DNA of 64,000 bases from Pseudomonadota bacterium (GTDB taxonomy: Bacteria > Bdellovibrionota > Bacteriovoracia > Bacteriovoracales > Bacteriovoracaceae), in the NCBI GenBank assembly GCA_027487515.1, contig JAIYDL010000021.1, positions 1-64,000 of the forward strand, given 5' to 3'. Shown here in pieces: positions 1-64,000 of this stretch (positions are counted from its first letter, which is position 1; each line of letters starts with the position of its first letter). A program made the position numbers and the translations under genes. Under the pieces are notes generated by a model. It saw only the letters and a program-made list of their open reading frames with translations, did not search any database and was not told the origin of the DNA.

Positions 1-10
1 AAGTTTTCAT
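1..10 (-). CDS. Start of a gene running off the left edge
   Basis: On the minus strand an ATG occupies 10-8, followed by AAA ACT (Met-Lys-Thr), and is preceded by GAGGAGG five bases upstream (forward 16-22). This is one of the strongest Shine-Dalgarno sequences in the window, so I call a real gene start although only three codons are visible. A Met-Lys start suggests a possible signal peptide, but nothing can be said about function. It is divergent from the sulfatase-like gene. Confidence 0.55.
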
Positions 11-66
11 GTTATCCTCCTCAGGATGTTTATGATGAGAATCTTTTGATTCCCGTGTTTTGTGAG

Positions 67-77
67 GATAATATAAT
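67..77 (+). promoter_or_regulatory. Candidate -10 region upstream of the sulfatase-like gene
   Basis: GATAAT at 67-72 overlaps TATAAT at 72-77 in an AT-rich stretch of the divergent intergenic region. TTGATT at 46-51 lies 15 bases before the first and 20 before the second, so neither spacing is ideal. It would serve the plus-strand gene starting at 118 or 154. Confidence 0.35.
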
Positions 78-153
78 CTGACTCGCCGCAGCTTTCGAGT
101 TATATGTTTTGCGCAAGATGACGGCTAAGTCTATCCCATGTAAACTTACAAGC

Positions 154-1626
154 ATGGTAAAGCGACTAGGCCTCTTCTTCCTTTCGGGAGTATTGCTCTC
201 TTGCAGTTCTCCTCAAAAAGTAACACGGACACCTTCTATGAACTGTCGGGATTGCAACGTCATCGTCTTTAACTTCTCTTCACTCCACAAAGAGATCCTG
301 TCTCAGTACTCCGAGGGGTCTCCCCTCCTTCAGCTCAACGCCGGGCCCCCCGTTGTTTTCCAAAATCACCTCACGACCTCGAACTGGCCCTATCAGGCAC
401 TCGCCAGCCAGCACACCGGTCAGGATCTCAAAGAACATCGAGTGTTCAACAACTGGTATCACAACGACATCCATTGGAAAAAGTTCAACCTCAAGACCGA
501 CATCATCGATCCCAAGACACCGGTCCTTTTGGAACTGGCCAAAGAAAATGGAATGCGGACGATCTTCTGGGGCGGGAAGCCTCACCCGAGCTTCTACGAC
601 GGTGCCGTAGGATTTCACCGAGGCGCCGACGTCGTCGTCAAACGCTCCTTCCACTATCAGACAGATGTTCCCGAACTTTCGCAGCAGCTCGATTCGTCCG
701 GTCGGTTCTTCGCCTTTGTGAACATCACTCGGGTGCACTTCCCCCATCTCATTTTACCAGGAGGCTGGAGTCACCCGGAGTATCCACTTCCAAAGGATTC
801 TCAGATTCCGGCGACAGAGGAACTCTTCTGGGTCGAGAATAGCTTAGGGTGGAAGCGGCTTAACAAGCTCGTAGAAGCGAACCTCGACGCGTTCCCACCC
901 AATTTTTTGCGGAGGAAAAGCGAACAACGGGCGGCCTACTGGTACCTCGAAGCGGCACGCTTCCTTGACCGCGGGAGAGGGCGGGAAAATTTCCTGGCGC
1001 ACTATCGACGGGCGATCAAGTACTCCGAGGAAATGATCAACTCCGTGATCGAAGACCTCCGGCAGAAGAACTTGCTGCAGAAAACACTGATCGTGATCAC
1101 GGCGGATACCGGAGACAACCTCATGACCACGTACTTGGGTGATGACGGACACCGGTGGCACAACTACATCACCTACATGCAACAGACCCCAGAGTCGTTC
1201 TCCATCCCTTTGGTCTTTTATTTCCCGGAGTCCGAAAAAAAGTTGGACCTTCCCCCCCTAACGAACCATACCGACCTCATCCCAACATTCCAAGATCTGC
1301 TGGCCTGGAAATCTCGCGGCGCTTCGAGCGGTGAGAGCGTCTTCTCCGACGCCGTCTACGAGAGACGGTGGCTCCACTCTTTCAACTATAGACCAGGAAA
1401 GGCGCCGACGGTCTTTCTTCATAACAAGAACGGAGTCCTCGTCAATGAGGCAGGACACGGGGGAAGGTACTACGAAAAGTCGACGAAGAAGATTTTTTCA
1501 GCGGATGAGGAGCGCGAGGGATCTTCGGAGCTCCGTCGAGCGTCGGTGCCCTACCTCCCACTCTTAAACGATCCCGCGCTCTTGGAAATCAATGAAAAAA
1601 TCCGGGCCGAAACGCAGGCCCCGTGA
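154..1626 (+). CDS. Sulfatase/alkaline-phosphatase-superfamily lipoprotein, active site degenerate
   Basis: The 490-residue product starts with a lipoprotein signal (MVKRLGLFFLSGVLLSC, lipobox Cys17), so it should be anchored on the periplasmic side of a membrane. In-frame starts at 109 (TTG) and 118 (ATG) exist; I chose 154 because it puts the lipobox at the usual distance, although no clear ribosome site precedes any of them. The body has the sulfatase layout: an N-terminal strand (NVIVFNF), a TTSNWPYQALASQHTG segment where choline-sulfatase-like enzymes carry the nucleophile, and a C-terminal TLIVITADTGDN followed by GHRWHN. The family normally has Asp in the first strand and DHG in the later one; here these read N/S and DTG. 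I therefore infer a sulfatase-fold protein with an altered or lost metal site. The substrate is unknown. Confidence 0.7.
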   Translation: MVKRLGLFFLSGVLLSCSSPQKVTRTPSMNCRDCNVIVFNFSSLHKEILSQYSEGSPLLQLNAGPPVVFQNHLTTSNWPYQALASQHTGQDLKEHRVFNNWYHNDIHWKKFNLKTDIIDPKTPVLLELAKENGMRTIFWGGKPHPSFYDGAVGFHRGADVVVKRSFHYQTDVPELSQQLDSSGRFFAFVNITRVHFPHLILPGGWSHPEYPLPKDSQIPATEELFWVENSLGWKRLNKLVEANLDAFPPNFLRRKSEQRAAYWYLEAARFLDRGRGRENFLAHYRRAIKYSEEMINSVIEDLRQKNLLQKTLIVITADTGDNLMTTYLGDDGHRWHNYITYMQQTPESFSIPLVFYFPESEKKLDLPPLTNHTDLIPTFQDLLAWKSRGASSGESVFSDAVYERRWLHSFNYRPGKAPTVFLHNKNGVLVNEAGHGGRYYEKSTKKIFSADEEREGSSELRRASVPYLPLLNDPALLEINEKIRAETQAP

Positions 1627-1801
1627 AGGGAGTGACTGGGGGCCTTTAGAAGTTTCCTGAGATGGCTTTTCCTCTCTTTCGATCAAACCATATCACTCAA
1701 CCATCCTCTTAAAATCTTACAGTCCCCATCCAAATTGACAGCGGGCCTGGGATCTTGCTTTGCTCTAAGAGCGCCGACTTCAACGCTTCTAGGGGAACCT
1801 G

Positions 1802-3325
1802 ATGTCACCAACTTCAGTCATCGTTATCGGATTGATTATTTCTTTCTTCGCTCATCCGGCGCTGGCCCAGATAGAGAGCTTTAAGAGAGGCGTTCAAGTG
1901 AACTCGGATCTCATCGCCTTCCTCGAAGAGCACCGCTGTGAGATTGGCCTCGTTGCTGACTGCCAACGGTCTTTGAGTCCAAGTGGTGCTCGCAGATTGA
2001 AAGAGCTCTTCCGTGGCCTCGCCGGTTGGAAGCAAGACGCGTTCGAAGAGACCGAGCAGCGTGAGGACTGGGTCGCCGGAAAACCCGTCGTCACATCAAG
2101 AGGCCCGCGCTTCTCCATCCAGGAGGTCGAGCGCTATAACCCCAGAACTTTACGCCGTGGTCCTCACCTCCTCGTCACTCTGGCGGACGACCAGGAATCT
2201 CGAGACTACATTCGCCGCGCGGGGCTCGCAGCGGCGACCTACCTGGTGCTCTACGATAACATTCTGCGGCTCTCGGAACTCTTCTCCCGCGCCCGAAAGC
2301 TCCGATCCATCATCACCAATGACATGGGCCCAGAGGGCCAGCTCTTCTACGAAACGTTCCGGGCGACCCTCGACGAAAAACTCTGGGCGCGGACTTGCGC
2401 TTTGGTCGATTTTTTAGCGAAGACCACCGTGACTCCGGTCGTGATCCAGCGGTACGTGGAGAGCTCATTCACGGCCGTCGCCATCCGAGAAAAGAAGGGC
2501 CTGCTCGCACTCCGAGGCGCGCTTCTTGTAAGAAAACAGATTTCAGAGGCCCTGTTCTATGATCGCCTTGAAAAGGTGCTGATGATTCTCGGGCGAGTAT
2601 TCGGGAATGCCATCGGATCAATCCAGGTCCGATCGGGGAAGCTGAAGCCCCTCGCCTCGGATGGAGACTTCCTCGCGGCGACCCGAGGAAAGCTCAAGCC
2701 CCTGGACATTCTCTTCGAGCGCACGCCCTTCCGCCTGACTGACAAATTCATCCCGGGGTACTTTGGCCACGTGGCCCTCTGGCTTGGATCACCGGCGGAA
2801 CTGGCCGCCATGACTGCGGATTTCCAAGGGGCCCAGATCCCCCTCCTCGCCCACCCTGAGGCACGTCTACACCTCGAGAAATTGGCCAGCGGGAAACTCA
2901 TCGCCGAGGCCCTGAGAGCGCCGGGAGTCACGCTGAATCCGCTGGAAAACTTCCTCGATGTGGATGACTTTTTAGTCCTCCGCCCCGCACCGGTGCGCGG
3001 TCTTGGTGATCATGTCTTAAGGGCCCTTCGGCTCCTTGGTCGGCCCTATGATTTTAGCTACGACATCGAGACCGAAGGGTCGCTGATCTGCTCCGAGCTC
3101 ATCTATCGAGTGTTCGAAGAAGAAGACTGGCCCACGTCTTGGGAGCTCGGTCGCCGGACCATGAACCCAGATCAGGTTGCAGAGAAGGCCCTCCGAGATG
3201 ACTACGAACCCATCCTCTTTTACAAGGATGGAAAGGAAGTGGGCGAAGACCTACGGCGCGTCCTTCGTGGGACCCTCGAGGGACAAAGGAAAGAGTTCCC
3301 GTCGTACCTTCACCATCCACCATAA
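1802..3325 (+). CDS. Secreted YiiX-like permuted papain-fold hydrolase
   Basis: 507 residues with an N-terminal signal peptide (MSPTSVIVIGLIISFFAHPALAQ) and AGGGGAACCTG before the ATG as ribosome site. The C-terminal third (about residues 300-480) matches the YiiX/YebB permuted NlpC/P60-papain family: GHVALWLGS carries the likely catalytic His, and SLICSELIYRVF the catalytic Cys, in the order expected for the permuted fold. Family members act on amide or ester bonds in lipids or peptidoglycan. The N-terminal 300 residues are helical-looking and not recognised. The gene ends 75 bp inside the 3' end of the ceramidase-like gene on the other strand. The 175-bp gap upstream contains a TTGACA at 1735 but no matching -10 at normal spacing. 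Confidence 0.7.
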   Translation: MSPTSVIVIGLIISFFAHPALAQIESFKRGVQVNSDLIAFLEEHRCEIGLVADCQRSLSPSGARRLKELFRGLAGWKQDAFEETEQREDWVAGKPVVTSRGPRFSIQEVERYNPRTLRRGPHLLVTLADDQESRDYIRRAGLAAATYLVLYDNILRLSELFSRARKLRSIITNDMGPEGQLFYETFRATLDEKLWARTCALVDFLAKTTVTPVVIQRYVESSFTAVAIREKKGLLALRGALLVRKQISEALFYDRLEKVLMILGRVFGNAIGSIQVRSGKLKPLASDGDFLAATRGKLKPLDILFERTPFRLTDKFIPGYFGHVALWLGSPAELAAMTADFQGAQIPLLAHPEARLHLEKLASGKLIAEALRAPGVTLNPLENFLDVDDFLVLRPAPVRGLGDHVLRALRLLGRPYDFSYDIETEGSLICSELIYRVFEEEDWPTSWELGRRTMNPDQVAEKALRDDYEPILFYKDGKEVGEDLRRVLRGTLEGQRKEFPSYLHHPP

Positions 3326-4042
3326 GGCGAAGAGGCCAAGGGCCGCGAGAAAGTGCTTGAGAGAGTGACCACTGAAGAGCTCACGGGTGGCCATGAAAAT
3401 TTCCTGGTCTCTAACCTCACTCCATTTCGCGAGACCGTAGCAGAAAAGACAGACCGCAAACCCACTCCGGTGACTGTACCGGGAGCGGAAGAGTGTGAGG
3501 ATGAGGGGAATCGTCAGGAAGGAACTGAACTGGATCCAGAAGTAGAAGCGGAGGTCCGTGGTCATGACCCAGATGAGAATGCTCGCGGCGCCAGTGAGAA
3601 GCGCCGGCAGAAGAGCGCGCTGGAATCGGTGGTCAACGTATTCGGCAAGGAGGATCACGTAGAGGGCCATGAACCCTGTGCTCATCGGGAGTCGGTCCCA
3701 GATCAAAGACTGATCATCGGGGTCCCAGTGGTAGTAGGCAGACCCCGGGGCCACAAGTAAAACACTGAGAAACAGCCAGAACCAGGACCAGCGCGTGGGT
3801 GCGGTACGGAGGCGAGGAACCTGGCGTAGACCCAGGATGCCTGCGGCAGCGAAGAACACATTCGTTACGACGTCCATGGCGTTTGGGATCCCGAAGAGGA
3901 TCCGGGAATCCGCGAAGAGATGGAAACGCTGATCCTGTGTGATCACCGGACGAAGGAAGAGAACGAGGAACATCCCTAAGAAGGCAAGAAGAATGACACT
4001 CAGTTTTAAGACCCGATGTTTCGAGGAGGTCAAAGGAGACAC
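3251..4042 (-). CDS. Alkaline-ceramidase-like (CREST superfamily) membrane protein
   Basis: 263 residues with about seven hydrophobic segments. Recognition rests on the bacterial phytoceramidase-like pattern: HLFADSRILFGIPNAMDV near the N-terminus, SAYYHWDPDDQSLIWDRLPM in the middle (Ser and His separated by three residues, plus Asp) and GHSLKHFLAA near the C-terminus. These supply the Ser, Asp and three His of the CREST superfamily zinc-dependent hydrolases, so amide-lipid hydrolysis in the membrane is likely but the substrate is unknown. It is the downstream partner of slyX (5 bp apart, same strand), and its 3' end overlaps tail-to-tail with the papain-fold hydrolase gene by 75 bp. Confidence 0.7.
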   Translation of the reverse strand: MSPLTSSKHRVLKLSVILLAFLGMFLVLFLRPVITQDQRFHLFADSRILFGIPNAMDVVTNVFFAAAGILGLRQVPRLRTAPTRWSWFWLFLSVLLVAPGSAYYHWDPDDQSLIWDRLPMSTGFMALYVILLAEYVDHRFQRALLPALLTGAASILIWVMTTDLRFYFWIQFSSFLTIPLILTLFRSRYSHRSGFAVCLFCYGLAKWSEVRDQEIFMATRELFSGHSLKHFLAALGLFALWWMVKVRRELFPLSLEGPTKDAP

Positions 4043-4047
4043 CGTGG

Positions 4048-4254
4048 TTAGTAGTGAGGAGGAACGTCGTCTTTAAGGGATCGAGTGCCGCTGACGCCCC
4101 CTTCCGTGTTCAGAGACCGCTTCAAGTCCAGGATCTCTTTCTCTAGCCTTTCGATGGTTTTTTGCTGGGCCACGACAATTCCGTTGAGTTGTTGGAGAAA
4201 ATCCTCCTGGTGGGAGTAGCGGATCTCAAGCTCAATCAATCTTTCTTCGGTCAT
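4048..4254 (-). CDS. slyX: SlyX family protein
   Basis: 68 residues. It starts with a coiled-coil (EERLIELEIRYSHQEDFLQQLN...QQKTIERLEKEI) and ends with DVPPHY, the PPHY tail that marks SlyX proteins. The ATG is preceded by AAAGGAG at suitable spacing. SlyX is a widespread small cytoplasmic protein of unclear role. It is likely co-transcribed with the ceramidase-like gene that follows after 5 bp. Confidence 0.85.
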   Translation of the reverse strand: MTEERLIELEIRYSHQEDFLQQLNGIVVAQQKTIERLEKEILDLKRSLNTEGGVSGTRSLKDDVPPHY

Positions 4255-4369
4255 CGTTCGCTCCTTTCATCAGGAGGTAGCCTAACACAGGTCGGCACTG
4301 CCATCAAACCCCAAGGAGTTAAGGAAATGTAAGTACCGACCTCGAGCGCTCTCGTGAGATGCTCCCGAC

Positions 4370-5242
4370 ATGAGACACTTTCTTCTTCTCATCCTCTGCA
4401 TCTGCGCGCTGACTCCTGCCCAGGGCCAGGCCGAACCTAGGATTTGTGAGCGAAGCGAATCGAAGACCGAGGCCTTCTGGCGCAACCGCGTCGATGATCG
4501 AATCCTCGCACTCACGAGAGGTCAATCGCCCCAAACGGCCAACGCCACCATCACCATGAGCTACCTTGAACTCTTCCGGGCACCATCCCGATCGAAGGCG
4601 GCGAGCTTCATGGGGTACGTCTACGCCAACGCTTCCCATCACCTCGGACGACTGGTCCGGTTCAGCGCTTGGCCAGAAAGACACCCCCTCAAGGACCGAG
4701 ACCGAGAGCTCGTCAAAGGCTCAACCCTTCGCTTCCTCTCGGAAGCAATGCCCGGAGAACTTTCCACGCGGCTCATGTTTTACAGTTTAGATCTTTACCG
4801 AGAGCTTGCCTGGAGTCTCAGTGCGGCAGCGGCTTGCGGGAACGCCTACGCAGCAGGTCTCGTGAGTGACCCGGCCCTCTCGGCCGCCTTCACTTCGTCA
4901 TCGACCGAAGACTTCGTCCAGAGCTTCATCCACTTCGAGCAGACGTACCTTCAGGGCAAGATGTACCGGGACCTTTTGATCGGCACCGCCGCGAGAGCGA
5001 GAGTCTTGGATCAGATGCGATTTGTTTCTTTCAACGGAGAAGAGCAGCTCTCCTTTGACGCTTGGTGCTCCCGCCGCGATTGCCAAACCAGCTCCTTTGA
5101 TTTGAAGAATCGCGTGGCCTTCGATGTCTCAGCAGTTCTTGACGAGCTCGCGGTGACCAAGGCCTCCCGCCCCGTTCTTTGGGAGCGGATCCGTGGTTCA
5201 CGCGTCGAAGCGACCGCCCGGATTTTCCTCCCCGAGGAGTGA
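4370..5242 (+). CDS. Secreted protein of unknown function
   Basis: 290 residues with a signal peptide (MRHFLLLILCICALTPAQGQA). I recognise no family. The mature part is mostly helical in appearance, with Cys residues (RICERSE, AACGN, WCSRRDCQ) that could form periplasmic disulfides. No good ribosome site precedes the ATG at 4370. The last 45 bp overlap the 3' end of the HAD hydrolase gene on the opposite strand. Confidence 0.6.
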   Translation: MRHFLLLILCICALTPAQGQAEPRICERSESKTEAFWRNRVDDRILALTRGQSPQTANATITMSYLELFRAPSRSKAASFMGYVYANASHHLGRLVRFSAWPERHPLKDRDRELVKGSTLRFLSEAMPGELSTRLMFYSLDLYRELAWSLSAAAACGNAYAAGLVSDPALSAAFTSSSTEDFVQSFIHFEQTYLQGKMYRDLLIGTAARARVLDQMRFVSFNGEEQLSFDAWCSRRDCQTSSFDLKNRVAFDVSAVLDELAVTKASRPVLWERIRGSRVEATARIFLPEE

Positions 5243-5833
5243 GGTGGCGCTGTTGACCTCGAACAGGTAGGTCCCCATGCCGAGGGCCTCGGCGGCAAGA
5301 ATGTTCTCGATCCTGTCATCGAAGAAAATAACCTGCTCGGGACTCCTCTGAATCTCTCCCAAGACATGGGCATAGATCTTGGGATCCGGTTTCACTAACC
5401 CAAGGTCCGCAGAAAAAAAGACGTGGTGAAAGAGAGAGAAGACCGGGTTTGCGGCGGAGATTGACCGGGCCAGGTCGCGGGGTAAGTTCGAAAGGACTCC
5501 CAGCTGTTTACCTGCGGTGCGGAGGCGCTCAACGTAGCGGATGGTCTGGAGATTCATCCGACCCCAGCCTTCGATATCCGTGCTGATCAGTTCCTCAATC
5601 AGCGAGGGCGAAAGCGACCGACCAGCAACTCTTGACCAGTACTCACTTCCACTGCACCCCAGATCATACGGCTTCCGGTGCTTCCAGTAGGCTTCCTTAC
5701 ACTCCTTAAGAGAGAGCCCTAGGAGTCCCGCCATCCGGAGAAGGGAAGCCTCCGTTTGCGCGAGCGAAAGGACGTCGGCGTAGTCAAAGAGAAAGTAGGA
5801 GTAGCGAGAGAAATCGCTCCCTCTAAAGCTCAT
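5198..5833 (-). CDS. HAD-superfamily hydrolase (YihX/GPH-like phosphatase)
   Basis: 211 residues from the ATG at 5833, which lies inside the last codons of metG (11-bp overlap), suggesting translational coupling; an in-frame ATG at 5887 would lie deeper in metG. HAD motifs are in order: motif I YFLFDYADVL (nucleophile Asp present, but the second Asp of DxD is replaced, as in YihX-type proteins), motif II VLSNLP, motif III Lys in LVKPDPKIY, motif IV IFFDDRIENILAA. The helical cap lies between I and II. It probably dephosphorylates a small cytoplasmic phosphoester. The 3' end overlaps the secreted-protein gene by 45 bp. Confidence 0.8.
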   Translation of the reverse strand: MSFRGSDFSRYSYFLFDYADVLSLAQTEASLLRMAGLLGLSLKECKEAYWKHRKPYDLGCSGSEYWSRVAGRSLSPSLIEELISTDIEGWGRMNLQTIRYVERLRTAGKQLGVLSNLPRDLARSISAANPVFSLFHHVFFSADLGLVKPDPKIYAHVLGEIQRSPEQVIFFDDRIENILAAEALGMGTYLFEVNSATSLLGEENPGGRFDA

Positions 5834-7760
5834 CTTCGACGGCGCCCTCAGCGGCCGGGAAGTAGCGAAGCTTCTCGCCCACGGCATGGCCCACGGGGAG
5901 ACCAGTTCCGAGTTCGTCCAAGCTCCAGACCGACTCTGGAAGATTGAGGCTTTGCCGAACCCGATCCATGGTCTGAGGCGCGAAGGGATACAGGAGGATC
6001 ATGAGATTTTTTAAAACGTAGAAAGAGCTGTAGAGGCCATCTTTGCGGCCCTGGAGGTCGGCGCGGTCATCGTGGGGTTTATGCTGAACGAATAGACTAT
6101 TAATCAGGCGCGCGTAGTTCTCGATCTGACCCAAGAGTGTGAGGTACTCGGCTTTTTCCATGTTCTTCACGTAGAGCTGGACGATCTTGAGGGTCTCTTT
6201 TTCGACTTTTTCTAGAAGTTTCCCATCGGGCACGAGTCCGTCGAACTTAGAATTCGCAGCGGCGATGGGTTTTTCAATCGCTGCGTTCATCGGTCCGGCG
6301 AGAAACTTGTTACGCTCTTTCAAGGTCTCGAAGTCAAAGTTCGACTGCTTCTCTGGAAGCCCCAGGGTTGAGAGGTAGTAGCGGATCTGGTCAGGATCGT
6401 ACCCAAACTCTTCGAGGAGCTGGTCACCGCTATAGAAGTTTCCGCGGGACTTGCTCATCTTCTCACCGTCGACCATCAGGTGGTAGACACTAAAGACATC
6501 CGTGAGTGCGAACTCTCCTGCCTGCGGAAGACGGTGGATTTCACTCTGCGTCCCGAACCACATGGCCCCTTGCATGAGGACATAGAAGTACACATTATCC
6601 TGACCCAGGAACTGATAGATCCGGGACTCCGGGTCCTTCCAAAACCGCTCAAACTCCTGCGGGTCACGCCCCTTCTCCTTGAGTGCCAGCTTCGTAAAGG
6701 AGATCGGTGCGATGAGAGAATCAGGCCAGACATAAAGCGTCTTCCCCGAGAGCTCTGGATCGATCTCCGGAGGAACCGGGATCCCCCAGGTCACATCTCG
6801 AGTGATCGAGCGGTGGGCCCAGCCGTCCATGAGCTGGCAGGGAACTCCCCTCTCCTCCAGAAGCTTTAGGCCCGTCGCAAAATCGGCCTTGGTCTCGAAC
6901 TGGACGACGACTTTTTTTCCCGGCGCGTACCGGCTTTTATGGGCCGGAAGCGTTGGACGAATCTCCTTAAAGAGAGGCTCGTGGGTATTGTCGAATTGGA
7001 ACGCGGGACGCACCGTTTCGAAGACTTCGTTGAACACTCCCTTGCGCCACTTGTTCTGCTTCGACTTGATCCAGTCGGTCAGCTGGTCAGAGACCTTCCA
7101 CAGGTCGAGCCACCAGTGCACCGTCTCCCGAAGCTCCGGAGCGGCGTCGGAGAGGCTAGACTTCGGATGGATCAACTGCGCGGGATCAAACTGGGTCCCG
7201 CAGACTTCACAGGAATCACTGTAAGCGCTTTCATTGGAGCATTGAGTGTTCGGACATTTTCCGGTGACGTTCCGGTCTTGGAGGAAGCGGCCCAGTTTAG
7301 GATCAAACCACTGCTTCGAGGATTTCTTCTCCAGCATTTCGTTCTTCCAGAGTTTCCGGAGAAAGTCCTGGCAGAGCTCCGCATGCATGGGGTAGAGGTC
7401 GGGCCGAGATGTGCCGGAGAAGACGTCGAAAGAAATGCCGTACCGGTCGATGGTCGTCTTCTGCCGCTCATGAATGAGGTCGATGAACTCCCGCACCGGA
7501 AGATTGCTCTTTAGGGCCGCGACCTCGGAGGTCGAACCATGGTCGTCGTTCCCGCTCACGAAGAGAACGTTCTCGGGTCCGATGAGCATCCGAAGGTACC
7601 GAGCAAGGATGTCCGGAGGAACCATCGCCCCGGCCAGGTGGCCTAGGTGGAGGGGGCCATTGGCATAGGGCATCCCGGCCGTGACGACCGCGGACCGGGG
7701 CCGCGACAATCGTTCGAGGACTTCTTTCACGTTACTTGGGGGCGTAAAGGGCTTATTCAT
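5823..7760 (-). CDS. metG: Methionyl-tRNA synthetase
   Basis: 645 residues, class I synthetase charging tRNA-Met. The HIGH signature is HLGH at 38-41 (PYANGPLHLGHLAG) and KMSKS is at 434-438. A zinc knuckle has Cys169, Cys174, Cys184 and Cys187. The C-terminal EMAP-like tRNA-binding extension of the E. coli type is absent. Between the usual WLKxGL-like segment and RDVTWGIPVP there is about 60 extra residues (roughly 250-312, including KKVVVQFETKADFATGL) that I do not recognise from standard MetRS. Downstream, the HAD gene is coupled by an 11-bp overlap. A -10-like TACAAT sits only 7 bases before the ATG. Confidence 0.95.
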   Translation of the reverse strand: MNKPFTPPSNVKEVLERLSRPRSAVVTAGMPYANGPLHLGHLAGAMVPPDILARYLRMLIGPENVLFVSGNDDHGSTSEVAALKSNLPVREFIDLIHERQKTTIDRYGISFDVFSGTSRPDLYPMHAELCQDFLRKLWKNEMLEKKSSKQWFDPKLGRFLQDRNVTGKCPNTQCSNESAYSDSCEVCGTQFDPAQLIHPKSSLSDAAPELRETVHWWLDLWKVSDQLTDWIKSKQNKWRKGVFNEVFETVRPAFQFDNTHEPLFKEIRPTLPAHKSRYAPGKKVVVQFETKADFATGLKLLEERGVPCQLMDGWAHRSITRDVTWGIPVPPEIDPELSGKTLYVWPDSLIAPISFTKLALKEKGRDPQEFERFWKDPESRIYQFLGQDNVYFYVLMQGAMWFGTQSEIHRLPQAGEFALTDVFSVYHLMVDGEKMSKSRGNFYSGDQLLEEFGYDPDQIRYYLSTLGLPEKQSNFDFETLKERNKFLAGPMNAAIEKPIAAANSKFDGLVPDGKLLEKVEKETLKIVQLYVKNMEKAEYLTLLGQIENYARLINSLFVQHKPHDDRADLQGRKDGLYSSFYVLKNLMILLYPFAPQTMDRVRQSLNLPESVWSLDELGTGLPVGHAVGEKLRYFPAAEGAVEDEL

Positions 7761-7767
7761 GGGGATT

Positions 7768-7773
7768 ATTGTA
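7768..7773 (-). promoter_or_regulatory. Candidate -10 box of metG, next to the start codon
   Basis: On the minus strand TACAAT is followed after 7 bases by the metG ATG (7760), and no Shine-Dalgarno sequence is visible. If used, the transcript would start at or within a base or two of the ATG. The -35 is weak (TGTATT at 17 bases). Confidence 0.35.
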
Positions 7774-7883
7774 AAGGATCAAATGCAGGGAATACATGAA
7801 AATGTCGCGAGACCAGGTTTAGGGCGAGAAATCTGAAGTTTGAAATCCTGTGAGAAAGAAGTATGTATTTGTGATCAAAAAAT

Positions 7884-7937
7884 GGCGGGCCCTGGCCACA
7901 GCTTACGCACTCTTGCTGCGTCCTGGCAATCGTCGCC
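7884..7937 (+). promoter_or_regulatory. Structured leader (long imperfect hairpin) before the bicarbonate permease
   Basis: Nested complementary segments: GGCG (7884-7887) with CGCC (7934-7937), GCCA (7895-7898) with TGGC (7924-7927), and ACGCA (7905-7909) with TGCGT (7917-7921), with a 7-base terminal loop. The hairpin ends 8 bases before the ribosome site AGAGGA (7946-7951) of the permease gene. The location suggests control of translation or a small RNA. It does not match any riboswitch class I know. Confidence 0.4.
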
Positions 7938-7955
7938 TACTTTCTAGAGGACAGC

Positions 7956-8921
7956 ATGGACCTTGATCTCCTTTCAAGCACACTCACGAACCCAACGCTC
8001 CTCTTTTTCATTCTTGGCATAACGGCGACGGCGATCAGGAGTGACCTCGAAATCCCGGCCCCCTCGGCCAAGTTTATTTCTCTCTACCTCCTGTTATCGA
8101 TCGGTTTCAAAGGAGGCCAGGAGCTTGTGCACGGCGAGCTCACCGGGGAGATTTATCTCTCCCTCATTTACGGCCTTCTCATCGCGGCTTCGATCCCCCT
8201 GTACACTTTTTTCCTGCTAAAGAAAAAGCTTGGCGTGGTGAACGCCGGGGCCATCGCTGCCACCTACGGTTCCGTCAGCGCCGTGACCTTCGTCGCCGCC
8301 GCTGGATTCCTCGAAGCGCAAGGGATGACCTTCGGGGGGCACATGGTTGCCGTGATGGCCCTGATGGAAGTCCCCGCGATCGTCGTCGGTGTCCTCCTGA
8401 TCAAGCTCTTCCAGAAGCAGCGTCAGCGCAACGAATCCATGGCGAGCATCATCAAGCACGCGTTCACGAATGGCAGCGTCGTGATGATTCTCGGAAGTCT
8501 CATCATCGGAATCCTCTCGGACTCGAAACAAGCCGAGGGCATCAAGCCCTTCACGACCGATATCTTCAAAGGCTTTCTAGCGATCTTTCTTTTGGAAATG
8601 GGCATGCTCACCGCCAAGCGGATCCGGGGCGCCTTTCACTACGGCGCCGTTCCCTTCATCTTCGGGATCCTGGCCCCGATGGTGAACGGATGCGCGGTCG
8701 CAGTGCTAAGTCAGTTTGTCACCGCGGATCCGGGGAACCGATTCATGTTCTCAGTGCTCGCGGCCAGTGCCTCCTACATCGCCGTCCCCGCGTCTTTGAA
8801 ACTCGCCGTCCCGGATGCGGACCCAGGCCTTTACGTGCCCTTAGCACTCGGGATTACTTTCCCGATCAACATCACCATCGGGATGCCACTTTACTTGCAC
8901 CTCATCACTCATGTTTCGTAG
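7956..8921 (+). CDS. SbtA-type sodium-dependent bicarbonate permease family protein
   Basis: 321 residues with about ten transmembrane segments in two halves, matching the SbtA/DUF897 family (LLSIGFKGGQELVHG near residue 50; NAGAIAATYGSVSAVTFVAA in the middle; ASASYIAVPASLKLAVPDADPGLYVPLALGITFPINI near the end). SbtA proteins co-transport Na+ and HCO3- through the inner membrane, in cyanobacteria for carbon concentration; in a heterotroph it may supply bicarbonate for carboxylases. No SbtB partner is adjacent. The ATG has AGAGGA at good spacing and follows a long hairpin leader. Confidence 0.8.
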   Translation: MDLDLLSSTLTNPTLLFFILGITATAIRSDLEIPAPSAKFISLYLLLSIGFKGGQELVHGELTGEIYLSLIYGLLIAASIPLYTFFLLKKKLGVVNAGAIAATYGSVSAVTFVAAAGFLEAQGMTFGGHMVAVMALMEVPAIVVGVLLIKLFQKQRQRNESMASIIKHAFTNGSVVMILGSLIIGILSDSKQAEGIKPFTTDIFKGFLAIFLLEMGMLTAKRIRGAFHYGAVPFIFGILAPMVNGCAVAVLSQFVTADPGNRFMFSVLAASASYIAVPASLKLAVPDADPGLYVPLALGITFPINITIGMPLYLHLITHVS

Positions 8922-8978
8922 CGACTGCTGCATCGATTTTTCCTAGACTTTGCTTAGATATTCTCCATGCCACGTCAG

Positions 8979-8993
8979 CTGGGCACTGCCCAG
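8979..8993 (+). terminator. Short GC hairpin after the permease gene
   Basis: CTGGGC-ACT-GCCCAG forms a perfect 6-bp stem in the 103-bp gap between the permease stop and the receiver-protein start. There is no T-run, so it is at best a weak terminator; it could equally lie in the leader of the next gene. Confidence 0.25.
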
Positions 8994-9024
8994 GGCCAGG
9001 ATTTCTTCCCTAACCTCGCAGTCC

Positions 9025-9465
9025 ATGAAATACTATGGATTCATGGATCACGTCCCCGCCAATCGCAACTACATTCTCATCGTCGACGACGAAGAAGACA
9101 TCACAGCGCTCCACCAATCCGTCGTCCGGGCCGTTTACTCGGGTCCCATCGTCGTTGCGGCATCCGGCGAGGAAGCGCTGGAACACGTTCACAAGCTCGG
9201 GGATCCTTGGGTAATCATCTCCGATCACAGGATGTCCCCCGGGGATGGAGTATTCCTCTTCGAATCTTTGCGCACTCTCGGAAGCCGGGGCCACTTCATT
9301 CTTTGTACAGCGACCCCGACCTACGAGGTACGGGCCTTGTACGCTGGACCTGTCACTGTCATTGAAAAGCCGAAGACCTCGGGTGAACTCAGCAAGCTTC
9401 TTCCCCTTCTCCTGGCGCAGCCGCAAGATCTAACTCATCGAGATGAATCGACCTCAAAGACTTAA
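9025..9465 (+). CDS. Single-domain response regulator (receiver only)
   Basis: 146 residues from the ATG at 9025 (an alternative ATG lies at 9043). It consists of one CheY-like receiver domain: acidic pair Asp21-Asp22 in ILIVDDEED, phospho-acceptor Asp67 in IISDHRM, Thr95 in LCTAT, and Lys115 in VIEKPKT. No output domain follows, so it probably acts by protein-protein contact or as a phosphorelay intermediate. Its 3' end overlaps by 12 bp with the RsbQ-like gene on the opposite strand, and the adjacent PAS kinase is the obvious candidate partner. Confidence 0.85.
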   Translation: MKYYGFMDHVPANRNYILIVDDEEDITALHQSVVRAVYSGPIVVAASGEEALEHVHKLGDPWVIISDHRMSPGDGVFLFESLRTLGSRGHFILCTATPTYEVRALYAGPVTVIEKPKTSGELSKLLPLLLAQPQDLTHRDESTSKT

Positions 9466-10248
9466 CGGCAAGTGTAACCGCAGGGCCTCGACGAACTCCT
9501 TCGGCGCCGTGAGGTGGGGGCAATGCCCGGTGCACATCAGTTTGACGAGGCGGCTTCCCTTGATCTGGCGGTGGACGTAAGACCCGACCCCTTCAGGGGC
9601 GATGACATCGTCGGTGCACTGGAGGATCAAAACCGGGAGGTCGATCTTCGGAAGCTCACTCCGAGAATCCGATGTGAACGTCACACGGGCGAAGTGCTTC
9701 GCGATATCGGGACGGATCTGGCAGAAGCTCTCCGCGAGGACTTGCCCCTGCTGGGAATCATTCCCCGTGAGCACGGGGGCAATCGCCCGGGCCCATTCGG
9801 CGAAGTTTGCCTCGAGCGAGTGAATCAGTCCTTCGATGGCGTCGCGAGTGAATCCACCGACGTAGTCACCGGTGTTCACGTAGCACGGGGATGGTGTCAC
9901 GAGCACGAGGCCCCGGAAGAGGTCTGGACGTTTGTTCGCAGCACTCACACCGATCATGGCGCTCACGGAGTGCCCGACGAAGGTCACGGGCCCGATCCCG
10001 AGTTCCTGGATCACCTCTATCACATCCTCCGCGTACCCGTTCAGGCTTCCGTACTTGACCTTATCGTAGTAGGCCACCTCCGAGGCTCCGGAACCGATGT
10101 GGTCGAAGAGCACTACCCGGTGAGTTTTTTCAAGTTCTGGGAGCACCAGGCTCCACATTTTCTGACTGCAGCCGTAGCCGTGGGAGAGCATGAGCACCTC
10201 CTCTCCGGCCCCGGAGATCTTGACGTTGTTCCGTGTGATGATATTCAT
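9454..10248 (-). CDS. rsbQ: RsbQ-like alpha/beta hydrolase
   Basis: 264 residues, close to Bacillus RsbQ in length and sequence pattern: SRN/TRNNVK-type start, GHGYGC-like oxyanion region (LSHGYGCSQ), nucleophile Ser94 in VGHSVSA, TPSPCYVN, Asp213/214 in LQCTDDVIAPE and His242 in TGHCPH. RsbQ makes or processes a small hydrophobic signal that is sensed by the PAS domain of its partner RsbP. Here the gene overlaps the upstream PAS histidine kinase gene by 4 bp (ATGA), so the two are co-translated and the kinase replaces RsbP as partner. A karrikin/strigolactone-receptor-like hydrolase is the nearest alternative. Confidence 0.85.
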   Translation of the reverse strand: MNIITRNNVKISGAGEEVLMLSHGYGCSQKMWSLVLPELEKTHRVVLFDHIGSGASEVAYYDKVKYGSLNGYAEDVIEVIQELGIGPVTFVGHSVSAMIGVSAANKRPDLFRGLVLVTPSPCYVNTGDYVGGFTRDAIEGLIHSLEANFAEWARAIAPVLTGNDSQQGQVLAESFCQIRPDIAKHFARVTFTSDSRSELPKIDLPVLILQCTDDVIAPEGVGSYVHRQIKGSRLVKLMCTGHCPHLTAPKEFVEALRLHLPLSL

Positions 10249-11660
10249 GAAGGTTCCTTCGCCGGTGTGAACTCAAGCACGAAGGTGGTCCTTGGGGCGG
10301 AGGCTTCGAGGGAGAGTTCGGCATTGTTTGCACTAAGAAGCGTCTTCGAAATGGAGAGCCCCAGGCCCGAGCCCTTGCCAGGGCCCTTGGTGGTAAAGAA
10401 GGGATTAAAGATCGCTGCTCGGATGGACTCCGGAATGCCGGGCCCACTATCGGACACCCGAAGGACGAGTTTCTCGCCCTGAGCTTCGAGGTCCAGCGCG
10501 ACCCACTTCTCTTGCGAGTCTCGGACGGCATCGAAGGCGTTGTTTAAAAGATTCAGTAGGACTTGCTCGATCTCACACGCGCGGCAGTTGATGAAGGTCG
10601 ACGGCAGGTCACACCGGATTGTGAGGGTGACGCCCTGGTCACGAGACTTTTGCTCGGAGATGAGGAGGACTTCTTCACAGATCCGACGCAGATCGTGGCG
10701 CTCGAGTTCGTCAAAAGAACCGTCTCGCGCGAGGGCCTTCATGGAGCGGATGATTTTATAGATCCGACCTACGTTGCGCTTAATCTTCTCAAGCTTCGGC
10801 CCCGCACTTGGGCACGCCGCGAGCTCAAAGCCCAGGACTTCCGTCATGCCATCGATGACCGTCAGGGGGTTATTAATCTCGTGTGAAATCCCCGAGGCCA
10901 TGACCCCGAGGGCAGCAAGCCTCGCACTCGACTCGAGCTGGACCCGGTGCCGCGCGACCTGCTGGTCACGGAGAATCAACGGGGTGAGGTCATTTTCCAA
11001 ACGGAAGATTTGATTCTTCCCGCCGATGTTCATCGTCACCGCCTTCGCGGAGACAAATCTCACTGAATCGGAGGGACCCTGGTACCGGTACTCTCTCTCG
11101 AAAGAACTCCCACCGAGCTTAAAGAGGTTCCAGTCGCGGGCGACGCTTTCCCGATCCTCGGGATGAACCGCGCTCATCCACCCATCGCCGACGGCCTGGT
11201 GAAGGTTCAGCCCCGTCATGGCCTTCCAGTATTCGTTGACACTGAAGCAGGCCCCGTCCGCGTCAGCGAGGAGAACTCCGATGGGCGAGAACTTGATGAG
11301 CTTGTCTCGAAATTCCAACTGCTGCAGAAGTCTGCGGCGAACGAGACCCTGTTCGGTCACATCGATGCCGAAACCGGCGTACCCCGACTCTATCGGATAG
11401 ACGGAGATCTCTGAGTAGAGAGTTCCTTGCGTCGTTGGGAAAGCGACTTCGCCAGACCATTCGAGGTTCGCGGCCATGGCAGCGACGAACGCCTCGGCCA
11501 GCGCCTGAGAATTCTCGCTCGCCAGGAGCTCACGGAAACTCTTCCCCGGTGAGAGGTAGCGCTCGAAGTTGGGATTACAACAGCGAACAACGAAACTCCG
11601 TTCGAGTTCGAATGTCAGCGCGCGAGTTTCGACAAAATACTTAAGATGCTTCATTGGCAT
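10245..11660 (-). CDS. PAS-domain sensor histidine kinase, partner of the RsbQ-like hydrolase
   Basis: 471 residues, no transmembrane segment, so probably cytoplasmic. Two PAS-like regions (about 1-105 and 118-235, the second with a clear MTGLNLHQAVGDGWMSAVHPEDR) are followed by a HisKA domain with phospho-acceptor His260 (GISHEINNPLTVI) and an HATPase domain (N-box NLLNNAFDAV, G-boxes SDSGPGIPESI and KGSGLGLSIS). A start at 11654 is equally possible (MPMKHL). The downstream RsbQ-like gene overlaps by 4 bp. In Bacillus, RsbQ works with RsbP, a PAS-PP2C phosphatase; here the output is a kinase, probably feeding the nearby receiver protein. Confidence 0.85.
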   Translation of the reverse strand: MPMKHLKYFVETRALTFELERSFVVRCCNPNFERYLSPGKSFRELLASENSQALAEAFVAAMAANLEWSGEVAFPTTQGTLYSEISVYPIESGYAGFGIDVTEQGLVRRRLLQQLEFRDKLIKFSPIGVLLADADGACFSVNEYWKAMTGLNLHQAVGDGWMSAVHPEDRESVARDWNLFKLGGSSFEREYRYQGPSDSVRFVSAKAVTMNIGGKNQIFRLENDLTPLILRDQQVARHRVQLESSARLAALGVMASGISHEINNPLTVIDGMTEVLGFELAACPSAGPKLEKIKRNVGRIYKIIRSMKALARDGSFDELERHDLRRICEEVLLISEQKSRDQGVTLTIRCDLPSTFINCRACEIEQVLLNLLNNAFDAVRDSQEKWVALDLEAQGEKLVLRVSDSGPGIPESIRAAIFNPFFTTKGPGKGSGLGLSISKTLLSANNAELSLEASAPRTTFVLEFTPAKEPS

Positions 11661-11789
11661 CGAAAGATCTTACAAAGAAACTGTCAGTTTGATGTAAAAT
11701 CCATTCGCTGTTTAAATCTTCCCTCGGAGAACCCGACTCTTTCGGTTGCCCCAAGGGAGTAAGTTGCCTCGTCGAAACCGTCCTTGGGA

Positions 11790-13355
11790 CTAAAAACCCA
11801 AGCGGCTCAGAAACTTTCTGATGAAACCAGGTTTCGCTGCGGCTTCTGGCACAGGAGCTCCCACGGTCGAAGCTCTTTCCTGGGCCGCTCCCGCCGATGG
11901 CCTCCGAGTTTCCTGATGAGGTCTGCGCTCGGATCGCTCGCGACCGCCGCGCTCACCGCGAGGCCCTTTCTCAGAACGAGGTGGTCTCTCGGCCACTTCC
12001 CCTCTGGCAGTCTGCTCAGGACGACCTCCACAAGGTTTCCGCTCCCTTCCAGACCGGTCTCCAGAGTTTTGCTCTCGAGTCCTTCCGTCACCACCACGGC
12101 CTCGTCCGCGCTCTCGGACTTCCTCACCCTCACGCTCTGGTCGAGCTGGTGCCGGAACTCCGCGCAATCGAGCGATCGCCTCAATCGCTTTGTCATCTTT
12201 TCCTGGGATCGCCAGGGTTGTGGCAAAACCTGTTAGCCCACGGCGGCCAGTGCGACCGATCCGGTGGATGTAGTCCTCTGGCTCCTTCGGGACGTCGTAG
12301 TTCACAACGTGAGCTACGTCATCGACGTCGATCCCTCGGCCCATGACGTCCGTCGCGATGATGATCCTTGCCTTCCCAGACTTGAAAGTCGCCACCGCTT
12401 CCTCGCGGTGCTCCTGCTGGAGGTCCGAGTGGATGTAGGTGACGTCGTGGATGCCTTTGTTCGCGAGAAGTCGCGAGAGCTGGAACGTGGTCTCTTTGCG
12501 GTTAACGAAGATGAAGAAGGTCCCCTTCTCCCGCTCGAGGATGCGCACGAGCTTGATCAGCTTTCGCTCCTCCGGAACCCAGTGGAGTTCCTGTTCGATC
12601 TTCGGAGTTGTTTTCGCGCTCTTTTCGATCACCACTTCTTCCGGGCTGTTCATCGCCTTGCGAGCGAGCTTCTCAACTTGTGGGGCAAAGGTCGCCGAGA
12701 GCATGAGGGTCTGACGCTCGCGCGGGATCTGCTCTGTGATAAGATCGATCTGCTTGGCAAAGCCCATCTCGAGCATGCGGTCGGCCTCATCGAAGATGAG
12801 GCACTGAATGAACTCGAGCCAGACGTTCCCACGCTCTAGGTGATCACAGAGCCGCCCAGGAGTCGCGACGATGATCTGCGGAGACTGGGCCAGGGCCTCT
12901 TTCTCAGTTTCGAGGTTGGCACCGCCGATGCAGACTGCGACTTTCATCCCGAACGGGGTCGCGAAGTTCCGGAACACCTCGCCGGTCTGTTGGGCGATCT
13001 CTCGCGTCGGCGAGAGTGCGAGGATGAAAGTTCCGTTCTTGCCTTTGAAGCGCTCGACACTCGGGATCACGAAGCTCGCAGTTTTGCCACTTCCAGTCTG
13101 AGAGGAGACCAGAACGTCTTTCCCGGTGAGGGCGACGGGGATGGTTTTGTGCTGGACCTGAGACGGGAACTTGTAGCCGGCTTCCTGGACCAGTTTAAGC
13201 ATCTCTGCCGAAAGCCCGAGCTCGGTCCACTCGATCGGAGCGGCAATCTGGGCGGCTTCTACTGGTGGAACCTCCGGAGTGGTCTCGGGCACCGATTCAG
13301 GGGCAGTGGATGTCGGGTTCAAGGTTTGTTCGGTAGTCGGGTTCGTATCGTCCAT
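11790..13355 (-). CDS. DEAD-box ATP-dependent RNA helicase (RhlE-like)
   Basis: 521 residues with all helicase motifs: Q-motif region (GLSAEMLKLVQEAGYKFPSQVQ), SSQTGSGKT, PTREIAQQ, DEADRMLEMGF, SAT, FVNRKET, DVMGRGIDVDDV and HRIGRTGRRG. The first 45 residues are acidic/Pro-rich, and the C-terminal 130 residues are rich in Arg, Gly and Glu, typical of RNA-binding tails in RhlE/CsdA-type helicases. Likely role: rRNA processing, ribosome assembly or mRNA turnover. AGGA lies about 8 bases before the ATG. Confidence 0.92.
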   Translation of the reverse strand: MDDTNPTTEQTLNPTSTAPESVPETTPEVPPVEAAQIAAPIEWTELGLSAEMLKLVQEAGYKFPSQVQHKTIPVALTGKDVLVSSQTGSGKTASFVIPSVERFKGKNGTFILALSPTREIAQQTGEVFRNFATPFGMKVAVCIGGANLETEKEALAQSPQIIVATPGRLCDHLERGNVWLEFIQCLIFDEADRMLEMGFAKQIDLITEQIPRERQTLMLSATFAPQVEKLARKAMNSPEEVVIEKSAKTTPKIEQELHWVPEERKLIKLVRILEREKGTFFIFVNRKETTFQLSRLLANKGIHDVTYIHSDLQQEHREEAVATFKSGKARIIIATDVMGRGIDVDDVAHVVNYDVPKEPEDYIHRIGRTGRRGLTGFATTLAIPGKDDKAIEAIARLRGVPAPARPEREGEEVRERGRGRGGDGRTREQNSGDRSGRERKPCGGRPEQTARGEVAERPPRSEKGPRGERGGRERSERRPHQETRRPSAGAAQERASTVGAPVPEAAAKPGFIRKFLSRLGF

Positions 13356-13373
13356 TTAAAAAATCCTTCAGAG

Positions 13374-13399
13374 CATAATGTTTCAGAATGGGCATTATG
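13374..13399. repeat. Inverted repeat upstream of the DEAD-box helicase gene
   Basis: CATAATG (13374-13380) and its exact complement CATTATG (13393-13399), 12 bases apart, lie 19-44 bases upstream of the helicase start. The right arm (read on the minus strand) is close to a TTGTCC -35-like hexamer, and the left arm overlaps a CATTAT -10-like sequence, so this may be an operator in the helicase promoter. The remainder of the 207-bp gap shows nothing recognisable. Confidence 0.35.
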
Positions 13400-13562
13400 G
13401 ACAATTTTCCACCCTTTTGGAACGTTGAAATGACCTTCTTCATGAAGTCTGGATACACGACGCAGCAAAGTCGGTGGCAATGCCACAAAGTAAAACACTC
13501 CAAAGGCCGGAAATCTAAGATGTCGGCCTAAGATACCCCAGAGAGTTGTCCAGACCCAGGGC

Positions 13563-14450
13563 CTAGGTCTCCGAGGGGTTCCGGCCACGGCGGTAGCATC
13601 GGAAAGTCTTGCGAACAATAAACCCCTCGCGCTCATAGAGTGCTAAGGCGCTCCTGTTCTGGACCGCCACTGTGAGATGGCACGTCACCATTCCCTTCGC
13701 CTTGGCGATGCTAAGCGCACCTCGTAAAAGCATCGTCCCAATGCCCCGCTGCCGCGAAGTTTTACTTACGCCGAGAGTCCTGACCTCCGCTGACTGCTGC
13801 TGCCGATCGACGATCAAGTTCGCGTACCCCAGAAGCTTCCCCGCATTTTCCCAGAGAAGAAAAACGGAGTCCGGGGACGCGAGGAAGTGGTCCTTCCAGG
13901 TCTTCTCGTCGGGCATGCTCGTGTCTGGGTTCTCACTAAACGCCTCGACCGCCAGCTGATAAACTGCATCCCGGTCTGATCGCTCGCCGATCCGGATGGA
14001 GGGGCTACGCCCAGTTGCGGCGTTTCGCAAGTCGCGGCTCATCTCAAAGGTGTCGTAGAAAGTGCGAAGCCCCAGCGTCTCAAGCTCTGCTTCTGACAAC
14101 CCTGCGTGGTCCGGTAGGGCCAGCTGTAAGCCGCTCCTCGATGCAGGGAGCACGCTCGCCGCGGATCGCACCATTTCAATGATGACTGCGCGTGCATCAA
14201 CTCCCGCGGCGAGACCGATGAGTTCGAGGCAAGCGTCGTTCGACGGATTCCTAAGCTTATCCAAGAGGACGCCAACGGCGACTCTTTGCTTCGTATCCCA
14301 GAGATCAAAGACCAGCACGGGATCGGAAATGAACTCCGTAAAAAACCTCCGCAAGAGGTCTGGCCCATAGGTGCCTCCCCACCTCTGGGACTCGGCAAAG
14401 GACAAAAGCTCATCGATCTGAGCTCCTCGGTGGAGGTGAAAGCGACTCAT
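13563..14450 (-). CDS. GNAT-family N-acetyltransferase
   Basis: 295 residues from the ATG at 14450, which has AAGGGG nine bases upstream; the ATG at 14459 directly abuts that sequence and is less likely. The C-terminal half is a clear GNAT domain (SAEVRTLGVSKTSRQRGIGTMLL for acetyl-CoA binding, then NRSALALYEREGFIVRKTF). The N-terminal half looks like a second, more divergent GNAT unit (LIGLAAGVDARAVIIEMV). Substrate unknown; GNATs of this shape act on proteins or small amines in the cytoplasm. Confidence 0.8.
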   Translation of the reverse strand: MSRFHLHRGAQIDELLSFAESQRWGGTYGPDLLRRFFTEFISDPVLVFDLWDTKQRVAVGVLLDKLRNPSNDACLELIGLAAGVDARAVIIEMVRSAASVLPASRSGLQLALPDHAGLSEAELETLGLRTFYDTFEMSRDLRNAATGRSPSIRIGERSDRDAVYQLAVEAFSENPDTSMPDEKTWKDHFLASPDSVFLLWENAGKLLGYANLIVDRQQQSAEVRTLGVSKTSRQRGIGTMLLRGALSIAKAKGMVTCHLTVAVQNRSALALYEREGFIVRKTFRCYRRGRNPSET

Positions 14451-14607
14451 GAAGATCATCCCCTTAATTATAACCTCCGCCTAGGATGACTGGATCCGGC
14501 CAGGATAGGCAAGTCCTTGGTCAAATTTTCACGCTCTCGGATTTGCTCTTGTGGGCTTGCGGAATTCACGGTTAGAAGGAGCCACGACCCATCTAAAAAG
14601 GATTCCT

Positions 14608-15207
14608 ATGAAATGGTTAGCTGTCAGTGCCCTCGTCACCGTTGTCTCGGCCCAGGCCGTGGCCGCCACTTGCTCTGCCCCAGTCTTCAAAGAGGCCCCG
14701 AAGATCGAAAACAACCGCTTCATCAGTAAGCTCGAGAGCGAGTGCAAGCTATCAGTCTCTGGGCCCGACGTGCGCCCCATCGATAAGTTCTTCCGAGACA
14801 CCGTCCTCGACAACGTCGAGCGCAAGATCGAGGGCCCCGTGAACGATAGCTCGCTGGAAGTTCCCGGCTCTCGCTACGACCTCGTTTACAAGCGCCCAGA
14901 AGGGACGATCCGCATGATCGTCAAGCTCGCAAGCGACGGCCGCGACCTCGTGATCTCCGACTCCCAGTCGAAGGAAGTGACCTTCTCCGGCGTCCTGAAG
15001 TACTTTAAAAAGATCGACAATAACATCCGGGTGAGCCGCGCGGCCAACGGAGACTTCACGCTCAAGTTCTACAACTCGATCCAGATCGAAAAGCCGTCTC
15101 TTGCTCCAGCGGGAGTCTTTATCCGGATCGGGAGCGAGCAATCGGTGAAGCAGTACACAGAAGAGCGAGGGCGCTTGATCGAAGCCCTGGAAAAGGCCAG
15201 TCGGTAG
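14608..15207 (+). CDS. Secreted protein of unknown function
   Basis: 199 residues from the ATG at 14608, chosen because AAAAGGA lies just upstream and because it gives a clean signal peptide (MKWLAVSALVTVVSAQAVAA); a longer frame from 14551 lacks these. The mature part holds two Cys (TCSAP, SECKLS) and is rich in alternating strands, consistent with a small periplasmic beta protein. No family recognised. Confidence 0.65.
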   Translation: MKWLAVSALVTVVSAQAVAATCSAPVFKEAPKIENNRFISKLESECKLSVSGPDVRPIDKFFRDTVLDNVERKIEGPVNDSSLEVPGSRYDLVYKRPEGTIRMIVKLASDGRDLVISDSQSKEVTFSGVLKYFKKIDNNIRVSRAANGDFTLKFYNSIQIEKPSLAPAGVFIRIGSEQSVKQYTEERGRLIEALEKASR

Positions 15208-15225
15208 GTTCGGCCTTCGTCGCTC

Positions 15226-15260
15226 AGCACGTACTCGTGGATTATTCAATGGTACGTGCT
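15226..15260. repeat. Perfect 9-bp inverted repeat with 17-bp spacer
   Basis: AGCACGTAC (15226-15234) and GTACGTGCT (15252-15260) are exact complements. They lie 18 bp after the stop of the secreted-protein gene and about 105 bp before the ABC exporter start. No T-run follows, so an operator for the exporter operon or an attenuator is as likely as a terminator. Confidence 0.45.
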
Positions 15261-15364
15261 TCCCCTCTTCCGCGAGCACTTTCTCCGGACATTTGACCCC
15301 TCGTGAGGATTAGACAAACCCCTCGCTCTGGTCTATGTTCTCCTGGGCAAAACCCCGCAAACAT

Positions 15365-17113
15365 ATGACCAGATCTTACCCCTTCCTTCGCTTCGTATGG
15401 GGCCTTCTCCGAAGGCGTCCCTGGCACTACGCTGGAGGGATTGTGTGCGTGATCGTCCTCGACGGCGTGGACATGCTCCCAGCGCTGATCGTCAAAGAGG
15501 TCACGAACCGCGTGCAGGCCAATCCTTCTTCCGTCGACGTGACGACCTGGGCCCTCGCCCTCGGGGCCTGTTATCTGGTGATCTCAATCCTTCGCATGGG
15601 CTGGCGCTTCTGCCTCATGATTCCCTCTCGAGCGATCGAGGCAGAACTCCGGAAAGATGCCTACGAGAAACTCCTCCACGCCGATTTCGCTCGCGCCTCC
15701 GGGCTTAAAACCGGAGACGTCGTGAGCACCCTGTCCCAGGACCTGAGCAACATCCGGATGTTCATGGGGCCCGGGATCCTCGTGCTCTTCGACTCCGGGG
15801 CGTACCTCATTTTTATTCCGTGCACGCTCTTCGCTGTACTAGGCCCCGGGGCGCTCTGGGTTCTCCTGCCGTTCGTCGCACTCCTCACGGCGGTCATCAT
15901 CGTCCAAAAACCGCTCGAGCGGGCCTTCGGCGTCGTCTCCGACACTCTGGGAGATGTTTCTCAGTACGTCCACGAAGAGTCGCAGGGGGCACGCTTCTTC
16001 CGTTCCGAGGGTCTCCTCGAACTCCGGCGCAAACGGTATGACCTCCTCCTCGGGGGCCTCTTTAGAAAACAGCTCGAAATTTCTCGCTGGGAGCTGGGGC
16101 TCGATGGGACGCTCCAGCTGGTGATCCAGACGAGCTACCTGGTGGTCCTGATCCTCGCGTTCGACGGGCAAGGGGCCATGGCGGAGAACCTCGGCGCTCT
16201 CACGGTCTCTCTCCAGCTCCTGGATAAGCTCCTCTGGCCCCTCATGAGCATCAGCTACCTTATGAATCTTTTCCAGCAGGCCCGGACCGGTGCCCGACGG
16301 TACCAAGACATCGAGGCCCTTCCGCACAAGGCCCGCGGGAGCGCCGAGCTCACCGCTCCCCTTCAGGAACTGCGGCTCAAGAACTTTGGAGTCCGGTCTC
16401 CGACAGGTGAAGCGATCCTCAAAGGAGTGAACTTTCATGCTCACGCAGGCGAACACATCGCCGTCGTCGGTGCCGTGGGAAGTGGGAAGACAGTCCTCCT
16501 CCAGAGTCTAGCGGGACTTTGGGAGCATCGCTACCTCACGTATGAAGAATTTACTGTCGGCGGCATCTCCTACCAAAACCTCGACCGCCGCTCACTCTGG
16601 CGGCAGCTTTCATTCATTCCCCAGACCCCACAGATTTTTGGGCGCTCGCTGGCGGCCAACGTCTCGCCCCTCGGACTCCTCCATGGGCCCTCCCTCGTCG
16701 CGGCCTTAGAGAAGGCCGATCTCACTGCCGATCTTCGAACTTTCCCAGAAGGGCTCCAGACCCTCATTGGGGAAAAAGGCATTAACCTCTCCGGGGGTCA
16801 GAAGCAGCGCACTCTCATCGCTCGCTCTTTCCACTCGAACGCGCGACTGTTTCTCTGGGACGATGCCATCAGTGCGCTAGACCCGAACACTGAGCGGAAG
16901 GTCATCAAGAACTTAAGGCAGCTCGACCCCGGCGCCATCCTGATCCTCGCGACCCACCGTTTGAGCTCCCTGAAGCACTTCGACCGGATCATCGTCCTCG
17001 AACACGGAGAGGTGGTACGCTCGGGAACCTTCGAAGATATTAAAAGTGATCATGCCCTTTTTGCGGGCCTCCTTCGGGACGAAAAAGAAGCTCTTGCCAG
17101 GGAGATCCTATGA
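15365..17113 (+). CDS. ABC exporter subunit with degenerate Walker B (heterodimer half 1)
   Basis: About 582 residues from the ATG at 15365; an in-frame ATG at 15335 is possible and neither has a good ribosome site. A six-helix ABCB-type membrane domain (to about residue 310) is followed by an ATPase domain with Walker A GAVGSGKT, canonical signature NLSGGQKQR, and switch His in LATHRLSS. Walker B reads LFLWDDAISALD: the catalytic Glu is Asp. This is the mark of the degenerate-site subunit in heterodimeric exporters such as TM287/288 and BmrCD. The next gene overlaps by 4 bp and carries the complementary features. Exports an unknown substrate, possibly lipid or drug-like. Confidence 0.85.
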   Translation: MTRSYPFLRFVWGLLRRRPWHYAGGIVCVIVLDGVDMLPALIVKEVTNRVQANPSSVDVTTWALALGACYLVISILRMGWRFCLMIPSRAIEAELRKDAYEKLLHADFARASGLKTGDVVSTLSQDLSNIRMFMGPGILVLFDSGAYLIFIPCTLFAVLGPGALWVLLPFVALLTAVIIVQKPLERAFGVVSDTLGDVSQYVHEESQGARFFRSEGLLELRRKRYDLLLGGLFRKQLEISRWELGLDGTLQLVIQTSYLVVLILAFDGQGAMAENLGALTVSLQLLDKLLWPLMSISYLMNLFQQARTGARRYQDIEALPHKARGSAELTAPLQELRLKNFGVRSPTGEAILKGVNFHAHAGEHIAVVGAVGSGKTVLLQSLAGLWEHRYLTYEEFTVGGISYQNLDRRSLWRQLSFIPQTPQIFGRSLAANVSPLGLLHGPSLVAALEKADLTADLRTFPEGLQTLIGEKGINLSGGQKQRTLIARSFHSNARLFLWDDAISALDPNTERKVIKNLRQLDPGAILILATHRLSSLKHFDRIIVLEHGEVVRSGTFEDIKSDHALFAGLLRDEKEALAREIL

Positions 17114-18900
17114 CTCCGATTGAGCTCAAAGAGCAGGAAGATCGAAAGTATCACTGGCGCCCGTTTAGCTTTCAGTTCTTAAAAGCGACCGAATGGGACG
17201 GGGCCTTGACGGACACTCGTTGGCTCTGGCCGTGGGTAAAACCCCACCGCCTGATCCTGAGCCTCGCCCTGGTCCTTTTCGCCGTGGCAACGCTCATCGC
17301 CGTCGCCGTCCCTCGCCTCGTCGCGAAGATCGTCGATGACGTCTTAGTCGCCAGGACTCATTCTTTTTATCTGTGGCTTGGGATCCTGGCGGGACTCATG
17401 CTCCTTAAGGTCATCGCCGACCTCACCTACAAGTGGATCGTCACCAAGATTGGCCAGGGAATCATCCGGAGGCTCCGGAGCGACGTCTTCTTCAAACTCG
17501 GGGAGTTCCCCCTCGTGTTCTTTGACACGAACTCGTCGGGCCGCCTCATCTCCCGCTGTGTGAACGATGTCTCAAACCTTTCCTCATTCTTCACCGCCAG
17601 CTTCTTCACGGTCATCAGTGACATCACTCTCATCCTCGGTGCCGTTCTCTTCATGTTCACCCTCTCGTGGAAGGCCGCTGTTCTGGTCCTTTTGACCCTG
17701 ACTCCGATGGCGATCTTCATGCTCAACGTGTCCCAGGCCCAGATGCGCTGGGGCCGCGTCGCGCGCAACATCCTGTCGCGCCTCTCCACCCACACCGGAG
17801 ACACGATGAATAACCTCGCGGTTCTGCATTCCCAACCGTACGCCGAGAAATGGGCGCGCCGGCACGAGCGACTTCAGCGCCAGTATTCGACGGTCCTCGT
17901 GCGCAATATCCTGACCTGGGGGAGCTTCTCGTCGCTCCACGTTCTCGTCATGGGCACCACTTACGCTCTGGTCATCGCCCTCGGTGTGCACCAGCTAAAG
18001 CACGGAGAAATCACCATCGGAAAGCTCATCGCGAGCTTCACGTACGTGGGACTCATTTACGGGCCCTTCTTCGAGATCTCAGAAAAGTTCAACGTCCTTG
18101 TAACCGCCCTGGGTTCGGTAAAACGCCTTCGCACCATCGTTCCGAGTCCCGTCGAGCGCAGTTCTGTTCTTGAGGCGGGAGAAGCTCTCCCTCTCACGGG
18201 GCCCGTGCGCCTGGAGCACATCACATTTTCTTACCGACCGAACACGGAACTCTTTAAAGACTTCTCCCTCGAACTCCCCGAAGGAGAGGTGACCGCTCTC
18301 GTAGGCCGCACGGGATCCGGGAAAACCAGTCTCGCGCACCTTCTCCTCGGGCTCTACCCACTTAAATCAGGACGGATCACTTGGGGCGACGAAGACCTCG
18401 CAGACGTTTCCCCCGAGCGCCGGGCCCGCTGGATTGGCCATGTCTCTCAGGACCTCTTCGTCTTCACGGATTCGGTCCGAGAAAACCTCCGACTCTGGAG
18501 GGAGAGCGTTTCGGACGCCGAGATCTGGCAGTGCCTGGCCCTGGTCGGTCTAGAGCACAAGGTCCGTCGGTTTCCAGGGGGACTGGATCACATCATCAAA
18601 CCGGAGACTCTGCCTCTCTCTCAGGGAGAGAAGCAGCTCCTTCTCCTTTGCCGGGCCCTGCTCCAGGATTCAAAACTATTAGTCTTCGATGAGGCAACCG
18701 CAAGCCTTGACCAGTTGACCGAAGAGGAATGGCTTGGTCACGTTGGAAAACTTTTCCAAGGAAGAACAACTCTCTTCATTGCCCATCGGCTGGAGACCCT
18801 CCGCTTAGCGACAAACATCGTGGTCCTGGAAAACGGTCGGGTGAAGAAAAGCTTCAAGAAGGAGGCGGGAGTGAGCATTGGGTTTGAGGATGTCCATTAG
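17110..18900 (+). CDS. ABC exporter subunit with degenerate signature motif (heterodimer half 2)
   Basis: 596 residues; ATGA overlap with the upstream subunit gene. It has an ABCB-type membrane domain preceded by a 50-residue cytoplasmic N-terminus, then an ATPase domain with Walker A GRTGSGKT, canonical Walker B LLVFDEATASLD and switch His in FIAHRLET. The signature is LPLSQGEKQ instead of LSGGQ. In the heterodimer this LSQGE faces the Asp-Walker-B site of the partner (non-hydrolytic), while its own Walker site pairs with the partner's canonical LSGGQ (hydrolytic). The sequence thus fits a two-gene asymmetric exporter. Confidence 0.88.
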   Translation: MTPIELKEQEDRKYHWRPFSFQFLKATEWDGALTDTRWLWPWVKPHRLILSLALVLFAVATLIAVAVPRLVAKIVDDVLVARTHSFYLWLGILAGLMLLKVIADLTYKWIVTKIGQGIIRRLRSDVFFKLGEFPLVFFDTNSSGRLISRCVNDVSNLSSFFTASFFTVISDITLILGAVLFMFTLSWKAAVLVLLTLTPMAIFMLNVSQAQMRWGRVARNILSRLSTHTGDTMNNLAVLHSQPYAEKWARRHERLQRQYSTVLVRNILTWGSFSSLHVLVMGTTYALVIALGVHQLKHGEITIGKLIASFTYVGLIYGPFFEISEKFNVLVTALGSVKRLRTIVPSPVERSSVLEAGEALPLTGPVRLEHITFSYRPNTELFKDFSLELPEGEVTALVGRTGSGKTSLAHLLLGLYPLKSGRITWGDEDLADVSPERRARWIGHVSQDLFVFTDSVRENLRLWRESVSDAEIWQCLALVGLEHKVRRFPGGLDHIIKPETLPLSQGEKQLLLLCRALLQDSKLLVFDEATASLDQLTEEEWLGHVGKLFQGRTTLFIAHRLETLRLATNIVVLENGRVKKSFKKEAGVSIGFEDVH

Positions 18901-19001
18901 CACGTAGTGACGTTTTACTTGCAAGCAATTTCAATAGCTTACACCTCCAGGAAATCTTACGGGGACTTAATTTTTTCTCCATGAATTCCGATAGGTAAAG
19001 T

Positions 19002-22000
19002 GTGAGATTGCAATTTATTTTCCTCCTCATACTTTTTTCCTGCGCTAAGGAGATCCAACTCCCATTAGAAAATGCAGGTGGCTTCGGCGGCAGGGTAGCG
19101 CCGTTGGACGGAATCGTCTTTCAGGATGATAAGTCAGTATCCCTTGTATCCAGGGCCTACGCCACCATCTGCGATGACACGGTCTACGCCCGGATGTACG
19201 CCGTGAAATCGGATGGGACCCTCGAAGAATCTCCCTACGCCAGCACCACAGTCCGTGGGGGTCGGTACACATTCCATGACTCCCTTCTACCGAATTTCGA
19301 GGGTACGAAAGTGAGCTACCAGATCGTGGTCGAGGGCTGTGATCAGTACCTCAGTCGCCCAGTGACGAACAACGATTCCCAGCAGGACGTGACCTGGGGC
19401 TCGTCGCTTCTTGGGCTCATTCCCTTCGCCTACTTGAATAAACCTCTCACCGACGCGGACCGGACCGAGATCCAGTCGCTCATCACAGAACTCAACTCGA
19501 ACACGGTCATGAACAATTATACGGGTCTGATCGCAAGCACCGATCTGTCCGGAAAGTTCCTCTCCATGTTCGCCGATCCAGCGACGAAGCTCTTGCAAGC
19601 GCGCCCCCACGTTTCGGCCATCACAATTCCCACGATCATCAGTGAGGGACTGCCGGCGAGTTTTTCTTTGCGCGCGAGTCACTTCGACCCGAGCTACGAC
19701 ATCGCGTACGAATGGCACCTCGATGGCGTCGAAAGTGCGCTCACCTCGGCCTGGACTCATACGCCTGCTGCGGATTCCTCCGGCAGTAGAACAGTCACTC
19801 TCTTCGTGGGCAAAGATAACGGAAGCTCACGGGTTGATCGAACGATCCCGTTCTTTACGGTGACCAAAACAATCCAAGTCATGAACACTCTTCCTGCGCA
19901 ACCACTTAGCTTCACGGTGGCGAGCTCGGCCGCGAACAGCACGAGTGTTGCCCTAAGCTTGGCCACGGGTGCTGGTCTAGGTAATTGCTCGAGCTTTTCT
20001 CACTTCCTCATCACCCAGAGCACGAGTGCTCCAACCTCCACCGACCCAGGATTCACAGGAACCTGCACGACGGCACCTGCTCAACCTGAAAGTGTGACGC
20101 TCATAGGAGCGGACGGAGTGAAGACCCTCTCCCTTTGGGTGCGAGATAGTCAGGGACTCGTCTCTACTTCTCCCACCACGAGGTCAATCACCCTTGACCG
20201 GGTCGATCCTCTCGTCTCAGTTTCCGGGGTCTCGAGTAAGTACAAGGGTGGCTCGACTCTCTCCTTCAACTACGCGGCATCGGATGCGACCAGTGGCCTC
20301 GCTTCGTTGGAACTTTACTTCAGCTTCGCCGGTGGCCCCTTCGCGAAGATCAAGGATCTCTCCCTTACGGGAACATCAAACTCCATGACCCTTCCGACGG
20401 CCGACGTGACGGACGCTGTGATACGAATCGATGCGATTGACTCGGCCGGGAATACGACTTCAGTTTCAACCGCGGCTTTTGAAATTGACTCGACGGCGCC
20501 CGCGGCATCCACGATTGCTCGCACCTCCAGTGCGATCACCAATAACCCGAGCATCACTCTATCCGCAACCTGCACCGGAATCACGGACCTCATCGTCGGT
20601 GAGGCCGTCACCGGCGCCGAGACCTCGGGGTGGACCACTTGTGCGACTGCCCTGACCTACACTCTTTCTGGGACTACCCAAGGAACAAGGACGATTAAAG
20701 TCTTCGCCCGGGATGATGTCGGGAACGTCTCCTCTGTGAGCACCGAGAGCCTCACGTATGATACGACCTCGCCGGTGGCATCCATCACGGCAAATCCCGC
20801 CTTGAATTCTTCCGAAACATCTTTCGCCTTTCAATTCTCCGGCACTGACAACGTAAGTGCACCGGCGAGCCTCACGTTTACCTGCTCGCTCAACGGGGCA
20901 TCTTTCGCGAGTTGCTCATCTCCCTCGGCGACCTCGAGCTTTGTGACGGGGTCAAACAATTTCCGAGTCCGGGCGACGGACGAGGCCGGAAACACCTCTG
21001 CGATCACGACCTACACCTGGAACTTCGACGCCTCCGTGCCCACACTCCTCCTCTCCAACGTGAGCTCACTGAGTCCCGCACTTTCGAACTCTCTCGCGGC
21101 CCGCAGTGTGACGTTCGGTGGGACTAGCATCCAATCCTACAAATACACGGTGATCCGAAGCGGGGCCTGTACGGCAGTGGATTACTCGGCCCTGAGTGAA
21201 ACCACATTCTCCGGAAATGAGACCGTTTCCTTCACGCCCACGACCGACGGCACCTACCAGGTCTGTGCCATCGGGAAGACAATCTATGGGGTCTGGCAAT
21301 TAGCGAGTGCCCCCTCAACGTCCTCCGTGCTCACGATCGACACAGTCAATCCGGCGTTGACCGGTCTCGCCCTTTCCCCTGGAGCTTTCGGGACAGTCAC
21401 AACCCCGGCCGTCACGGGGACGACGGAGAACTCATCCACGGTCACTCTCCACCTGAACTCCGCCACCTGTGCGTCCAGCGCTGTCGCGACCACTACGGCG
21501 CATGCCACCACCGGTGCCTTCTCACTCACGGCCTCCGCACTGTCCACGGATGCGGCCTACAATTACTATGTGAAGTCCGTTGAGCCGTCAGGAAACAGCA
21601 CCTGCTCTTCTGCGCTCCCCTATACCCTCGACCGCATCAATCCAGCAGTGGCGCTCACGAACTTCACCGGAGGCCAGGTCGTCAAAGGTAGTCAAGCCAC
21701 GGACATCACCTGGAGCGCCTCGGACAGTAACATTGAGGCCAGTCCCATCACCGTTGAGTACTCCCTCAATGCGGGGGCGAACTGGACCCAGATTGCAACG
21801 GGTGTCGCGAACACCGGCACGTATTCGTGGAACATGCCAGGCTTTAACTCCACCACGGCGATGGTGCGGCTCACCGCTCTGGATAAGGCCGGCAACACGG
21901 CCACTTCCACGTCCTCCTCCGTCTTCACCATCGACTCCTCGGCGCCACTCCTCACCCTCGACAGTCTAACGGGAGGCCAAATCCTCAGGGCCGGAAGCTC

Positions 22001-25000
22001 CCAACTCATCCGGTGGACGGCAACGGACTCAAACACCACCGGGAACTGGATCACCCTAAGCTACTCGGCCAACGCCGGCTCTAGCTGGACAGTGATCACC
22101 TCCACCACCAACACAGGCTCCTATTCCTGGAGCGTTCCGTCGGGAGTAGACTCCGCGACGTATCGGATAAAAGTCAGCGCCACCGACCGCGTGGGCCAGA
22201 CAACAGAGGCCGTATCCACTTCGAACATCATCATCGACTCCACCGCCCCGTCGGTTGCGCTCACCTCTTTCACCGGCGGCCAGGCCATCCTAGGGAATTC
22301 CTATCAAACCATTAGCTGGAGCGCCTCCGACGCCAACTTCGGAGCGACTCCCATCACCTTGGAGATTTCTTCGAACGGTGGCTCGACCTATAGCACGATC
22401 GCTTCGAGCTTACCGAACACCGGGTCCTACTCCTGGCAGGCCAGTGTCGCAGATGGTAATGACTACCGGATTCGGGTTACAGCGACAGACTCCGCGGGGC
22501 TCTCGAGCACTTCCGCATCGGGTTCAAACTTCGTCGTCTCCACCCAGGCACCGAATCTGTCTCAAACTCTGTTGAGTTCTCCTTTTTACTCGAAGACTGC
22601 GAGCAGCGTGACCTTCGGGGGAAGCTGTGACGACGGCTACACCATCACAATCACTGGAGCGCAAACCACCACCGCGACCTGTAGCTCTGGCACTTGGTCA
22701 TGGACTACGGCGACGGAATCAACGGACGCTGCGAGGACCTATAATTTCTCTCAAACCAATTCGGTCCTCACACTCACCATCTCCGCCACGTGGGTCAGAG
22801 ACACGATTGCTCCGGCAATCACAGCAGTTGTTCTGAACAATGGAAACCTCCAAACACCGGTTCCAATCGTGAGTGCGGCGGTGACGACGGAAGCAGGGAT
22901 CTCTGTCCGCTTAGCGAATGCTGCCACTTCCTCGTCAAGCTGCCAGGACCTCTACGCCGATGACAACTGGCTCTCCCAGGTTTCTGCAACGACCGTGCAC
23001 AATCACCTCCTCTCCTCAGGAGATGGATTGAAGAAAGTCTGTGTTTGGGCAAAGGACAGTGCGGAGAATGTGAGCCTCATCACTCCGGGAGAAGGAGTGC
23101 TGGGAGTTGACGCTGCCACCATCACCTACGCCTCAGGGAACCCACCGCAAGTGATTTCTTTCACCGTCATCAATGACAGTGGGGGTATGCTGCAAGGGAC
23201 GAACAGCGCGCTTCAAAACGATCCCCTAAAAATCACCTGGTCCGTGTCTGACGTGGAGAGCTTAGATAACAATCCCATACTCCTTGACTACACGCTCGAT
23301 GGAACGAACTGGATTGCCGTTGAAACAGGCTACGGGGGACTTTCAGGGAATCCGGCCACCTACTCGGCCACGTACTACGGGCTCTCGGCGCCGTCGAGCA
23401 ACTATTTCCGCGTTCGTATAAGGGCCAAAGATTCGGCGGGGAACATCAGTTCCGAGCTCATGAGCCCAGCATTTAACAGCTCCCCGTGGAGTGTTTTCAG
23501 TGGGAACACAGGGAGAGGCGTGGGTAGTAGTGCTAGATCGACCCTCGTGACTCGCCCTCAAAGCATTTATAGAAACTTTGCCATGAATCCGATCAACGGC
23601 GATGTCTATTTCATGGATCATGGGGTTGGTTTAAAAAAAGTAAATGGAGCAACTGGACTCGTAAGCCTTTTTCTCGCCGATGGCAATTATAACATGGGGA
23701 GCAGTGGTACCATCTCAACGTCGAGTAGGATTTGGTTTTACGGAGCAAGGATTCTATTTGACAACAAAGGATTCTTGTACATCTTTACTGACAATCAATA
23801 CATTGTTGTTAATGAAAATTCCGAACGCGTTCTAAGGGTAAACCCGACGACTCTTGAATACACGACCTACCTTGGAAAGGGCACAGGGAATACCACCGGC
23901 ACTTCCCCAAGCGATGTCTTTGTTATGCAGACTGATGGAATCGCGTTTGATGAATCCAACTCTCTCTATTTTATTTCTTCTTGTAATCCAGGGGTTCGCT
24001 TTGCGAGGGGTGGATCAGGCGAGAATACCGTATTGATGAAGGTCACGCAAAACAGCGATGGATCTCCGGGAGCAGTAACGAGGATTGCAGGAAACTGTAC
24101 CCGGGGAGTTCCAACTTCAGGAGTTGCTGCCATAAGTAATCCATTTAATAATGCAAACGATGTCCCTTGGGCCATCGCTGTCGCAGTCATAAACAACGGC
24201 CGCTACATATACTACGCCGACGGATTGGGTGGAAATTTCAAGATCATCGACGGTGTCACATACAAGTCTGCCATTAATCTCTACTATGGCCCAATGATGT
24301 ATTCTGCAATGTCGAATACAATCTACACAGGAGCGGGGGGAATTCAATACTACACCCCGTCTTTGTCAGCGAGTGACTTCGGAGAAGTGTTGACGAAGAC
24401 AATACCAAACACCGGTACGAGCAATACCTGCGCGAGCGACGGCTCGCCAGCATCTCAGAATTGTTCTACGTTCGATGGCATTGTCCTAAGCTCCGGTGGG
24501 AAACCATTCTTCATCGAAGGGGGTGACCTGGCGTTGGCACGGCTTCGGTATGTCGACGATAACGATAACATGCAGACACTTGTCGGTAGCCAATCCTTCA
24601 CAGGAGAGGGACAGCTACCGTCTGTCGCCAAGGGTGGGTTTGGTGGGATCTATTATAAGAAATCAACGGACCCCTTAAATCTGATTTATCCCGAAGGGCT
24701 CTATTTCCTTGAAAGGTTTGGAGGTGTTTTTGGGTACTTTACTCCAACAACGACGGTCAAAGTCGTGGGAAATCAGTCGGGTGCCTACGCCACATATAAC
24801 ACACCTTTGGCATCAAACAGCTCCCTGGGGGCGCTTCAGCATCAAAACCTTGGAGCTCTTTCTGCCTTAACTTTTGACCGGCTCGGGCAACCACTGATGA
24901 AAACTCATTACTACTACCTTACTACTCTTGATGCTACAAGATCGCTGAGATGGTGGAATTCAGCGATCACAAAACACATCTATCTTGCAGTGGAGGGTGA

Positions 25001-25652
25001 TGACCCTCGGAACTTTTCTCTTTACCCCTTCGGAGGCTACCAAAATTTAGCTATCAAGGACGACTTGAAGGTTTTCATCATAGGAAGCCACACCGACGTA
25101 AATGCGATAGGAAGCTACTCACCAAACCCAAGGATACAAATTTTTGATTTCGAAAATAACATCGTTAAAAATGTTATGGGGAATCAGCCTTATGGTGTGA
25201 CACCACAGCAATTAACCGTTGGCAGCCTAAAAAATTCACCGCTCGCATGTCACGACAGCCAGTGCTCCATTCATTACGATCAGACTTCGGATCGACTCTA
25301 CTTTAGCGAGATTAGCAAGCTTCGATACATTACAAACCCTGAAGATCCAAGTCAGCACACGCTTGTTGATATCTTTGATTCTGCCCGTGGGACAATCCAG
25401 AATTTCAGCATAAGCCCTAATGGGAAATACATCGTTTACATGGCCGGAGGGTACATGTACTGCCACGCGATCAGCGCTGCGGACAATTCTGCAATCTGTA
25501 ACAATAATCCTTCTCTCCACACAAACTTAGGTCCGCCTGCGGGGCTCAGTCTGATTGCTTTTGGTCAAAACCAGATCACCTGGAAGGATGACACCACTCT
25601 TTTCGTCAGCACTTACCAGGGCGAGATCTACCAGTACATCCTCTACCACTAG
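19002..25652 (+). CDS. Giant Ig-repeat lipoprotein with C-terminal propeller-like region
   Basis: 2216 residues from a GTG at 19002 (AGGTAAAG just upstream). Lipobox LILFSC gives a lipidated Cys14. Residues about 200-1490 are a series of Ig-like/PKD-type domains of about 100 residues, with phrases such as DxxGNxS and IDSTAP recurring; three consecutive units (residues about 879-1180) are close copies. Residues about 1500-2216 lack these repeats and resemble an NHL or other beta-propeller (MNPINGDVYFMDHGVGLKKVNGATG, DSSNSLYFIS-type units). From about 23.57 kb to the end, base composition becomes clearly more AT-rich than in the Ig part and flanking genes, suggesting that this module was acquired separately. 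Likely a surface or periplasmic adhesion/binding protein; its ligand is unknown. Confidence 0.75.
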   Translation: MRLQFIFLLILFSCAKEIQLPLENAGGFGGRVAPLDGIVFQDDKSVSLVSRAYATICDDTVYARMYAVKSDGTLEESPYASTTVRGGRYTFHDSLLPNFEGTKVSYQIVVEGCDQYLSRPVTNNDSQQDVTWGSSLLGLIPFAYLNKPLTDADRTEIQSLITELNSNTVMNNYTGLIASTDLSGKFLSMFADPATKLLQARPHVSAITIPTIISEGLPASFSLRASHFDPSYDIAYEWHLDGVESALTSAWTHTPAADSSGSRTVTLFVGKDNGSSRVDRTIPFFTVTKTIQVMNTLPAQPLSFTVASSAANSTSVALSLATGAGLGNCSSFSHFLITQSTSAPTSTDPGFTGTCTTAPAQPESVTLIGADGVKTLSLWVRDSQGLVSTSPTTRSITLDRVDPLVSVSGVSSKYKGGSTLSFNYAASDATSGLASLELYFSFAGGPFAKIKDLSLTGTSNSMTLPTADVTDAVIRIDAIDSAGNTTSVSTAAFEIDSTAPAASTIARTSSAITNNPSITLSATCTGITDLIVGEAVTGAETSGWTTCATALTYTLSGTTQGTRTIKVFARDDVGNVSSVSTESLTYDTTSPVASITANPALNSSETSFAFQFSGTDNVSAPASLTFTCSLNGASFASCSSPSATSSFVTGSNNFRVRATDEAGNTSAITTYTWNFDASVPTLLLSNVSSLSPALSNSLAARSVTFGGTSIQSYKYTVIRSGACTAVDYSALSETTFSGNETVSFTPTTDGTYQVCAIGKTIYGVWQLASAPSTSSVLTIDTVNPALTGLALSPGAFGTVTTPAVTGTTENSSTVTLHLNSATCASSAVATTTAHATTGAFSLTASALSTDAAYNYYVKSVEPSGNSTCSSALPYTLDRINPAVALTNFTGGQVVKGSQATDITWSASDSNIEASPITVEYSLNAGANWTQIATGVANTGTYSWNMPGFNSTTAMVRLTALDKAGNTATSTSSSVFTIDSSAPLLTLDSLTGGQILRAGSSQLIRWTATDSNTTGNWITLSYSANAGSSWTVITSTTNTGSYSWSVPSGVDSATYRIKVSATDRVGQTTEAVSTSNIIIDSTAPSVALTSFTGGQAILGNSYQTISWSASDANFGATPITLEISSNGGSTYSTIASSLPNTGSYSWQASVADGNDYRIRVTATDSAGLSSTSASGSNFVVSTQAPNLSQTLLSSPFYSKTASSVTFGGSCDDGYTITITGAQTTTATCSSGTWSWTTATESTDAARTYNFSQTNSVLTLTISATWVRDTIAPAITAVVLNNGNLQTPVPIVSAAVTTEAGISVRLANAATSSSSCQDLYADDNWLSQVSATTVHNHLLSSGDGLKKVCVWAKDSAENVSLITPGEGVLGVDAATITYASGNPPQVISFTVINDSGGMLQGTNSALQNDPLKITWSVSDVESLDNNPILLDYTLDGTNWIAVETGYGGLSGNPATYSATYYGLSAPSSNYFRVRIRAKDSAGNISSELMSPAFNSSPWSVFSGNTGRGVGSSARSTLVTRPQSIYRNFAMNPINGDVYFMDHGVGLKKVNGATGLVSLFLADGNYNMGSSGTISTSSRIWFYGARILFDNKGFLYIFTDNQYIVVNENSERVLRVNPTTLEYTTYLGKGTGNTTGTSPSDVFVMQTDGIAFDESNSLYFISSCNPGVRFARGGSGENTVLMKVTQNSDGSPGAVTRIAGNCTRGVPTSGVAAISNPFNNANDVPWAIAVAVINNGRYIYYADGLGGNFKIIDGVTYKSAINLYYGPMMYSAMSNTIYTGAGGIQYYTPSLSASDFGEVLTKTIPNTGTSNTCASDGSPASQNCSTFDGIVLSSGGKPFFIEGGDLALARLRYVDDNDNMQTLVGSQSFTGEGQLPSVAKGGFGGIYYKKSTDPLNLIYPEGLYFLERFGGVFGYFTPTTTVKVVGNQSGAYATYNTPLASNSSLGALQHQNLGALSALTFDRLGQPLMKTHYYYLTTLDATRSLRWWNSAITKHIYLAVEGDDPRNFSLYPFGGYQNLAIKDDLKVFIIGSHTDVNAIGSYSPNPRIQIFDFENNIVKNVMGNQPYGVTPQQLTVGSLKNSPLACHDSQCSIHYDQTSDRLYFSEISKLRYITNPEDPSQHTLVDIFDSARGTIQNFSISPNGKYIVYMAGGYMYCHAISAADNSAICNNNPSLHTNLGPPAGLSLIAFGQNQITWKDDTTLFVSTYQGEIYQYILYH
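21636..22538 (+). repeat. Three tandem 303-bp Ig-like repeat units inside the giant lipoprotein gene
   Basis: Units begin near 21636, 21939 and 22242 with a constant period of 101 residues. Each has the order (I/S/T)(N/A)P-x-hydrophobic-T-xx-TGGQ, then (I/S)TW(S/T)ASDSN or similar, an NTGSYSW-like strand, and a closing TIDS(S/T)AP. They are protein-domain repeats diverged at the DNA level, not a recent duplication. Confidence 0.7.
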
Positions 25653-25653
25653 C

Positions 25654-26466
25654 CTACCAGTGGTACCCGATGAGCACTGTGGAGAGGTAGATCGGAGAAG
25701 ACTCGAGGTTCGAGTAGGAGAACTGATTCGTATCAGCACCCCCCGTACTGAGGAGACTCTTCTCAGAGATCCGGACCTCATTGTTCAAGACCGAGGCCTG
25801 GGAGAACTTAAACTCCATGAACCCACCACTCAGGTTCATGAGAGTGAACCCCACACCGATGAGCCGGGACCGGTACCTCTCCTTCACGTTGATGTTGTAG
25901 GATTCGGTGGTACTGCCGGCGCTGTACTTGTATTCATTGTTGAGGCTCGCGGCTCCTTGCCCCACACCGCCCTCGAAGAAGAATTCGCCCAAGAGCTCCG
26001 TGAGTTGATCCAAGATCAACTGCTTCGTTTTAATCCCAAAAACTTTCCCGAGCCGAAGGCTCACTTGACCGCCGGTGAGGCCCCCCGTGACCTCTGAGGT
26101 GTAGGACGCCGTTTCCGTATTTCCTTGCTTGAAGGTTTCGAGGTAGAACCCTTCGATCCGGAGACCGGTCACAAACCATGACCCCCAGAGGAGGTCGTAC
26201 CCGAGATTGAGGACTGGGCCGTAGAGGTCAATCTCCTCACTCGAGAACTGCTTGGTGAGGCCTTGGAAGTTTTGCACGAGAGTGTAGGTCGATTGGTTCG
26301 CCCCCAGAGCGAAACTAAAGCCCTGCTTAAGTTCTTTCCGGAGCTCTCGGGATTGAGCGCGATCCGAACCCTCCCCGGCCGCCAGGACCGAGGCACTCAC
26401 GAAGAAGGACAAGAGGATTCCGAAGATCAAAGTGGGCATCAGTAAAATTTCGATGAACCTCCCCAT
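25654..26466 (-). CDS. Putative outer-membrane beta-barrel protein
   Basis: About 270 residues from the ATG at 26466 (ATG 26499 and ATG 26439 are alternatives; GGGGAGG lies just after 26466). A hydrophobic export signal ends at ASVLAAGEG. The mature part shows alternating polar/hydrophobic strands, Gly-rich turns, and ends in LIGYHW, an aromatic C-terminus as required for BamA-dependent insertion. No specific family recognised. Its stop lies one base past the stop of the giant lipoprotein gene on the other strand. Confidence 0.6.
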   Translation of the reverse strand: MGRFIEILLMPTLIFGILLSFFVSASVLAAGEGSDRAQSRELRKELKQGFSFALGANQSTYTLVQNFQGLTKQFSSEEIDLYGPVLNLGYDLLWGSWFVTGLRIEGFYLETFKQGNTETASYTSEVTGGLTGGQVSLRLGKVFGIKTKQLILDQLTELLGEFFFEGGVGQGAASLNNEYKYSAGSTTESYNINVKERYRSRLIGVGFTLMNLSGGFMEFKFSQASVLNNEVRISEKSLLSTGGADTNQFSYSNLESSPIYLSTVLIGYHW

Positions 26467-26517
26467 TGTGTCAATCACCGCTTGACCGACGAAATCCATC
26501 CACTAGCGTTCCATCGA

Positions 26518-26979
26518 TCAAAGGCCGCGGAAGCCCTCGAACCACGCATCGAGGTCCGGCGCATTGATGCCGAGCTTCGCGCACTCGGAGCAGGCCTTCT
26601 GTGTTTGGTAGCGAAAGAGTAAATCATCCAGCGCACCGGTGTCCGCGGGGTCGACCAAGCGAGCGATTTTTTTCGCGATGATCCCTTCGAGGATTTCGGC
26701 ACGCGTGAGGTCGACTCCTCGATCCGGAAGGTACTCGAGGCGAAGGGCCTCCCATCGGACCACGAAGCACGGAGTTCGCTGGTCTGCGTGAAGCCCCGTG
26801 TGCCGGTAGGAATCGGGCCACTCCAAGGGATCTCGGAGATACCCCGGGTCTAGAAGGTGCTTCAAGAGTTTGGCCTCCCTCAGAGTTTCAGTGACGATCA
26901 GAAAAGTCCGCTCTTTGTCGACAGGCGTTGGATAGAGAACCGTCCCGTGGATCGAAGTTGTGATCTTGAAGTTCTTCAT
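26518..26979 (-). CDS. Protein of unknown function
   Basis: 153 residues, no signal peptide, probably cytoplasmic. TAGGAT lies eight bases before the ATG and may be the ribosome site. A pair of Cys (KACSECAKLG) near the C-terminus is the only motif; with just two Cys this is not a zinc finger by itself. I do not recognise a family. It is divergent from the GST gene, whose start is 77 bp away. Confidence 0.55.
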   Translation of the reverse strand: MKNFKITTSIHGTVLYPTPVDKERTFLIVTETLREAKLLKHLLDPGYLRDPLEWPDSYRHTGLHADQRTPCFVVRWEALRLEYLPDRGVDLTRAEILEGIIAKKIARLVDPADTGALDDLLFRYQTQKACSECAKLGINAPDLDAWFEGFRGL

Positions 26980-27055
26980 GCCAAAGATCCTATCCGGGAT
27001 CGGGACAATCTGTACAAGGCATATTAGACTCTTCTTAACTCAGGAGTCTCCCACC

Positions 27056-27721
27056 ATGATCACCCTTCATCACCTTAATAACTCCCGCTCTCAGCGCATC
27101 CTCTGGCTCTTAGAAGAACTCGCCCTTCCCTACGAGATCAAGCGCTACGACCGTGACCCCATCACCATGTTGGCCCCTGCGGAGCTCAAGGCGGTTCACC
27201 CTCTGGGGAAATCTCCGGTCATCACCGACGGTGGGACAACCGTCGCGGAGTCCGGTGCCATCATCGAGTACCTCCTGGACACCTACGGGAAGGATCGATT
27301 CCGTCCAGCGCTGGGAACTCCGGAGCGGCAGCGCTTCACTTATTGGCTGCATTTCGCTGAAGGCTCGGCCATGCCTCCCCTCTTACTTTCTCTTATCTTC
27401 CATAAGATTCGCACCGGCCCGGCCCCTTTCTTCGTGAAACCGATCCTCAAGGCCGTGGCAGACAAGGTGATGACGTCTTTCGTCACCCCGAACCTTAAAA
27501 ACAACTTCTCTTTCATCGAAGCCGAGCTCACCCGCTCCGCCTACCTCACCGGCAGTGAGTTCACCGCCGCCGATATCCAGATGAGCTTTCCCATCGAGGC
27601 CGGAGCAGTCCGGGGAGATCTCCTGGGGCCCAGCACCAAGGGCTACCTGAAGCGGCTCCACGAACGGGAGGCCTACTGCCGCGCCCGCGAGCGCGGCGGG
27701 GACTTTGAAATCCTCTCCTGA
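27056..27721 (+). CDS. Glutathione S-transferase family protein
   Basis: 221 residues from the ATG at 27056, selected because AGGAG lies 10 bases upstream; the open frame extends further up without signals. The N-terminal thioredoxin-fold domain has the beta-class-like pattern (ITLHHLNNSRSQRILWLLEELALPYEI, then HPLGKSPVITDGG and VAESGAIIEYLLDTY for glutathione binding), followed by an all-helical domain. It likely conjugates glutathione to electrophiles or acts as a peroxidase in the cytoplasm. It is convergent with sodC, 3 bp away. Confidence 0.85.
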   Translation: MITLHHLNNSRSQRILWLLEELALPYEIKRYDRDPITMLAPAELKAVHPLGKSPVITDGGTTVAESGAIIEYLLDTYGKDRFRPALGTPERQRFTYWLHFAEGSAMPPLLLSLIFHKIRTGPAPFFVKPILKAVADKVMTSFVTPNLKNNFSFIEAELTRSAYLTGSEFTAADIQMSFPIEAGAVRGDLLGPSTKGYLKRLHEREAYCRARERGGDFEILS

Positions 27722-27724
27722 GGC

Positions 27725-28243
27725 CTAGATCTTCTGCGCCTTGATGATTCCGCAGGCCATGCGGTCGCCCGAATTTCCCGACGGCGGCGTCGAGAGGTCA
27801 TCGCTCTTGGCGTGGATGATGACCGACAGACCAATCAGCTTGTCGAGGTCACGGCCTTTTTTTAAGGGAATCAAGACTTCGCTCGTCGCCACACCCTGTT
27901 TGTCGGCAACGAGGTTCCCCAAATCCCCGAGGTGAGTGCTCCCGGCCGTCGGCCCACCGTGGGGACGAGTTTCCGGATTATAGTGTCCGCCCGCCGACAC
28001 AAAGTCCGGGCCCTGACACTTCCCCGTCTCGTGGATGTGAAGGCCATGCATCGATCCTGGAGCGAGGCCACGCACATCCGCCCGTACACTAAGGCCTCTC
28101 TTGGTTTCCAAGATCCGCACCGTCCCTCGAAGGTCCTTATTCATCGTTCCTAGAAGTTTCGCGGTCGCGGTCTTGGTCTCGGTGAAGCCGTAGCCACTTA
28201 AGCCGATGAGTAGAAGCACTGTGGTCATGATTTTGGTTTTCAT
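27725..28243 (-). CDS. sodC: Periplasmic Cu/Zn superoxide dismutase
   Basis: 172 residues from the ATG at 28243 (GGGAGA ribosome site). Signal peptide MKTKIMTTVLLLIGLSGYGF, then the full Cu/Zn-SOD set: HGLHIHE, GHYNP, HLGDLGN and IIHAK provide the copper and zinc ligands, and Cys in TGKCQG and MACGII form the conserved disulfide. Acts on extracellular or periplasmic superoxide. Divergent from the YheT-like gene. Confidence 0.92.
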   Translation of the reverse strand: MKTKIMTTVLLLIGLSGYGFTETKTATAKLLGTMNKDLRGTVRILETKRGLSVRADVRGLAPGSMHGLHIHETGKCQGPDFVSAGGHYNPETRPHGGPTAGSTHLGDLGNLVADKQGVATSEVLIPLKKGRDLDKLIGLSVIIHAKSDDLSTPPSGNSGDRMACGIIKAQKI

Positions 28244-28287
28244 TAGGATCTCCCTTTTCCTTATCCTAGAAATAGTGCGCCCAGCTC

Positions 28288-28296
28288 TGCTATACT
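28288..28296 (+). promoter_or_regulatory. Extended -10 element immediately upstream of the YheT-like gene
   Basis: TGCTATACT fits the extended -10 consensus (TGnTATAAT with one mismatch). It ends nine bases before the ATG at 28306, and there is no Shine-Dalgarno sequence, so the mRNA leader would be only a few bases long. No convincing -35 is present, as is usual for extended -10 promoters. Confidence 0.45.
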
Positions 28297-28305
28297 GGCC
28301 GCACG

Positions 28306-29295
28306 ATGAACCAAAACTTGCTCCGATTGAACTCCCGCCTCGAGGAAGCCCGCCGGTCTCTTGCGCCCTGCTCTCCTCCCTTCTGGGCGGCCTCCGGCCA
28401 CGCCCAGACCATTTGGGGTCACCTTCTCCCTTCACCTCGTGTCCAAGAGGGAGGCGAGACTTTACGCATCACTTTGGAGAAGGAAGCGGAGCGACTCCAG
28501 TGCACCTACCTTCACGGAACAACGAAAGTGGTTGTCTATTTTTTCCACGGTCTGGGTGGAACCACTGACGCCACTTACATGCAGCGCTCAGCACTTCAGG
28601 CGAGAGCACTAGGCCACCATGTATTCCTCATTAATCACCGGGGCTGTGGCGCCGGTGCGGGCCTAGCAGAAGGACCCTATCATTCTGGTCGCTCCGAAGA
28701 CCTGTCGAAAGTAATTGAGTACGGTCGAGCACGACTTCCTGGGCACCGCCATATCGCTATCGGGTTCAGCTTGAGTGCCAATGCCCTCCTCCTCTTGGCC
28801 GCGAAATTCCGTGCTGAGATTCTTCCGGACGCGGCGATCGCGGTGAATGCCCCGATCAACCTCGACCGAGCGTCGATGAAACTCAAAGAGGGCCTCAACC
28901 GTATTTATGATAAGAGTTTCACCCTGGAGCTCGCCCACTACATTAGAAAGAATCGCCCGGCAGACGCCGGAAAACTCGCCCGGATCCGAGACGTGCGCGA
29001 GTTCGACGAGGCCCTCACGGCACCTCTGGGGGGCTTCCGTGATCGCGCCGACTACTACGCCACTTGCTCGGCCAAGGCCCACCTAGGACACATTTCCATC
29101 CCCACCGTAATCATCACCGCCGAGGATGATCCGTTCGTGAGCGTCGAGGACTACCGGGACGCCCACTACTCCGAGCACTGCTTCGTCCACATCGAGCGCC
29201 ACGGGGGCCACATCGGCTACCTCACGAAGGATGGCCTTGGTTACTCCCGGTGGCTCGATCTGGCACTCAAGACCTACCTCTTCACTCTATCGTAG
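28306..29295 (+). CDS. YheT-family alpha/beta hydrolase
   Basis: 329 residues. Typical features: WAASGHAQTIWGH near the N-terminus, oxyanion-region VYFFHGLGGTTD, the NHRGCGAG motif, nucleophile Ser in IGFSLSANALL, an Asp in ITAEDDPFVS and a C-terminal His in RHGGHIGYL. This family (UPF0017) contains cytoplasmic esterases of undefined substrate, related to eukaryotic ABHD1/3 phospholipases. No ribosome site; an extended -10 lies close to the start. Confidence 0.85.
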   Translation: MNQNLLRLNSRLEEARRSLAPCSPPFWAASGHAQTIWGHLLPSPRVQEGGETLRITLEKEAERLQCTYLHGTTKVVVYFFHGLGGTTDATYMQRSALQARALGHHVFLINHRGCGAGAGLAEGPYHSGRSEDLSKVIEYGRARLPGHRHIAIGFSLSANALLLLAAKFRAEILPDAAIAVNAPINLDRASMKLKEGLNRIYDKSFTLELAHYIRKNRPADAGKLARIRDVREFDEALTAPLGGFRDRADYYATCSAKAHLGHISIPTVIITAEDDPFVSVEDYRDAHYSEHCFVHIERHGGHIGYLTKDGLGYSRWLDLALKTYLFTLS

Positions 29296-29427
29296 GCGTT
29301 CGGAACACGCTCTCTCGTTCAATCAAAAGATTCCCGCAAATCAACGCAACCCGAGTTCAACTGGGAGAACAACTCCCCTAGGATCACCTGGAGATCGACC
29401 CATCACCGATTACCCAGGAGGTAACGT

Positions 29428-29730
29428 ATGAAAGCCCTCATCACCGCACTGACACTCACCGTTTCGTTAGCAGCCGTGGCCGGGACCCATGAAAAGTGGA
29501 ACCAAAAGATCGACAAGATGAGTTTCAGCGACGCCAAGAGCATGCTGCAAGAAAATGCCCGCATGCGGACGACGATGCTCGAAACGTACAGCAGTTGCGT
29601 CAACGGGGCGAAAGACAAGACTGCCCTCATGCAGTGTAAGGAGTACAAATCGGAAGACCACAAGGCCATGAAGCGGGGGATGCGGTCCGAGAAGCAGTCC
29701 ATGGAAGACGCCAGCGAAGAGGAGAAGTAA
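29428..29730 (+). CDS. Small secreted charged protein
   Basis: 100 residues with a signal peptide (MKALITALTLTVSLAAVAG) and an excellent ribosome site (AGGAGG, 6 bases before ATG). The mature part is a short, highly charged helical protein with two Cys (SSCVNG, LMQCKEY) spaced as in small periplasmic helical hairpins. No family recognised. A GC-rich hairpin follows directly after the stop. Confidence 0.65.
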   Translation: MKALITALTLTVSLAAVAGTHEKWNQKIDKMSFSDAKSMLQENARMRTTMLETYSSCVNGAKDKTALMQCKEYKSEDHKAMKRGMRSEKQSMEDASEEEK

Positions 29731-29737
29731 TCTCAAA

Positions 29738-29755
29738 GGGGCCCGCCGGGGCCCC
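29738..29755 (+). terminator. GC-rich hairpin after the small secreted protein gene
   Basis: GGGGCCC-GCCG-GGGCCCC gives a perfect 7-bp stem eight bases after the stop codon. It is followed by TCCTT rather than a run of T, so it would be an imperfect intrinsic terminator. Confidence 0.5.
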
Positions 29756-29758
29756 TCC

Positions 29759-29787
29759 TTGGCCCGGGAGCGAAGTGGCGCTATACT
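29759..29787 (+). promoter_or_regulatory. Sigma-70-like promoter ending six bases before a start codon
   Basis: TTGGCC (29759-29764), a 17-base spacer and TATACT (29782-29787). Counting seven bases from the -10 places transcription start on the A of the ATG at 29794. The downstream gene lacks a ribosome site, so a leaderless mRNA is likely. Confidence 0.5.
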
Positions 29788-29793
29788 TTAGGC

Positions 29794-30054
29794 ATGGTGG
29801 CACAGTTTTTTAAAATTCTTACGGCGGTGATTGTGGTTAAGGTCACGGGGTACGCCCTGATCGTGACGCTCCTCCAGGCCAAACTCGCGATGCCCATCCT
29901 CGTCCGACTCATCGCCGCAGCTCTCCTCTGCGGTAACTTCTTTTTCGTGTGGCTCATGTTCCAAAAAGGTCGGCGGCGAGTTTGGCCCCTCTTGGCGTGC
30001 CTCCTCAACCTTGCCCTCGTTGCAGGTCTCATGGTGCTCGGGGCCCCGCACTAG
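29794..30054 (+). CDS. Small inner-membrane protein of unknown function
   Basis: 86 residues with three hydrophobic segments (about 5-27, 32-54, 62-83) and a basic loop KGRRR between the second and third, which should lie in the cytoplasm. No family recognised. The start codon is placed by a promoter whose predicted transcription start coincides with the ATG. Confidence 0.55.
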   Translation: MVAQFFKILTAVIVVKVTGYALIVTLLQAKLAMPILVRLIAAALLCGNFFFVWLMFQKGRRRVWPLLACLLNLALVAGLMVLGAPH

Positions 30055-30150
30055 GCCCTCGAACCGCCCAAGTCTTGTCGAGGTGAAAAAAGCTAGGCGA
30101 ACACTCGGACTCTCGAGATGATAGCTAAAACTTTTTCACTGGAGTCGCTC

Positions 30151-30822
30151 ATGAAGCTCATCCTTTGTTCTTTTTTACTTTTCTCCTTCTCCGTCGCCCA
30201 GGCGTCAGACGAGAGGATCCGGGAACTCAAAACAGAGATTCTCACTCTGGCCCAGAAGTTCGAAGGCAAAACAGACGTCGACGGGAAGCTTCAGGCCCAG
30301 ATCGAAGAAAAGGTTCAGGACCTTGAGCGCCTCATTCCCGCTCTTTCGATGGAGGAGCGCGCCGCTAAAATCATTGGACCCTGGAGGCAGATCTTCGGGC
30401 CCTACTCGACCACGGGAGACGGGACAATCCCCGCCGGTTCCCGCACCGATCACATCTACCAGGTCGTGATGCCCGATGGAGTTTTCTACAACGTCGCCCT
30501 CTTCGAGCGCGCCGGGATTAAAACTGTTTTTCTCCTGAAAGGGAACTACACCATTACTCCGCAAGCGATCGACGGGATTTTTGTTCGAAACAGTGTGCTC
30601 TTGCGGAACGTTCCCGAGAAAAACTTCGCCGACCTTGCCGCGAAGCTCGAAGCGAACGAGCTCTCCGTGGTGCATCTGCCGCGCTGGCTCCCACCGGTGG
30701 GCCTCGGCGGGCAACTCCTCGAGGTCTACGCTGATCAAGAGATCCGCATCCTCCGAGGTCTAACGGCGCAGTTCAGCCGACCGGCACTGTACATCATGGG
30801 CCCTGCTCCCAAAGAACTCTAG
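30151..30822 (+). CDS. Secreted protein with coiled-coil start, unknown function
   Basis: 223 residues from the ATG at 30151 (TGGAG upstream at good spacing; the ATG at 30118 would bury the signal peptide). Signal MKLILCSFLLFSFSVAQAS is followed by a charged helical segment of about 50 residues, then a beta-rich domain beginning GPWRQIFGPY and containing YQVVMPDGVFYNVALF. The layout weakly recalls PAP/fibrillin lipid-binding domains (lipocalin-like), but I do not claim that family. It is convergent with the XRE repressor gene, 7 bp away. Confidence 0.6.
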   Translation: MKLILCSFLLFSFSVAQASDERIRELKTEILTLAQKFEGKTDVDGKLQAQIEEKVQDLERLIPALSMEERAAKIIGPWRQIFGPYSTTGDGTIPAGSRTDHIYQVVMPDGVFYNVALFERAGIKTVFLLKGNYTITPQAIDGIFVRNSVLLRNVPEKNFADLAAKLEANELSVVHLPRWLPPVGLGGQLLEVYADQEIRILRGLTAQFSRPALYIMGPAPKEL

Positions 30823-30829
30823 GTCGTTC

Positions 30830-31090
30830 CTAGGCGCGGCACTTAAAGAAGTTGGCCACTCGCTGACAAAACCGCGCCTTCTCCTGCCCTTCCTCGAGCG
30901 AGAAAATCTGATCCAGTGGAGTCTTGAGGGCGTGGGAGAGCTTCAGCGCAAGTTCTACCGAAGGATTCTTGCAGCCGCTCTCGATGGAGATGATCGTCTG
31001 GCGAGAGCACCCCACCATTTCCGCCAACTGCTGCTGGGAGAGCTCGCCATGGAGTCTTCTAAGGGCCTTGAGGTTGTTGGAAAGTTTCAT
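30830..31090 (-). CDS. XRE-family HTH regulator, likely repressor of the divergent exporter
   Basis: 86 residues. The helix-turn-helix spans about residues 5-60 (ALRRLHGELSQQQLAEMVGCSRQTIISIESGCKNPSVELALKLSHAL), the SinR/Cro type used by small autorepressors such as the YgzD group. The gene is divergent from an ABC exporter, and the 57-bp region between them holds two identical dyads 21 bp apart. I infer that this protein binds them and controls both genes. Confidence 0.85.
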   Translation of the reverse strand: MKLSNNLKALRRLHGELSQQQLAEMVGCSRQTIISIESGCKNPSVELALKLSHALKTPLDQIFSLEEGQEKARFCQRVANFFKCRA

Positions 31091-31101
31091 GTAAAACCAA
31101 G

Positions 31102-31138
31102 GTAAACTAAACTTTACATTACGTAAACTAAACTTTAC
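31102..31138. promoter_or_regulatory. Twin operator and overlapping divergent promoters
   Basis: GTAAACTAAACTTTAC occurs at 31102-31117 and again, identical, at 31123-31138. Each is a dyad (GTAAA-6-TTTAC), and the 21-bp period puts both on one face of the helix, as expected for cooperative repressor binding. Plus-strand promoter: TTTACA (31113-31118), 17 bases, TACTTT (31136-31141). Minus-strand promoter: TTTACG, 17 bases, TACCTT, in mirror position. Both overlap the dyads. Confidence 0.75.
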
Positions 31139-31147
31139 TTTAATCCC

Positions 31148-32884
31148 ATGAACATGATCAAAAAACTCTTGGGCCTCTCCCGCCTTGAATGGCCACTTCT
31201 CGCTCGCGGTCTCTTTTTCCTAGCGCTGAGCTCTGCGGCCCTCCTCGCCTACCCTCAAGCGGTGAAAAAGATCATCGACGACGCACTCGTGTACAAAAAT
31301 CTCTCGCAGCTCAACTACGCTGCTCTCATAGCGTTCGGAGTTTTCATCATCCAATCCGGGGCCTCGGCCCTTCGCTACTACTACTTCACCCTGGCCGGAG
31401 AAAAGACCGTGAAGCGGCTCCGCGAGCGCCTCTTCTCCCAGATCCTCGGTCAGGACGTCGCCTTCTTTGACCGGAGTAAAACCGGCGACCTCCTGGGCCG
31501 ACTCTCCAGCGATACGGCCGTCCTCCAGAATGCGCTGAGTGTGAACATCTCGATGCTCGTCCGCTCCGGTGTTCAGGCGGTGGGCGGTTTGGTGATGCTC
31601 TTTTTTACCTCCGCGAAGCTCACCCTCTTCATCCTCGTGATCATCCCTCCGTTGGGATTTCTTGCGGCCCAGTTCGGGAAGCGAGTGAAGGCGATCTCTC
31701 GGAGAGGTCAGGATGCACTGGCCACTTCAACGGACGTCGCTGAGAGCAGTCTCGCCGCCGTTCGAACGGTCAAGGCGTTTGTCCAGGAAGACTTCGAACT
31801 CAAGCGGTACCGGAGTCGACTCGAAGCCTCGCTCCTCCTCTCGAAAGAAAAGATCCACCAGGTCGCCTGGTTCACGAACCTCGTCTCTCTTCTGGGCCTC
31901 GGGGCCATCGTCTTCATCATTTGGTACGGGGGCCGGCTGGTCATCGCCGGAGAACTCAGTGTGGGTACCCTCACGTCGTTTCTCCTCTACGTCATCACCG
32001 TGGCGTTTTCCGTCGGAATGCTCGGAAGCCTCTGGACCGATTTCATGTCGGCCGTCGGAGCGGGCGGCAGGATCTTCGAACTCCTCGAGTGTCCGGTCGA
32101 GGACCTCGACACCGGAACACCGGTGGTTCCCACCGCCGAGGTCGCCTTCCGAGACGTTCATTTCTCCTACCCCTCAAGACCCGACTTCCCCGTCCTTAAA
32201 GGGGTGAGCTTCACGCTCGCGCCGAAGGAAACAATTGCGATCGTCGGGCCCTCGGGCTCTGGCAAATCGACCATCGTTCAACTCCTCCTGCAGCACTACG
32301 CACCCGGCGCTGGGGAAATTCGGATCGGCGGGCAGCCTAGCAGCAGCTTCGCTCGCCGGGCCCTGCGCGGGAGCATCGGTGTCGTCTCCCAAGAGCCAGT
32401 GCTCATCTCGGAGACTCTCTTCGACAACATCCGCTATGGGGCTCCGACCGCGACGGAGGAAGAGATCGTGGCCGCCGCGAAGAAGGCCTTCGCACATGAC
32501 TTCATCATGAAGTTTCCTGCCGGCTACCAGACCTTGGTGGGTGAACGAGGGGTTCAGCTCTCCGGAGGCCAGAAGCAACGGGTCGCCATCGCTCGTGCGA
32601 TCCTTCGGAATCCGAAACTTCTGATCCTCGATGAGGCGACGAGCTCCCTTGATACCGAGTCCGAACACCTCGTGCAGAGGGCCCTCGAAGAGCAGCTGGG
32701 TCAGCGCGCGACCATCGTCATTGCTCACCGCCTCTCGACGGTCAAGAGAGTGGATAAGATCCTCGTCCTCGATGACGGAGTGGTGGTTCAATCCGGCACT
32801 CACGAGGAGCTTCTCCGGAACCCTGATGGCCTCTACCACAATCTCATCCAACGGCAATTTTCGAACACCAAGGAGATCTCATGA
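31148..32884 (+). CDS. ABCB-type ABC exporter (homodimeric type)
   Basis: 578 residues: six-helix membrane domain (about 1-310) and an ATPase domain with Walker A GPSGSGKS, Q-loop SQEP, canonical signature VQLSGGQKQR, Walker B LLILDEATSSLD and switch His VIAHRLSTV. All catalytic residues are intact, so it should work as a homodimer, resembling MsbA/ABCB10-type exporters. Divergent from an XRE regulator with two shared operators, which suggests induction by a substrate or stress. The glutaredoxin-fold gene overlaps its end by 4 bp. Confidence 0.9.
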   Translation: MNMIKKLLGLSRLEWPLLARGLFFLALSSAALLAYPQAVKKIIDDALVYKNLSQLNYAALIAFGVFIIQSGASALRYYYFTLAGEKTVKRLRERLFSQILGQDVAFFDRSKTGDLLGRLSSDTAVLQNALSVNISMLVRSGVQAVGGLVMLFFTSAKLTLFILVIIPPLGFLAAQFGKRVKAISRRGQDALATSTDVAESSLAAVRTVKAFVQEDFELKRYRSRLEASLLLSKEKIHQVAWFTNLVSLLGLGAIVFIIWYGGRLVIAGELSVGTLTSFLLYVITVAFSVGMLGSLWTDFMSAVGAGGRIFELLECPVEDLDTGTPVVPTAEVAFRDVHFSYPSRPDFPVLKGVSFTLAPKETIAIVGPSGSGKSTIVQLLLQHYAPGAGEIRIGGQPSSSFARRALRGSIGVVSQEPVLISETLFDNIRYGAPTATEEEIVAAAKKAFAHDFIMKFPAGYQTLVGERGVQLSGGQKQRVAIARAILRNPKLLILDEATSSLDTESEHLVQRALEEQLGQRATIVIAHRLSTVKRVDKILVLDDGVVVQSGTHEELLRNPDGLYHNLIQRQFSNTKEIS

Positions 32885-33237
32885 ACCGCACCACACTTGC
32901 CTCTGACCAAGTTCGCCCCGACGCCTTACGAGCGATCACCTCGTTCCACTCGAGCGTCGTCGCGGAAGTGATCACCGCTGTCGCATCCAATGATGTGGTC
33001 ATCGTTGGCATGGCCCAGAATCCCGTTGTGAAGAAGGCCCGCAGGGCCCTTGATGAAGCAGGAATCAAGTACGCGTACCTCGAGTACGGGAGCTACTTTA
33101 AGGGTTGGAAGTCGCGCCTGGCGATTAAGCTTTGGAGCGGGTGGCCCACGTACCCCCAGGTCTTCGTGAAAGGGAAGCTCGTCGGAGGTTGCGATGAGAC
33201 GGTCAAGGCACTTCAGGAGAAGACCTTTCTCCCGTAA
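32881..33237 (+). CDS. Glutaredoxin-fold protein lacking the active-site cysteines
   Basis: 118 residues, coupled to the exporter by an ATGA overlap. The glutaredoxin pattern is recognisable: VVIVGMAQNPVVKKARRALDEAGI, then cis-Pro loop WPTYPQVFVKGKLVGGCDE, which in the family binds glutathione. The C-P-Y-C or C-G-F-S active site, however, reads N-P-V-V (residues 47-50), so it cannot act by dithiol or monothiol exchange there. The only Cys is in GGCDE (Cys104). A 35-residue N-terminal extension precedes the fold. I infer a glutathione- or ligand-binding accessory to the exporter. Confidence 0.75.
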   Translation: MNRTTLASDQVRPDALRAITSFHSSVVAEVITAVASNDVVIVGMAQNPVVKKARRALDEAGIKYAYLEYGSYFKGWKSRLAIKLWSGWPTYPQVFVKGKLVGGCDETVKALQEKTFLP

Positions 33238-33238
33238 G

Positions 33239-33649
33239 TCAGAGGCCGGAGAAGAGTCCCCAGGGTCCTTGCCCTCTTTGGTCGCAGCGTTGGTGATGCC
33301 AGCGGTGACGGCGCACCAAGCGGGTGAGGACGCTTCCCCGAGGCTTCAGCGGTACGAAGCGCCGGTGAGTCATCAAATCATGGACGAGAAAGTAGCCAAT
33401 CCCATAGGCACAGATCCCTAACCCAAGTCCCAGCACAAAGCCTCCGCCCCTCTGGCCCAAGTGGAGGAGCGTGACTCCGAGGACAGCAAAGAGCAGCGAG
33501 AAGGCATCGTTGAGCTCGAGCACCCCCGGACCAGTTTTCCTATGGTGCGTGCGATGGATCCGCCACAAGGGACCGTGGAAGAGGTACTTGTGCATCAAGA
33601 TCGATGTGAGTTCCAGAAGAGAGAACCCTAGACAAATGCCCAGGATCAT
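33239..33649 (-). CDS. crtZ: Beta-carotene hydroxylase, CrtZ type
   Basis: 136 residues from the ATG at 33649, which overlaps the crtW stop as TGATG and so is the natural coupled start; a frame extending to 33685 exists. Four transmembrane segments and the complete di-iron histidine set: HKYLFH, HRTHH, VHDLMTHRRF and HRWHH, in the family order, with the usual NDAF and LKPRG context. It adds 3-hydroxyl groups to beta-ionone rings. With crtW directly upstream this would give astaxanthin-type carotenoids. Its stop lies two bases from the stop of the glutaredoxin-fold gene. Confidence 0.82.
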   Translation of the reverse strand: MILGICLGFSLLELTSILMHKYLFHGPLWRIHRTHHRKTGPGVLELNDAFSLLFAVLGVTLLHLGQRGGGFVLGLGLGICAYGIGYFLVHDLMTHRRFVPLKPRGSVLTRLVRRHRWHHQRCDQRGQGPWGLFSGL

Positions 33650-34332
33650 CACTCTCTGCACCGAAGCCTCGGAAGCTCCCACCATGGGGTCGTCGGTTGG
33701 CGGTGATGCTCACGGTGAAGGCCAAAGTGGTAGCAGGTCAGAAGGGACAGTACCCAAGGTAGACCGCTGGACCTGCTTTTATTCTCGTCAAGATCAGTCC
33801 CCGGCCGGTGCGGGAGGTAGGTTCCGAAGGTGAAGAACTGGAGGGTACTGAGGAGGGACGGAATGGCCCAAAAAAGGATCAACCTCTCCCAGGGAACTCC
33901 AAGAATGAGGTGAAGGAAGAGAAACACCAGGGTTTGGAAGAGGTATTGAGTGCGGGTGCTGTAATGGACCATAAAACTCATGTACCAGCGCCAAAAGGAT
34001 GACTGCCCTCGATGAAAGTCTGGATCATCATGCACGATCCCCGGATGCCGATGATGCCGTAGATGCTCCTCTCGGAGGCGCCGGTAGGACAGGGAGCCGT
34101 AGCTCCAGACGAAGAGCATGGCGACGAGATGGTTAAGTCGAGACTCCGGAGCAAGACTGCCGTGCATCCCGTCGTGGGCCTCGATGAAAAGGCCCGTGTA
34201 GAGGAATGTGAGCCAGAACATCATGCCAAGAACGCTGATCGGAGTGCTCCAATCGATCGTCAGGGCCCGGGCCAGGGAGCTGAGCCAGAGAACATAAAGA
34301 GTTACGGCGATCAAAAAATTCTTCGTAATCAT
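33649..34332 (-). CDS. crtW: Beta-carotene ketolase, CrtW type
   Basis: 227 residues from the ATG at 34332 (AAGG six bases upstream); an in-frame ATG at 34371 is possible. Membrane fatty-acid-desaturase-like fold with the CrtW histidine boxes: EAHDGMHGS, EEHLRHHRHPG, DDPDFH, TFGTYLPHRPG and CYHFGLHREHHRQPTTPWWELP. It introduces the 4-keto group into beta-ionone rings. crtZ follows with a TGATG overlap. No crtE, crtB, crtI or crtY is in the window, so the precursors must come from elsewhere. Confidence 0.85.
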   Translation of the reverse strand: MITKNFLIAVTLYVLWLSSLARALTIDWSTPISVLGMMFWLTFLYTGLFIEAHDGMHGSLAPESRLNHLVAMLFVWSYGSLSYRRLREEHLRHHRHPGIVHDDPDFHRGQSSFWRWYMSFMVHYSTRTQYLFQTLVFLFLHLILGVPWERLILFWAIPSLLSTLQFFTFGTYLPHRPGTDLDENKSRSSGLPWVLSLLTCYHFGLHREHHRQPTTPWWELPRLRCRE

Positions 34333-34453
34333 GAGGACCTTGGTACCTCGAGTCTGCGCCCTTGTAACCATGCTCGCCGAGCAGCAATCGCCAGAAGGGT
34401 TTGTGCTCCGGGAACTAATTGATTAGAATAGGAGTTCAACGCCCGAGGGGAAA

Positions 34454-35026
34454 ATGTCTACCGCAGAGAAAATGCACATAAAGATCCAGTCGTATGTCCA
34501 GAAACTCGAGCGCTTCGCCGACCGCTGGTGGTATCCGCCGTTCATCGGTCTCCTGGCCGGGCTTGATAGTATTTTTATCGTGATCCCCAACGATGGCATC
34601 CTGATCGCAAGTTCCATGCTCGTCCCGCGACGGTGGGTCATCTACGCCCTGTGCGTCTCCGTAGGCTCAACCATCGGCGCCGTGACCCTCGGGGTGTTAG
34701 TGGAACGGATGGGGCTTCCCTGGGTGATGGATCTCTTCCCCGGAATTGAGCAGTCTTCGGCGTGGATGTGGAGCGAGACTTTCTTCGGCAAATACGGCAT
34801 CTGGATCGTGTTCGCAGTCGGGGCGAGTCCGTTTCTTCAGCAACCAGTAGTCATCCTCGCGGCCCTCGCACATACGCCGGTTCTTGAGTTCACCCTCGCA
34901 CTTTTCGTGGGGCGGTTTCTCAAATTTAACCTCATGGCCTACCTGGGATCTCATTCACCGAAACTTCTAAAGAAGATTTGGGGAATAAAAAGTGAGCTTA
35001 AAGACGCCGGAGTGAAGATCGATTAA
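34454..35026 (+). CDS. VTT/DedA-like inner-membrane protein (YqaA type)
   Basis: 190 residues with about five hydrophobic segments; GAGGGG precedes the ATG. The VTT-domain features are GSTIGAVTLGVLVER and the re-entrant SPFLQQPVVILAALAHTPVLEFTLALFVGRFLKF (a P-x-x-Q and G-R pattern as in YqaA/DedA proteins). The family acts in lipid scrambling or proton-coupled transport. Divergent from crtW; its 3' end overlaps the TPMT-like gene by 4 bp. Confidence 0.72.
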   Translation: MSTAEKMHIKIQSYVQKLERFADRWWYPPFIGLLAGLDSIFIVIPNDGILIASSMLVPRRWVIYALCVSVGSTIGAVTLGVLVERMGLPWVMDLFPGIEQSSAWMWSETFFGKYGIWIVFAVGASPFLQQPVVILAALAHTPVLEFTLALFVGRFLKFNLMAYLGSHSPKLLKKIWGIKSELKDAGVKID

Positions 35027-35679
35027 GGCCCCTGCCTCTTAGTCACTTCATAAACTGCTTCCTTAAGAGAAGGAAGGGCCGAGAGCCTCGATCCTTCGAC
35101 CTTCAAATCCCGTCGCAAAAGTAGCCTCACATCACAACATCCGCCGTAGAGCAGTCGGACCTGGGTCTCGTCGACGCTAAAAGGTGGACCTTGAAATTCG
35201 CGGGGATCATACTCGTACGTGATGAGAAGGCACTTCCCTCCCGGACGAAGAGACGCCTGGACTTTCTCTGCATAGGTCTCGCGCATGGACTCGGGGAGGG
35301 CCACGAGTGCTGCGCGGTCGTAAACGAAGTCGAAGGCCGCAGGTGCCGCGAACTTGAAGAAATCTCCGCAGTCAATCACAACGCCCTCCGACTCGTAGGT
35401 CACGAAGTCGTAGCGACGAGTGATGGTCGGGGCGGAGAAAGCATTTTCCGGGAAAAACGCCGCGACTGCTTCTTCGTAAAGCTCAATCCCTCGAACGGTG
35501 AGCCCCTGATCCCGGAGCCAGCAGAGGTCCCGGCTTTTCCCGCAGAGGGGAACGAGGACGGACTGACCTTGTGTAGGTGAGAGCGTCGGAAAGTACGCGA
35601 GAAGCTTTTCGTTATACTCAGACTGGTGGAAGGCCGTCCGGCCTTCCATCCAAGCGTTGATCCAGAATTGGGCGTCCAT
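35023..35679 (-). CDS. Thiopurine S-methyltransferase (TPMT) family protein
   Basis: 218 residues. Recognised by MDAQFWINAWMEGRTAFHQ (W-x-W-x-x-x-x-T-x-FH start), the SAM-binding VLVPLCGKSRDLCWLRDQGLTVRGIELYEEAV, and DFVYDRAALVALPESMRETYA. Family members methylate thiols, or tellurite and selenium compounds in bacteria, using S-adenosylmethionine in the cytoplasm. Upstream lies a long inverted repeat that may terminate transcription from the protease gene. Confidence 0.85.
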   Translation of the reverse strand: MDAQFWINAWMEGRTAFHQSEYNEKLLAYFPTLSPTQGQSVLVPLCGKSRDLCWLRDQGLTVRGIELYEEAVAAFFPENAFSAPTITRRYDFVTYESEGVVIDCGDFFKFAAPAAFDFVYDRAALVALPESMRETYAEKVQASLRPGGKCLLITYEYDPREFQGPPFSVDETQVRLLYGGCCDVRLLLRRDLKVEGSRLSALPSLKEAVYEVTKRQGP

Positions 35680-35695
35680 TGATATCCATGATTAA

Positions 35696-35745
35696 GCCGG
35701 GTCGTTTACATCACACACCGTTAGGCCATGATGAAGAGACCCGGC
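35696..35745 (-). terminator. Inverted repeat between protease and TPMT-like genes
   Basis: GCCGGGTC (35696-35703) and GACCCGGC (35738-35745) are perfect complements separated by 34 bases, all within the 73-bp gap between two minus-strand genes. On the minus strand the second arm is followed by TTAATC. The long loop makes a simple intrinsic terminator unlikely; an operator is possible. Confidence 0.4.
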
Positions 35746-35752
35746 AAAAGTC

Positions 35753-36841
35753 TTATAATACATCCGGCTTACAGCTCCGATCAAACTCAAGGTCCATCTT
35801 TTTGACCTCTCCGCTCACGAGCTTGAGAGTCTGATCGCGGAGCTTATAGTCCGCGACATGATAGATCTCGAGGTGCTGATGGTAGGCTTCTCGTGGTAGC
35901 TTACGGAAGACCCGCTGAGCAGGAGTCAGATAGACAGAGATCGCGCCTCTTTCATTGTTGAATTCAAGTCGATTGAAAGTAAGCTCAATCTCACCCCACA
36001 GCTTTTTATCGTGCATGATACGGATCTGTCCATTTCGCGAGAGAACTTCGATTTCGAGGTTCTCTTCCTTACCGTTCGGAAATGTCGTGACCGTAACCTC
36101 TGAATGACTTTCGAACTTCATATTGCAACCGAGTGGGTTCGAACTGATGATCGCATTGGCCCTGTTCATATCCCGAACGTTAGAGCGCTCGGTGACTCTT
36201 TCGACGAGCTTAGCATTCATCAAATCCACGCTACCGTAGTGATCGTCCTGAAGGCCAAAGATGTGCCCAAGCTCGTGCTGAACGGTGAAGAGGAGCGCAC
36301 GATTGCGCCCGTGGGACCAAGGCCGCGGATGCATCAGAGGTGTAACGGGTCTCGAGAGACCGCGCTCGGGTGCGACATAGATAAATCCCTTGCCCCGAAG
36401 TTGGGCGAGATCATACGACGTCCGGTAGGCAATGCCGAGCAATTGGCGGTGGTTCGGTAGAAACAGTTTTTGTTCTTCGGTTAAAAAACCCATCTGGAAT
36501 TTCAGATCTTCTTTTCCGTCGCAGCTATCCATATATTGAAACGACTGAGTAGCGAGCTTTACGTCGAACTCGAAGTCCTGCGAAAAGTTAATTCCTTGGT
36601 ACTCTCGAAAAGTCTTTTTCCAAAAATTAATCGACTCCCCTACCACTTCGAGAACTCGAGAACGGGGAAGATCACTGAAATCGGGATCGATCTCAACGCA
36701 ATACGAGACAGTGGACGTGTTCTGAAGAAACCATGGATTGAGTTGATCTCCGTAGATATTCCCCCCGCCGCTGGTTCCATTTCCGGCCCAGACCGCAGAA
36801 GACTGAAGTCCTAGGGCCATAAAAAAGCTAAGAAGTCGCAT
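35753..36841 (-). CDS. Secreted HExxH metalloprotease (metzincin-like)
   Basis: 362 residues with a signal peptide (MRLLSFFMALGLQSSAVWA). Zinc site HELGHIFGLQDD at 189-200: His189, Glu190, His193, then Gly196 and Asp199 in the place of the third metzincin His, followed by SVDLM (Met208), which could be the Met-turn. HExxHxxGxxD is known in snapalysin-type and related proteases. About 150 residues of beta-rich sequence follow and are not recognised. Less GC-rich than its neighbours. Divergent from a TIGR02147 regulator gene, 134 bp apart. Confidence 0.72.
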   Translation of the reverse strand: MRLLSFFMALGLQSSAVWAGNGTSGGGNIYGDQLNPWFLQNTSTVSYCVEIDPDFSDLPRSRVLEVVGESINFWKKTFREYQGINFSQDFEFDVKLATQSFQYMDSCDGKEDLKFQMGFLTEEQKLFLPNHRQLLGIAYRTSYDLAQLRGKGFIYVAPERGLSRPVTPLMHPRPWSHGRNRALLFTVQHELGHIFGLQDDHYGSVDLMNAKLVERVTERSNVRDMNRANAIISSNPLGCNMKFESHSEVTVTTFPNGKEENLEIEVLSRNGQIRIMHDKKLWGEIELTFNRLEFNNERGAISVYLTPAQRVFRKLPREAYHQHLEIYHVADYKLRDQTLKLVSGEVKKMDLEFDRSCKPDVL

Positions 36842-36935
36842 CGAGTCCCCTTTGATAGTTTCTTCCCCTGCAGGGAAGGAGTTGTAAAGATAGTACTAGG
36901 CTAAGGTGAAAACTATAGTATTTCCTTATATTCGT

Positions 36936-36964
36936 TTGAAAATAAGCCTCTCATTGTTTATAAT
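36936..36964 (+). promoter_or_regulatory. Strong sigma-70-like promoter of the TIGR02147 gene
   Basis: TTGAAA (36936-36941), exactly 17 bases, TATAAT (36959-36964). This is the best consensus match in the window. The predicted transcription start (about 36971) is five bases before the ATG at 36976, and no ribosome site is present, so the mRNA would be nearly leaderless. Confidence 0.65.
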
Positions 36965-36975
36965 TTACTTAAATT

Positions 36976-37776
36976 ATGGACTACAAAATAAATGATTACA
37001 GAGACTTAATAAGTCTCCTCTTGAAAGAGAAATTAGGCCGTGGAGGTAAGGTTCGCTTGGCCGAAGCCCTCAACTGTCACCCGGGCTACATTTCCCAGGT
37101 TCTAAAAAAGAGCAAGATCCATTTTAGTCCCGAGAGCGTGATCAAAATCGCAAACTTTCTGGAGCTCGATCTTCGAGAACAGGATTATCTTTTGAATCTC
37201 TTGCACCTGGAGCGCTCGGGGAGCGAGGACCTAAAACGCTACTACTCTAAGAAGGTCAGCGCCATCCAGGAAGAGAATCAGCAGATCGCGGGAAAAATCA
37301 AAAAAGTCAGCCAAGAATTAGACGAGGTCGCCAAAGGAGTTTATTACGGTCACTGGGCCTACGGGGCCGTGCACATGATCGTATCCATTGACCGGTATCG
37401 GACGGCGAAGACCATCGGTGACCATTTAAAAATCAGTAAAGCCTTTACGCAGAAGATCCTTGATTTTCTAACGGAGAAGGGCCTGATTACTTTAGTCGAT
37501 GGGAGGTACGAGCATGGAAAATGTCGGATCCATTTAAAGAAGAGTTCACCTTACATCCGATCACACCATCAGAACTTTCGGCACAAGGCGATCCAGTCCC
37601 TCGAAGAGGAGCGAGACCTTGACCTTCATTATTCCTCCGTGATGACACTTTCCAAGGGAGATGCGCTAAAAATTAAAGATTTAATTCTTAGGCTGATTGA
37701 AGACAAAGAGCGGATTCTGGCACCTTCCCCGAACGAAGAAATCGTCTGTTTTAACCTCGATCTTTTTGAACTCTGA
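36976..37776 (+). CDS. TIGR02147-family (HTH plus C-terminal DUF4423) protein
   Basis: 266 residues. Typical opening YKINDYRDLISLLLKEKLGRGGKVRLAEALNCHPGYISQVLKKS, a Cro-like helix-turn-helix, then LDLREQDYLLNLLHLERSGSEDLKRYYSKK. A coiled-coil follows, then a second winged-helix-like region (YRTAKTIGDHLKISKAFTQKILDFLTEKGLIT). This family is abundant in Bdellovibrio relatives and Fibrobacter and is thought to act in transcription, but its targets are unknown. The divergent protease gene is a plausible target. Confidence 0.82.
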   Translation: MDYKINDYRDLISLLLKEKLGRGGKVRLAEALNCHPGYISQVLKKSKIHFSPESVIKIANFLELDLREQDYLLNLLHLERSGSEDLKRYYSKKVSAIQEENQQIAGKIKKVSQELDEVAKGVYYGHWAYGAVHMIVSIDRYRTAKTIGDHLKISKAFTQKILDFLTEKGLITLVDGRYEHGKCRIHLKKSSPYIRSHHQNFRHKAIQSLEEERDLDLHYSSVMTLSKGDALKIKDLILRLIEDKERILAPSPNEEIVCFNLDLFEL

Positions 37777-37836
37777 AGACACAAACCCGTCAAAATCGAT
37801 CGATCAAATATCCTACTCCCGATCTTTATTGAATCC

Positions 37837-37845
37837 TGTTATACT
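37837..37845 (+). promoter_or_regulatory. Extended -10 promoter of the LolA-like gene
   Basis: TGTTATACT (TGn plus TATACT). It gives a leader of about 23 bases before the ATG at 37875. No -35 is recognisable at 17 bases, consistent with an extended -10. Confidence 0.4.
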
Positions 37846-37874
37846 TTCAGAATTACATCATCCAGCGAGAACCC

Positions 37875-38726
37875 ATGAAGCTACTGTGCACGGTTTTATT
37901 TATGACCGCGGCCATTGCCGCCCCCACCAAGCCTGCCGCTCGCATGAAGTCTGCGGCCCGCACCAAGCCTGCCGCCCCACTTAAGTACGACGCCACTCTC
38001 GTCATGAAAAAGAACGAGGCGGCCAGGAAACTGACACAGCTCCAGGCCTCGGGCAAGATCGTCATCGACGGTGGTTCGCGCAAGCGCCAGGAGAAGACCT
38101 TCACCTGGTGGCGGCAGCTTCAACCAGACGGCGTCCACTACAACACTCTCACGAAGTTTCATACGCCCATTACGGTGAAGGATCAGGCGATCCTCTTCCT
38201 CGAGGCGGAAGGAGATAAGACGGAGATCCTCATGTGGCTTCCGACGTTTAAGAAAACGAGGATCGTCGAAAGTTCACAGCAGAACGGGAGTTTCATGGCC
38301 TCGGACTTCTCCTTCTCCGACATCACCGCTCTTCAGAACGAAGACTACCGGTATTCCAACTCCGGCATGACCGCCTGCCCGAACACGAAGACAGCGAAGA
38401 AGCTTCAGTGTTTTAAAATCACTGCAGCGCTCAAGAACCCGCTGAGTGCTGAGCGGCTGGGGTACTCGAAACTCATGCTCTGGATCCGAAACGATAACTT
38501 CATGAGCGACCGGGTTCACTACTTCGATCAGACGGGCAAACTCTTCAAAGAGCTCGACACCACTCAGATCGCACAGATCGGAAAGGGCTCGTACTTTTTT
38601 AATCACCTCCACATGAAAAATCTCACCAATGGCCAGTTCACCGTGCTCGAGTTCTCCGCCCTGGACTCTAAAACGCCTATCCCTGCGGCGAAGTTCTTCA
38701 AGCAGCGTCTCGGAAAAGATGATTAG
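37875..38726 (+). CDS. LolA-like outer-membrane lipoprotein-sorting protein (PF17131 type)
   Basis: 283 residues with a signal peptide, then a short Ala/Pro/Lys stretch (TKPAARMKSAARTKPAAP). The core follows the LolA-like pattern: LTKFHTPITVKDQAILFLEAEG, MWLPTFKKTRIVESSQQNGSFMASDFSFSDI, then DYRY. Proteins of this family usually sit beside an MMPL/RND transporter and a DUF1302-like outer-membrane barrel, and are thought to ferry lipid or lipoprotein between membranes. The barrel is here (8-bp overlap with the next gene), but no RND gene is visible. Confidence 0.72.
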   Translation: MKLLCTVLFMTAAIAAPTKPAARMKSAARTKPAAPLKYDATLVMKKNEAARKLTQLQASGKIVIDGGSRKRQEKTFTWWRQLQPDGVHYNTLTKFHTPITVKDQAILFLEAEGDKTEILMWLPTFKKTRIVESSQQNGSFMASDFSFSDITALQNEDYRYSNSGMTACPNTKTAKKLQCFKITAALKNPLSAERLGYSKLMLWIRNDNFMSDRVHYFDQTGKLFKELDTTQIAQIGKGSYFFNHLHMKNLTNGQFTVLEFSALDSKTPIPAAKFFKQRLGKDD

Positions 38727-39996
38727 GCCCGCGCTCCTTCTCCTGTGTCTTCCGGCCCTCGCTTGGGCCGAGGTCGACTGGGGTGGTAAGCTCTGGGGGA
38801 ATCAGCTCCAGAAAACGAAGACCTACTTGGAGGACGAGACCCAAACCAACGGTGGACTCTTTCTCAAATCGAAGACGAAGTACGACGACCTGAGCCTGCG
38901 CTTCGAAGGCATCGGCTACTACGTCAAAACTCCGCTTCTCCTCGTCCCGGAGAAAGACCTGGACGCTGGCGAAGCGATCTTCGAGCTCAACGAGCTCAAC
39001 GTGGGATACGACTTCGGAGACTGGAACATCCGTGCGGGGCAGATGACAACTTCCTGGGGAAAGGCCGACGGTCTCAATCCCACCGACTTTCTTACCGGAA
39101 AACGGAACATCCTCCTCGTCACCGACGACCAGCTCACTCGCCGCGGCCACCTAAGCGGCGTCGTCCAATGGACGCCGGAGGGTGGCGCTTCTGCCTGGAG
39201 TGTTGAGCAGTGGGTGGTGGGACTTCACTCGAGGACCGACGCTCTCTTGAACGAGGAACTCACCAACGGCGTCGTGAGCCTCGAGGCACCGGAGCAACAG
39301 AAACGCATGGAATTCGCCTCCCGCCTGGCCTACGCGGGCCAGGGCTGGGAATTTGACTACACGTACTTCAACGGCGTGAGTAAGCTCCCCCTCTTCGTGG
39401 AGCACTCCCGCACACTCGTCCCCTTTAGTTTCCGATTGACCCCGACCTATGCTCGCCAGCAGGGCCACGGTGTTAACCTCGTGAGCGACTTCGAAGACTT
39501 CGTCGTTCGCCTCGAAGCCGCCTACATCTACCGAACGCAGGTCTTCGATGACGCCGACTACATCCGGGACCCCAGCCGCTACGACTTCGTCGGAGGCATT
39601 GAGAAGAGTTTTGAGGATGAGCACCGGCTCAACGTCCAGGCGGTGGTCCACCACTACCCGAGCTACGACGTCGCTCCTTCGGCCGACCAGGTGACCGCTG
39701 GGATCCAGAAGCTCAACTGCTTCGTGCTTGCGCAGCACCTTCAGACCCGCGTGGGCTACCTCTTGGTCTACCTCTATGAGCCGACGGAGTATAACCAATT
39801 CAAATTTAAGCTCACCTGGCTGAACTACTTCCACCAGGAAAGCTCGAGCCTTCTCACTCCGCAGTTTGACTACCTCGTCACGGATAACCTGCAGGTCCAG
39901 CTTTACGGGCTCATCTTCAGCGGCTCCGACAATGCACCACTTGGGGCGCTGAGGGATTTGAGTTCGGCCGGCATCGGTGGGTCCTACCAGTTCTGA
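38719..39996 (+). CDS. Outer-membrane beta-barrel partner of the LolA-like protein (DUF1302-like)
   Basis: 425 residues from the ATG at 38719, within the end of the upstream gene; signal MIRPALLLLCLPALAWA. The sequence is a run of amphipathic strands with aromatic girdles (GNWNIRAGQMTTSWGKADGLNPTDFL-like segment, which is characteristic of DUF1302/alginate-export-type barrels) and ends in IGGSYQF with terminal Phe. Co-translated with the LolA-like gene. Probable role: passage of a hydrophobic compound across the outer membrane. Confidence 0.7.
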   Translation: MIRPALLLLCLPALAWAEVDWGGKLWGNQLQKTKTYLEDETQTNGGLFLKSKTKYDDLSLRFEGIGYYVKTPLLLVPEKDLDAGEAIFELNELNVGYDFGDWNIRAGQMTTSWGKADGLNPTDFLTGKRNILLVTDDQLTRRGHLSGVVQWTPEGGASAWSVEQWVVGLHSRTDALLNEELTNGVVSLEAPEQQKRMEFASRLAYAGQGWEFDYTYFNGVSKLPLFVEHSRTLVPFSFRLTPTYARQQGHGVNLVSDFEDFVVRLEAAYIYRTQVFDDADYIRDPSRYDFVGGIEKSFEDEHRLNVQAVVHHYPSYDVAPSADQVTAGIQKLNCFVLAQHLQTRVGYLLVYLYEPTEYNQFKFKLTWLNYFHQESSSLLTPQFDYLVTDNLQVQLYGLIFSGSDNAPLGALRDLSSAGIGGSYQF

Positions 39997-40040
39997 GGAC
40001 GCCAGGAGATTTCGAGTTCACCGCGGACAGAAGGCCTAAA

Positions 40041-40079
40041 GTGCAGCAAATTGTTGCACACGCCCGAGCTCCGTAGAAT
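40041..40079 (+). promoter_or_regulatory. Promoter with dyad operator upstream of the RegB-like kinase
   Basis: The dyad GTGCAGCAAATTGTTGCAC (40041-40059, one mismatch) contains the -35 hexamer TTGTTG (40051-40056); 17 bases later lies TAGAAT (40074-40079). The same core, GCARCAAAWTGTTGCAC, recurs at 42363-42379 upstream of the redoxin operon, which suggests a shared regulator acting at the -35. Confidence 0.6.
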
Positions 40080-40108
40080 TTCTCTCCCGGAGCAGGTAAG
40101 CTTGTCCC

Positions 40109-41389
40109 ATGGGTCAGGCAGCTTTCGTCATTCCGTTTTTCCTTAACTCGAGCGTCAAACACCTTGGGCCTTCCGAAATGAAGCTGCTGTGGCTAGTGCG
40201 ACTGCGTAGCCTTGCTCTCTTTTCGCAGATTCCTCTCTCCATTCTGGGAAGATACTACGGCTACATCGATCAAGCGTCGCACGTCGTCTTTGCGATCATC
40301 CTCGTCGCTCTCTTGTGCTACAACGCACACCTTTACCGCCGCATCGTTTTGAACGAGGTCGGTGAAGTCTCTGATTTCTTCCTCTCGGCCCAGGTCACTC
40401 TCGACCTCGTCGTCTTCACTGTCCTGCTTGGGATTTCGGGGAGCTCGAATAATCCGTTTTACGCGTTGTTTTACGTCATGGCGATCTTAGGAGGAATCTT
40501 TTCCGCTGGGAGAAGCTCACATCTTTTCTTCCTCATCTTACTCTGTTGCATCACGGCGATCCAGCTCCAACCAACGCTTACCTCCAGCGCTGCGTTCTCC
40601 TCGCTCTTATCCCCGCAGACTCTTCCCTACCTCCTCTCACAAGTGCTCATCCCCTCCGTTGCGTTCTTGATCGCGAGGTCCTTCGGTGAGCTCTTCAACG
40701 AAGGCCAGCAACGGCTCGTCGGCCTCACGCTGCACACTGAACGACTGGATCGGTTGCGAGCGCTCGGTTCGTTGAGCGCAGGCTTCTCTCATGAGTTCGC
40801 ATCGCCCTTGCAGAACGCAAAGCTTCGCCTCGCGAGGTTCCTGGCGGCCAAAGAAGGAGACAAGGCAGACCTCGAGGAGTGCCGACGAAGCATCCAAGAC
40901 TGCGAGGAAGTGCTCCGGCGCATGAACTTCTCTCAGCTTCATTTTTCGGACCACGACTTTGAGATCGTGAGTCTCCCGGACCTCACGAAGCAAGCGATCG
41001 AGACCTGGAAGGAAACTTCTCCTTTGCCCATCAACTTTTCCGCCCAGGATGGAGAGGTCAGAGTCCATCGGATCAATTTCGTGCAGGCGGTGTTCAACCT
41101 CTTGGACAACGCTGCCGATGTGACACCGCCAGGAGCGGAGATCTCGGTCCGAATCTTGAGTGCAGGCTCCGTGCTGAGCCTGATCATTTCGGACTCGGGC
41201 CCCGGCTTCAAGCATGAGGTCCTGGAGCGCATCGGAGAACCTTTCAATACCACGAAGGAGAAAGGCACTGGCCTCGGACTCTATTCAACTCAGTTGTTCA
41301 TGAACTCCATCGGAGGCGGTCTCCGGGTACGAAACCTCGAAACCGGAGGGTCTTCCGTCGAGCTCACATTCCCACGGTGGGAGCGATGA
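40109..41389 (+). CDS. RegB/PrrB-like redox sensor histidine kinase
   Basis: 426 residues. Six hydrophobic segments fill residues 28-195. GSSNNPF at 111-117 resembles the GGxxNPF quinone-binding heptad of RegB. HisKA follows with His228 (AGFSHEFASPLQNAKL), and the HATPase domain has NLLDNAADVT, SDSGPGFK and KGTGLGLY. Cys265 in IQDCEEVL occupies the position of the redox-active Cys of RegB (R-C-R-x-I-L) by my alignment. It probably senses quinone or thiol redox state. The regulator gene overlaps by 4 bp. ATG 40178 is an alternative start. Confidence 0.8.
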   Translation: MGQAAFVIPFFLNSSVKHLGPSEMKLLWLVRLRSLALFSQIPLSILGRYYGYIDQASHVVFAIILVALLCYNAHLYRRIVLNEVGEVSDFFLSAQVTLDLVVFTVLLGISGSSNNPFYALFYVMAILGGIFSAGRSSHLFFLILLCCITAIQLQPTLTSSAAFSSLLSPQTLPYLLSQVLIPSVAFLIARSFGELFNEGQQRLVGLTLHTERLDRLRALGSLSAGFSHEFASPLQNAKLRLARFLAAKEGDKADLEECRRSIQDCEEVLRRMNFSQLHFSDHDFEIVSLPDLTKQAIETWKETSPLPINFSAQDGEVRVHRINFVQAVFNLLDNAADVTPPGAEISVRILSAGSVLSLIISDSGPGFKHEVLERIGEPFNTTKEKGTGLGLYSTQLFMNSIGGGLRVRNLETGGSSVELTFPRWER

Positions 41390-41895
41390 CAGGGCCAAAG
41401 ACTCTCCTCATCGTCGAAGATGACCATCGGCTCCGGAAAACGCTTCGGCTCGAGTTCGAAGAAAGAGGCTACCACGTCACAGAGGCAGACTCTCTCGGGA
41501 CGATCCCACAGCAACCCTATCAGTATTCAATCGTCGACATGCGGCTCCAAGGTGAGAGCGGAACCAGGGTCATCCAGACGATTAAAACGTTTTCCCCCGA
41601 GTGTCGGATCATCGCCGTCACTGGGTACGGCAGCATCGCCACCGCCGTTGAGGCGATCAAGCTCGGGGCTTCCGACTACCTGACCAAACCCGTGGACGTG
41701 GACATGCTTGAGGGGGCCCTGAAGGGCAGTCGGATCTCTCAAGACGAGAGCAACTCACCCATCAGTTTGTCCCAGAAGGAGCACGAATACATCGAATACA
41801 TGCTCTTAAAACATGAGGGCAACATCGCCAAAACCGCCAAGGCCCTGGGGCTTCACCGCCAGAGCCTTCAACGGAAACTTAAAAAAAGACCTTGA
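41386..41895 (+). CDS. RegA/PrrA-like response regulator
   Basis: 169 residues from the ATG at 41386 (ATGA overlap with the kinase). Receiver domain: Glu11-Asp12-Asp13, phospho-Asp51 in SIVDMRLQGESG, Thr79 and Lys101 in YLTKPVD, with the RegA-typical AVTGYGSIATAVEAIKLGASDYL. The C-terminus is a Fis-type helix-turn-helix (EGNIAKTAKALGLHRQSLQRKLKKRP, about 144-169). RegA proteins regulate respiration and redox genes; here the neighbouring redoxin/YtkA/TonB genes are likely targets. Confidence 0.85.
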   Translation: MTGPKTLLIVEDDHRLRKTLRLEFEERGYHVTEADSLGTIPQQPYQYSIVDMRLQGESGTRVIQTIKTFSPECRIIAVTGYGSIATAVEAIKLGASDYLTKPVDVDMLEGALKGSRISQDESNSPISLSQKEHEYIEYMLLKHEGNIAKTAKALGLHRQSLQRKLKKRP

Positions 41896-41913
41896 GACCG
41901 GTGGTTTGAGGTC
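41888..41913. terminator. Hairpin between the convergent regulator and YtkA-like genes
   Basis: GACCT (41888-41892) pairs with AGGTC (41909-41913), with ACC/GGT adding to the stem inside. It starts just before the regulator stop and lies in the 24-bp gap between convergent genes, a usual place for a bidirectional terminator. There is no T-run on the plus strand. Confidence 0.3.
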
Positions 41914-41919
41914 GATTGC

Positions 41920-42309
41920 CTAATTCCCAACAACAACGGGAATGATGAGGGTCTCTCGCCGAGAGTCTTGCTCGTAGGTCACTCGAATCTGCCAGGTCCC
42001 CTTCATCACGAAATAGGCCTTAGTGACGTCAAACTCACCCGGTGCTGTCGGAGTAATTTTTAACGGTGAAGAGCCGTGCCCATGGGTGCCCATCTGCATC
42101 CACAGATCGGCCTTCACAAAAGTGACCTCTCTTTGATCCGTCGATTGAAGCATCAGTCTGAACCTCCCCTCCTGAGTTGTCGTGAACGGTGCTTCAGTTT
42201 GGTAGGACGCGCAGACCTTCGTCACCTGGGAGCATGCCCCCTCAAAACTCGCTGCGGAAAAAGAAAAATTGCTGAATAGAATAAGGGTAGTGAGTAAGAG
42301 CACTTTCAT
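41920..42309 (-). CDS. YtkA/FixH-like periplasmic protein (copy 1)
   Basis: 129 residues with a signal peptide (MKVLLLTTLILFSNFSFSAA). The YtkA-like beta-sandwich is marked by ADLWMQMGTHGHGSSPLKI and AYFVMKGTWQIRVTYE. Met and His in the WMxMGxHGHGSSP stretch could bind copper, as proposed for relatives near copper-handling and cytochrome-oxidase genes. A paralogue lies at 42941-43384. It is divergent from the redoxin operon, sharing the dyad region at 42363-42391. Confidence 0.72.
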   Translation of the reverse strand: MKVLLLTTLILFSNFSFSAASFEGACSQVTKVCASYQTEAPFTTTQEGRFRLMLQSTDQREVTFVKADLWMQMGTHGHGSSPLKITPTAPGEFDVTKAYFVMKGTWQIRVTYEQDSRRETLIIPVVVGN

Positions 42310-42362
42310 ACTTTGACCTCCGGTATTGAAGGTAGACTATCAAAAAAATTTCGGATTTTAGA

Positions 42363-42391
42363 GCAACAAAATGTTGCACCAAAAGTGGTGC
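42363..42391. promoter_or_regulatory. Two overlapping dyads in the divergent YtkA/redoxin control region
   Basis: GCAACAAAATGTTGC (42363-42377) overlaps by two bases GCACCA-AAAG-TGGTGC (42376-42391). The first matches the dyad before the RegB-like kinase gene (GCARCAAAWTGTTGCAC). TTGCAC at 42374 can serve as a plus-strand -35, with GATATA or TATAAG near 42399-42406 as -10; TTGTTG or TTGCTC can serve the minus-strand gene. Control of both directions is likely. Confidence 0.6.
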
Positions 42392-42411
42392 GATGTGAGA
42401 TATAAGGAATC

Positions 42412-42954
42412 ATGAGAATCGTCGCGATTTCAATTTTCCTTCTCTCGATGCAGTGCACTGCAGCATCCCTTCCACCGATCAAAGGAACTGACCTGATCAG
42501 TGGCACGATCCTCGAGCACCAATGGAAGGAATCGAAGAAGGGCTCGGTGCTCGTCTTTCTCTCAAGCGCGTGCCCCTGCTCCCATGCCCACATCGGTCAC
42601 CTGGCGGAGCTCGCTACAACACACCCGGAGATAAAATTCATCGGAGTCCATTCCAACGCCAACGAAACGAAGGCCGACAGCGAAAAGTATTTTAGATCCC
42701 TAAGCCTCCCCTTCCCAGTCATTCAGGACGAAGCTTCAGCGTGGGCCGATCGCCTCAGGGCCCATCGGACACCCCATGCCTTTTTAGTCACTCCGGAGGG
42801 GAACCTCGCCTACCAGGGGGGAGTGACTTCCTCCGCAGATCCAGAAAAAGCCGATAGCTTTTACTTGAAAGTCACACTTAAAAAATTCTTGGCCGGTGAG
42901 GTGATTGAGAGCTCACGCACGAGAGTTTTGGGATGTCAGATTGCAAGGAACTAA
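42412..42954 (+). CDS. Secreted redoxin (AhpC/TSA, TlpA-like)
   Basis: 180 residues with a signal peptide (MRIVAISIFLLSMQCTAAS). Thioredoxin fold with an unusual active site CPC (Cys54, Cys56 in SSACPCSHAHIGHL), cis-Pro at RTPHAFLV, and a C-terminal TRVLGCQI (Cys176) typical of a PRX-like periplasmic subgroup that ends in GCxI. It probably reduces disulfides or peroxides, or delivers copper, in the periplasm. AAGGA precedes the ATG. First gene of a five-gene run to 45300. Confidence 0.75.
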   Translation: MRIVAISIFLLSMQCTAASLPPIKGTDLISGTILEHQWKESKKGSVLVFLSSACPCSHAHIGHLAELATTHPEIKFIGVHSNANETKADSEKYFRSLSLPFPVIQDEASAWADRLRAHRTPHAFLVTPEGNLAYQGGVTSSADPEKADSFYLKVTLKKFLAGEVIESSRTRVLGCQIARN

Positions 42955-43384
42955 GGCCCTTTCTTTTTTCCTCATCCTCTTCCTCCTCGGCTCGTGTGCC
43001 AAACCACGGTACGTCGACGGCCTCGAGGGCAAACTAGACGGCATCACTGGGGACTGCGGTCTTCTGTTCTCCACTGAAGACCTCTGCCTCAAAACCGAGT
43101 GGGTCCAGAAACCAACAGAGAGCACGTTCGGAGAAATGACTCTGAGCTTCGTAGACCGAAATGATGACTCCAGATTCGTCGATCCCATCAAAGATCCCTT
43201 CATCGTCCTCTGGATGCCAAGCATGGGACACGGCTCGTCTCCGGTGAAGATCGAGAGGGTTGACGTCGGAAGGTACCGGGCGACGGATATTTTTTTCATC
43301 ATGCCTGGGCCCTGGGACATACGGTATCAACTAAGAGATGGGTTTGATGTTCTTGAAGAGAAGATTCAAAAGATTACTATTTAG
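42941..43384 (+). CDS. YtkA/FixH-like lipoprotein (copy 2)
   Basis: 147 residues if translation begins at the TTG at 42941, which overlaps the redoxin stop and gives a clean lipoprotein signal (MQGTKALSFFLILFLLGSC). The reading frame extends to a TTG at 42905, and the start remains uncertain. The core VLWMPSMGHGSSPVKIERVDVGRYRATDIFFIMPGPWDIRYQL clearly parallels the periplasmic copy at 41920-42309, including the WMPxMGHGSSP potential copper site. Confidence 0.68.
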   Translation: MQGTKALSFFLILFLLGSCAKPRYVDGLEGKLDGITGDCGLLFSTEDLCLKTEWVQKPTESTFGEMTLSFVDRNDDSRFVDPIKDPFIVLWMPSMGHGSSPVKIERVDVGRYRATDIFFIMPGPWDIRYQLRDGFDVLEEKIQKITI

Positions 43385-44267
43385 CGCGACGGTGCTGACG
43401 GTCTCCGGAAACCTCTTCGCAGCACCGTGCTGCGGCTCTGGCTTTACGATCCCGTCGATCATCACCTCCGATGATAAGGCCCAGCTTGCGACGAGCTACA
43501 CGTACTCCCGCATCCACGCGGACGTGTTCACGAACGGCGACTGGCGCCGGAGAGAAAAGAAGGACGTCACCGAAGTTTACAAGATCGAGGGCGCCCACAT
43601 CTTCCAGGACCTCTACCAAGTCGGGCTCTCCGTCCCCTACCAAAGACGCACGAGAGACGGGGCCCAGTCGGATTCCTCAGCAGGTCTTGGGGACATTTCC
43701 TTGCAGCTTGGGTACGAGTACCTTCCAGACTGGGATTATAATCCTCTTCGACCAAAAGGAATCGGTTACCTCTCCCTCATTTTACCCACCGGAAAATCCA
43801 TCTACGAGTCCGATGACGGAAGTGGCATCGACGCCAGAGGGCGAGGCTTCTGGGGCATCGGTGGGGGATCCGTCTTGACCAAAAGTTGGGGGAGCTGGGA
43901 CGCGAACTTTAACCTCGAGGCCCACTACTCTTTGCCGAAGTCGGTTTCCAACGATACGACAACGGGAAGAGTGACCCCAAGCTACGGGGGAAGCACTGCC
44001 CTTGGCGTTGGCCACAACTGGGAGAGCGTGAGGCTCGGGGGCCTGATCAATTGGTTCTACGAAGCCCCCACTGATGTGACCGGAACCACCCCATCGGAAG
44101 GGACCCTCAAGAGGTACGCCTCGGGGTCTCTCCTCATGAGTTACCTCTTCAAATCAAACGAGAGCATCGTCTTGAGCTACTCCGATCAAACACTCTTCGG
44201 GTCTCCCCTCAACACTTCCCTCTCGAAGTCGGTCACTCTGTTTTTCCAGAAACGCTGGCAACGCTAG
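43347..44267 (+). CDS. Outer-membrane beta-barrel protein in the redox/metal locus
   Basis: 306 residues from the ATG at 43347 (ATG 43338 also possible); the start lies inside the upstream gene. A basic signal (MFLKRRFKRLLFSATVLTVSGNLFAA) ends before APCCGSGFTIP, which has a Cys pair at the mature N-terminus. The rest is a barrel-like series of strands (YLSLILPTGKSIYES, FWGIGGGSVLTKSWGSWDANFNL) resembling the transporter-like barrels of PF13557. The C-terminus TLFFQKRWQR is not a perfect aromatic end. Confidence 0.62.
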   Translation: MFLKRRFKRLLFSATVLTVSGNLFAAPCCGSGFTIPSIITSDDKAQLATSYTYSRIHADVFTNGDWRRREKKDVTEVYKIEGAHIFQDLYQVGLSVPYQRRTRDGAQSDSSAGLGDISLQLGYEYLPDWDYNPLRPKGIGYLSLILPTGKSIYESDDGSGIDARGRGFWGIGGGSVLTKSWGSWDANFNLEAHYSLPKSVSNDTTTGRVTPSYGGSTALGVGHNWESVRLGGLINWFYEAPTDVTGTTPSEGTLKRYASGSLLMSYLFKSNESIVLSYSDQTLFGSPLNTSLSKSVTLFFQKRWQR

Positions 44268-44276
44268 GAGAACTCT

Positions 44277-44840
44277 ATGAAAACGTTTCTCATTTCATTT
44301 CTCGTCCTTAGTTCGTTTTCTATCCAGGCCAGCTGCCCCCTTGTGATCAGAACCCAGGACGTGAGTGTCAAATGGCTCGCGTACAAGACCCCCAGGAAAG
44401 TCGCCGTTCAGGGAGAGTTTAAGAAGTTTAGCTTCCGTGCTGCCAAGTCCGACGACGTCATTGGAAGGTTCGCGGGAGCGACCTTCAGCATCGACTCCAC
44501 GTCCGTCGCGACGGGGAACCCAGGCCGAGACAGAAAGATCGTCAGTAACTTTTTCACGGACAAAGGGAAAGCGGTTAAGATTTCCGGAGCATTCTCAGTG
44601 AAAGACAAGACAAGTGTCTCAGCACTCCTGAAGCTCCAGGAGGCCTCGAAAGAAGTACGATTTAATGTCGAGAACAAGGGGACCTCCCTCATTCTAACCG
44701 CCGACATCAACGTGTTAGATTTCTCTCTTCAGGACAACCTCTCCAGGATCAACCTTGCCTGCAAGGCACTGCACGAGGGCGTGACCTGGCCGGATGTCAG
44801 AATTATGATCGAAGTCTCCGGGAAGAAATCCTGCAAGTAG
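44277..44840 (+). CDS. YceI-like periplasmic protein
   Basis: 187 residues with a signal peptide (MKTFLISFLVLSSFSIQA) and AGGAG before the ATG. YceI/lipocalin-like pattern: VKWLAYKTPRKVAVQGEFKKFSF near the start and ATFSIDSTSVATGNPGRDRKIVSNFF in the middle. YceI proteins bind isoprenoids such as quinones or act in acid stress. The location behind a quinone-sensing-type kinase is suggestive. Cys at both ends (SCPLV, SCK) may form a disulfide. Confidence 0.72.
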   Translation: MKTFLISFLVLSSFSIQASCPLVIRTQDVSVKWLAYKTPRKVAVQGEFKKFSFRAAKSDDVIGRFAGATFSIDSTSVATGNPGRDRKIVSNFFTDKGKAVKISGAFSVKDKTSVSALLKLQEASKEVRFNVENKGTSLILTADINVLDFSLQDNLSRINLACKALHEGVTWPDVRIMIEVSGKKSCK

Positions 44841-44862
44841 CCGGCACTGACTTAGGAAATCC

Positions 44863-45300
44863 ATGGGTCCACTGAGATTTTTTTTCTTTGCTCTCGTTTC
44901 GGTCCTGGCACTCCCCTCACGGCACTCAGAGGCCCTGGAACTCACGAGACTAGACAGTTTTGGAATCGAAAAAATCAGTGCCCAGAGCACACTTGTTCAT
45001 CTATACGTCACGGAGAACTGCTCCGTTTGTCAGCAGCAGGTGGAGGTCCTTAAGAACTGTGTTGCCCCCGAGAGCGTCGTCGCCTTCATCGACGGCGGGA
45101 GCGAGGAAAAACATCGCCGCTACGTCCGAAGAAAAAAGCTGCCGTTTAAAACGTATCTTTTAAACTCGGCCGCCAAGAAGGAGCTGGGGTTTGGGACAGC
45201 AAGCCCGGCGGTCACCATCAAAGCGAAAGGAAAGCTCACGACCTACGAAGGTCTTCGGAGCTGCGATCAGATCATCCAGTTCATTAGAGCTGGTAGTTAA
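44863..45300 (+). CDS. Periplasmic thioredoxin-fold protein
   Basis: 145 residues with a hydrophobic signal (MGPLRFFFFALVSVLALPS). The active site is ENCSVCQQQVEVL (Cys53, Cys56), with a short thioredoxin core; GTASPAVTIKAKG holds the cis-Pro equivalent. Two other Cys (KNCVAP, RSCDQ) are present. Likely a thiol oxidoreductase working with the redoxin of the same operon. Its end overlaps the TonB receptor gene by 17 bp, tail to tail. Confidence 0.7.
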   Translation: MGPLRFFFFALVSVLALPSRHSEALELTRLDSFGIEKISAQSTLVHLYVTENCSVCQQQVEVLKNCVAPESVVAFIDGGSEEKHRRYVRRKKLPFKTYLLNSAAKKELGFGTASPAVTIKAKGKLTTYEGLRSCDQIIQFIRAGS

Positions 45301-47395
45301 GGCCAGCGTACAGGACTCTCCCTTGGACCGGACCCCAGATGTGGCGGTTGTCGAGGTGGACGTGATCTTGGTGGATACGCCAGGAGAGCGGAGACTCCTT
45401 GGCCTTTGTCTGCGTGTAATCCAGAAGGTTCGTAACTCCGGCCAGGAGCTTGAGTCTTTCGGTCACCTGCCGTTGGAGGAACAGGTCGATGGTGTAAAAC
45501 ATCGGTGCGATCTGACTTTTCTGGGACGTCGGGACATCTTCGAATGTGTCCGGATCTTCCGTGAGGACGTTATAGTTTTTGTCGTAGTTGTAGGATCTTA
45601 AGTTTCTGCGGCCGATCACGTTGAGTGTTGCCACGAACTCATTCTTCCCGAAGTGGTAGTCGGAGATGAACCTGGCCCGGGTTTCCTGCGCGGCGATCGG
45701 AAGCTTATCTTTGTAGGAGTCCGGCATCCGAAACCAGTCAACGGATGATTCGACCGTCCAGTTGCTCGTGACCTTCTCGACGTGAAGGAAGTTGAACGTT
45801 CCGACGGACATGGTCTCAGAGGCGTTTCGAAATCTTATGGGTTCCTCGTTCTCATCACCGTAGGCCATGTTCCGCAGCTGCGTCAGTGAGGCCGAGAAGG
45901 CAGAGCTCCGCAGGGGTCCCTCATAGTTAAGCGTATAGGTAAAAGTCTCAGCGCGCTCGAATTCCTTGATCCCGATCTCGAAGCCTTCTTCATTTGTTCC
46001 GTGCTGAGATTCAAAGAGTGTGAGAGGTGCCCGGTAGCCGACGCCGAACGAGAGCCGCGAGGAGAGAGCGTCAGTGTGAGATCTCTTGTAATGAATCCTG
46101 GGGGCGAAGACGGATCCTTTGAGGTCGTTCTGATCGATGCGCGGATCCTGCCATTCGACGTTCATCGTATCGAAGCGCAGGACCAAATTGAGCTCATCCC
46201 TATCGGAGATGAACCACTCATCTTGAAGGTAGACCCCGAGGGTGTCGAAGGTGAAGCTGTCGCGGTAGAAATCATTTACGCGGTAGAGAAACTTCGAATC
46301 CGAGTTCATTTCTTCGTTCCGGTGATCGACGCCGACGGTGAGGAGGTGATCCTCTCCGATAACCCGGTTCACCTTCAGGTCAAAGAAGCGGAACATGTCG
46401 TCGTTGTCGTAGTCGTATCCGTGGGAGTAGACGGAGAGCTGCTCTTGCTTGGCCAGTGAGAATGCCCCTTTGACATTGGTCTCTCCGTCAAAGTGGTACA
46501 GGAAAGATCCTCCCCCATCCATTCTCTTCAGTCGGATCCTGTCCGAGATCTGTCCCAGCTTTCCTGTGAACCTTCGTCGGACGTCTCCGTTCTCAAACGA
46601 CGTTTCATCGGCTAGGGTTGAGGGGTAGGTTTTGCTCCGGAGGTGCTGAGTGGCCCCGCCGAGGAGTTCGAGATTCTGATACCCACTTCGGAGGGTGACC
46701 TTCAACCGGTCACTGGGTCTGTGGTCGTGCTTTATAAACACGGCCCGCTGACTCTGGGCCGAGGACTCCGCAACGCCGTTGTCGTCTTCGTCAAAGAAGC
46801 CCAGTTGATTTGTCTGGGCGGAGATCAGGGTTCCGCGCTTCGCAGAGCCGTAGATCCCAAGGAACTGCTGGTTAAATGACTCCCGCTCGCCGCCACGGAC
46901 GAGGTAAGAGAAGCGGTTCTGATCTGTCCTCTCGGTAACGAGGTTCACCACTCCGCCGATTGCCTCTGGGGCCGTCAAGGAGGACCCCGCTCCGCGCATG
47001 ATTTCGATGGAAGAGATCCCGGCCATGGGAATCGCCTCCATGCCGTAGAAAGAAGAGACCGAAGAATAGGCGGGGATGCCATCCAAGAGGATGGTGGTGT
47101 TCTCACCCCGCATGCCATTGAGAGTCACACGCTGGGAGCCGCAGTTGGCACAGGTCAGAGTTGTCTGAACGCCCGGCTCAAGGTCAATCGCGCGGGCAAG
47201 AGAGACCGCATTCTTGTGCTGCACTCTCTCTTTCCTCAAGACTTCTTTCTTCACGACTGAGTCCCGCACGACGCGAGAGAGCGGATACTCGAAGTCTTTG
47301 GCCTCGCGCACCTCTATCGCATCCAGTTGCTCCGCGTCCGCAAAGGCCAGGCACGAGGAAGAAAGTGCGAGTGCTACGAAACTACTCTTGAACAT
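45284..47395 (-). CDS. TonB-dependent outer-membrane receptor
   Basis: 703 residues: signal peptide, TonB-box-like LDAIEVREAKDF near residue 24, plug domain (about 45-165) with the receptor hallmarks LDGIPAYSSV and IEIMRGAGSSLTAPEAIGGVVNLVT, then a 22-strand barrel ending in YAGLNYQL. The plug contains CANC (Cys82, Cys85) in TTLTCANCGSQRVTLNGM, a feature of one subgroup of receptors often near metal or redox genes. It likely imports a metal complex with ExbBD/TonB energy. Third gene of a minus-strand operon (start overlaps the preceding gene by 14 bp). Confidence 0.88.
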   Translation of the reverse strand: MFKSSFVALALSSSCLAFADAEQLDAIEVREAKDFEYPLSRVVRDSVVKKEVLRKERVQHKNAVSLARAIDLEPGVQTTLTCANCGSQRVTLNGMRGENTTILLDGIPAYSSVSSFYGMEAIPMAGISSIEIMRGAGSSLTAPEAIGGVVNLVTERTDQNRFSYLVRGGERESFNQQFLGIYGSAKRGTLISAQTNQLGFFDEDDNGVAESSAQSQRAVFIKHDHRPSDRLKVTLRSGYQNLELLGGATQHLRSKTYPSTLADETSFENGDVRRRFTGKLGQISDRIRLKRMDGGGSFLYHFDGETNVKGAFSLAKQEQLSVYSHGYDYDNDDMFRFFDLKVNRVIGEDHLLTVGVDHRNEEMNSDSKFLYRVNDFYRDSFTFDTLGVYLQDEWFISDRDELNLVLRFDTMNVEWQDPRIDQNDLKGSVFAPRIHYKRSHTDALSSRLSFGVGYRAPLTLFESQHGTNEEGFEIGIKEFERAETFTYTLNYEGPLRSSAFSASLTQLRNMAYGDENEEPIRFRNASETMSVGTFNFLHVEKVTSNWTVESSVDWFRMPDSYKDKLPIAAQETRARFISDYHFGKNEFVATLNVIGRRNLRSYNYDKNYNVLTEDPDTFEDVPTSQKSQIAPMFYTIDLFLQRQVTERLKLLAGVTNLLDYTQTKAKESPLSWRIHQDHVHLDNRHIWGPVQGRVLYAGLNYQL

Positions 47396-47789
47396 TCTTC
47401 AGGTTCACACACTGCGCAGAATGGAAGTGATTCACGTGCCACCACTTGAGTGCGTAGGAGATAACACTCTTAAAGGCGGGAGCGCCTGCTTTCGTGAAGA
47501 CGTTCAATTGATCTTTTTTGTTCTCGGCGGTTCCCGAGAACAAGTTTGCTCTAGACGCGGGTCTGAGGGTGAAGAAAAATTCTTCAGCATTGGAGGCGAG
47601 GTGCTCGTCGTTTTGTAAGGAGGCCTTCACGTCTGCGCGGAGGTTCTCAGGTTTCTCGACGGCATCAACGTAATAAATCTGTTGCACCTGAAGGGAGCAA
47701 GGCTTGGTGGTTCCTTTTACGGTGCCTCTGAATTCCGTTTGCGCGAGGCCAACGGTACTGAACACGAGAAGAGATAAAAAGACCTTCAT
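47382..47789 (-). CDS. Secreted protein of unknown function in the receptor operon
   Basis: 135 residues with a signal peptide (MKVFLSLLVFSTVGLAQ). Contains Cys in KPCSLQV and AQCVNLK and a C-terminal WWHVNHFHS cluster of aromatic and His residues that could bind metal. No family recognised. AGGAGG-like sequence lies upstream, and its end overlaps the TonB receptor start by 14 bp, so the two are co-translated. Confidence 0.6.
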   Translation of the reverse strand: MKVFLSLLVFSTVGLAQTEFRGTVKGTTKPCSLQVQQIYYVDAVEKPENLRADVKASLQNDEHLASNAEEFFFTLRPASRANLFSGTAENKKDQLNVFTKAGAPAFKSVISYALKWWHVNHFHSAQCVNLKNVQE

Positions 47790-47847
47790 AATTCCTCCTT
47801 GATTAAGAGACTAAATTTACGAGTTCAAAACATGTAAGCTAATTGCA

Positions 47848-47867
47848 GTTTATTCAAAGGAATAAAC
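47848..47867. repeat. AT-rich perfect inverted repeat in the receptor operon
   Basis: GTTTATTC-AAAG-GAATAAAC: an 8-bp perfect stem with a 4-base loop, located in the 98-bp gap between the His-rich protein gene and the next gene of the minus-strand run. It could be an internal terminator/attenuator or an operator for the downstream pair. Confidence 0.45.
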
Positions 47868-47887
47868 CTCACCACTCAGACCTCCGC

Positions 47888-49693
47888 TTACTCAGTCACC
47901 AGGATGACACTCTTCTTGATCCTCTCGCCCTCAAGCCGAAGCTCGGCGATGAGATCTGGGATCGATCGGACGAAGGCCTTCGTTAGGTAGCGCGAAGCGA
48001 AGACATCACCCACGATCACATTAAGATTTTTCGTCACCTCCCTCATCGCACCAGATTGGTAGGTCGCTTCGAGTTGACGCCGGGTCAGAACGATCTTGGC
48101 CATCTTTTGATTGATGCGGTTCTTGTACCTTTGAAGGCAGTTCGTGAACGAGCGGACCCGACAGAACGCACGGTGCCCTTTGTTCTTGAAGTCTTCCTCG
48201 AGGTTTCGGAGTGCGCTGACCTTGAGCTTCTGGAGTTCATCGCCGTTCAGGAGCTGGAGGACGTCCTGGCCCGAGAGGTTGAGGTTGAAGTCCGCCTTGA
48301 CGTACCCGAGCTTCCCTGCCGGAAGTCTGACTTCCGTTGGCAAGCTAAGCCCGAAGAGGTTGCCGAGTTTACCGAGCTTCTTGTGCACAAGAGAAGAGGT
48401 CGCCTTATCCTGGCTAAAGGACCAAGAGAGGATTGAAGAGATGAGCGAATGGTCTCCTCTCATCACGGTGGAAACGATGCTCTTGTTCTCCCAGCGGTGC
48501 TTGGAGAGGATGCCCCGCGTGAAGCGCTCTTGGATCGAAGAGGTCATGAAGACCTGCATCTTGTGGCCCTCCTGGACTTCGTCGATCTTTCCTTCAACGT
48601 GGTAGACACCTCGTCCTGCACCGTTGAAATAAACATAAGGAAGACCGAAGCTCCCGGAGACAAATGTGCCCCGGTTCATGAGGTCCGTTTTGAGTTGAAT
48701 CTTGCCGGTGGTTACCAGCAAGTCGTTCACGACATCGAGCCGTCCGTTGAAGAGGGCCTTGACGGCGTGAAACGCTTGCGGATGGGTGAGATCAAACTCA
48801 TACATCATCGAGGCCGCGTGGCCTTTGCTCTTGCCCGCTTCTACGGAGCCCACGATGACGTTGCCTTCCAGAGCGATGGAATCCGTTGAGGTCGTTGTGA
48901 CCTCAACCTGGAGCTTCTCACTGTCTTGCAGGAGGGCCTTGAACTTGTAGGTTCCTGTGTGCGCATAGACAGGACCGAAATGAGCAAAGGGTTCAATGCC
49001 GATGAGGGCACTGAGGATCAAACTTCCCTTGGTGGCGTAGGAGAGCTCGTCGCCAGTTCTCCATCCTGCGATGGCCTCTTTACTCAGTGGAAGAGGTAGA
49101 GAAGGTCGTCTCTCACCTTTCGACTGGAGCCTCTTGATAGTGTAGTAGTTCTTCCCTTTCAGGAAAGAGATCCCGAGACCCGCGGCGAAGATCGGAAGAG
49201 GAAGATGTGTCTCGGCACCGATGCCGAATCCCAGGTCCCATTTCCGGTTCTCGATGAGGATGAATTCTTTGTCCTCGCTGGCCCTCTCAACGACGAGGTC
49301 CTGAGAAGTGCTCTCTTCCTGAGACACGTATCTTTTAAACTTATCAAACCCAGCGATGACCTGGGGATGAATTGTGATTTCAAGGCCCGTTTCGTCGGCG
49401 TGAACATCGTCGGAGTCGGCGTGCTCTCCGCTTTCGTGATCGAGATCGCCCTCGGCAGACTCATCATGAGTTTCATCATGGTGCTCCTCACTTCCGTGGC
49501 CTTCATCCTCGTGCTCGTGGCCTCCGATCTGGTAGCCATAAGACAATCCGTTTGAGGGCGAGTAGCTGACAGGAAGGTGAATGTGGGAGGTCTTTGAGAA
49601 CTCGTCCTCTAGGCTAGAAGGTCCCGAGTCTCCTCCATGCGAAAAAGCGTTCAGGGAGAACAAGCACGTCATCAAAAGAGGTATCTTTTTCAA
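47888..49693 (-). CDS. Secreted protein with His/Asp/Glu-rich metal-binding tract
   Basis: 601 residues starting at a TTG (49693) preceded by AAAAGGA at six bases. Signal peptide MKKIPLLMTCLFSLNAFS. Residues 57-100 form a tract with about a dozen His among Asp and Glu (GHEHEDEGHGSEEHHDETHDES and beyond; two overlapping pieces), typical of zinc/nickel/copper scavenging loops. The remaining 480 residues look beta-rich and are not recognised. It is the first gene of the operon that includes the TonB receptor, and its promoter contains a TGCAA-type dyad. I infer a surface or periplasmic metal-capture function. Confidence 0.65.
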   Translation of the reverse strand: MKKIPLLMTCLFSLNAFSHGGDSGPSSLEDEFSKTSHIHLPVSYSPSNGLSYGYQIGGHEHEDEGHGSEEHHDETHDESAEGDLDHESGEHADSDDVHADETGLEITIHPQVIAGFDKFKRYVSQEESTSQDLVVERASEDKEFILIENRKWDLGFGIGAETHLPLPIFAAGLGISFLKGKNYYTIKRLQSKGERRPSLPLPLSKEAIAGWRTGDELSYATKGSLILSALIGIEPFAHFGPVYAHTGTYKFKALLQDSEKLQVEVTTTSTDSIALEGNVIVGSVEAGKSKGHAASMMYEFDLTHPQAFHAVKALFNGRLDVVNDLLVTTGKIQLKTDLMNRGTFVSGSFGLPYVYFNGAGRGVYHVEGKIDEVQEGHKMQVFMTSSIQERFTRGILSKHRWENKSIVSTVMRGDHSLISSILSWSFSQDKATSSLVHKKLGKLGNLFGLSLPTEVRLPAGKLGYVKADFNLNLSGQDVLQLLNGDELQKLKVSALRNLEEDFKNKGHRAFCRVRSFTNCLQRYKNRINQKMAKIVLTRRQLEATYQSGAMREVTKNLNVIVGDVFASRYLTKAFVRSIPDLIAELRLEGERIKKSVILVTE

Positions 49694-49723
49694 GTAGTAT
49701 CCTTTTTTAGTCTTGGTTCAAAA

Positions 49724-49752
49724 GGTATACAAAAACTGCAAGTTGTTTGCAA
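49724..49752 (-). promoter_or_regulatory. Promoter with dyad at -35, upstream of the His-rich protein gene
   Basis: On the minus strand: TTGCAA (49752-49747), 17 bases, TATACC (49729-49724). The dyad TGCAA-5-TTGCA (49737-49751) overlaps the -35 and the spacer. The half-sites resemble those of the 40041 and 42363 dyads (GCAA/TTGC), but the spacing is 5 rather than 7 bases, so whether the same regulator binds is open. Confidence 0.5.
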
Positions 49753-49829
49753 TTTATAAATAAAATGAAAGATATGGATGACTACAGGATTATGTTTTCT
49801 CGCCTAAACTTTTAAATTAACAAACAGGT

Positions 49830-49842
49830 CTGACTCTGTCAG
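49830..49842 (-). terminator. Short hairpin downstream of the large permease gene
   Basis: CTGAC-TCT-GTCAG, 44 bases beyond the permease stop; on the minus strand it is followed by ACCTGTTTGTTAATTT, which is T-rich but interrupted. The rest of this 192-bp gap is AT-rich and holds the promoter of the His-rich protein gene at its other end. Confidence 0.3.
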
Positions 49843-49885
49843 TGAGGCCTAGGAAGAGAATGCTGCAAAGTTCTAGAGAATGACT

Positions 49886-52501
49886 TTACTCGTAGGCAAG
49901 CGCCTCTCGAAGTTTAAGCCTTGAGGCCCGGAGCGCTGGGAGGATGCCTGCGGAGAGGGAAACCACCACGCCGATGACGGAGAGAATGAGTAAGTCCTGC
50001 CCTGTGAAATAGAACTCTACCTTCCACCCTAAGAGCCGACTCAGCGTCCAGTTCACCCACACGTAGCCCACCGGCAAGGTCAGAAGAAATGCGACAACGA
50101 TCCCGGTCATCCCGAGGGTCACGGATTCCGTAAGAATCATGACGAGAAGCTGCCCTCGGGTCATGCCGATGGAGCGGATGCAACCGAGTTCTCGGAACCG
50201 TTGGAGAATCCCAATCAGAAACGAATTCAGAAGACCCAAGGTCCCGATGAAAAGCGCGATCCATTTGGTCGAATCCGACATGGCCATATTATTGTTGAGG
50301 TTCTTCTGCACTTCCTCGCCGATCTTGGAAGGAAGGTTCACCATCAAGTGTTCTTTTTGGTTGAGCCCCGGACCAACGAGATCGATGTAGGCCTTCCCGG
50401 TGATCTCCGGTGAATGCGCAATCGTGAAGAGAGTCACGAGGGGATCTTTCCAGTACTTCTTGTAGGTGTCGCGGGTCATGTAGATGACGCCGTTGGGGCT
50501 CGCGAATTCGCGGATGTTCCCTCCGATCCGGAACCGCTTCGGTCCCGCGGGGGTCTCGATGTCAAAGAAATCCCCCGGGCGCTTTTTAAACTTCGAAAGC
50601 ATGGTCTCGCTCATGAGGACCTGGTCTTGCGTCGGATCAAACAGGTTTCTTCCCAGGTCCATGCGGTCCCCTTCGATGGGATCGATGAACTGGTAGCGGG
50701 AGGCGGGGCCCGGGTTATCGAAGGCCTTCAGCATGAAGCGCTCACCGGAGATGGTCACGGGAACGATCCGAATGCCGTTGACCGCGTTTCTCCGCTCCGC
50801 TACGAGCACCTTCGGCAACTGGAGGAGCTTCTCTTTCAGGGACTCATGGAGCGGCTGGACCTGAAGCCCGGAGACACTTCCCCAGGAAGTCACGTTCACG
50901 GCGTTCGGTGTGCTCGTGATCGCGTTCGCCCAGGTGATGATGGTGGATTTGAACGACACGTTGATCGCGGAGACGATGATCACGAGGCTAAAGCCAAGGG
51001 AGAGATGGATCGATGTGCTCGCGGTGCGAGCGGGATTTTTCAGAAGGTTGGCGAGGGAAAAGTTTAGCAGAAACGGCAGCGGCAGGCGCTGGAGGTTCGA
51101 GAGAAAGAGCAGCACAAGGTAGGGGCCTGCCATGACGATTCCTGCGAGACCGGTCAGGAGAAACAGGGGTTGGACCTCTTTTCCTTGAAGGGCCTCGACG
51201 GCGTCGGAAGACACAGCGCCCGCACCGGTGAGGATCAGGAGGACGAATCCGAGGTAGCCAAAGAGCACAAGGTTTCGAGGTCGCTGGTGAAGACCGAAGT
51301 CCACCGTCGCCGGTTTGATCGCCTCGATCGGATGAATCTGGAGGGCCTTGTAGAGCGGGTACACCAGGGCCGCAGAAGAGCTCACGAACCCGAGGGCCAG
51401 ACCTTTCAGGAGGTGTTCGACGGTGAAGATGATCTCCATGCTTGAGACGTTGGTGAGGAGTGTCGCATTCATGCCCGCGGCCATTTGCTCCGCGGAGCCA
51501 TTGGCGAAGAGGACTCCGAGCCAGCAACCGAAGAGGGAGCTCACGAGCGAGAGGAACACGAACTCACCGGCGAAGAGCGCTACGATGTGGGAGTTGCCGG
51601 CGCCGAAGGCCCGGAGCGAACCAATGTCCTTGCGCCGCTGGGAGATCGCCGTGTTCACCGTATTGACGATGATGAGGAAGCCGACAAGGAACGCGATGAG
51701 GCCGAGCATCCCGGAGACGTCCTGAATGGATTTCACCATCTGCTGCATGGACACACTTTGCTCTTCCTTGTCTTCGACGCGGAACCGGCTTCCGAGGAGC
51801 CCTTTAAGCTGCGCCTGGACGGAAGCCACGGGAACCGTCTTATCTAAGATGAGATCGATCCGATCATAGAGTCCGTCTCTGCCGAAGTTGTAGCGAGCGG
51901 CGTCGATGTCCATGATCGCCATGCGGCCATTGAAGGCTTTGGCCGGCCCCACGTCATCCACCAGCCCTCGAATGGCGAAGTTCTTTACCCCCTGTTTGGT
52001 TAAGAGCTCCACCGTGTTCTCGAGCTCGAGGCCCCGCTCCTTCACCCAAGAGCGCGTGGCGATGATGCTGTCCGCTTGGTTCAAGAACGCCAAGGGATCC
52101 GGGATAATGTCCTCACCAGTTTTATTGTACTCGCGCACCGACGAGTCTTTCAAAAGATCGATGCCAAGAAAAATCATGGGCCCCGTGGATCCGGTTGGAT
52201 CTTCTTCGAGGTAGGCGTAGTTTATGATCAGTGGAATCGCTGCCTTAATGCCTGGGAGTCCTTTCACTTTCTCGAGTACCGAGTCCTCGAACCCCATTCC
52301 GTCAGACGTGATCGTGAGGTCGGCCTTCCCGGTCATGGATTCGACGTTCGCGTCCAAGGAGCGAAGGGTCGCGTCGTTCAGAAGAAGGATCGAGAGAAAA
52401 AGCGAGATCCCCAGGGAGACCCCGAGGAAGGTCAGGAAGGTGCGAAAGGGATTCAGGAGAAGATAGCGCAGGCTGAAGTAGCGAAAGAGGTTAAAAAACA
52501 C
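49886..52501 (-). CDS. FtsX-like ABC permease with two permease repeats (YbbP-like)
   Basis: 871 residues. N-terminal helix (MFFNLFRYFSLRYLLLNPFRTFLTFLGVSLG), large extracytoplasmic MacB-type domain, a first FtsX unit (LIAFLVGFLIIVNTVNTAISQRRKDIGSLRAFGA), further helices, then a second extracytoplasmic domain and a second FtsX unit (WIALFIGTLGLLNSFLIGILQRFRELGCIRSIGMTRGQLLVMILTES...LREALAYE). This duplicated design matches YbbP rather than the two-gene LolC/LolE pair. With the ATPase gene 8 bp upstream it should form a type VII ABC system that moves lipids, lipoproteins or drives periplasmic enzymes. Confidence 0.82.
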   Translation of the reverse strand: MFFNLFRYFSLRYLLLNPFRTFLTFLGVSLGISLFLSILLLNDATLRSLDANVESMTGKADLTITSDGMGFEDSVLEKVKGLPGIKAAIPLIINYAYLEEDPTGSTGPMIFLGIDLLKDSSVREYNKTGEDIIPDPLAFLNQADSIIATRSWVKERGLELENTVELLTKQGVKNFAIRGLVDDVGPAKAFNGRMAIMDIDAARYNFGRDGLYDRIDLILDKTVPVASVQAQLKGLLGSRFRVEDKEEQSVSMQQMVKSIQDVSGMLGLIAFLVGFLIIVNTVNTAISQRRKDIGSLRAFGAGNSHIVALFAGEFVFLSLVSSLFGCWLGVLFANGSAEQMAAGMNATLLTNVSSMEIIFTVEHLLKGLALGFVSSSAALVYPLYKALQIHPIEAIKPATVDFGLHQRPRNLVLFGYLGFVLLILTGAGAVSSDAVEALQGKEVQPLFLLTGLAGIVMAGPYLVLLFLSNLQRLPLPFLLNFSLANLLKNPARTASTSIHLSLGFSLVIIVSAINVSFKSTIITWANAITSTPNAVNVTSWGSVSGLQVQPLHESLKEKLLQLPKVLVAERRNAVNGIRIVPVTISGERFMLKAFDNPGPASRYQFIDPIEGDRMDLGRNLFDPTQDQVLMSETMLSKFKKRPGDFFDIETPAGPKRFRIGGNIREFASPNGVIYMTRDTYKKYWKDPLVTLFTIAHSPEITGKAYIDLVGPGLNQKEHLMVNLPSKIGEEVQKNLNNNMAMSDSTKWIALFIGTLGLLNSFLIGILQRFRELGCIRSIGMTRGQLLVMILTESVTLGMTGIVVAFLLTLPVGYVWVNWTLSRLLGWKVEFYFTGQDLLILSVIGVVVSLSAGILPALRASRLKLREALAYE

Positions 52502-52509
52502 GGGGCCTC

Positions 52510-53178
52510 CTAAACGACGACGCCGTCTTGCATGTGAATCCGACGATCAGCATAGTCCGCGGCCGACTTATCATGGGTCACCATGATGAGGGTCGTCTGA
52601 AACTCGGAGACCAGGTCTTTAAGGATCGCGAGGACTTCTTTCCCATTCTTCGTGTCGAGGTTCCCCGTCGGCTCATCCGCCAAGATGAGGGCCGGGCGGT
52701 TGACGAGGGCCCGAGCGATGGCCACTCGCTGCATCTCGCCCCCGGAGAGCTGGTGCGGCCGGTGATCAAGCCGATGGGACAGACCCAGGCGTGTGAGGAT
52801 CGTCTCCGCAGGTTTTCGAACTTCCGAGATCCGCCGCCCGTCGAGGAGGCACGGGAGTGCCACATTCTCGAGCACCGAAAGGGTCGGCATGAGGTTAAAA
52901 AACTGAAAGATGAAACCGAGGTGCCGGCGACGGAAGATCGTAAGGTCGTGATCCGAAAGTCCCCCGATCGCCTTGCCATCGATGCGGATCTCCCCGCCGG
53001 TTGGCCGATCGAGTGCCCCGAGGAGCTGAAGGAAAGTACTCTTCCCCGCTCCGCTCGGGCCCATCAACGAGACGAACTCACCTTTCGCGATATCCAGGTT
53101 GATTCCTTTGAGGATTTCAACATCCTGAGCAGAGCTTGTGTAAGTCTTCCGGAGGTCCCGGACTTCGATGAAGGACAT
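52510..53178 (-). CDS. LolD/YbbA-type ABC ATPase
   Basis: 222 residues with Walker [11 protein letters not shown]-loop [19 protein letters not shown], signature QLSGGEMQR, Walker [13 protein letters not shown] and switch His VTHD. The [12 protein letters not shown]-loop context is typical of MacB/LolD/FtsE ATPases. It energises the downstream two-repeat permease. Divergent from the lipid/polyketide operon, so it may export or position that operon's product. Confidence 0.88.
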
Positions 53179-53281
53179 GCGTGTCTCGCTTTCGTGATCG
53201 GTGGAGGAAATCCAATAAAAAGTATCAAGGTTGCGGATAATTCACAAGCAGAGACCCTTCCACTCGGATATTGGCTTTTGA

Positions 53282-53310
53282 TTGTTCCAAATCCCAGGAT
53301 CGCCTAGAAT
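53282..53310 (+). promoter_or_regulatory. Candidate promoter of the polyketide/lipid operon
   Basis: TTGTTC (53282-53287), 17 bases, TAGAAT (53305-53310). It gives a leader of about 32 bases to the ATG at 53349. No clear ribosome site is seen before that ATG. The rest of the 170-bp divergent gap shows no strong dyad. Confidence 0.45.
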
Positions 53311-53348
53311 AAAAGGATCGCATTCTTCAACCTAGGTTCGCTCAGTCC

Positions 53349-56300
53349 ATGGCCATCCTGATTGTTCACTCCACCTCAACCTCCGAGCTCCTCGAGCTCC
53401 TGCCGAGATTACGTTTCTCACCGGCCCTCCTCACATCACTGGGTCAAGGCATCCGCCGAACGGTGATCGTCGCCGAGAGCGCAGCAGACTTTTCGAAGAA
53501 GCTCGAGCTCCTCCGGCAGCGGCTCTCCGGAGACACCGAATTCTCTCTCTTGAACGAGGGCATCTTTCACTTCGCGAGGACGCTCACCGACGCTGAGGTC
53601 GCCTTTGTCTTCCCGGGCCAGGGTAGTCAATCGCCGGGGATGCTCCGCCAGCTTCACTCGGAACCCGTCTTCAAACAGCACTGGGATCAGTCCATCGAAG
53701 GCATCAGAGACCTTGGGGTTGAACTCGGACCATTGCTCGACGGGCACCCTCCTGGAGACCTGGACCTCACTCAGCATGCGCAACCGGCCCTCGCCGTGGC
53801 CGAAGCCGCGTGCCTGGGACTCTTGCGATCCTACGGTGTGCATCCAGCGATGGTGGCCGGGCATAGCTTCGGCGAACTGGTGGCCCTGGCCGCGGCGGGG
53901 AGCTATTCTCTTCCGACTCTCCTCGAACTCAGTGTCGCTCGAGGAGAACTCATGGCCCGGGCCAACGAGCACGCGGCGGGCAAGATGCTGGCGGTGGTTG
54001 ACCGAAGCCAGCACCGGTGGCAGACCTTTCACGAGTCCCTGAAAGCGCGCGGTCTTGTGACCGATGAGCTCCTGGCCAACATCAACACTCCCTCTCAGCT
54101 CGTGTATTCCGGGCACGAACATGAAATCCTCCAGCTCCGAGACCACTGCCAGAGCGCTGGGATTCGCTGCTCCCTTCTCTCGGCGTCGGCGGCTTTCCAC
54201 AGTCCCCTCATGGGCCATGCGGAGGGGTTATTCCTCGAGAAGCTCCGCTCCCTCCGCGACCGATTTACGGCGCCGCAGATCGAGGTCTGTTCCTCGATCC
54301 CAGCGCGAAGCTATCGCGGCCCCCAGAGCTTCGAAGAGAACTTAAGTGCGCAGCTCTCCTCGCGCGTCGCCTGGGTGGACTGCATCGAGCGCATGATCCT
54401 AAACGGTGCCCGACTCTTCATCGAGGTGGGCCCGAAGTCCGTGTTGACCAAGACCATTAGTGAGATCCACGCCGGGAACGACGTCCTTGGGATTGCCCTC
54501 GATGGGCCCTACCCCTTCCAGCATGTCCTGGGGTTCCTGGCGGCGCTCGGGCTCAAGCTCTCGGTTCCGGTGAGTTCACAGGCCGTGAACTTTGAGACCC
54601 CGACGAAGAACAAAGTCATCAAAGGGTTCCTAGAAAAACAGAAAGAACTCCTCCGGGAGCTTCAGGGCCATCAGGACTCTCAGTTCCACGCTCAGGCCGA
54701 GCGACAAGTTCTCCAGGACACGGAGGAAGTGCTCTCGAAGTATTTTGCCATCGCCGATTCCGTGCCTCGGGGGAGCACGGCACCCATCGAAGAGACCGTC
54801 GACGGACCAACGCAAATCATCCTCGAAGAAGTCTCCCAGCTCACGGGGTTTCGCCCAGAAGAAATCAAACTCGACGCCCGCTTTGACAACGACCTCTACT
54901 TAGACTCGATCACGCGCCTGGAGCTCCTCTCCCAGCTCTCGGCACGCTTCCACGCGGACACCACTGACATGAGTGCCCTCCTGAACGCAAACTCTGTCCG
55001 AGACCTCGCTGCGATCATTAGAAAATACGAGGTCACCTCCCCCGTAGAGGACCTCGGCGAAGAACTCCTTTGGGTTCGGCGGGAGATCGCGAATTACACT
55101 GGGGTGGCGGAAGAACGGATCCACCTCGACACCCGGTTCAGCGAAGACCTGATGCTCGACTCCCTGATCAAAACGGAACTCTTGGGAGGCCTCCAGGCCC
55201 GCTTCCCGGGACGAAAGATCGAGCTCCAGTCCTTCCATCGGGTCAACTCCCTCCGGGACCTTGGTCAGGCCTTCGCGTCCGCAACGGAGCTTCCGGCCGG
55301 GAAGAGCGGGCCAGAAAGGAAGTTTTCAAAGTCCATGCGCGAGGGTGTTGCCGCCTACCTCAACGTGAGTCTCGATAAGGTCCTCACCACCAGTAGCTTC
55401 GAGCACGATCTCAAGATGAACATCTTCGAGAAAGAAGACTTCATCAACTCGCTGGTCATCAAGCACCCGTACCTCCAGCTGGGGCTGCGAGAACTTCTGC
55501 ATGCGCCGACCGTCGGGGACGTGCTTCAGCTCGAGAAACTCTTTGACCGTCGCTCGGAAGGACGGATCGTCGAGGAAGAAGTCGTCCGCTACCGGTTTAA
55601 GAAAATCGACATCGACCGCTCGAACTTAAACCAGAGTGAGTTCTCGGAGAACATCCTCGTTCTGCACGCCAACGAGGAAGCCCTCTCTCCGGACATCGCC
55701 AACTACATCCGCTCGGTGAGTCCGCGCTCAACGGTGAAAGGGTTGAGTGGCCTCTCCCTAGGTCCGTTTCAGCAGACGATCAGCGAGTTCCCAAAGACAT
55801 CCCAGCTCGACATTCTCCTTCTGGTTTCTCCGCGGGGGCGGATGACGGACTGGGAAGCGAATCTCGAAGAGTACGTCCAGCGCTCGTTCCAATTCGCCAA
55901 AAGCCTAGAACTGGTACTGGAGCACTTCCCGTCGGTTACCTTAAAGATCCTGATCCACGGGACGCAGAACGCCTTCACGCGGGGCCTCGTTGGCCTCACG
56001 CGGTCGCTCACCAGAGAGTACAAGATCTTCGTCAACATCGTCGACATGCCGTGGACGAAGATGGCCCCGGCGGCCCTCCCGTGGGTTCTCCTCTGGGACA
56101 AGACCGAGGCGCGGCGGGACCGGTGCCGCTTTTACCGAAAAGACGGCAAGGTCTTCACCACGGAGGTCATCGACCGGGAGACCGCGATCGACGACGGCAC
56201 CTCGATCCGCCTGCCGGAACACCCCCACATCCTCCTCGTGGGTGGTGCGCGAGGGATTACGTCCGAGGTGGCGAAGTTCCTGGCCGAGCACCGAGGGGCG

Positions 56301-57092
56301 CGGATCTCCGCCGCTGGCCGCACTCCCATCGGAGAAGAGATGCCTTACAGTGACTGCGTCACCGACGACGAACTCCGGGAGAGGCTCAAGCTCGAACTCA
56401 GCGCGACTCTCCCCGGGGCCGCCCAAGAGGAGCGCACCGCCCACTTCAACAGAAGACTTCAGATCGTTACCAACCAGCGAGAAATCTGGAAGACCAAGGC
56501 GTCGATCGAGAGCCGCGGTGGCGAGTTTCGCTACCACCAGATCGATGCGGTGAACCTCGAGACCCTCCGGCAGATGGTCACCGAGGTCGAGGCAGAGCTG
56601 GGGCCCATCTCCGGCATCATCCACGCCGCGGGGATCACGCGGGACGGTCTCGTCAAGAATAAGTCCTTTGAAGATTTCCGTGAGGTGGTGCTGACGAAGG
56701 TGAAGTCGGCGCTCAATTTGTATTCCCTGTTTCACAAACGCCGGGACCTCTCGTTCGTCTGCTTTTTCAGTTCCCTTTCGAGCTGGTCCGGGGCACCGGG
56801 CCAGACCGATTACTCTCTGGCCAATGAGATCTTAAATGTCTTGGCAGAGAACTGGAACCGGAAGGCAAGCTTCCCCGTCGCCGCCCTCCTCTGGTCCGTC
56901 TGGAGCGAGACGGGCCTCGCCTCGGAGTCTCTGATCCAGCAGATGCGCATGCTCAAGCTCGGTGGAATTTCCAACCATGCCGGCATCCGCCTCTTCCGGG
57001 AGGAGCTCTTCAAGCATGGCCTCCGGGACCCCAAGGTCCTCTTCTCACCGGAGTCGACTCTTCGCTACGGCCTTGAGGTGAACCATGAGTAG
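53349..57092 (+). CDS. AT-ACP-ACP-(pseudo-ACP)-KR multidomain synthase without its own ketosynthase
   Basis: 1247 residues. Acyltransferase (about 85-400): FPGQGSQ, nucleophile Ser173 in GHSFGE, His284 in AAFHSPLM, and IEVGPKSVL. ACP1 (about 485-560) with phosphopantetheine Ser520 in YLDSITRLE; ACP2 (about 570-645) with Ser605 in MLDSLIKTE. A third ACP-like unit (about 660-735) has KMNIFEKED where D-S should be (Asn691-Ile692), so it cannot be loaded. Ketoreductase (about 745-1200): structural half, then GGARGI (965-970), IIHAAGITRDGLV, Ser1141-1144 and Tyr1155 in SSLSSWSGAPGQTDYSLANE. The helical insert before HQIDAVN recalls PUFA-synthase KR domains. The ketosynthase is encoded by the next gene (8-bp overlap). 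The AT motif does not decide malonyl versus other extender. Confidence 0.88.
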   Translation: MAILIVHSTSTSELLELLPRLRFSPALLTSLGQGIRRTVIVAESAADFSKKLELLRQRLSGDTEFSLLNEGIFHFARTLTDAEVAFVFPGQGSQSPGMLRQLHSEPVFKQHWDQSIEGIRDLGVELGPLLDGHPPGDLDLTQHAQPALAVAEAACLGLLRSYGVHPAMVAGHSFGELVALAAAGSYSLPTLLELSVARGELMARANEHAAGKMLAVVDRSQHRWQTFHESLKARGLVTDELLANINTPSQLVYSGHEHEILQLRDHCQSAGIRCSLLSASAAFHSPLMGHAEGLFLEKLRSLRDRFTAPQIEVCSSIPARSYRGPQSFEENLSAQLSSRVAWVDCIERMILNGARLFIEVGPKSVLTKTISEIHAGNDVLGIALDGPYPFQHVLGFLAALGLKLSVPVSSQAVNFETPTKNKVIKGFLEKQKELLRELQGHQDSQFHAQAERQVLQDTEEVLSKYFAIADSVPRGSTAPIEETVDGPTQIILEEVSQLTGFRPEEIKLDARFDNDLYLDSITRLELLSQLSARFHADTTDMSALLNANSVRDLAAIIRKYEVTSPVEDLGEELLWVRREIANYTGVAEERIHLDTRFSEDLMLDSLIKTELLGGLQARFPGRKIELQSFHRVNSLRDLGQAFASATELPAGKSGPERKFSKSMREGVAAYLNVSLDKVLTTSSFEHDLKMNIFEKEDFINSLVIKHPYLQLGLRELLHAPTVGDVLQLEKLFDRRSEGRIVEEEVVRYRFKKIDIDRSNLNQSEFSENILVLHANEEALSPDIANYIRSVSPRSTVKGLSGLSLGPFQQTISEFPKTSQLDILLLVSPRGRMTDWEANLEEYVQRSFQFAKSLELVLEHFPSVTLKILIHGTQNAFTRGLVGLTRSLTREYKIFVNIVDMPWTKMAPAALPWVLLWDKTEARRDRCRFYRKDGKVFTTEVIDRETAIDDGTSIRLPEHPHILLVGGARGITSEVAKFLAEHRGARISAAGRTPIGEEMPYSDCVTDDELRERLKLELSATLPGAAQEERTAHFNRRLQIVTNQREIWKTKASIESRGGEFRYHQIDAVNLETLRQMVTEVEAELGPISGIIHAAGITRDGLVKNKSFEDFREVVLTKVKSALNLYSLFHKRRDLSFVCFFSSLSSWSGAPGQTDYSLANEILNVLAENWNRKASFPVAALLWSVWSETGLASESLIQQMRMLKLGGISNHAGIRLFREELFKHGLRDPKVLFSPESTLRYGLEVNHE

Positions 57093-59862
57093 GTCACTGT
57101 ACATCACCGCGATGGCCGGCGTTTTCCCTGGAGCTGACTCGGTCGAAACGCTTTGGGGGAATCTCCTCGCTGCGAAGAGAGCTCCAATTACGAAGCTCGA
57201 TGAGTACTGGGGACTTCCCGCCAAGTCCTACGATTCCCCTCACGCCGATGGCCACATTTCCATGGACTCGGGCCATCTCGCCGACTACCCACTTCGGACC
57301 TCTGGCTTCCCTCGCCAGATCCAGGCCGCGATCGACGTCGGAACAGAAGTGCTCCGAGGGGTTGGAACCCGAAGGGTCGGGCTCGTCGTGGCTACGGAGT
57401 GGACTGATCCCTCGTTTTATCAAGCAGAACTCGGTCTTCGACCGAAGAGCGAGGGGTATTCCGTCGAGCGACAGCTCGAGACGATCAAGCGAGAACTCAA
57501 GATCACGGGCCCGGCCCTCGCCGTGGACACGGCCTGCGCCTCTTCACTCTATGCTCTCGATCTGGCGCGAGGCCTCCTTCACACCTCTGCCCTCGAGGGG
57601 GTTGTGGTCTTGGGTCTAAATCTCTACCTCCATTCCTTCCTCTACCGCGGCTTCACGAAGCTCGGGGCCTTGTCAAAAACTCGAGAGCTCCGGTCCTTCG
57701 GCGAAACCGCCGACGGGATTGTTCCCGGTGAAGCCGCTTGCGGCGTCTTCGTCACGGGCAACGCGACCAACGCCATCGCCGAGGTGTGTGGCATTGGCCT
57801 TTCTTCAGACGGCAACGAAGGTTCGGCGTTTAGCCCAGGCCTTGAGGGCCAGACCTCTGCCTACGTTCGCGCCTACCGAGACGCAGGCCTCGATCCCGCC
57901 CGCATCGATTACGTCGAAGCCCATGGCACCGCAACTGTCCTCGGCGACCAGACTGAAGCCGAAGGTCTGCGGCGGTTTTTTAACCGTCCACTGCTGGTGG
58001 GTTCATCGAAGGCGAACGTGGGCCATACGCTTGCGGCTTCGGGGCTGGTGGCCGTGATCAAGGCGAGCCTCATGATCCAGCACAAGACTCTCGTCCCCCA
58101 CCTGAAGTTCCGCTCTCATCCAGAGCACCTTAAAAAGGGCATCACTCAGCCCGCTTCCGCCGTCGCTCTTTTACAAGAGACCATCCACATCGGCGTCTCT
58201 TCCTTTGGCTTCGGGGGAAGTAACGCCCACCTGATTCTGCGCACCCCACGGCCCCCGCAAGGGTCGGCGTCTTACTCGCCACGAATCTTCCTCAAGGGCG
58301 TTGAGGTGAGATCGGGACAAGAGATGGCCCTCGTGCCCATGCCTCTTAGAGATGTCCCCATGGGGCCTCGCATGCAGGAGCGCCTCGATCCGCTTCAGCG
58401 CTGGACGGTCACCGCCACACAACGACTCCTGGGCCCGACGACGCCAGAGGAGCGGAAGAAGCTCTCCTGTGTCTTGCTCAATAATCTTGGAGGTGAGCTG
58501 AGCCTCGCCTTCGAAAAGAAGTACCGCTTGGGCGCCCCAGGGCCCGAGCTCTCCATCGAGGCCGTCGCCTCGACCCTACCCTCTATGCTGACGGGGAACG
58601 CGGCCCTCATGTTTAACTTCCGAGGCCACCACATGCTCATCAGCGGGTCCGAGAACACGATCGAATCCCTCCTCTCCCTCTCACCCTACCTCCTTAAGAC
58701 AGCGGCCGGGGACCTCATCCTCGGCACCGTCCAGCAGGATTCACTGATCCTCCTGCTTCACCTAAGCCTCGCTGACGAGGGGGCCATGGCCGAGATGACA
58801 CTTTCCTCGGGACCTCACCAAGATCACCCGAGGCCCGCCGACGCCCTCGCGAAATTTCTCCAGGGCCGCGAAGAAGCTTCGCTCACCATCGGTGACCTCC
58901 AGCTCTTCTTTAGGCCCCTGGCATCTTCGGTCCAGGACGACGCTGCCCTCAGAGACCGGATCCTCCGGACGAGCAGTGAGAACAAACAGGTCGCCCTCGA
59001 GTACCTGAAGCTTCTGGAGTTCCTGAAACCGACCCCCGTGAAGGCCGAGCGCTTTGGTGCCTTCCTGAAGGACTGCGAACGCTCTCTGTCTCGCGCAACC
59101 GCAACCCTGCTGGTGGACGAATCCCACCCCTATTTCTTCGACCATCCCCTGGATCACATCCCCGGGATTTTGACCATCCACGGCTGCGAGGAACTCCTCG
59201 CCTACTACCTCGAAGAGGACTACCTCATCACGGGCCTCACCATCCGCTTCACGCGGTTCTTGGAAAAGGACGAACCCATCGAACTGACCCTCACCGAGCG
59301 GGAGAGCGGCAACATCGAGTTCGACGTCAAGCAAGGCAAGAAGAAGGCCGGGATTCTGAAGGCCGTGATCCGTCGAGGCAGTGTGACCGAAGAGTTCGGG
59401 CAGGCCCAAGGGAGTGTTCCGATCGAGGAGAAGAAGTGGACCCACAAGCACCGGGATGAGAATGTCCTCATCAGTGCCCTGGCACCGGACCTGGAGAGAG
59501 TCTCGAGCCTCCGGTTGGGTTGTAACGAGCGAGGCGCCTTCTTCGCAACCATGCCGCGACCGTCGAGCCTCTACTACGCTGAAGTCACTCGGCAGTTTGT
59601 CATGCTCCTCGCCCACCAGAAAAAAGAGATCCCACTCTCTTCCAAGATGAACCTCATCGCCACCGAGATCCAGCTTTCGGCCTGGGTGAGACCACCCTTC
59701 GAACTGAAGCTCAAGGACTTCACTCTCACGGAGACGGAGGACTTCCTGGTGGCCGACGTTTCCATCGAGTTCATACATAACGAGAAAGGTTTCGGTAGCG
59801 GACGGATCAAAGCGCAAGTCGTCACCGCTGAATACTACAAAGGTCAGCGAGGTGAAGCATGA
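57085..59862 (+). CDS. Ketosynthase fused to a KS-like (CLF?) remnant and AfsA-type hotdog domains
   Basis: 925 residues. Ketosynthase (1-390) is intact: Cys151 in VDTACASS, His280 in VEAHGTAT, His314 in KANVGHTLAASG, and GFGGSNAH. Residues about 430-560 resemble part of a second ketosynthase (VASTLPSMLTGNAALMFNFRGHHMLISGSENT), but the nucleophile Cys is missing, as in chain-length factors. Residues about 671-765 match the AfsA family (PF03756) hotdog: DESHPYFFDHPLDHIPGILTI; a second hotdog-like unit spans about 785-915. In PUFA synthases PfaC carries KS-CLF-DH-DH, where the DHs are also hotdogs, so this is a reduced analogue with AfsA-type domains possibly acting as dehydratase or condensing an acyl chain. 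Overlaps both neighbours. Confidence 0.85.
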   Translation: MSRSLYITAMAGVFPGADSVETLWGNLLAAKRAPITKLDEYWGLPAKSYDSPHADGHISMDSGHLADYPLRTSGFPRQIQAAIDVGTEVLRGVGTRRVGLVVATEWTDPSFYQAELGLRPKSEGYSVERQLETIKRELKITGPALAVDTACASSLYALDLARGLLHTSALEGVVVLGLNLYLHSFLYRGFTKLGALSKTRELRSFGETADGIVPGEAACGVFVTGNATNAIAEVCGIGLSSDGNEGSAFSPGLEGQTSAYVRAYRDAGLDPARIDYVEAHGTATVLGDQTEAEGLRRFFNRPLLVGSSKANVGHTLAASGLVAVIKASLMIQHKTLVPHLKFRSHPEHLKKGITQPASAVALLQETIHIGVSSFGFGGSNAHLILRTPRPPQGSASYSPRIFLKGVEVRSGQEMALVPMPLRDVPMGPRMQERLDPLQRWTVTATQRLLGPTTPEERKKLSCVLLNNLGGELSLAFEKKYRLGAPGPELSIEAVASTLPSMLTGNAALMFNFRGHHMLISGSENTIESLLSLSPYLLKTAAGDLILGTVQQDSLILLLHLSLADEGAMAEMTLSSGPHQDHPRPADALAKFLQGREEASLTIGDLQLFFRPLASSVQDDAALRDRILRTSSENKQVALEYLKLLEFLKPTPVKAERFGAFLKDCERSLSRATATLLVDESHPYFFDHPLDHIPGILTIHGCEELLAYYLEEDYLITGLTIRFTRFLEKDEPIELTLTERESGNIEFDVKQGKKKAGILKAVIRRGSVTEEFGQAQGSVPIEEKKWTHKHRDENVLISALAPDLERVSSLRLGCNERGAFFATMPRPSSLYYAEVTRQFVMLLAHQKKEIPLSSKMNLIATEIQLSAWVRPPFELKLKDFTLTETEDFLVADVSIEFIHNEKGFGSGRIKAQVVTAEYYKGQRGEA

Positions 59863-61340
59863 GCTATTGCCTTGTGACCGACCTCCTCAGACCGGAGCTC
59901 CAGAAACTCACGGCGATAAACTTCATCGACCGAGGTCGACGGGTCACCTACGCGGACCTCGTGGACCGAGCGCGCTCGTACCTTTCTCACCTTCGCCGCA
60001 TCGGCGTCCGGAAGGGCGACTATGTCCTGACCGCCTTTGAGTCTGAGGAGGATTTAGCCGTTGCCCTTCTCTGCCTCTTCTCTCTCGGTGCCATCAACGT
60101 GCCGGTGAACCCCGCGGTCACGGACACAGAGCTCGAAAAGATCGGCAGACTCATTCCTCTTCGGTTCACGTTCACGTCCTATGGGTTTCTTCTCTCTCAT
60201 GGGCGCTCCCTCTCGGGCCTCTCAGGCCTCGACGCCGTTCTGACGTTAAACGAAGGGAGCGAGGAGCTCTCTGCCGCGCTGTTTTTTCTGCACCACAAGC
60301 TCGAAGCCGCGGGCCGCAAGGACAGAATCCAGCCACCCGCGCCCACCCAGGTGGTGACCTGTCACTTCACCTACAAAGGCTTCGGAACGCCCCTCGGGGT
60401 TGAGCACACCTACGCAGACTACTGCGGAGCGGTCGCCAGCTGCGAGGAGATCTTCGGCTTCACGCCCGGGCGGCGGCTCCTGACTCTCCTTCCCTGCTAT
60501 CCGGTGTTTGGGCTCGTCACGAACCTCCTCTTCCCCCTCGCGAAAGGCTGCGAGCTCGTGATCAAAGAAAAAAAACTCGGAGGGATCCTCAAGGCCATCG
60601 AGGAGCACCGGATCGACCACCTCAACGTGGTCCCCGTGCTCCTCGAGAAGATGCTCCTCGAGGCCTCGAAGCTCTCCGCGGCGCCGGACCTTTCACGGCT
60701 GTGCATCGTGGCCGGAGGCAGTTCGGTGACCCCCGAGCTCCATCAAGAATTCTCTCAAACGTTTAAGCTTTCTCCGAACCAGGGTTACGGTCTGACGGAG
60801 TCCCTTCCGATCCTCACCAACCGACCCGGGAGTGCGAAAGCAGGAACTCTTGGCACACTCATGCGCCCGGAAGTTGAACTCAAGATCTGCGATGCCCGAG
60901 GCTTCGAGGTCCCCGCTGGAAAGGCCGGGGAGATCTGTCTTAAGGGATCCGGCGTCATCTCCCGCTACATCGGCGAAGGTGAGGCCCGGGAAGTTTTTTT
61001 CCGGAACGGCTGGCTCCGCACCGGCGACATCGGATTCCTCGATGAAGACGGGCACGTGGTCTTCGTTGGCCGAAGACTCAATTTCACGAAGATCCTGGGC
61101 AACATGGTCGACCTCAAAGAGATCGAAGAGACCGCCAAAGAACTCTTCGGTGTGAAGAATGCCCGGAGCTATGTCACCGTCGAGCGGGGCCGAGAGAAGC
61201 TCTCCTTGTCGGTGTTCGTCGCCCGAGATTTTGCGTTCACTCGGAAAGACCTCTCGGAGCATCTTCGCTCCCGCCTCTCCGCCTTCAAGGTCCCGGGCCT
61301 GATCCGCATCTATAAAAGTTCCTACGATGAGGTTCTATGA
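59859..61340 (+). CDS. AMP-ligase-family protein with incomplete catalytic motifs
   Basis: 493 residues, coupled by a 4-bp overlap. Adenylate-forming fold: QGYGLTES (308-315), TGDIGFLDEDGHVVFVGR (388-405), KILGN (411-415). The phosphate-binding loop reads HFTYKGFGTPLGVEHT rather than TSGTTGxPKGV, and the C-terminus stops at YKSSYDEVL, just before the position where the A10 catalytic Lys (PKTxxGK) lies. It may bind an acyl-adenylate or acyl-ACP without full activation chemistry, or use other residues. Likely role: loading or releasing an acyl chain for the synthase. Confidence 0.78.
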   Translation: MSYCLVTDLLRPELQKLTAINFIDRGRRVTYADLVDRARSYLSHLRRIGVRKGDYVLTAFESEEDLAVALLCLFSLGAINVPVNPAVTDTELEKIGRLIPLRFTFTSYGFLLSHGRSLSGLSGLDAVLTLNEGSEELSAALFFLHHKLEAAGRKDRIQPPAPTQVVTCHFTYKGFGTPLGVEHTYADYCGAVASCEEIFGFTPGRRLLTLLPCYPVFGLVTNLLFPLAKGCELVIKEKKLGGILKAIEEHRIDHLNVVPVLLEKMLLEASKLSAAPDLSRLCIVAGGSSVTPELHQEFSQTFKLSPNQGYGLTESLPILTNRPGSAKAGTLGTLMRPEVELKICDARGFEVPAGKAGEICLKGSGVISRYIGEGEAREVFFRNGWLRTGDIGFLDEDGHVVFVGRRLNFTKILGNMVDLKEIEETAKELFGVKNARSYVTVERGREKLSLSVFVARDFAFTRKDLSEHLRSRLSAFKVPGLIRIYKSSYDEVL

Positions 61341-61999
61341 AAGATAAACTCTCCAAGCTCTCTCCCCTCCTCTTTACCATCTTCGGGCTCCTGTTTCTCA
61401 CGGCGGTGACCTTCCGGCAGTTCTTAACGCCAAGGCCGCTGCCGGTGCTGATCATTCAGGTCCTCACGATTCTCTTTTACGTCGGCTACATGGCCCTCGA
61501 GTCAAAGATCTCCATCAAAGAGGTCGGTAAAAAAGGAAGCGATGACTACGACCGGCACACGATGGAACTGGCGGCGGTGATCAAGATCGGCCTCTTGACG
61601 AGCTGCTTAGGGCTGGGGAATCAACTTCTTCCCCTCGAATCCTATGTTCTGTCCGCGGGCCTCGGCATGGCCATCATGCTTCTGGGCTTCCTCATCAGAG
61701 GCAAAAGTATTTTGGACCTCGGGGAACACTACGGCCACCGCATCAGACCCTTGGGGCCGCATCTCCATGACCGTGGGGTTTACTCCGTTATCCGTCACGG
61801 GGCGTACACCGGGACATTCTTCATTCACCTCGGTGTCACGGTCGTTTTCTTGAACACCGTCTCCGCCGTCATGATCTTCGCCTGGCTGGGAGTTGTGATC
61901 CTTCGGATTAGGCTAGAAGAAAATCTTCTTCTGCAGGATAATAGGTACAAAGACTACGCCAAGCGCACAAAGTACAAAATGATCCCTGCGATCTGGTAA
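61337..61999 (+). CDS. Isoprenylcysteine carboxyl methyltransferase (ICMT)-like membrane protein 1
   Basis: 220 residues, ATGA overlap with the ligase gene. Five hydrophobic segments, with the ICMT/PEMT C-terminal signature: GVYSVIRHGAYTGTFF (RHxxYxG binds SAM) and RLEENLLLQDNRYKDYAKRTKYKMIPAIW. In bacteria such proteins methylate carboxyl or hydroxyl groups of membrane-embedded lipids and polyketides. The neighbouring gene encodes a second copy, about one third identical by eye. Confidence 0.8.
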   Translation: MKDKLSKLSPLLFTIFGLLFLTAVTFRQFLTPRPLPVLIIQVLTILFYVGYMALESKISIKEVGKKGSDDYDRHTMELAAVIKIGLLTSCLGLGNQLLPLESYVLSAGLGMAIMLLGFLIRGKSILDLGEHYGHRIRPLGPHLHDRGVYSVIRHGAYTGTFFIHLGVTVVFLNTVSAVMIFAWLGVVILRIRLEENLLLQDNRYKDYAKRTKYKMIPAIW

Positions 62000-62007
62000 G
62001 GACCCCT

Positions 62008-62658
62008 ATGAAAAATCTCCAAGGACAGCTCCCCATCATTCTCTCGATCCTCTTCCTCGGCTCCATCAGTGCGGCGACCTACCAGCGGGTCCAGGTCCTC
62101 CACGGAACAACTCTTTGGGCACCGACGCTCTTCTTCGCGGGCCTCTACCTCCTGTGGCTCCTCCTCGAGTCGAAGGTGGCCACCAAGGAGATTGGCCAAA
62201 CCGAGACGCGCATCGACAAGTACTCTCTAGAAATCTACGCCGCTTCCCGTGCGGTCGTGGTTCTGACCGGACTCCTGATCCCGTCTCGCATGGGAGAGTT
62301 CGGCGTCCTCCATGCCATCGGGCTCTTGCTCTTCGTCGCTGCTCTCGCCTTCCGGCTGACGGCGATCCGTAGATTGGGGCAATTCTACTCCCATCGGGTG
62401 CGAGTGAAGGAAGGCCACCAAATCATCAGCGAAGGTCCCTACAATTTTGTTCGGCACCCCGCCTACACTGGCATGATTCTCTCCCACTTGGGTTTTGCTC
62501 TCTTCTTCCTAAATCCTTGGACACTGAGTCTCTGGGCCATCTTTCACGTGCCGGCCGTCGTCTACCGAATCCTGGTTGAAGAAGTCGCTCTGTTTAAGAT
62601 CCCGGGCTACGGCGACTACGCCCGGACACGCAAGCGCCTCATCCCCTTCGTATGGTAA
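62008..62658 (+). CDS. Isoprenylcysteine carboxyl methyltransferase (ICMT)-like membrane protein 2
   Basis: 216 residues, 8 bp after the first copy. Same architecture and signature: GPYNFVRHPAYTGMILSHLGF and RILVEEVALFKIPGYGDYARTRKRLIPFVW, with matching start (LPIILSILFLGSISAATYQR). The canonical RHPAYTG is kept here, whereas copy 1 has RHGAYTG. Tandem copies suggest two methylation sites, a heteromer, or a specialised second copy. Confidence 0.8.
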   Translation: MKNLQGQLPIILSILFLGSISAATYQRVQVLHGTTLWAPTLFFAGLYLLWLLLESKVATKEIGQTETRIDKYSLEIYAASRAVVVLTGLLIPSRMGEFGVLHAIGLLLFVAALAFRLTAIRRLGQFYSHRVRVKEGHQIISEGPYNFVRHPAYTGMILSHLGFALFFLNPWTLSLWAIFHVPAVVYRILVEEVALFKIPGYGDYARTRKRLIPFVW

Positions 62659-63602
62659 TAGACCCGCAGACCACAGAGCTTGTCATCACCGGTGCCAACG
62701 GCTTCGTCGGGCGCGCGGTTCTCCTCCGGGCCCGGTCTCACTTTCCGGAGCTCCCGATCAAGGCCCTCATCCGCCAGGAACCGCGGCAGTACCTTCCAGG
62801 GATTACTTACCTGAAAGGAGAACTCCCCCAGGCGATCCCACAGGAACTCTTCCAGCGCGAGAACGTCATCCTACTGCACTTCGCGTCTCTCCTCAAGGCA
62901 CCGTCCTACCAGAGTTTCCACCGCACAAACGTCGAAGGTACGGCCCGCCTTCTCGAAGCGGGGGGCGAGCGGATTAAGAAAATCATCTACGGAAGCTCCA
63001 TGTCCGTTTACGGGCAGGGGCCCTTCCACCGTATCTCAGAAGCGACCCTGCCAGATCCGGAAACGGACTTGGCGCGCTCCCGGTGGGGGGCGGAGCAGGA
63101 GATCCTTCGCTTCGCAAGGAAGGACGGTCGGAGCGCGGTTCTGCTTCGGCCACGATTTATTCTGGGTGCTGGTGATAAAGAAACTCTTCCCGCTTTCCTC
63201 CGGCTTCATCGGAAAGGACTTCGCATCGGCGACGGCGAACAGCGCTTCAGCTTCATCGAGATCGATGACTACGCAAAGCTCATCTGCCAGCTCGCCGAGT
63301 TCCATTCGGGGAGCGCCGAGGCCCTGAACGTCGCCTACGACGAGAGTCTGAGTTTCAATCAAATGGTTCACGCCCTGGGCGCCTTCGAGCATCGCTCGAC
63401 GGTTCCCGCCGGTTTTCTGATCGCTCTCGCCGGATGGATCCCACCGTTACGAAACCTCCGAACGAAGCTCCAACTCACCGGGCTCTCCCAGGAGCTTTCT
63501 GTGGCCAAGCTCCGGGAGTCATACCCCGAATTAACCAACAGCAGGGCCACGGATAAATTCATGGCCATCGTCCGAGAAAACAAGAGGCTCCATGAAACTT
63601 AA
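62652..63602 (+). CDS. NAD-dependent epimerase/dehydratase-family protein (extended SDR)
   Basis: 316 residues, 7-bp overlap with the upstream gene. Rossmann GxxGxxG is GANGFVG (14-20); HFASLLKAPSYQSFHRTNVEGTARLLEA and IYGSSMSVYG (Ser115/116) fit extended SDRs. The catalytic YxxxK reads LARSR (140-144: Leu140, Arg144), so the usual Tyr and Lys are absent. It keeps RPRFILGAGDKETLP and the FIEIDDYAK region. Either a changed mechanism, an NAD(P)-binding scaffold, or a 3-beta-HSD-like variant. Overlaps the next gene by 11 bp. Confidence 0.75.
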   Translation: MVIDPQTTELVITGANGFVGRAVLLRARSHFPELPIKALIRQEPRQYLPGITYLKGELPQAIPQELFQRENVILLHFASLLKAPSYQSFHRTNVEGTARLLEAGGERIKKIIYGSSMSVYGQGPFHRISEATLPDPETDLARSRWGAEQEILRFARKDGRSAVLLRPRFILGAGDKETLPAFLRLHRKGLRIGDGEQRFSFIEIDDYAKLICQLAEFHSGSAEALNVAYDESLSFNQMVHALGAFEHRSTVPAGFLIALAGWIPPLRNLRTKLQLTGLSQELSVAKLRESYPELTNSRATDKFMAIVRENKRLHET

Positions 63603-64000
63603 GCGCGAGTTCATCAAGAGCTACCAGTCGGGGCCCACGGACAGTGAGGTGGGTGGGAAGTTTCACAAGCAGGCACTCATGGCAGCCGCGGGCCTTCCCG
63701 TTCCCCCGTTCTTTTGCCTCACGACCGAGGTCTATCCGGAGTTTTCCCTGAGCCTCAAGCCTAGGCTTCAGGCCATCGTCCAGGGCATCGACTGGTCGAG
63801 TGACCGGAGTGTCACCGCCGCCAGTAAAGAAGTCCATGCCGCGATCACAAGTCTCGAGTTCCCAGAGGATTTCAAAGGGAAGATCCTAGAGGCGTTCGAT
63901 CAGCACTTCGGTTCAACGGATCTCGTCTCGGTGCGCTCCTCCATGGTGGCGAAGCGGGCCGAGCACTCTGAAGATTCCGTGCTCCACGCTTTCGCCGGAA
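63592..64000 (+). CDS. PEP synthase / pyruvate-phosphate-dikinase-like protein, N-terminal part only
   Basis: 136 codons visible; the gene runs off the right edge. Start ATG at 63592 overlaps the epimerase stop by 11 bp. The visible part is the ATP-grasp N-terminal domain of the PPDK/PEP-synthase/rifampin-phosphotransferase family: VGGKFHKQALMAAAGLPVPPFFCLTT and later DLVSVRSSMVAKRAEHSEDSVLHAFAG (family: VRSSAxxEDSxxxSFAG). Given the operon, phosphorylation of a small-molecule product, as done by rifampin phosphotransferase, is more likely than central metabolism, but this is inference. Confidence 0.75.
   Translation, partial: MKLKREFIKSYQSGPTDSEVGGKFHKQALMAAAGLPVPPFFCLTTEVYPEFSLSLKPRLQAIVQGIDWSSDRSVTAASKEVHAAITSLEFPEDFKGKILEAFDQHFGSTDLVSVRSSMVAKRAEHSEDSVLHAFAG

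Follow-up and report, generated by a model that had tools for sequence, protein, structure and literature searches.

Organization of the locus

The window analysed here (a 64,000-nucleotide stretch of DNA) ends in a run of seven same-strand genes (ORF calls) that starts at position 53349 and whose seventh member is cut by the window edge at 64000. The junctions between neighbouring genes measure -8, -4, -4, +8, -7 and -11 bp, in agreement with the tight packing described in an initial annotation of this DNA, which also expected the operon to continue beyond the window: the seventh gene indeed ends at 66279 and is followed, at a junction of -4, by a UbiA-like gene and then by a convergent P450 gene and a gene for a hexapeptide protein. 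Pfam matches correspond to an AT domain, two ACP stretches and a KR domain for gene 1, to a KS domain and an AfsA hotdog (two stretches) for gene 2, and to AMP-binding, ICMT (twice), epimerase/3beta-HSD type SDR and PPDK_N for genes 3 to 7.

A conserved ten-gene cassette, with eight genes shared by a second phylum

The gene-order search proposed in the initial annotation found the same order in 5 of the 368 genomes of the window's phylum, with the ten-gene set present in all five and identities ranging from 39 to 88%; the cassette is split across two contigs in G088, its last gene is cut by a contig end in G079 and the contig of G077 ends at the operon. Genes 1 to 8 are likewise found in this order in a Myxococcota genome, with identities of 36% for the KS subunit (matched part), 33% for the ligase, 36% and 49% for the first and second ICMT proteins, 36% for the SDR, 47% for the PEP-synthase-like protein (PEPS) and 38% for the UbiA-like protein. 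Since the same order is found in these five genomes and, for genes 1 to 8, in another phylum, the arrangement goes beyond chance. Nine cassette genes (PEPS left out) are under purifying selection, with a ratio of 0.05-0.13. As the initial annotation had anticipated, no characterised cluster was matched within the searches made; the cassette is conserved and matches none of the described classes that could be tested.

Two genes for an exporter lie beside the operon in the window, on the reverse strand: a LolD/DevA-like ABC ATPase that scores below both curated cut-offs (52510..53178, divergent from the operon) and its partner, an FtsX/LolCE-like permease of 871 aa with two FtsX stretches (49886..52501). 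An ABC-type transporter was found beside the cassette in G000, G088 and G114 and another type in G450, while no ABC pair was detected next to the cassette in G079. An ABC/FtsX pair is also present in G097, for which the KS-subunit search gave no match, and the FtsX permease occurs in two genomes of the genus without a KS-subunit match. In the Myxococcota genome, the cassette lies upstream of export genes that match DevC, DevA and an HlyD protein best, without reaching the curated cut-offs. The LolD/DevA-like ATPase is a probable, non-exclusive export partner of the cassette.

A split iterative synthase with an AfsA-type double hotdog

The first PKS subunit (53349..57092, forward strand, 1247 aa) is organised as AT - ACP - ACP - pseudo-ACP - KR according to its ORF, Pfam matches and alignment, and its orthologues are 79, 42, 40 and 40% identical. 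It thus shows the PfaA-like succession of tandem ACPs and KR, with two active ACPs followed by a pseudo-ACP, in which an alignment of five homologues inspected by eye revealed DLKMNIFEKEDF at the position expected for the active serine. This pseudo-ACP is the most constrained of the five domains compared. The second PKS subunit (57085..59862, forward strand, 925 aa; orthologues 73-46% identical) carries a KS domain with DTACASS, HGTAT and NxGHT motifs, a short CLF-like middle part and a double AfsA-type hotdog. The split synthase described initially, with its AT, ACP and KR domains on one subunit and its KS and AfsA hotdogs on the other, was therefore recovered from the Pfam domains; the weak point of that description is the term "CLF-like", as the match of the middle part (about 240 residues) to FabF-type KS is confined to the N-terminal half of the latter, in register but with an E value of 0.33, and a profile-profile comparison with the protein's own KS found nothing (probability 0.3%). 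In this part, the homologue from Myxococcota (1123 aa) is longer and resembles a fuller KS/CLF when inspected by eye.

The double hotdog reached 52.9 bits against the AfsA family PF03756 (cut-off 24.0) and 71.6 bits against the ScbA/BarX model, below its cut-off of 200, and it matched 24 plasmid records, of which the 12 listed are all annotated as AfsA- or ScbA-type. In an alignment of seven sequences, FFDHPLDHxPGIL is invariant, as are the E, R and Q of ExxRQ. Compared with what we take to be the organization of stand-alone AfsA/ScbA proteins, the hotdog order is reversed and the E-x-x-R pair is kept in only one half. As a PKS subunit with an AfsA-type domain at its C-terminus, the gene 2 product has the feature that defines AfsA-terminated (PBS) PKSs. 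In the gladiostatin and gladiofungin synthases, as described in the available parts of the sources, such a domain condenses a beta-keto chain with dihydroxyacetone phosphate (DHAP), releasing the chain (PMC7756379, PMC7756420); for gladiostatin, this release has been reconstituted in vitro (PMC7756379; also PMC7756420), and gladiofungin comes with a candidate phosphatase (PMC7756420). The likeness extends to a subunit that ends in a PF03756 domain without a thioesterase. The gladiostatin/gladiofungin PKSs are however multimodular trans-AT systems, whereas the split synthase of the cassette is iterative, includes an AT and is accompanied by ICMT, PEPS and UbiA genes that the available parts of these two sources do not mention (PMC7756379, PMC7756420).

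The other system to be compared is the PUFA synthase (PfaA-D), which shares with the heterocyst glycolipid synthases and with the cassette an AT, tandem ACPs, a KR and a KS-(CLF)-double hotdog arrangement, likely used iteratively. The double hotdog could then be an ordinary dehydratase pair, with a polyene fatty acid that the ligase, the acyltransferase and the UbiA-like protein would then load into a lipid, without any C3 unit. We consider this unlikely, yet it is the alternative that survives best. Hotdog folds include dehydratases, an active KR would be unusual if no dehydratase accompanied it, the order of gene 2 (KS, middle part, two hotdogs) is PfaC-like, and heterocyst glycolipids, which the DevC/DevA-like exporter genes of the Myxococcota cassette recall, are made by a related PKS. 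Gene 1 also matches PfaA (TIGR02813) at 237 bits, but this is far below the cut-off of 1010. The available part of PMC13291983 describes split, CLF-lacking pfa gene variants in hybrid clusters and does not mention UbiA, AfsA or PEP synthase. Against a dehydratase pair, the hotdogs gave no match to a FabA-type domain at E 0.05 or better, only to PF03756, and the same hotdog type stands alone, AfsA-like, beside ICMT and PEPS in Streptomyces, with no PKS annotated in the stretches inspected. In one relative, this double hotdog follows KS-AT-ACP-TE and inspection by eye reveals no KR, so that it is hardly a dehydratase in that case. In addition, none of the 6 cassette genomes, as incomplete assemblies (85-100% complete where known), gave a match to PfaD, the enoyl reductase of PUFA synthesis, and the sole match in a search of seven genomes came from G059, which carries a cousin locus. 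Compared with PfaA-D, the cassette KS has moved away from AT-ACP-KR and one ACP is dead but conserved. The initial comparison with a reduced PUFA synthase is thus correct only in part, given the hotdog type and the lack of a PfaD match.

A non-canonical ligase and putative tailoring enzymes

Gene 3 (59859..61340, forward strand, 493 aa) encodes a non-canonical acyl-AMP-ligase-like protein according to its Pfam AMP-binding match and alignment. CHFTYKGFGTPLG stands in place of the P-loop, and the C-terminal region with the catalytic Lys is absent, by eye, from 6 of 6 homologues, so that the protein lacks the two features that define ANL ligases. CHFTYKGxGxPLG is nevertheless common to five of the six homologues, the G114 variant being CHMTFKGFATPLG. 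The "defective-looking" ligase of the initial annotation is therefore non-canonical but, with this motif kept across homologues, conserved and not decaying. It would have been kept as an enzyme whose chemistry has changed, and might act on the starter or the free acid without ordinary adenylation.

The next two genes, 61337..61999 (220 aa) and 62008..62658 (216 aa), both on the forward strand, encode the two ICMT-like membrane methyltransferases predicted at the outset, with 37.7 and 69.6 bits against PF04140 (cut-off 24.0); neither reaches the NCBIfam isopcys_mtase model (36 and 57 vs 160). They are followed by an extended SDR (62652..63602, forward strand, 316 aa) that resembles 3beta-HSD/OleD, with a score well short of the OleD cut-off. 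Beyond the window lie the P450 (67116-68459, reverse strand, 447 aa), 68-87% identical in the other four cassettes and with terpene oxidases as best named matches, below the cut-off, and the hexapeptide acyltransferase-like protein (68483-69145, forward strand, 220 aa), 62-86% identical in the other four cassettes, over the part left by the contig end in G079.

The PEPS/UbiA pair

Gene 7 (63592..66279, forward strand, in the window to 64000) encodes an 895-aa PEP-synthase-like phosphotransferase/ligase, as initially proposed, with 212 bits for PPDK_N and 81 bits for PEP-utilizers. It has both the ATP-binding and the catalytic His domains of PEPS-like phospho-His enzymes, in the order ATP-binding, middle and C-terminal phospho-His, the GSMLSH motif of the latter being invariant in four sequences. 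A G..LSH-type motif is found in all 27 PEPS-like ORFs of at least 700 aa (BLAST-picked, 26 loci), while the motif count is circular for the 32-sequence tree set, since 23 of these 32 sequences were picked with the motif. In the PEPS tree of that set, with an imposed root, four cassettes, the Myxococcota protein and two Streptomyces proteins form one clade (support 1.0).

The adjoining gene (66276-67160, forward strand, start codon chosen manually) encodes a UbiA-like protein of 294 aa with a DExKDxxxD motif, in which D64, D68 and D72 are invariant in 18 sequences. As a single sequence it scores 25.0 bits against PF01040, below the cut-off of 34.2, while its profile matches the solved UbiA enzyme 6m31 at 4e-12 over positions 36-143. 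PEPS adjoins UbiA in 24 of the 26 loci inspected, out of 66 places; this partner is not visible from the window alone.

PEPS shares with PigC/RedH and rifampin phosphotransferase the order ATP-binding - middle - C-terminal phospho-His, without a PEP-binding domain match. Together with bit scores of 328 for PigC and 325 for RedH, and with PigE-like reductase or aminotransferase-reductase proteins beside PEPS/UbiA in neighbouring family loci, this could suggest that PEPS joins two separately made halves like PigC/RedH/TamQ, one of them anchored or modified by the UbiA-like protein. We find this improbable: the scores are far below the family cut-offs (1300 for PigC, 1350 for RedH) and equalled by the rifampin phosphotransferase family (320 bits), the middle domain and the context differ, a PigE-like amine-forming gene and pyrrole genes are absent from the ten cassette genes, and the cassette PEPS lies apart from a Methylocystis protein taken as PigC by its neighbours, on which the tree was rooted. 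It is even harder to credit a quinone or meroterpenoid pathway, in which an iterative PKS would make an aromatic acid (the KS, AT, KR, hotdog and ACP content resembles 6-methylsalicylate synthases, and a UbiA-like protein and a P450 matching terpene oxidases are present), UbiA would prenylate it and the two ICMT proteins would make two methoxy groups, as the solved structures nearest to the UbiA subfamily are digeranylgeranylglyceryl phosphate synthase (4e-12) and not hydroxybenzoate prenyltransferase (0.7), and as PEPS is left without a role and the AfsA-type hotdog unexplained.

In the Rv2047c-pks12 operon (mycoketide), the PKS for a phosphorylated lipid likewise has an epimerase/SDR and a PEP-utilising domain next to it; there, both domains belong to one protein, whereas they are separate genes in the cassette.

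Proposed pathway

We tentatively favour, with somewhat less than even confidence, a pathway in which an iterative PKS makes an unsaturated chain that undergoes AfsA-type release, probably onto a C3 unit, O-methylation, PEPS/UbiA processing and export, yielding a membrane-associated polyketide-derived lipid; a membrane-associated lipid or polyketide, as first suggested, is a likely product. The two subunits together supply a single iterative set of domains (AT, carrier proteins, KR and KS), whose catalytic motifs look intact by eye. As searches for a PfaD-type reductase gave no match, the chain would be expected to remain unsaturated, presumably as a polyene. By analogy with gladiostatin/gladiofungin, the AfsA-type double hotdog would most likely release it onto a small C3 alcohol, giving a phosphorylated butenolide-like head group that the two ICMT-like membrane enzymes may methylate. 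PEPS, whose ATP-binding and phospho-histidine domains are intact, would phosphorylate or activate an intermediate, the UbiA-like protein could attach or transfer the activated group in the membrane, the SDR and the P450 would adjust the oxidation state and a LolCDE/MacB/DevBCA-type ABC exporter would move the lipid outward.

Several observations count against AfsA-type release. Because the same synthase has an active KR, its final round would have to leave a beta-keto group for such a release, and programming for this is seen nowhere in the data. The reversed hotdog order and the lost E-x-x-R point the same way, as does the absence of any phosphatase family among the ten cassette genes (Pfam). 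The single PF03756 stretch of the S. clavuligerus AfsA-like protein and the sub-threshold Pfam score of the UbiA-like protein also count against the pathway as a whole, as do the FtsX permease in genomes that gave no KS-subunit match, the G079 cassette with no ABC pair beside it and the incompleteness of the assemblies behind the PfaD result.

A broader and speculative idea, which we hold to be improbable, is that PEPS/UbiA is a general and hitherto undescribed two-enzyme system acting on non-isoprenoid lipids: PEPS would phosphorylate an allylic phosphate (e.g., the phosphooxymethyl of an AfsA-made butenolide) into a prenyl-diphosphate mimic, which would serve the UbiA-like protein as the electrophile for alkylating a membrane head group. 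The pair would act in several lipid pathways, with PKS/AfsA, OleBC-like or PigE-like partners, across four phyla or more (that of the window as well as Myxococcota, Actinomycetota and Pseudomonadota). Should PEPS/UbiA turn out to be a widespread module for joining lipids, the 24 paired loci, and probably many others, could be interpreted.

A PKS-free core in Streptomyces

On plasmid pSCL4 of S. clavuligerus, genes for an AfsA-type hotdog protein, an ICMT, a PEPS and a UbiA are contiguous (BB341_RS28270-28285), and p1 of S. durmitorensis carries AfsA-hotdog, ICMT, nitroreductase, PEPS and P450 genes. These clusters share with the cassette four core enzymes (three plus a P450 in S. durmitorensis) and the same PEPS clade, but differ from it by the lack of an annotated PKS in both stretches (two KAS III genes lie close to that of S. 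durmitorensis) and by a single ICMT, to which the second cassette ICMT is closer than the first. This PKS-free AfsA/ICMT/PEPS/UbiA core is not visible from the window alone, and no publication on either cluster was found in the literature searched. Together with the Streptomyces core, the gene order shared between two phyla defines a conserved cluster family that links AfsA-type hotdog, PEP-synthase-like and UbiA-like enzymes, a combination for which no joint report was found in that literature. Since S. clavuligerus is cultivable, the function of the core is directly testable.

A conserved ten-gene cassette in one family of the phylum

ORF and Pfam searches recovered the seven consecutive genes with the domains described in the initial annotation, and the predicted continuation of the operon past the window was borne out when we read further along contig C16 (156,725 bases, the window being C16:1-64000) of the G000 assembly (3.4 Mb, 27 contigs). 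Gene 7, on the plus strand, encodes a complete PEP-synthase-like protein (PEPS) of 895 aa and ends at 66279 (ORF and domain searches), and domain searches identified, further along, a UbiA-like gene (66276-67160), a cytochrome P450 gene on the opposite strand (67116-68459) and a gene for a hexapeptide protein (68483-69145). A search for this gene order, suggested in the initial annotation, found the ten genes in one and the same order in 5 of 368 genomes of the phylum, all five carriers being members of one family. In carrier G088, continuity of the cassette can only be inferred because a contig end breaks it inside gene 7, and in G079 a contig end truncates the tenth gene. Since the P450 (68-87% identity across cassettes) and the hexapeptide protein (62-86%) are conserved to the same degree as the core, we consider them part of the set; the SDR, with 39-47% identity outside the genus, and the UbiA-like gene, with about 41-48%, rank among the most variable.

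Gene 2, the KS-hotdog subunit, has matches in 43 of the 368 genomes, and these are full-length in five (G000 itself; G088, 73%; G114, 51%; G079 and G077, 49%), while the others are restricted to the KS part, the strongest being in G059. When 84,980 species genomes were scanned by pattern, the best 80 of 549 relatives included a single full-length match, locus L004 (JAIYDC010000098.1), which is the same carrier as G088 and not an additional one, the others being KS stretches. In two other phyla, searches run without a positive control found no cassette in 375 genomes around a Syntrophobacteraceae genome or in 398 genomes around a Vibrio genome. Recent horizontal transfer was also considered: cassette and flanks are close in G+C content in all five genomes for which they were compared, G077 being left out (58.6 vs 55.4/58.1%; 52.2 vs 52.3%; 42.3 vs 45.1%; 35.1 vs 37.0%; 61.3 vs 62.7/62.9%), and there is thus no sign of such an event.

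Several other features were noted in these genomes. G059 carries a cousin PKS (L116, contig C75) made of a ligase-AT-ACP-KR fusion (1702 aa) and a KS-hotdog protein (1216 aa), together with a UbiA-like gene truncated where the contig ends, and it has PfaD on another contig. Beyond the cassette of G000, C16 69972-80566 (L003:5972-7813 and L003:11011-16566) encodes a tandem pair of look-alike secreted proteins and an 1851-aa protein of repeated units of ~100 residues, as judged by eye. Within the window, at 45284-49693, a 703-aa outer-membrane-receptor-like ORF adjoins a protein of 601 aa that has, by eye, a stretch rich in histidine and acidic residues; the pair may serve in metal uptake.

Recurrence of the cassette in Myxococcota and constraint on its ligase

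A profile built from the middle and hotdog parts of gene 2 extended the search to a second phylum. On the 22 genomes behind the named loci, this profile gave a strong match in the genome of L004 and one weak match; among 282 genomes of the Enhygromyxa phylum (Myxococcota), it matched G450 strongly and G462 weakly, and among 183 genomes of the order of G450 it matched G450, G1514 and, weakly, one more. G450 keeps the cassette order from PKS1 through the KS-middle-hotdog gene, ligase, ICMT1, ICMT2, SDR and PEPS to UbiA. After UbiA come genes for a permease, an ATPase and an HlyD-like protein; DevC, DevA and, lower in the list, DevB are respectively among their best matches, none reaching its curated cut-off. 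In the PKS1 of G450, one ACP is active and a second has Ala for the active Ser (by eye), which corresponds to the pseudo-ACP of the window.

The ligase of G450 is 33% identical to that of the window and its P-loop is replaced by the same altered motif, CHFTYKGLGYPLGALHTY; among the loci collected by that stage, a pattern scan found this motif in cassette ligases only. Comparing G000 with G088, nonsynonymous/synonymous ratios, which are rough because synonymous sites are near saturation, were 0.05-0.13 for nine cassette genes (PEPS was not compared), with 0.057 for the ligase and 0.03 for the neighbouring ABC ATPase; the pseudo-ACP had the lowest value (0.052) among the five domains of gene 1, whose borders were roughly set. 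These ratios rule out decay. The ligase had initially been called defective-looking, and the reading of it as a decayed gene or pseudogene is ruled out by purifying selection (0.06) and by an altered motif kept in another phylum.

An OleBCD-like olefin cluster was considered for the OleD-like SDR (52 vs 580 bits) and for an OleB-OleC-like fusion found in other UbiA loci (type A, below), and was rejected since the cassette ligase is without OleC features. No paper on the gene combination of the cassette was found among the matches listed: PMC13367870 concerns an NRPS signal unrelated to it, and PMC13291983 describes PUFA-synthase hybrids without the partner genes of the cassette.

A PKS-free core in Streptomyces

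On plasmid pSCL4 of S. clavuligerus (L185:16351-21728, BB341_RS28270 to RS28285), genes for an AfsA-hotdog protein, an ICMT, a PEPS (40.8% identity over 98%) and a UbiA of the cassette subfamily (E 8e-21, annotated "hypothetical") lie in a row, and plasmid p1 of S. durmitorensis carries AfsA-hotdog, ICMT, nitroreductase, PEPS (35.9%) and P450 genes. A tree of 32 sequences, its root imposed, places four cassette PEPS, that of G450 and both Streptomyces proteins in one clade (support 1.0). Of the two ICMTs of the cassette, ICMT2 is the closer one to the Streptomyces enzymes. These shared gene rows, the PEPS clade and the closeness of ICMT2 therefore indicate that AfsA-hotdog, ICMT and PEPS (with UbiA or P450) stay together as a unit, to which the operon of the window adds its own chain-making PKS. 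The pSCL4 row offers a testable form of this core without a PKS. By family, the ICMT enzymes are likely to methylate the product.

The PEPS/UbiA pair and its other neighbourhoods

UbiA relatives (E <= 1e-8) occur at 66 places in 57 of the 129 genomes of the family. We inspected 26 of these places, picked for rank and genus spread and not at random, and found a direct PEPS-like neighbour in 24. The two exceptions are L152, which stops at a contig edge, and L162 (7356-15629, in G109), which has phosphonate genes instead. In L162, UbiA is followed by PEP mutase, TPP-dependent decarboxylase, Fe-alcohol dehydrogenase, FabF-like KS and acyltransferase genes, and the locus resembles one for a phosphonolipid.

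Two recurrent arrangements, full or partial, were named from one or two tested representatives and extended by BLAST clusters. Type A (L138, L148, L153-L156, L159, L163, L164) combines a formyltransferase-like gene, an OleB-OleC-like fusion (alpha/beta hydrolase-AMP ligase), UbiA and PEPS with divergent genes for a lipid kinase, an SDR, a PigE-type reductase and a DUF3419 (BtaA-like) protein. Type B (G000:C11 30.9-42 kb, or L135; L151 in G083; L157 in G085; L158 in G081; L160 in G088) comprises a P450 (not called in L157), PEPS, UbiA, a CDP-archaeol-synthase-like gene (PF01864, tested in L135), two MacB/FtsX permeases, an ABC ATPase and a LolA-like protein (tested in L160), with a class III aminotransferase-reductase of PigE type nearby (tested in L158) and a second PEPS-like gene closing the locus. 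UbiA shares one ORF with an OleC-like ligase, adjoining a PEPS-like gene, at L165:159-2588 (809 aa) and L166:8477-10963 (828 aa), the UbiA BLAST match in the latter being short (39 residues). An alphaproteobacterial plasmid, from Roseinatronobacter sp. S2 (L189:523-8507), carries a row of UbiA-like, PEPS-like, DUF3419, two hypothetical and AMP-binding genes.

An 18-sequence UbiA profile matched, among solved structures, digeranylgeranylglyceryl phosphate synthase best (4e-12) and chlorophyll synthase at 1e-4. UbiA may be the joining enzyme. The PEPS domains of the cassette are intact in domain searches, and a G..LSH-type histidine motif is present in 27/27 PEPS-like ORFs picked without using it. 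A true PEP synthase of central metabolism is contradicted by the lack of a PEP-binding domain match and by gene context; from its domains, PEPS is likely a phosphotransferase or activating ligase. The mycobacterial Rv2047c-pks12 operon, in which the PKS of a phosphorylated lipid is accompanied by an epimerase/PEP-utilising protein (PMC7058343), is a loose parallel.

Probable chain building by the split synthase and possible release by the gene 2 hotdogs

The split synthase probably builds the chain, which would stay unsaturated since PfaD was found in none of the 6 cassette genomes searched. A profile comparison of the middle part of gene 2 with its own KS gave no match, leaving the initial "CLF-like" label unproven. 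The two C-terminal hotdog halves match AfsA (PF03756, 52.9 bits, cut-off 24.0) and score 71.6 bits against ScbA/BarX, below the cut-off of 200; seven sequences share, without change, FFDHPLDHxPGIL and the E, R and Q of ExxRQ. Among 72,556 plasmid records the hotdogs have 24 matches, all from Streptomyces and Aliiroseovarius, and the 12 of them that were listed carry AfsA- or ScbA-type annotations. In G1514, a double hotdog of the gene 2 type closes a 2604-aa protein read by eye as ligase, ACP, KS, AT, DH-like part, ACP, TE and hotdogs, with KR absent; tools support the ligase, KS, AT and hotdog profile match only.

These hotdogs could act in dehydration or, as in AfsA-type enzymes, in chain release. 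We prefer release because there is precedent for it in AfsA-like PKS domains: that of gladiostatin, C-terminal, releases the chain in vitro by condensing beta-ketothioesters with DHAP (PMC7756379), and gladiofungin biosynthesis needs such a C-terminal domain (PMC7756420). The main argument against release, however, is the active KR in the synthase, and we give AfsA-type release about an even chance.

A possible exporter next to the cassette

In G000, G088 and G114 the cassette has a LolD-like ATPase and an FtsX/LolCE-like permease as neighbours, and export of the lipid by this LolCDE-like system is plausible. The FtsX permease is present in 4 of 26 genomes of the genus, two of which (G092, G097) gave no KS-subunit match, so that we reject the view that the exporter belongs strictly to the operon; in G097, the genes around the permease also differ. 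The window further encodes, at 37875-39996, a LolA-like protein (PF17131) together with a protein of 455 aa, whose relatives in G097 and G114 come after the ABC/FtsX genes; these are probably parts of a single export system, split apart in the window.
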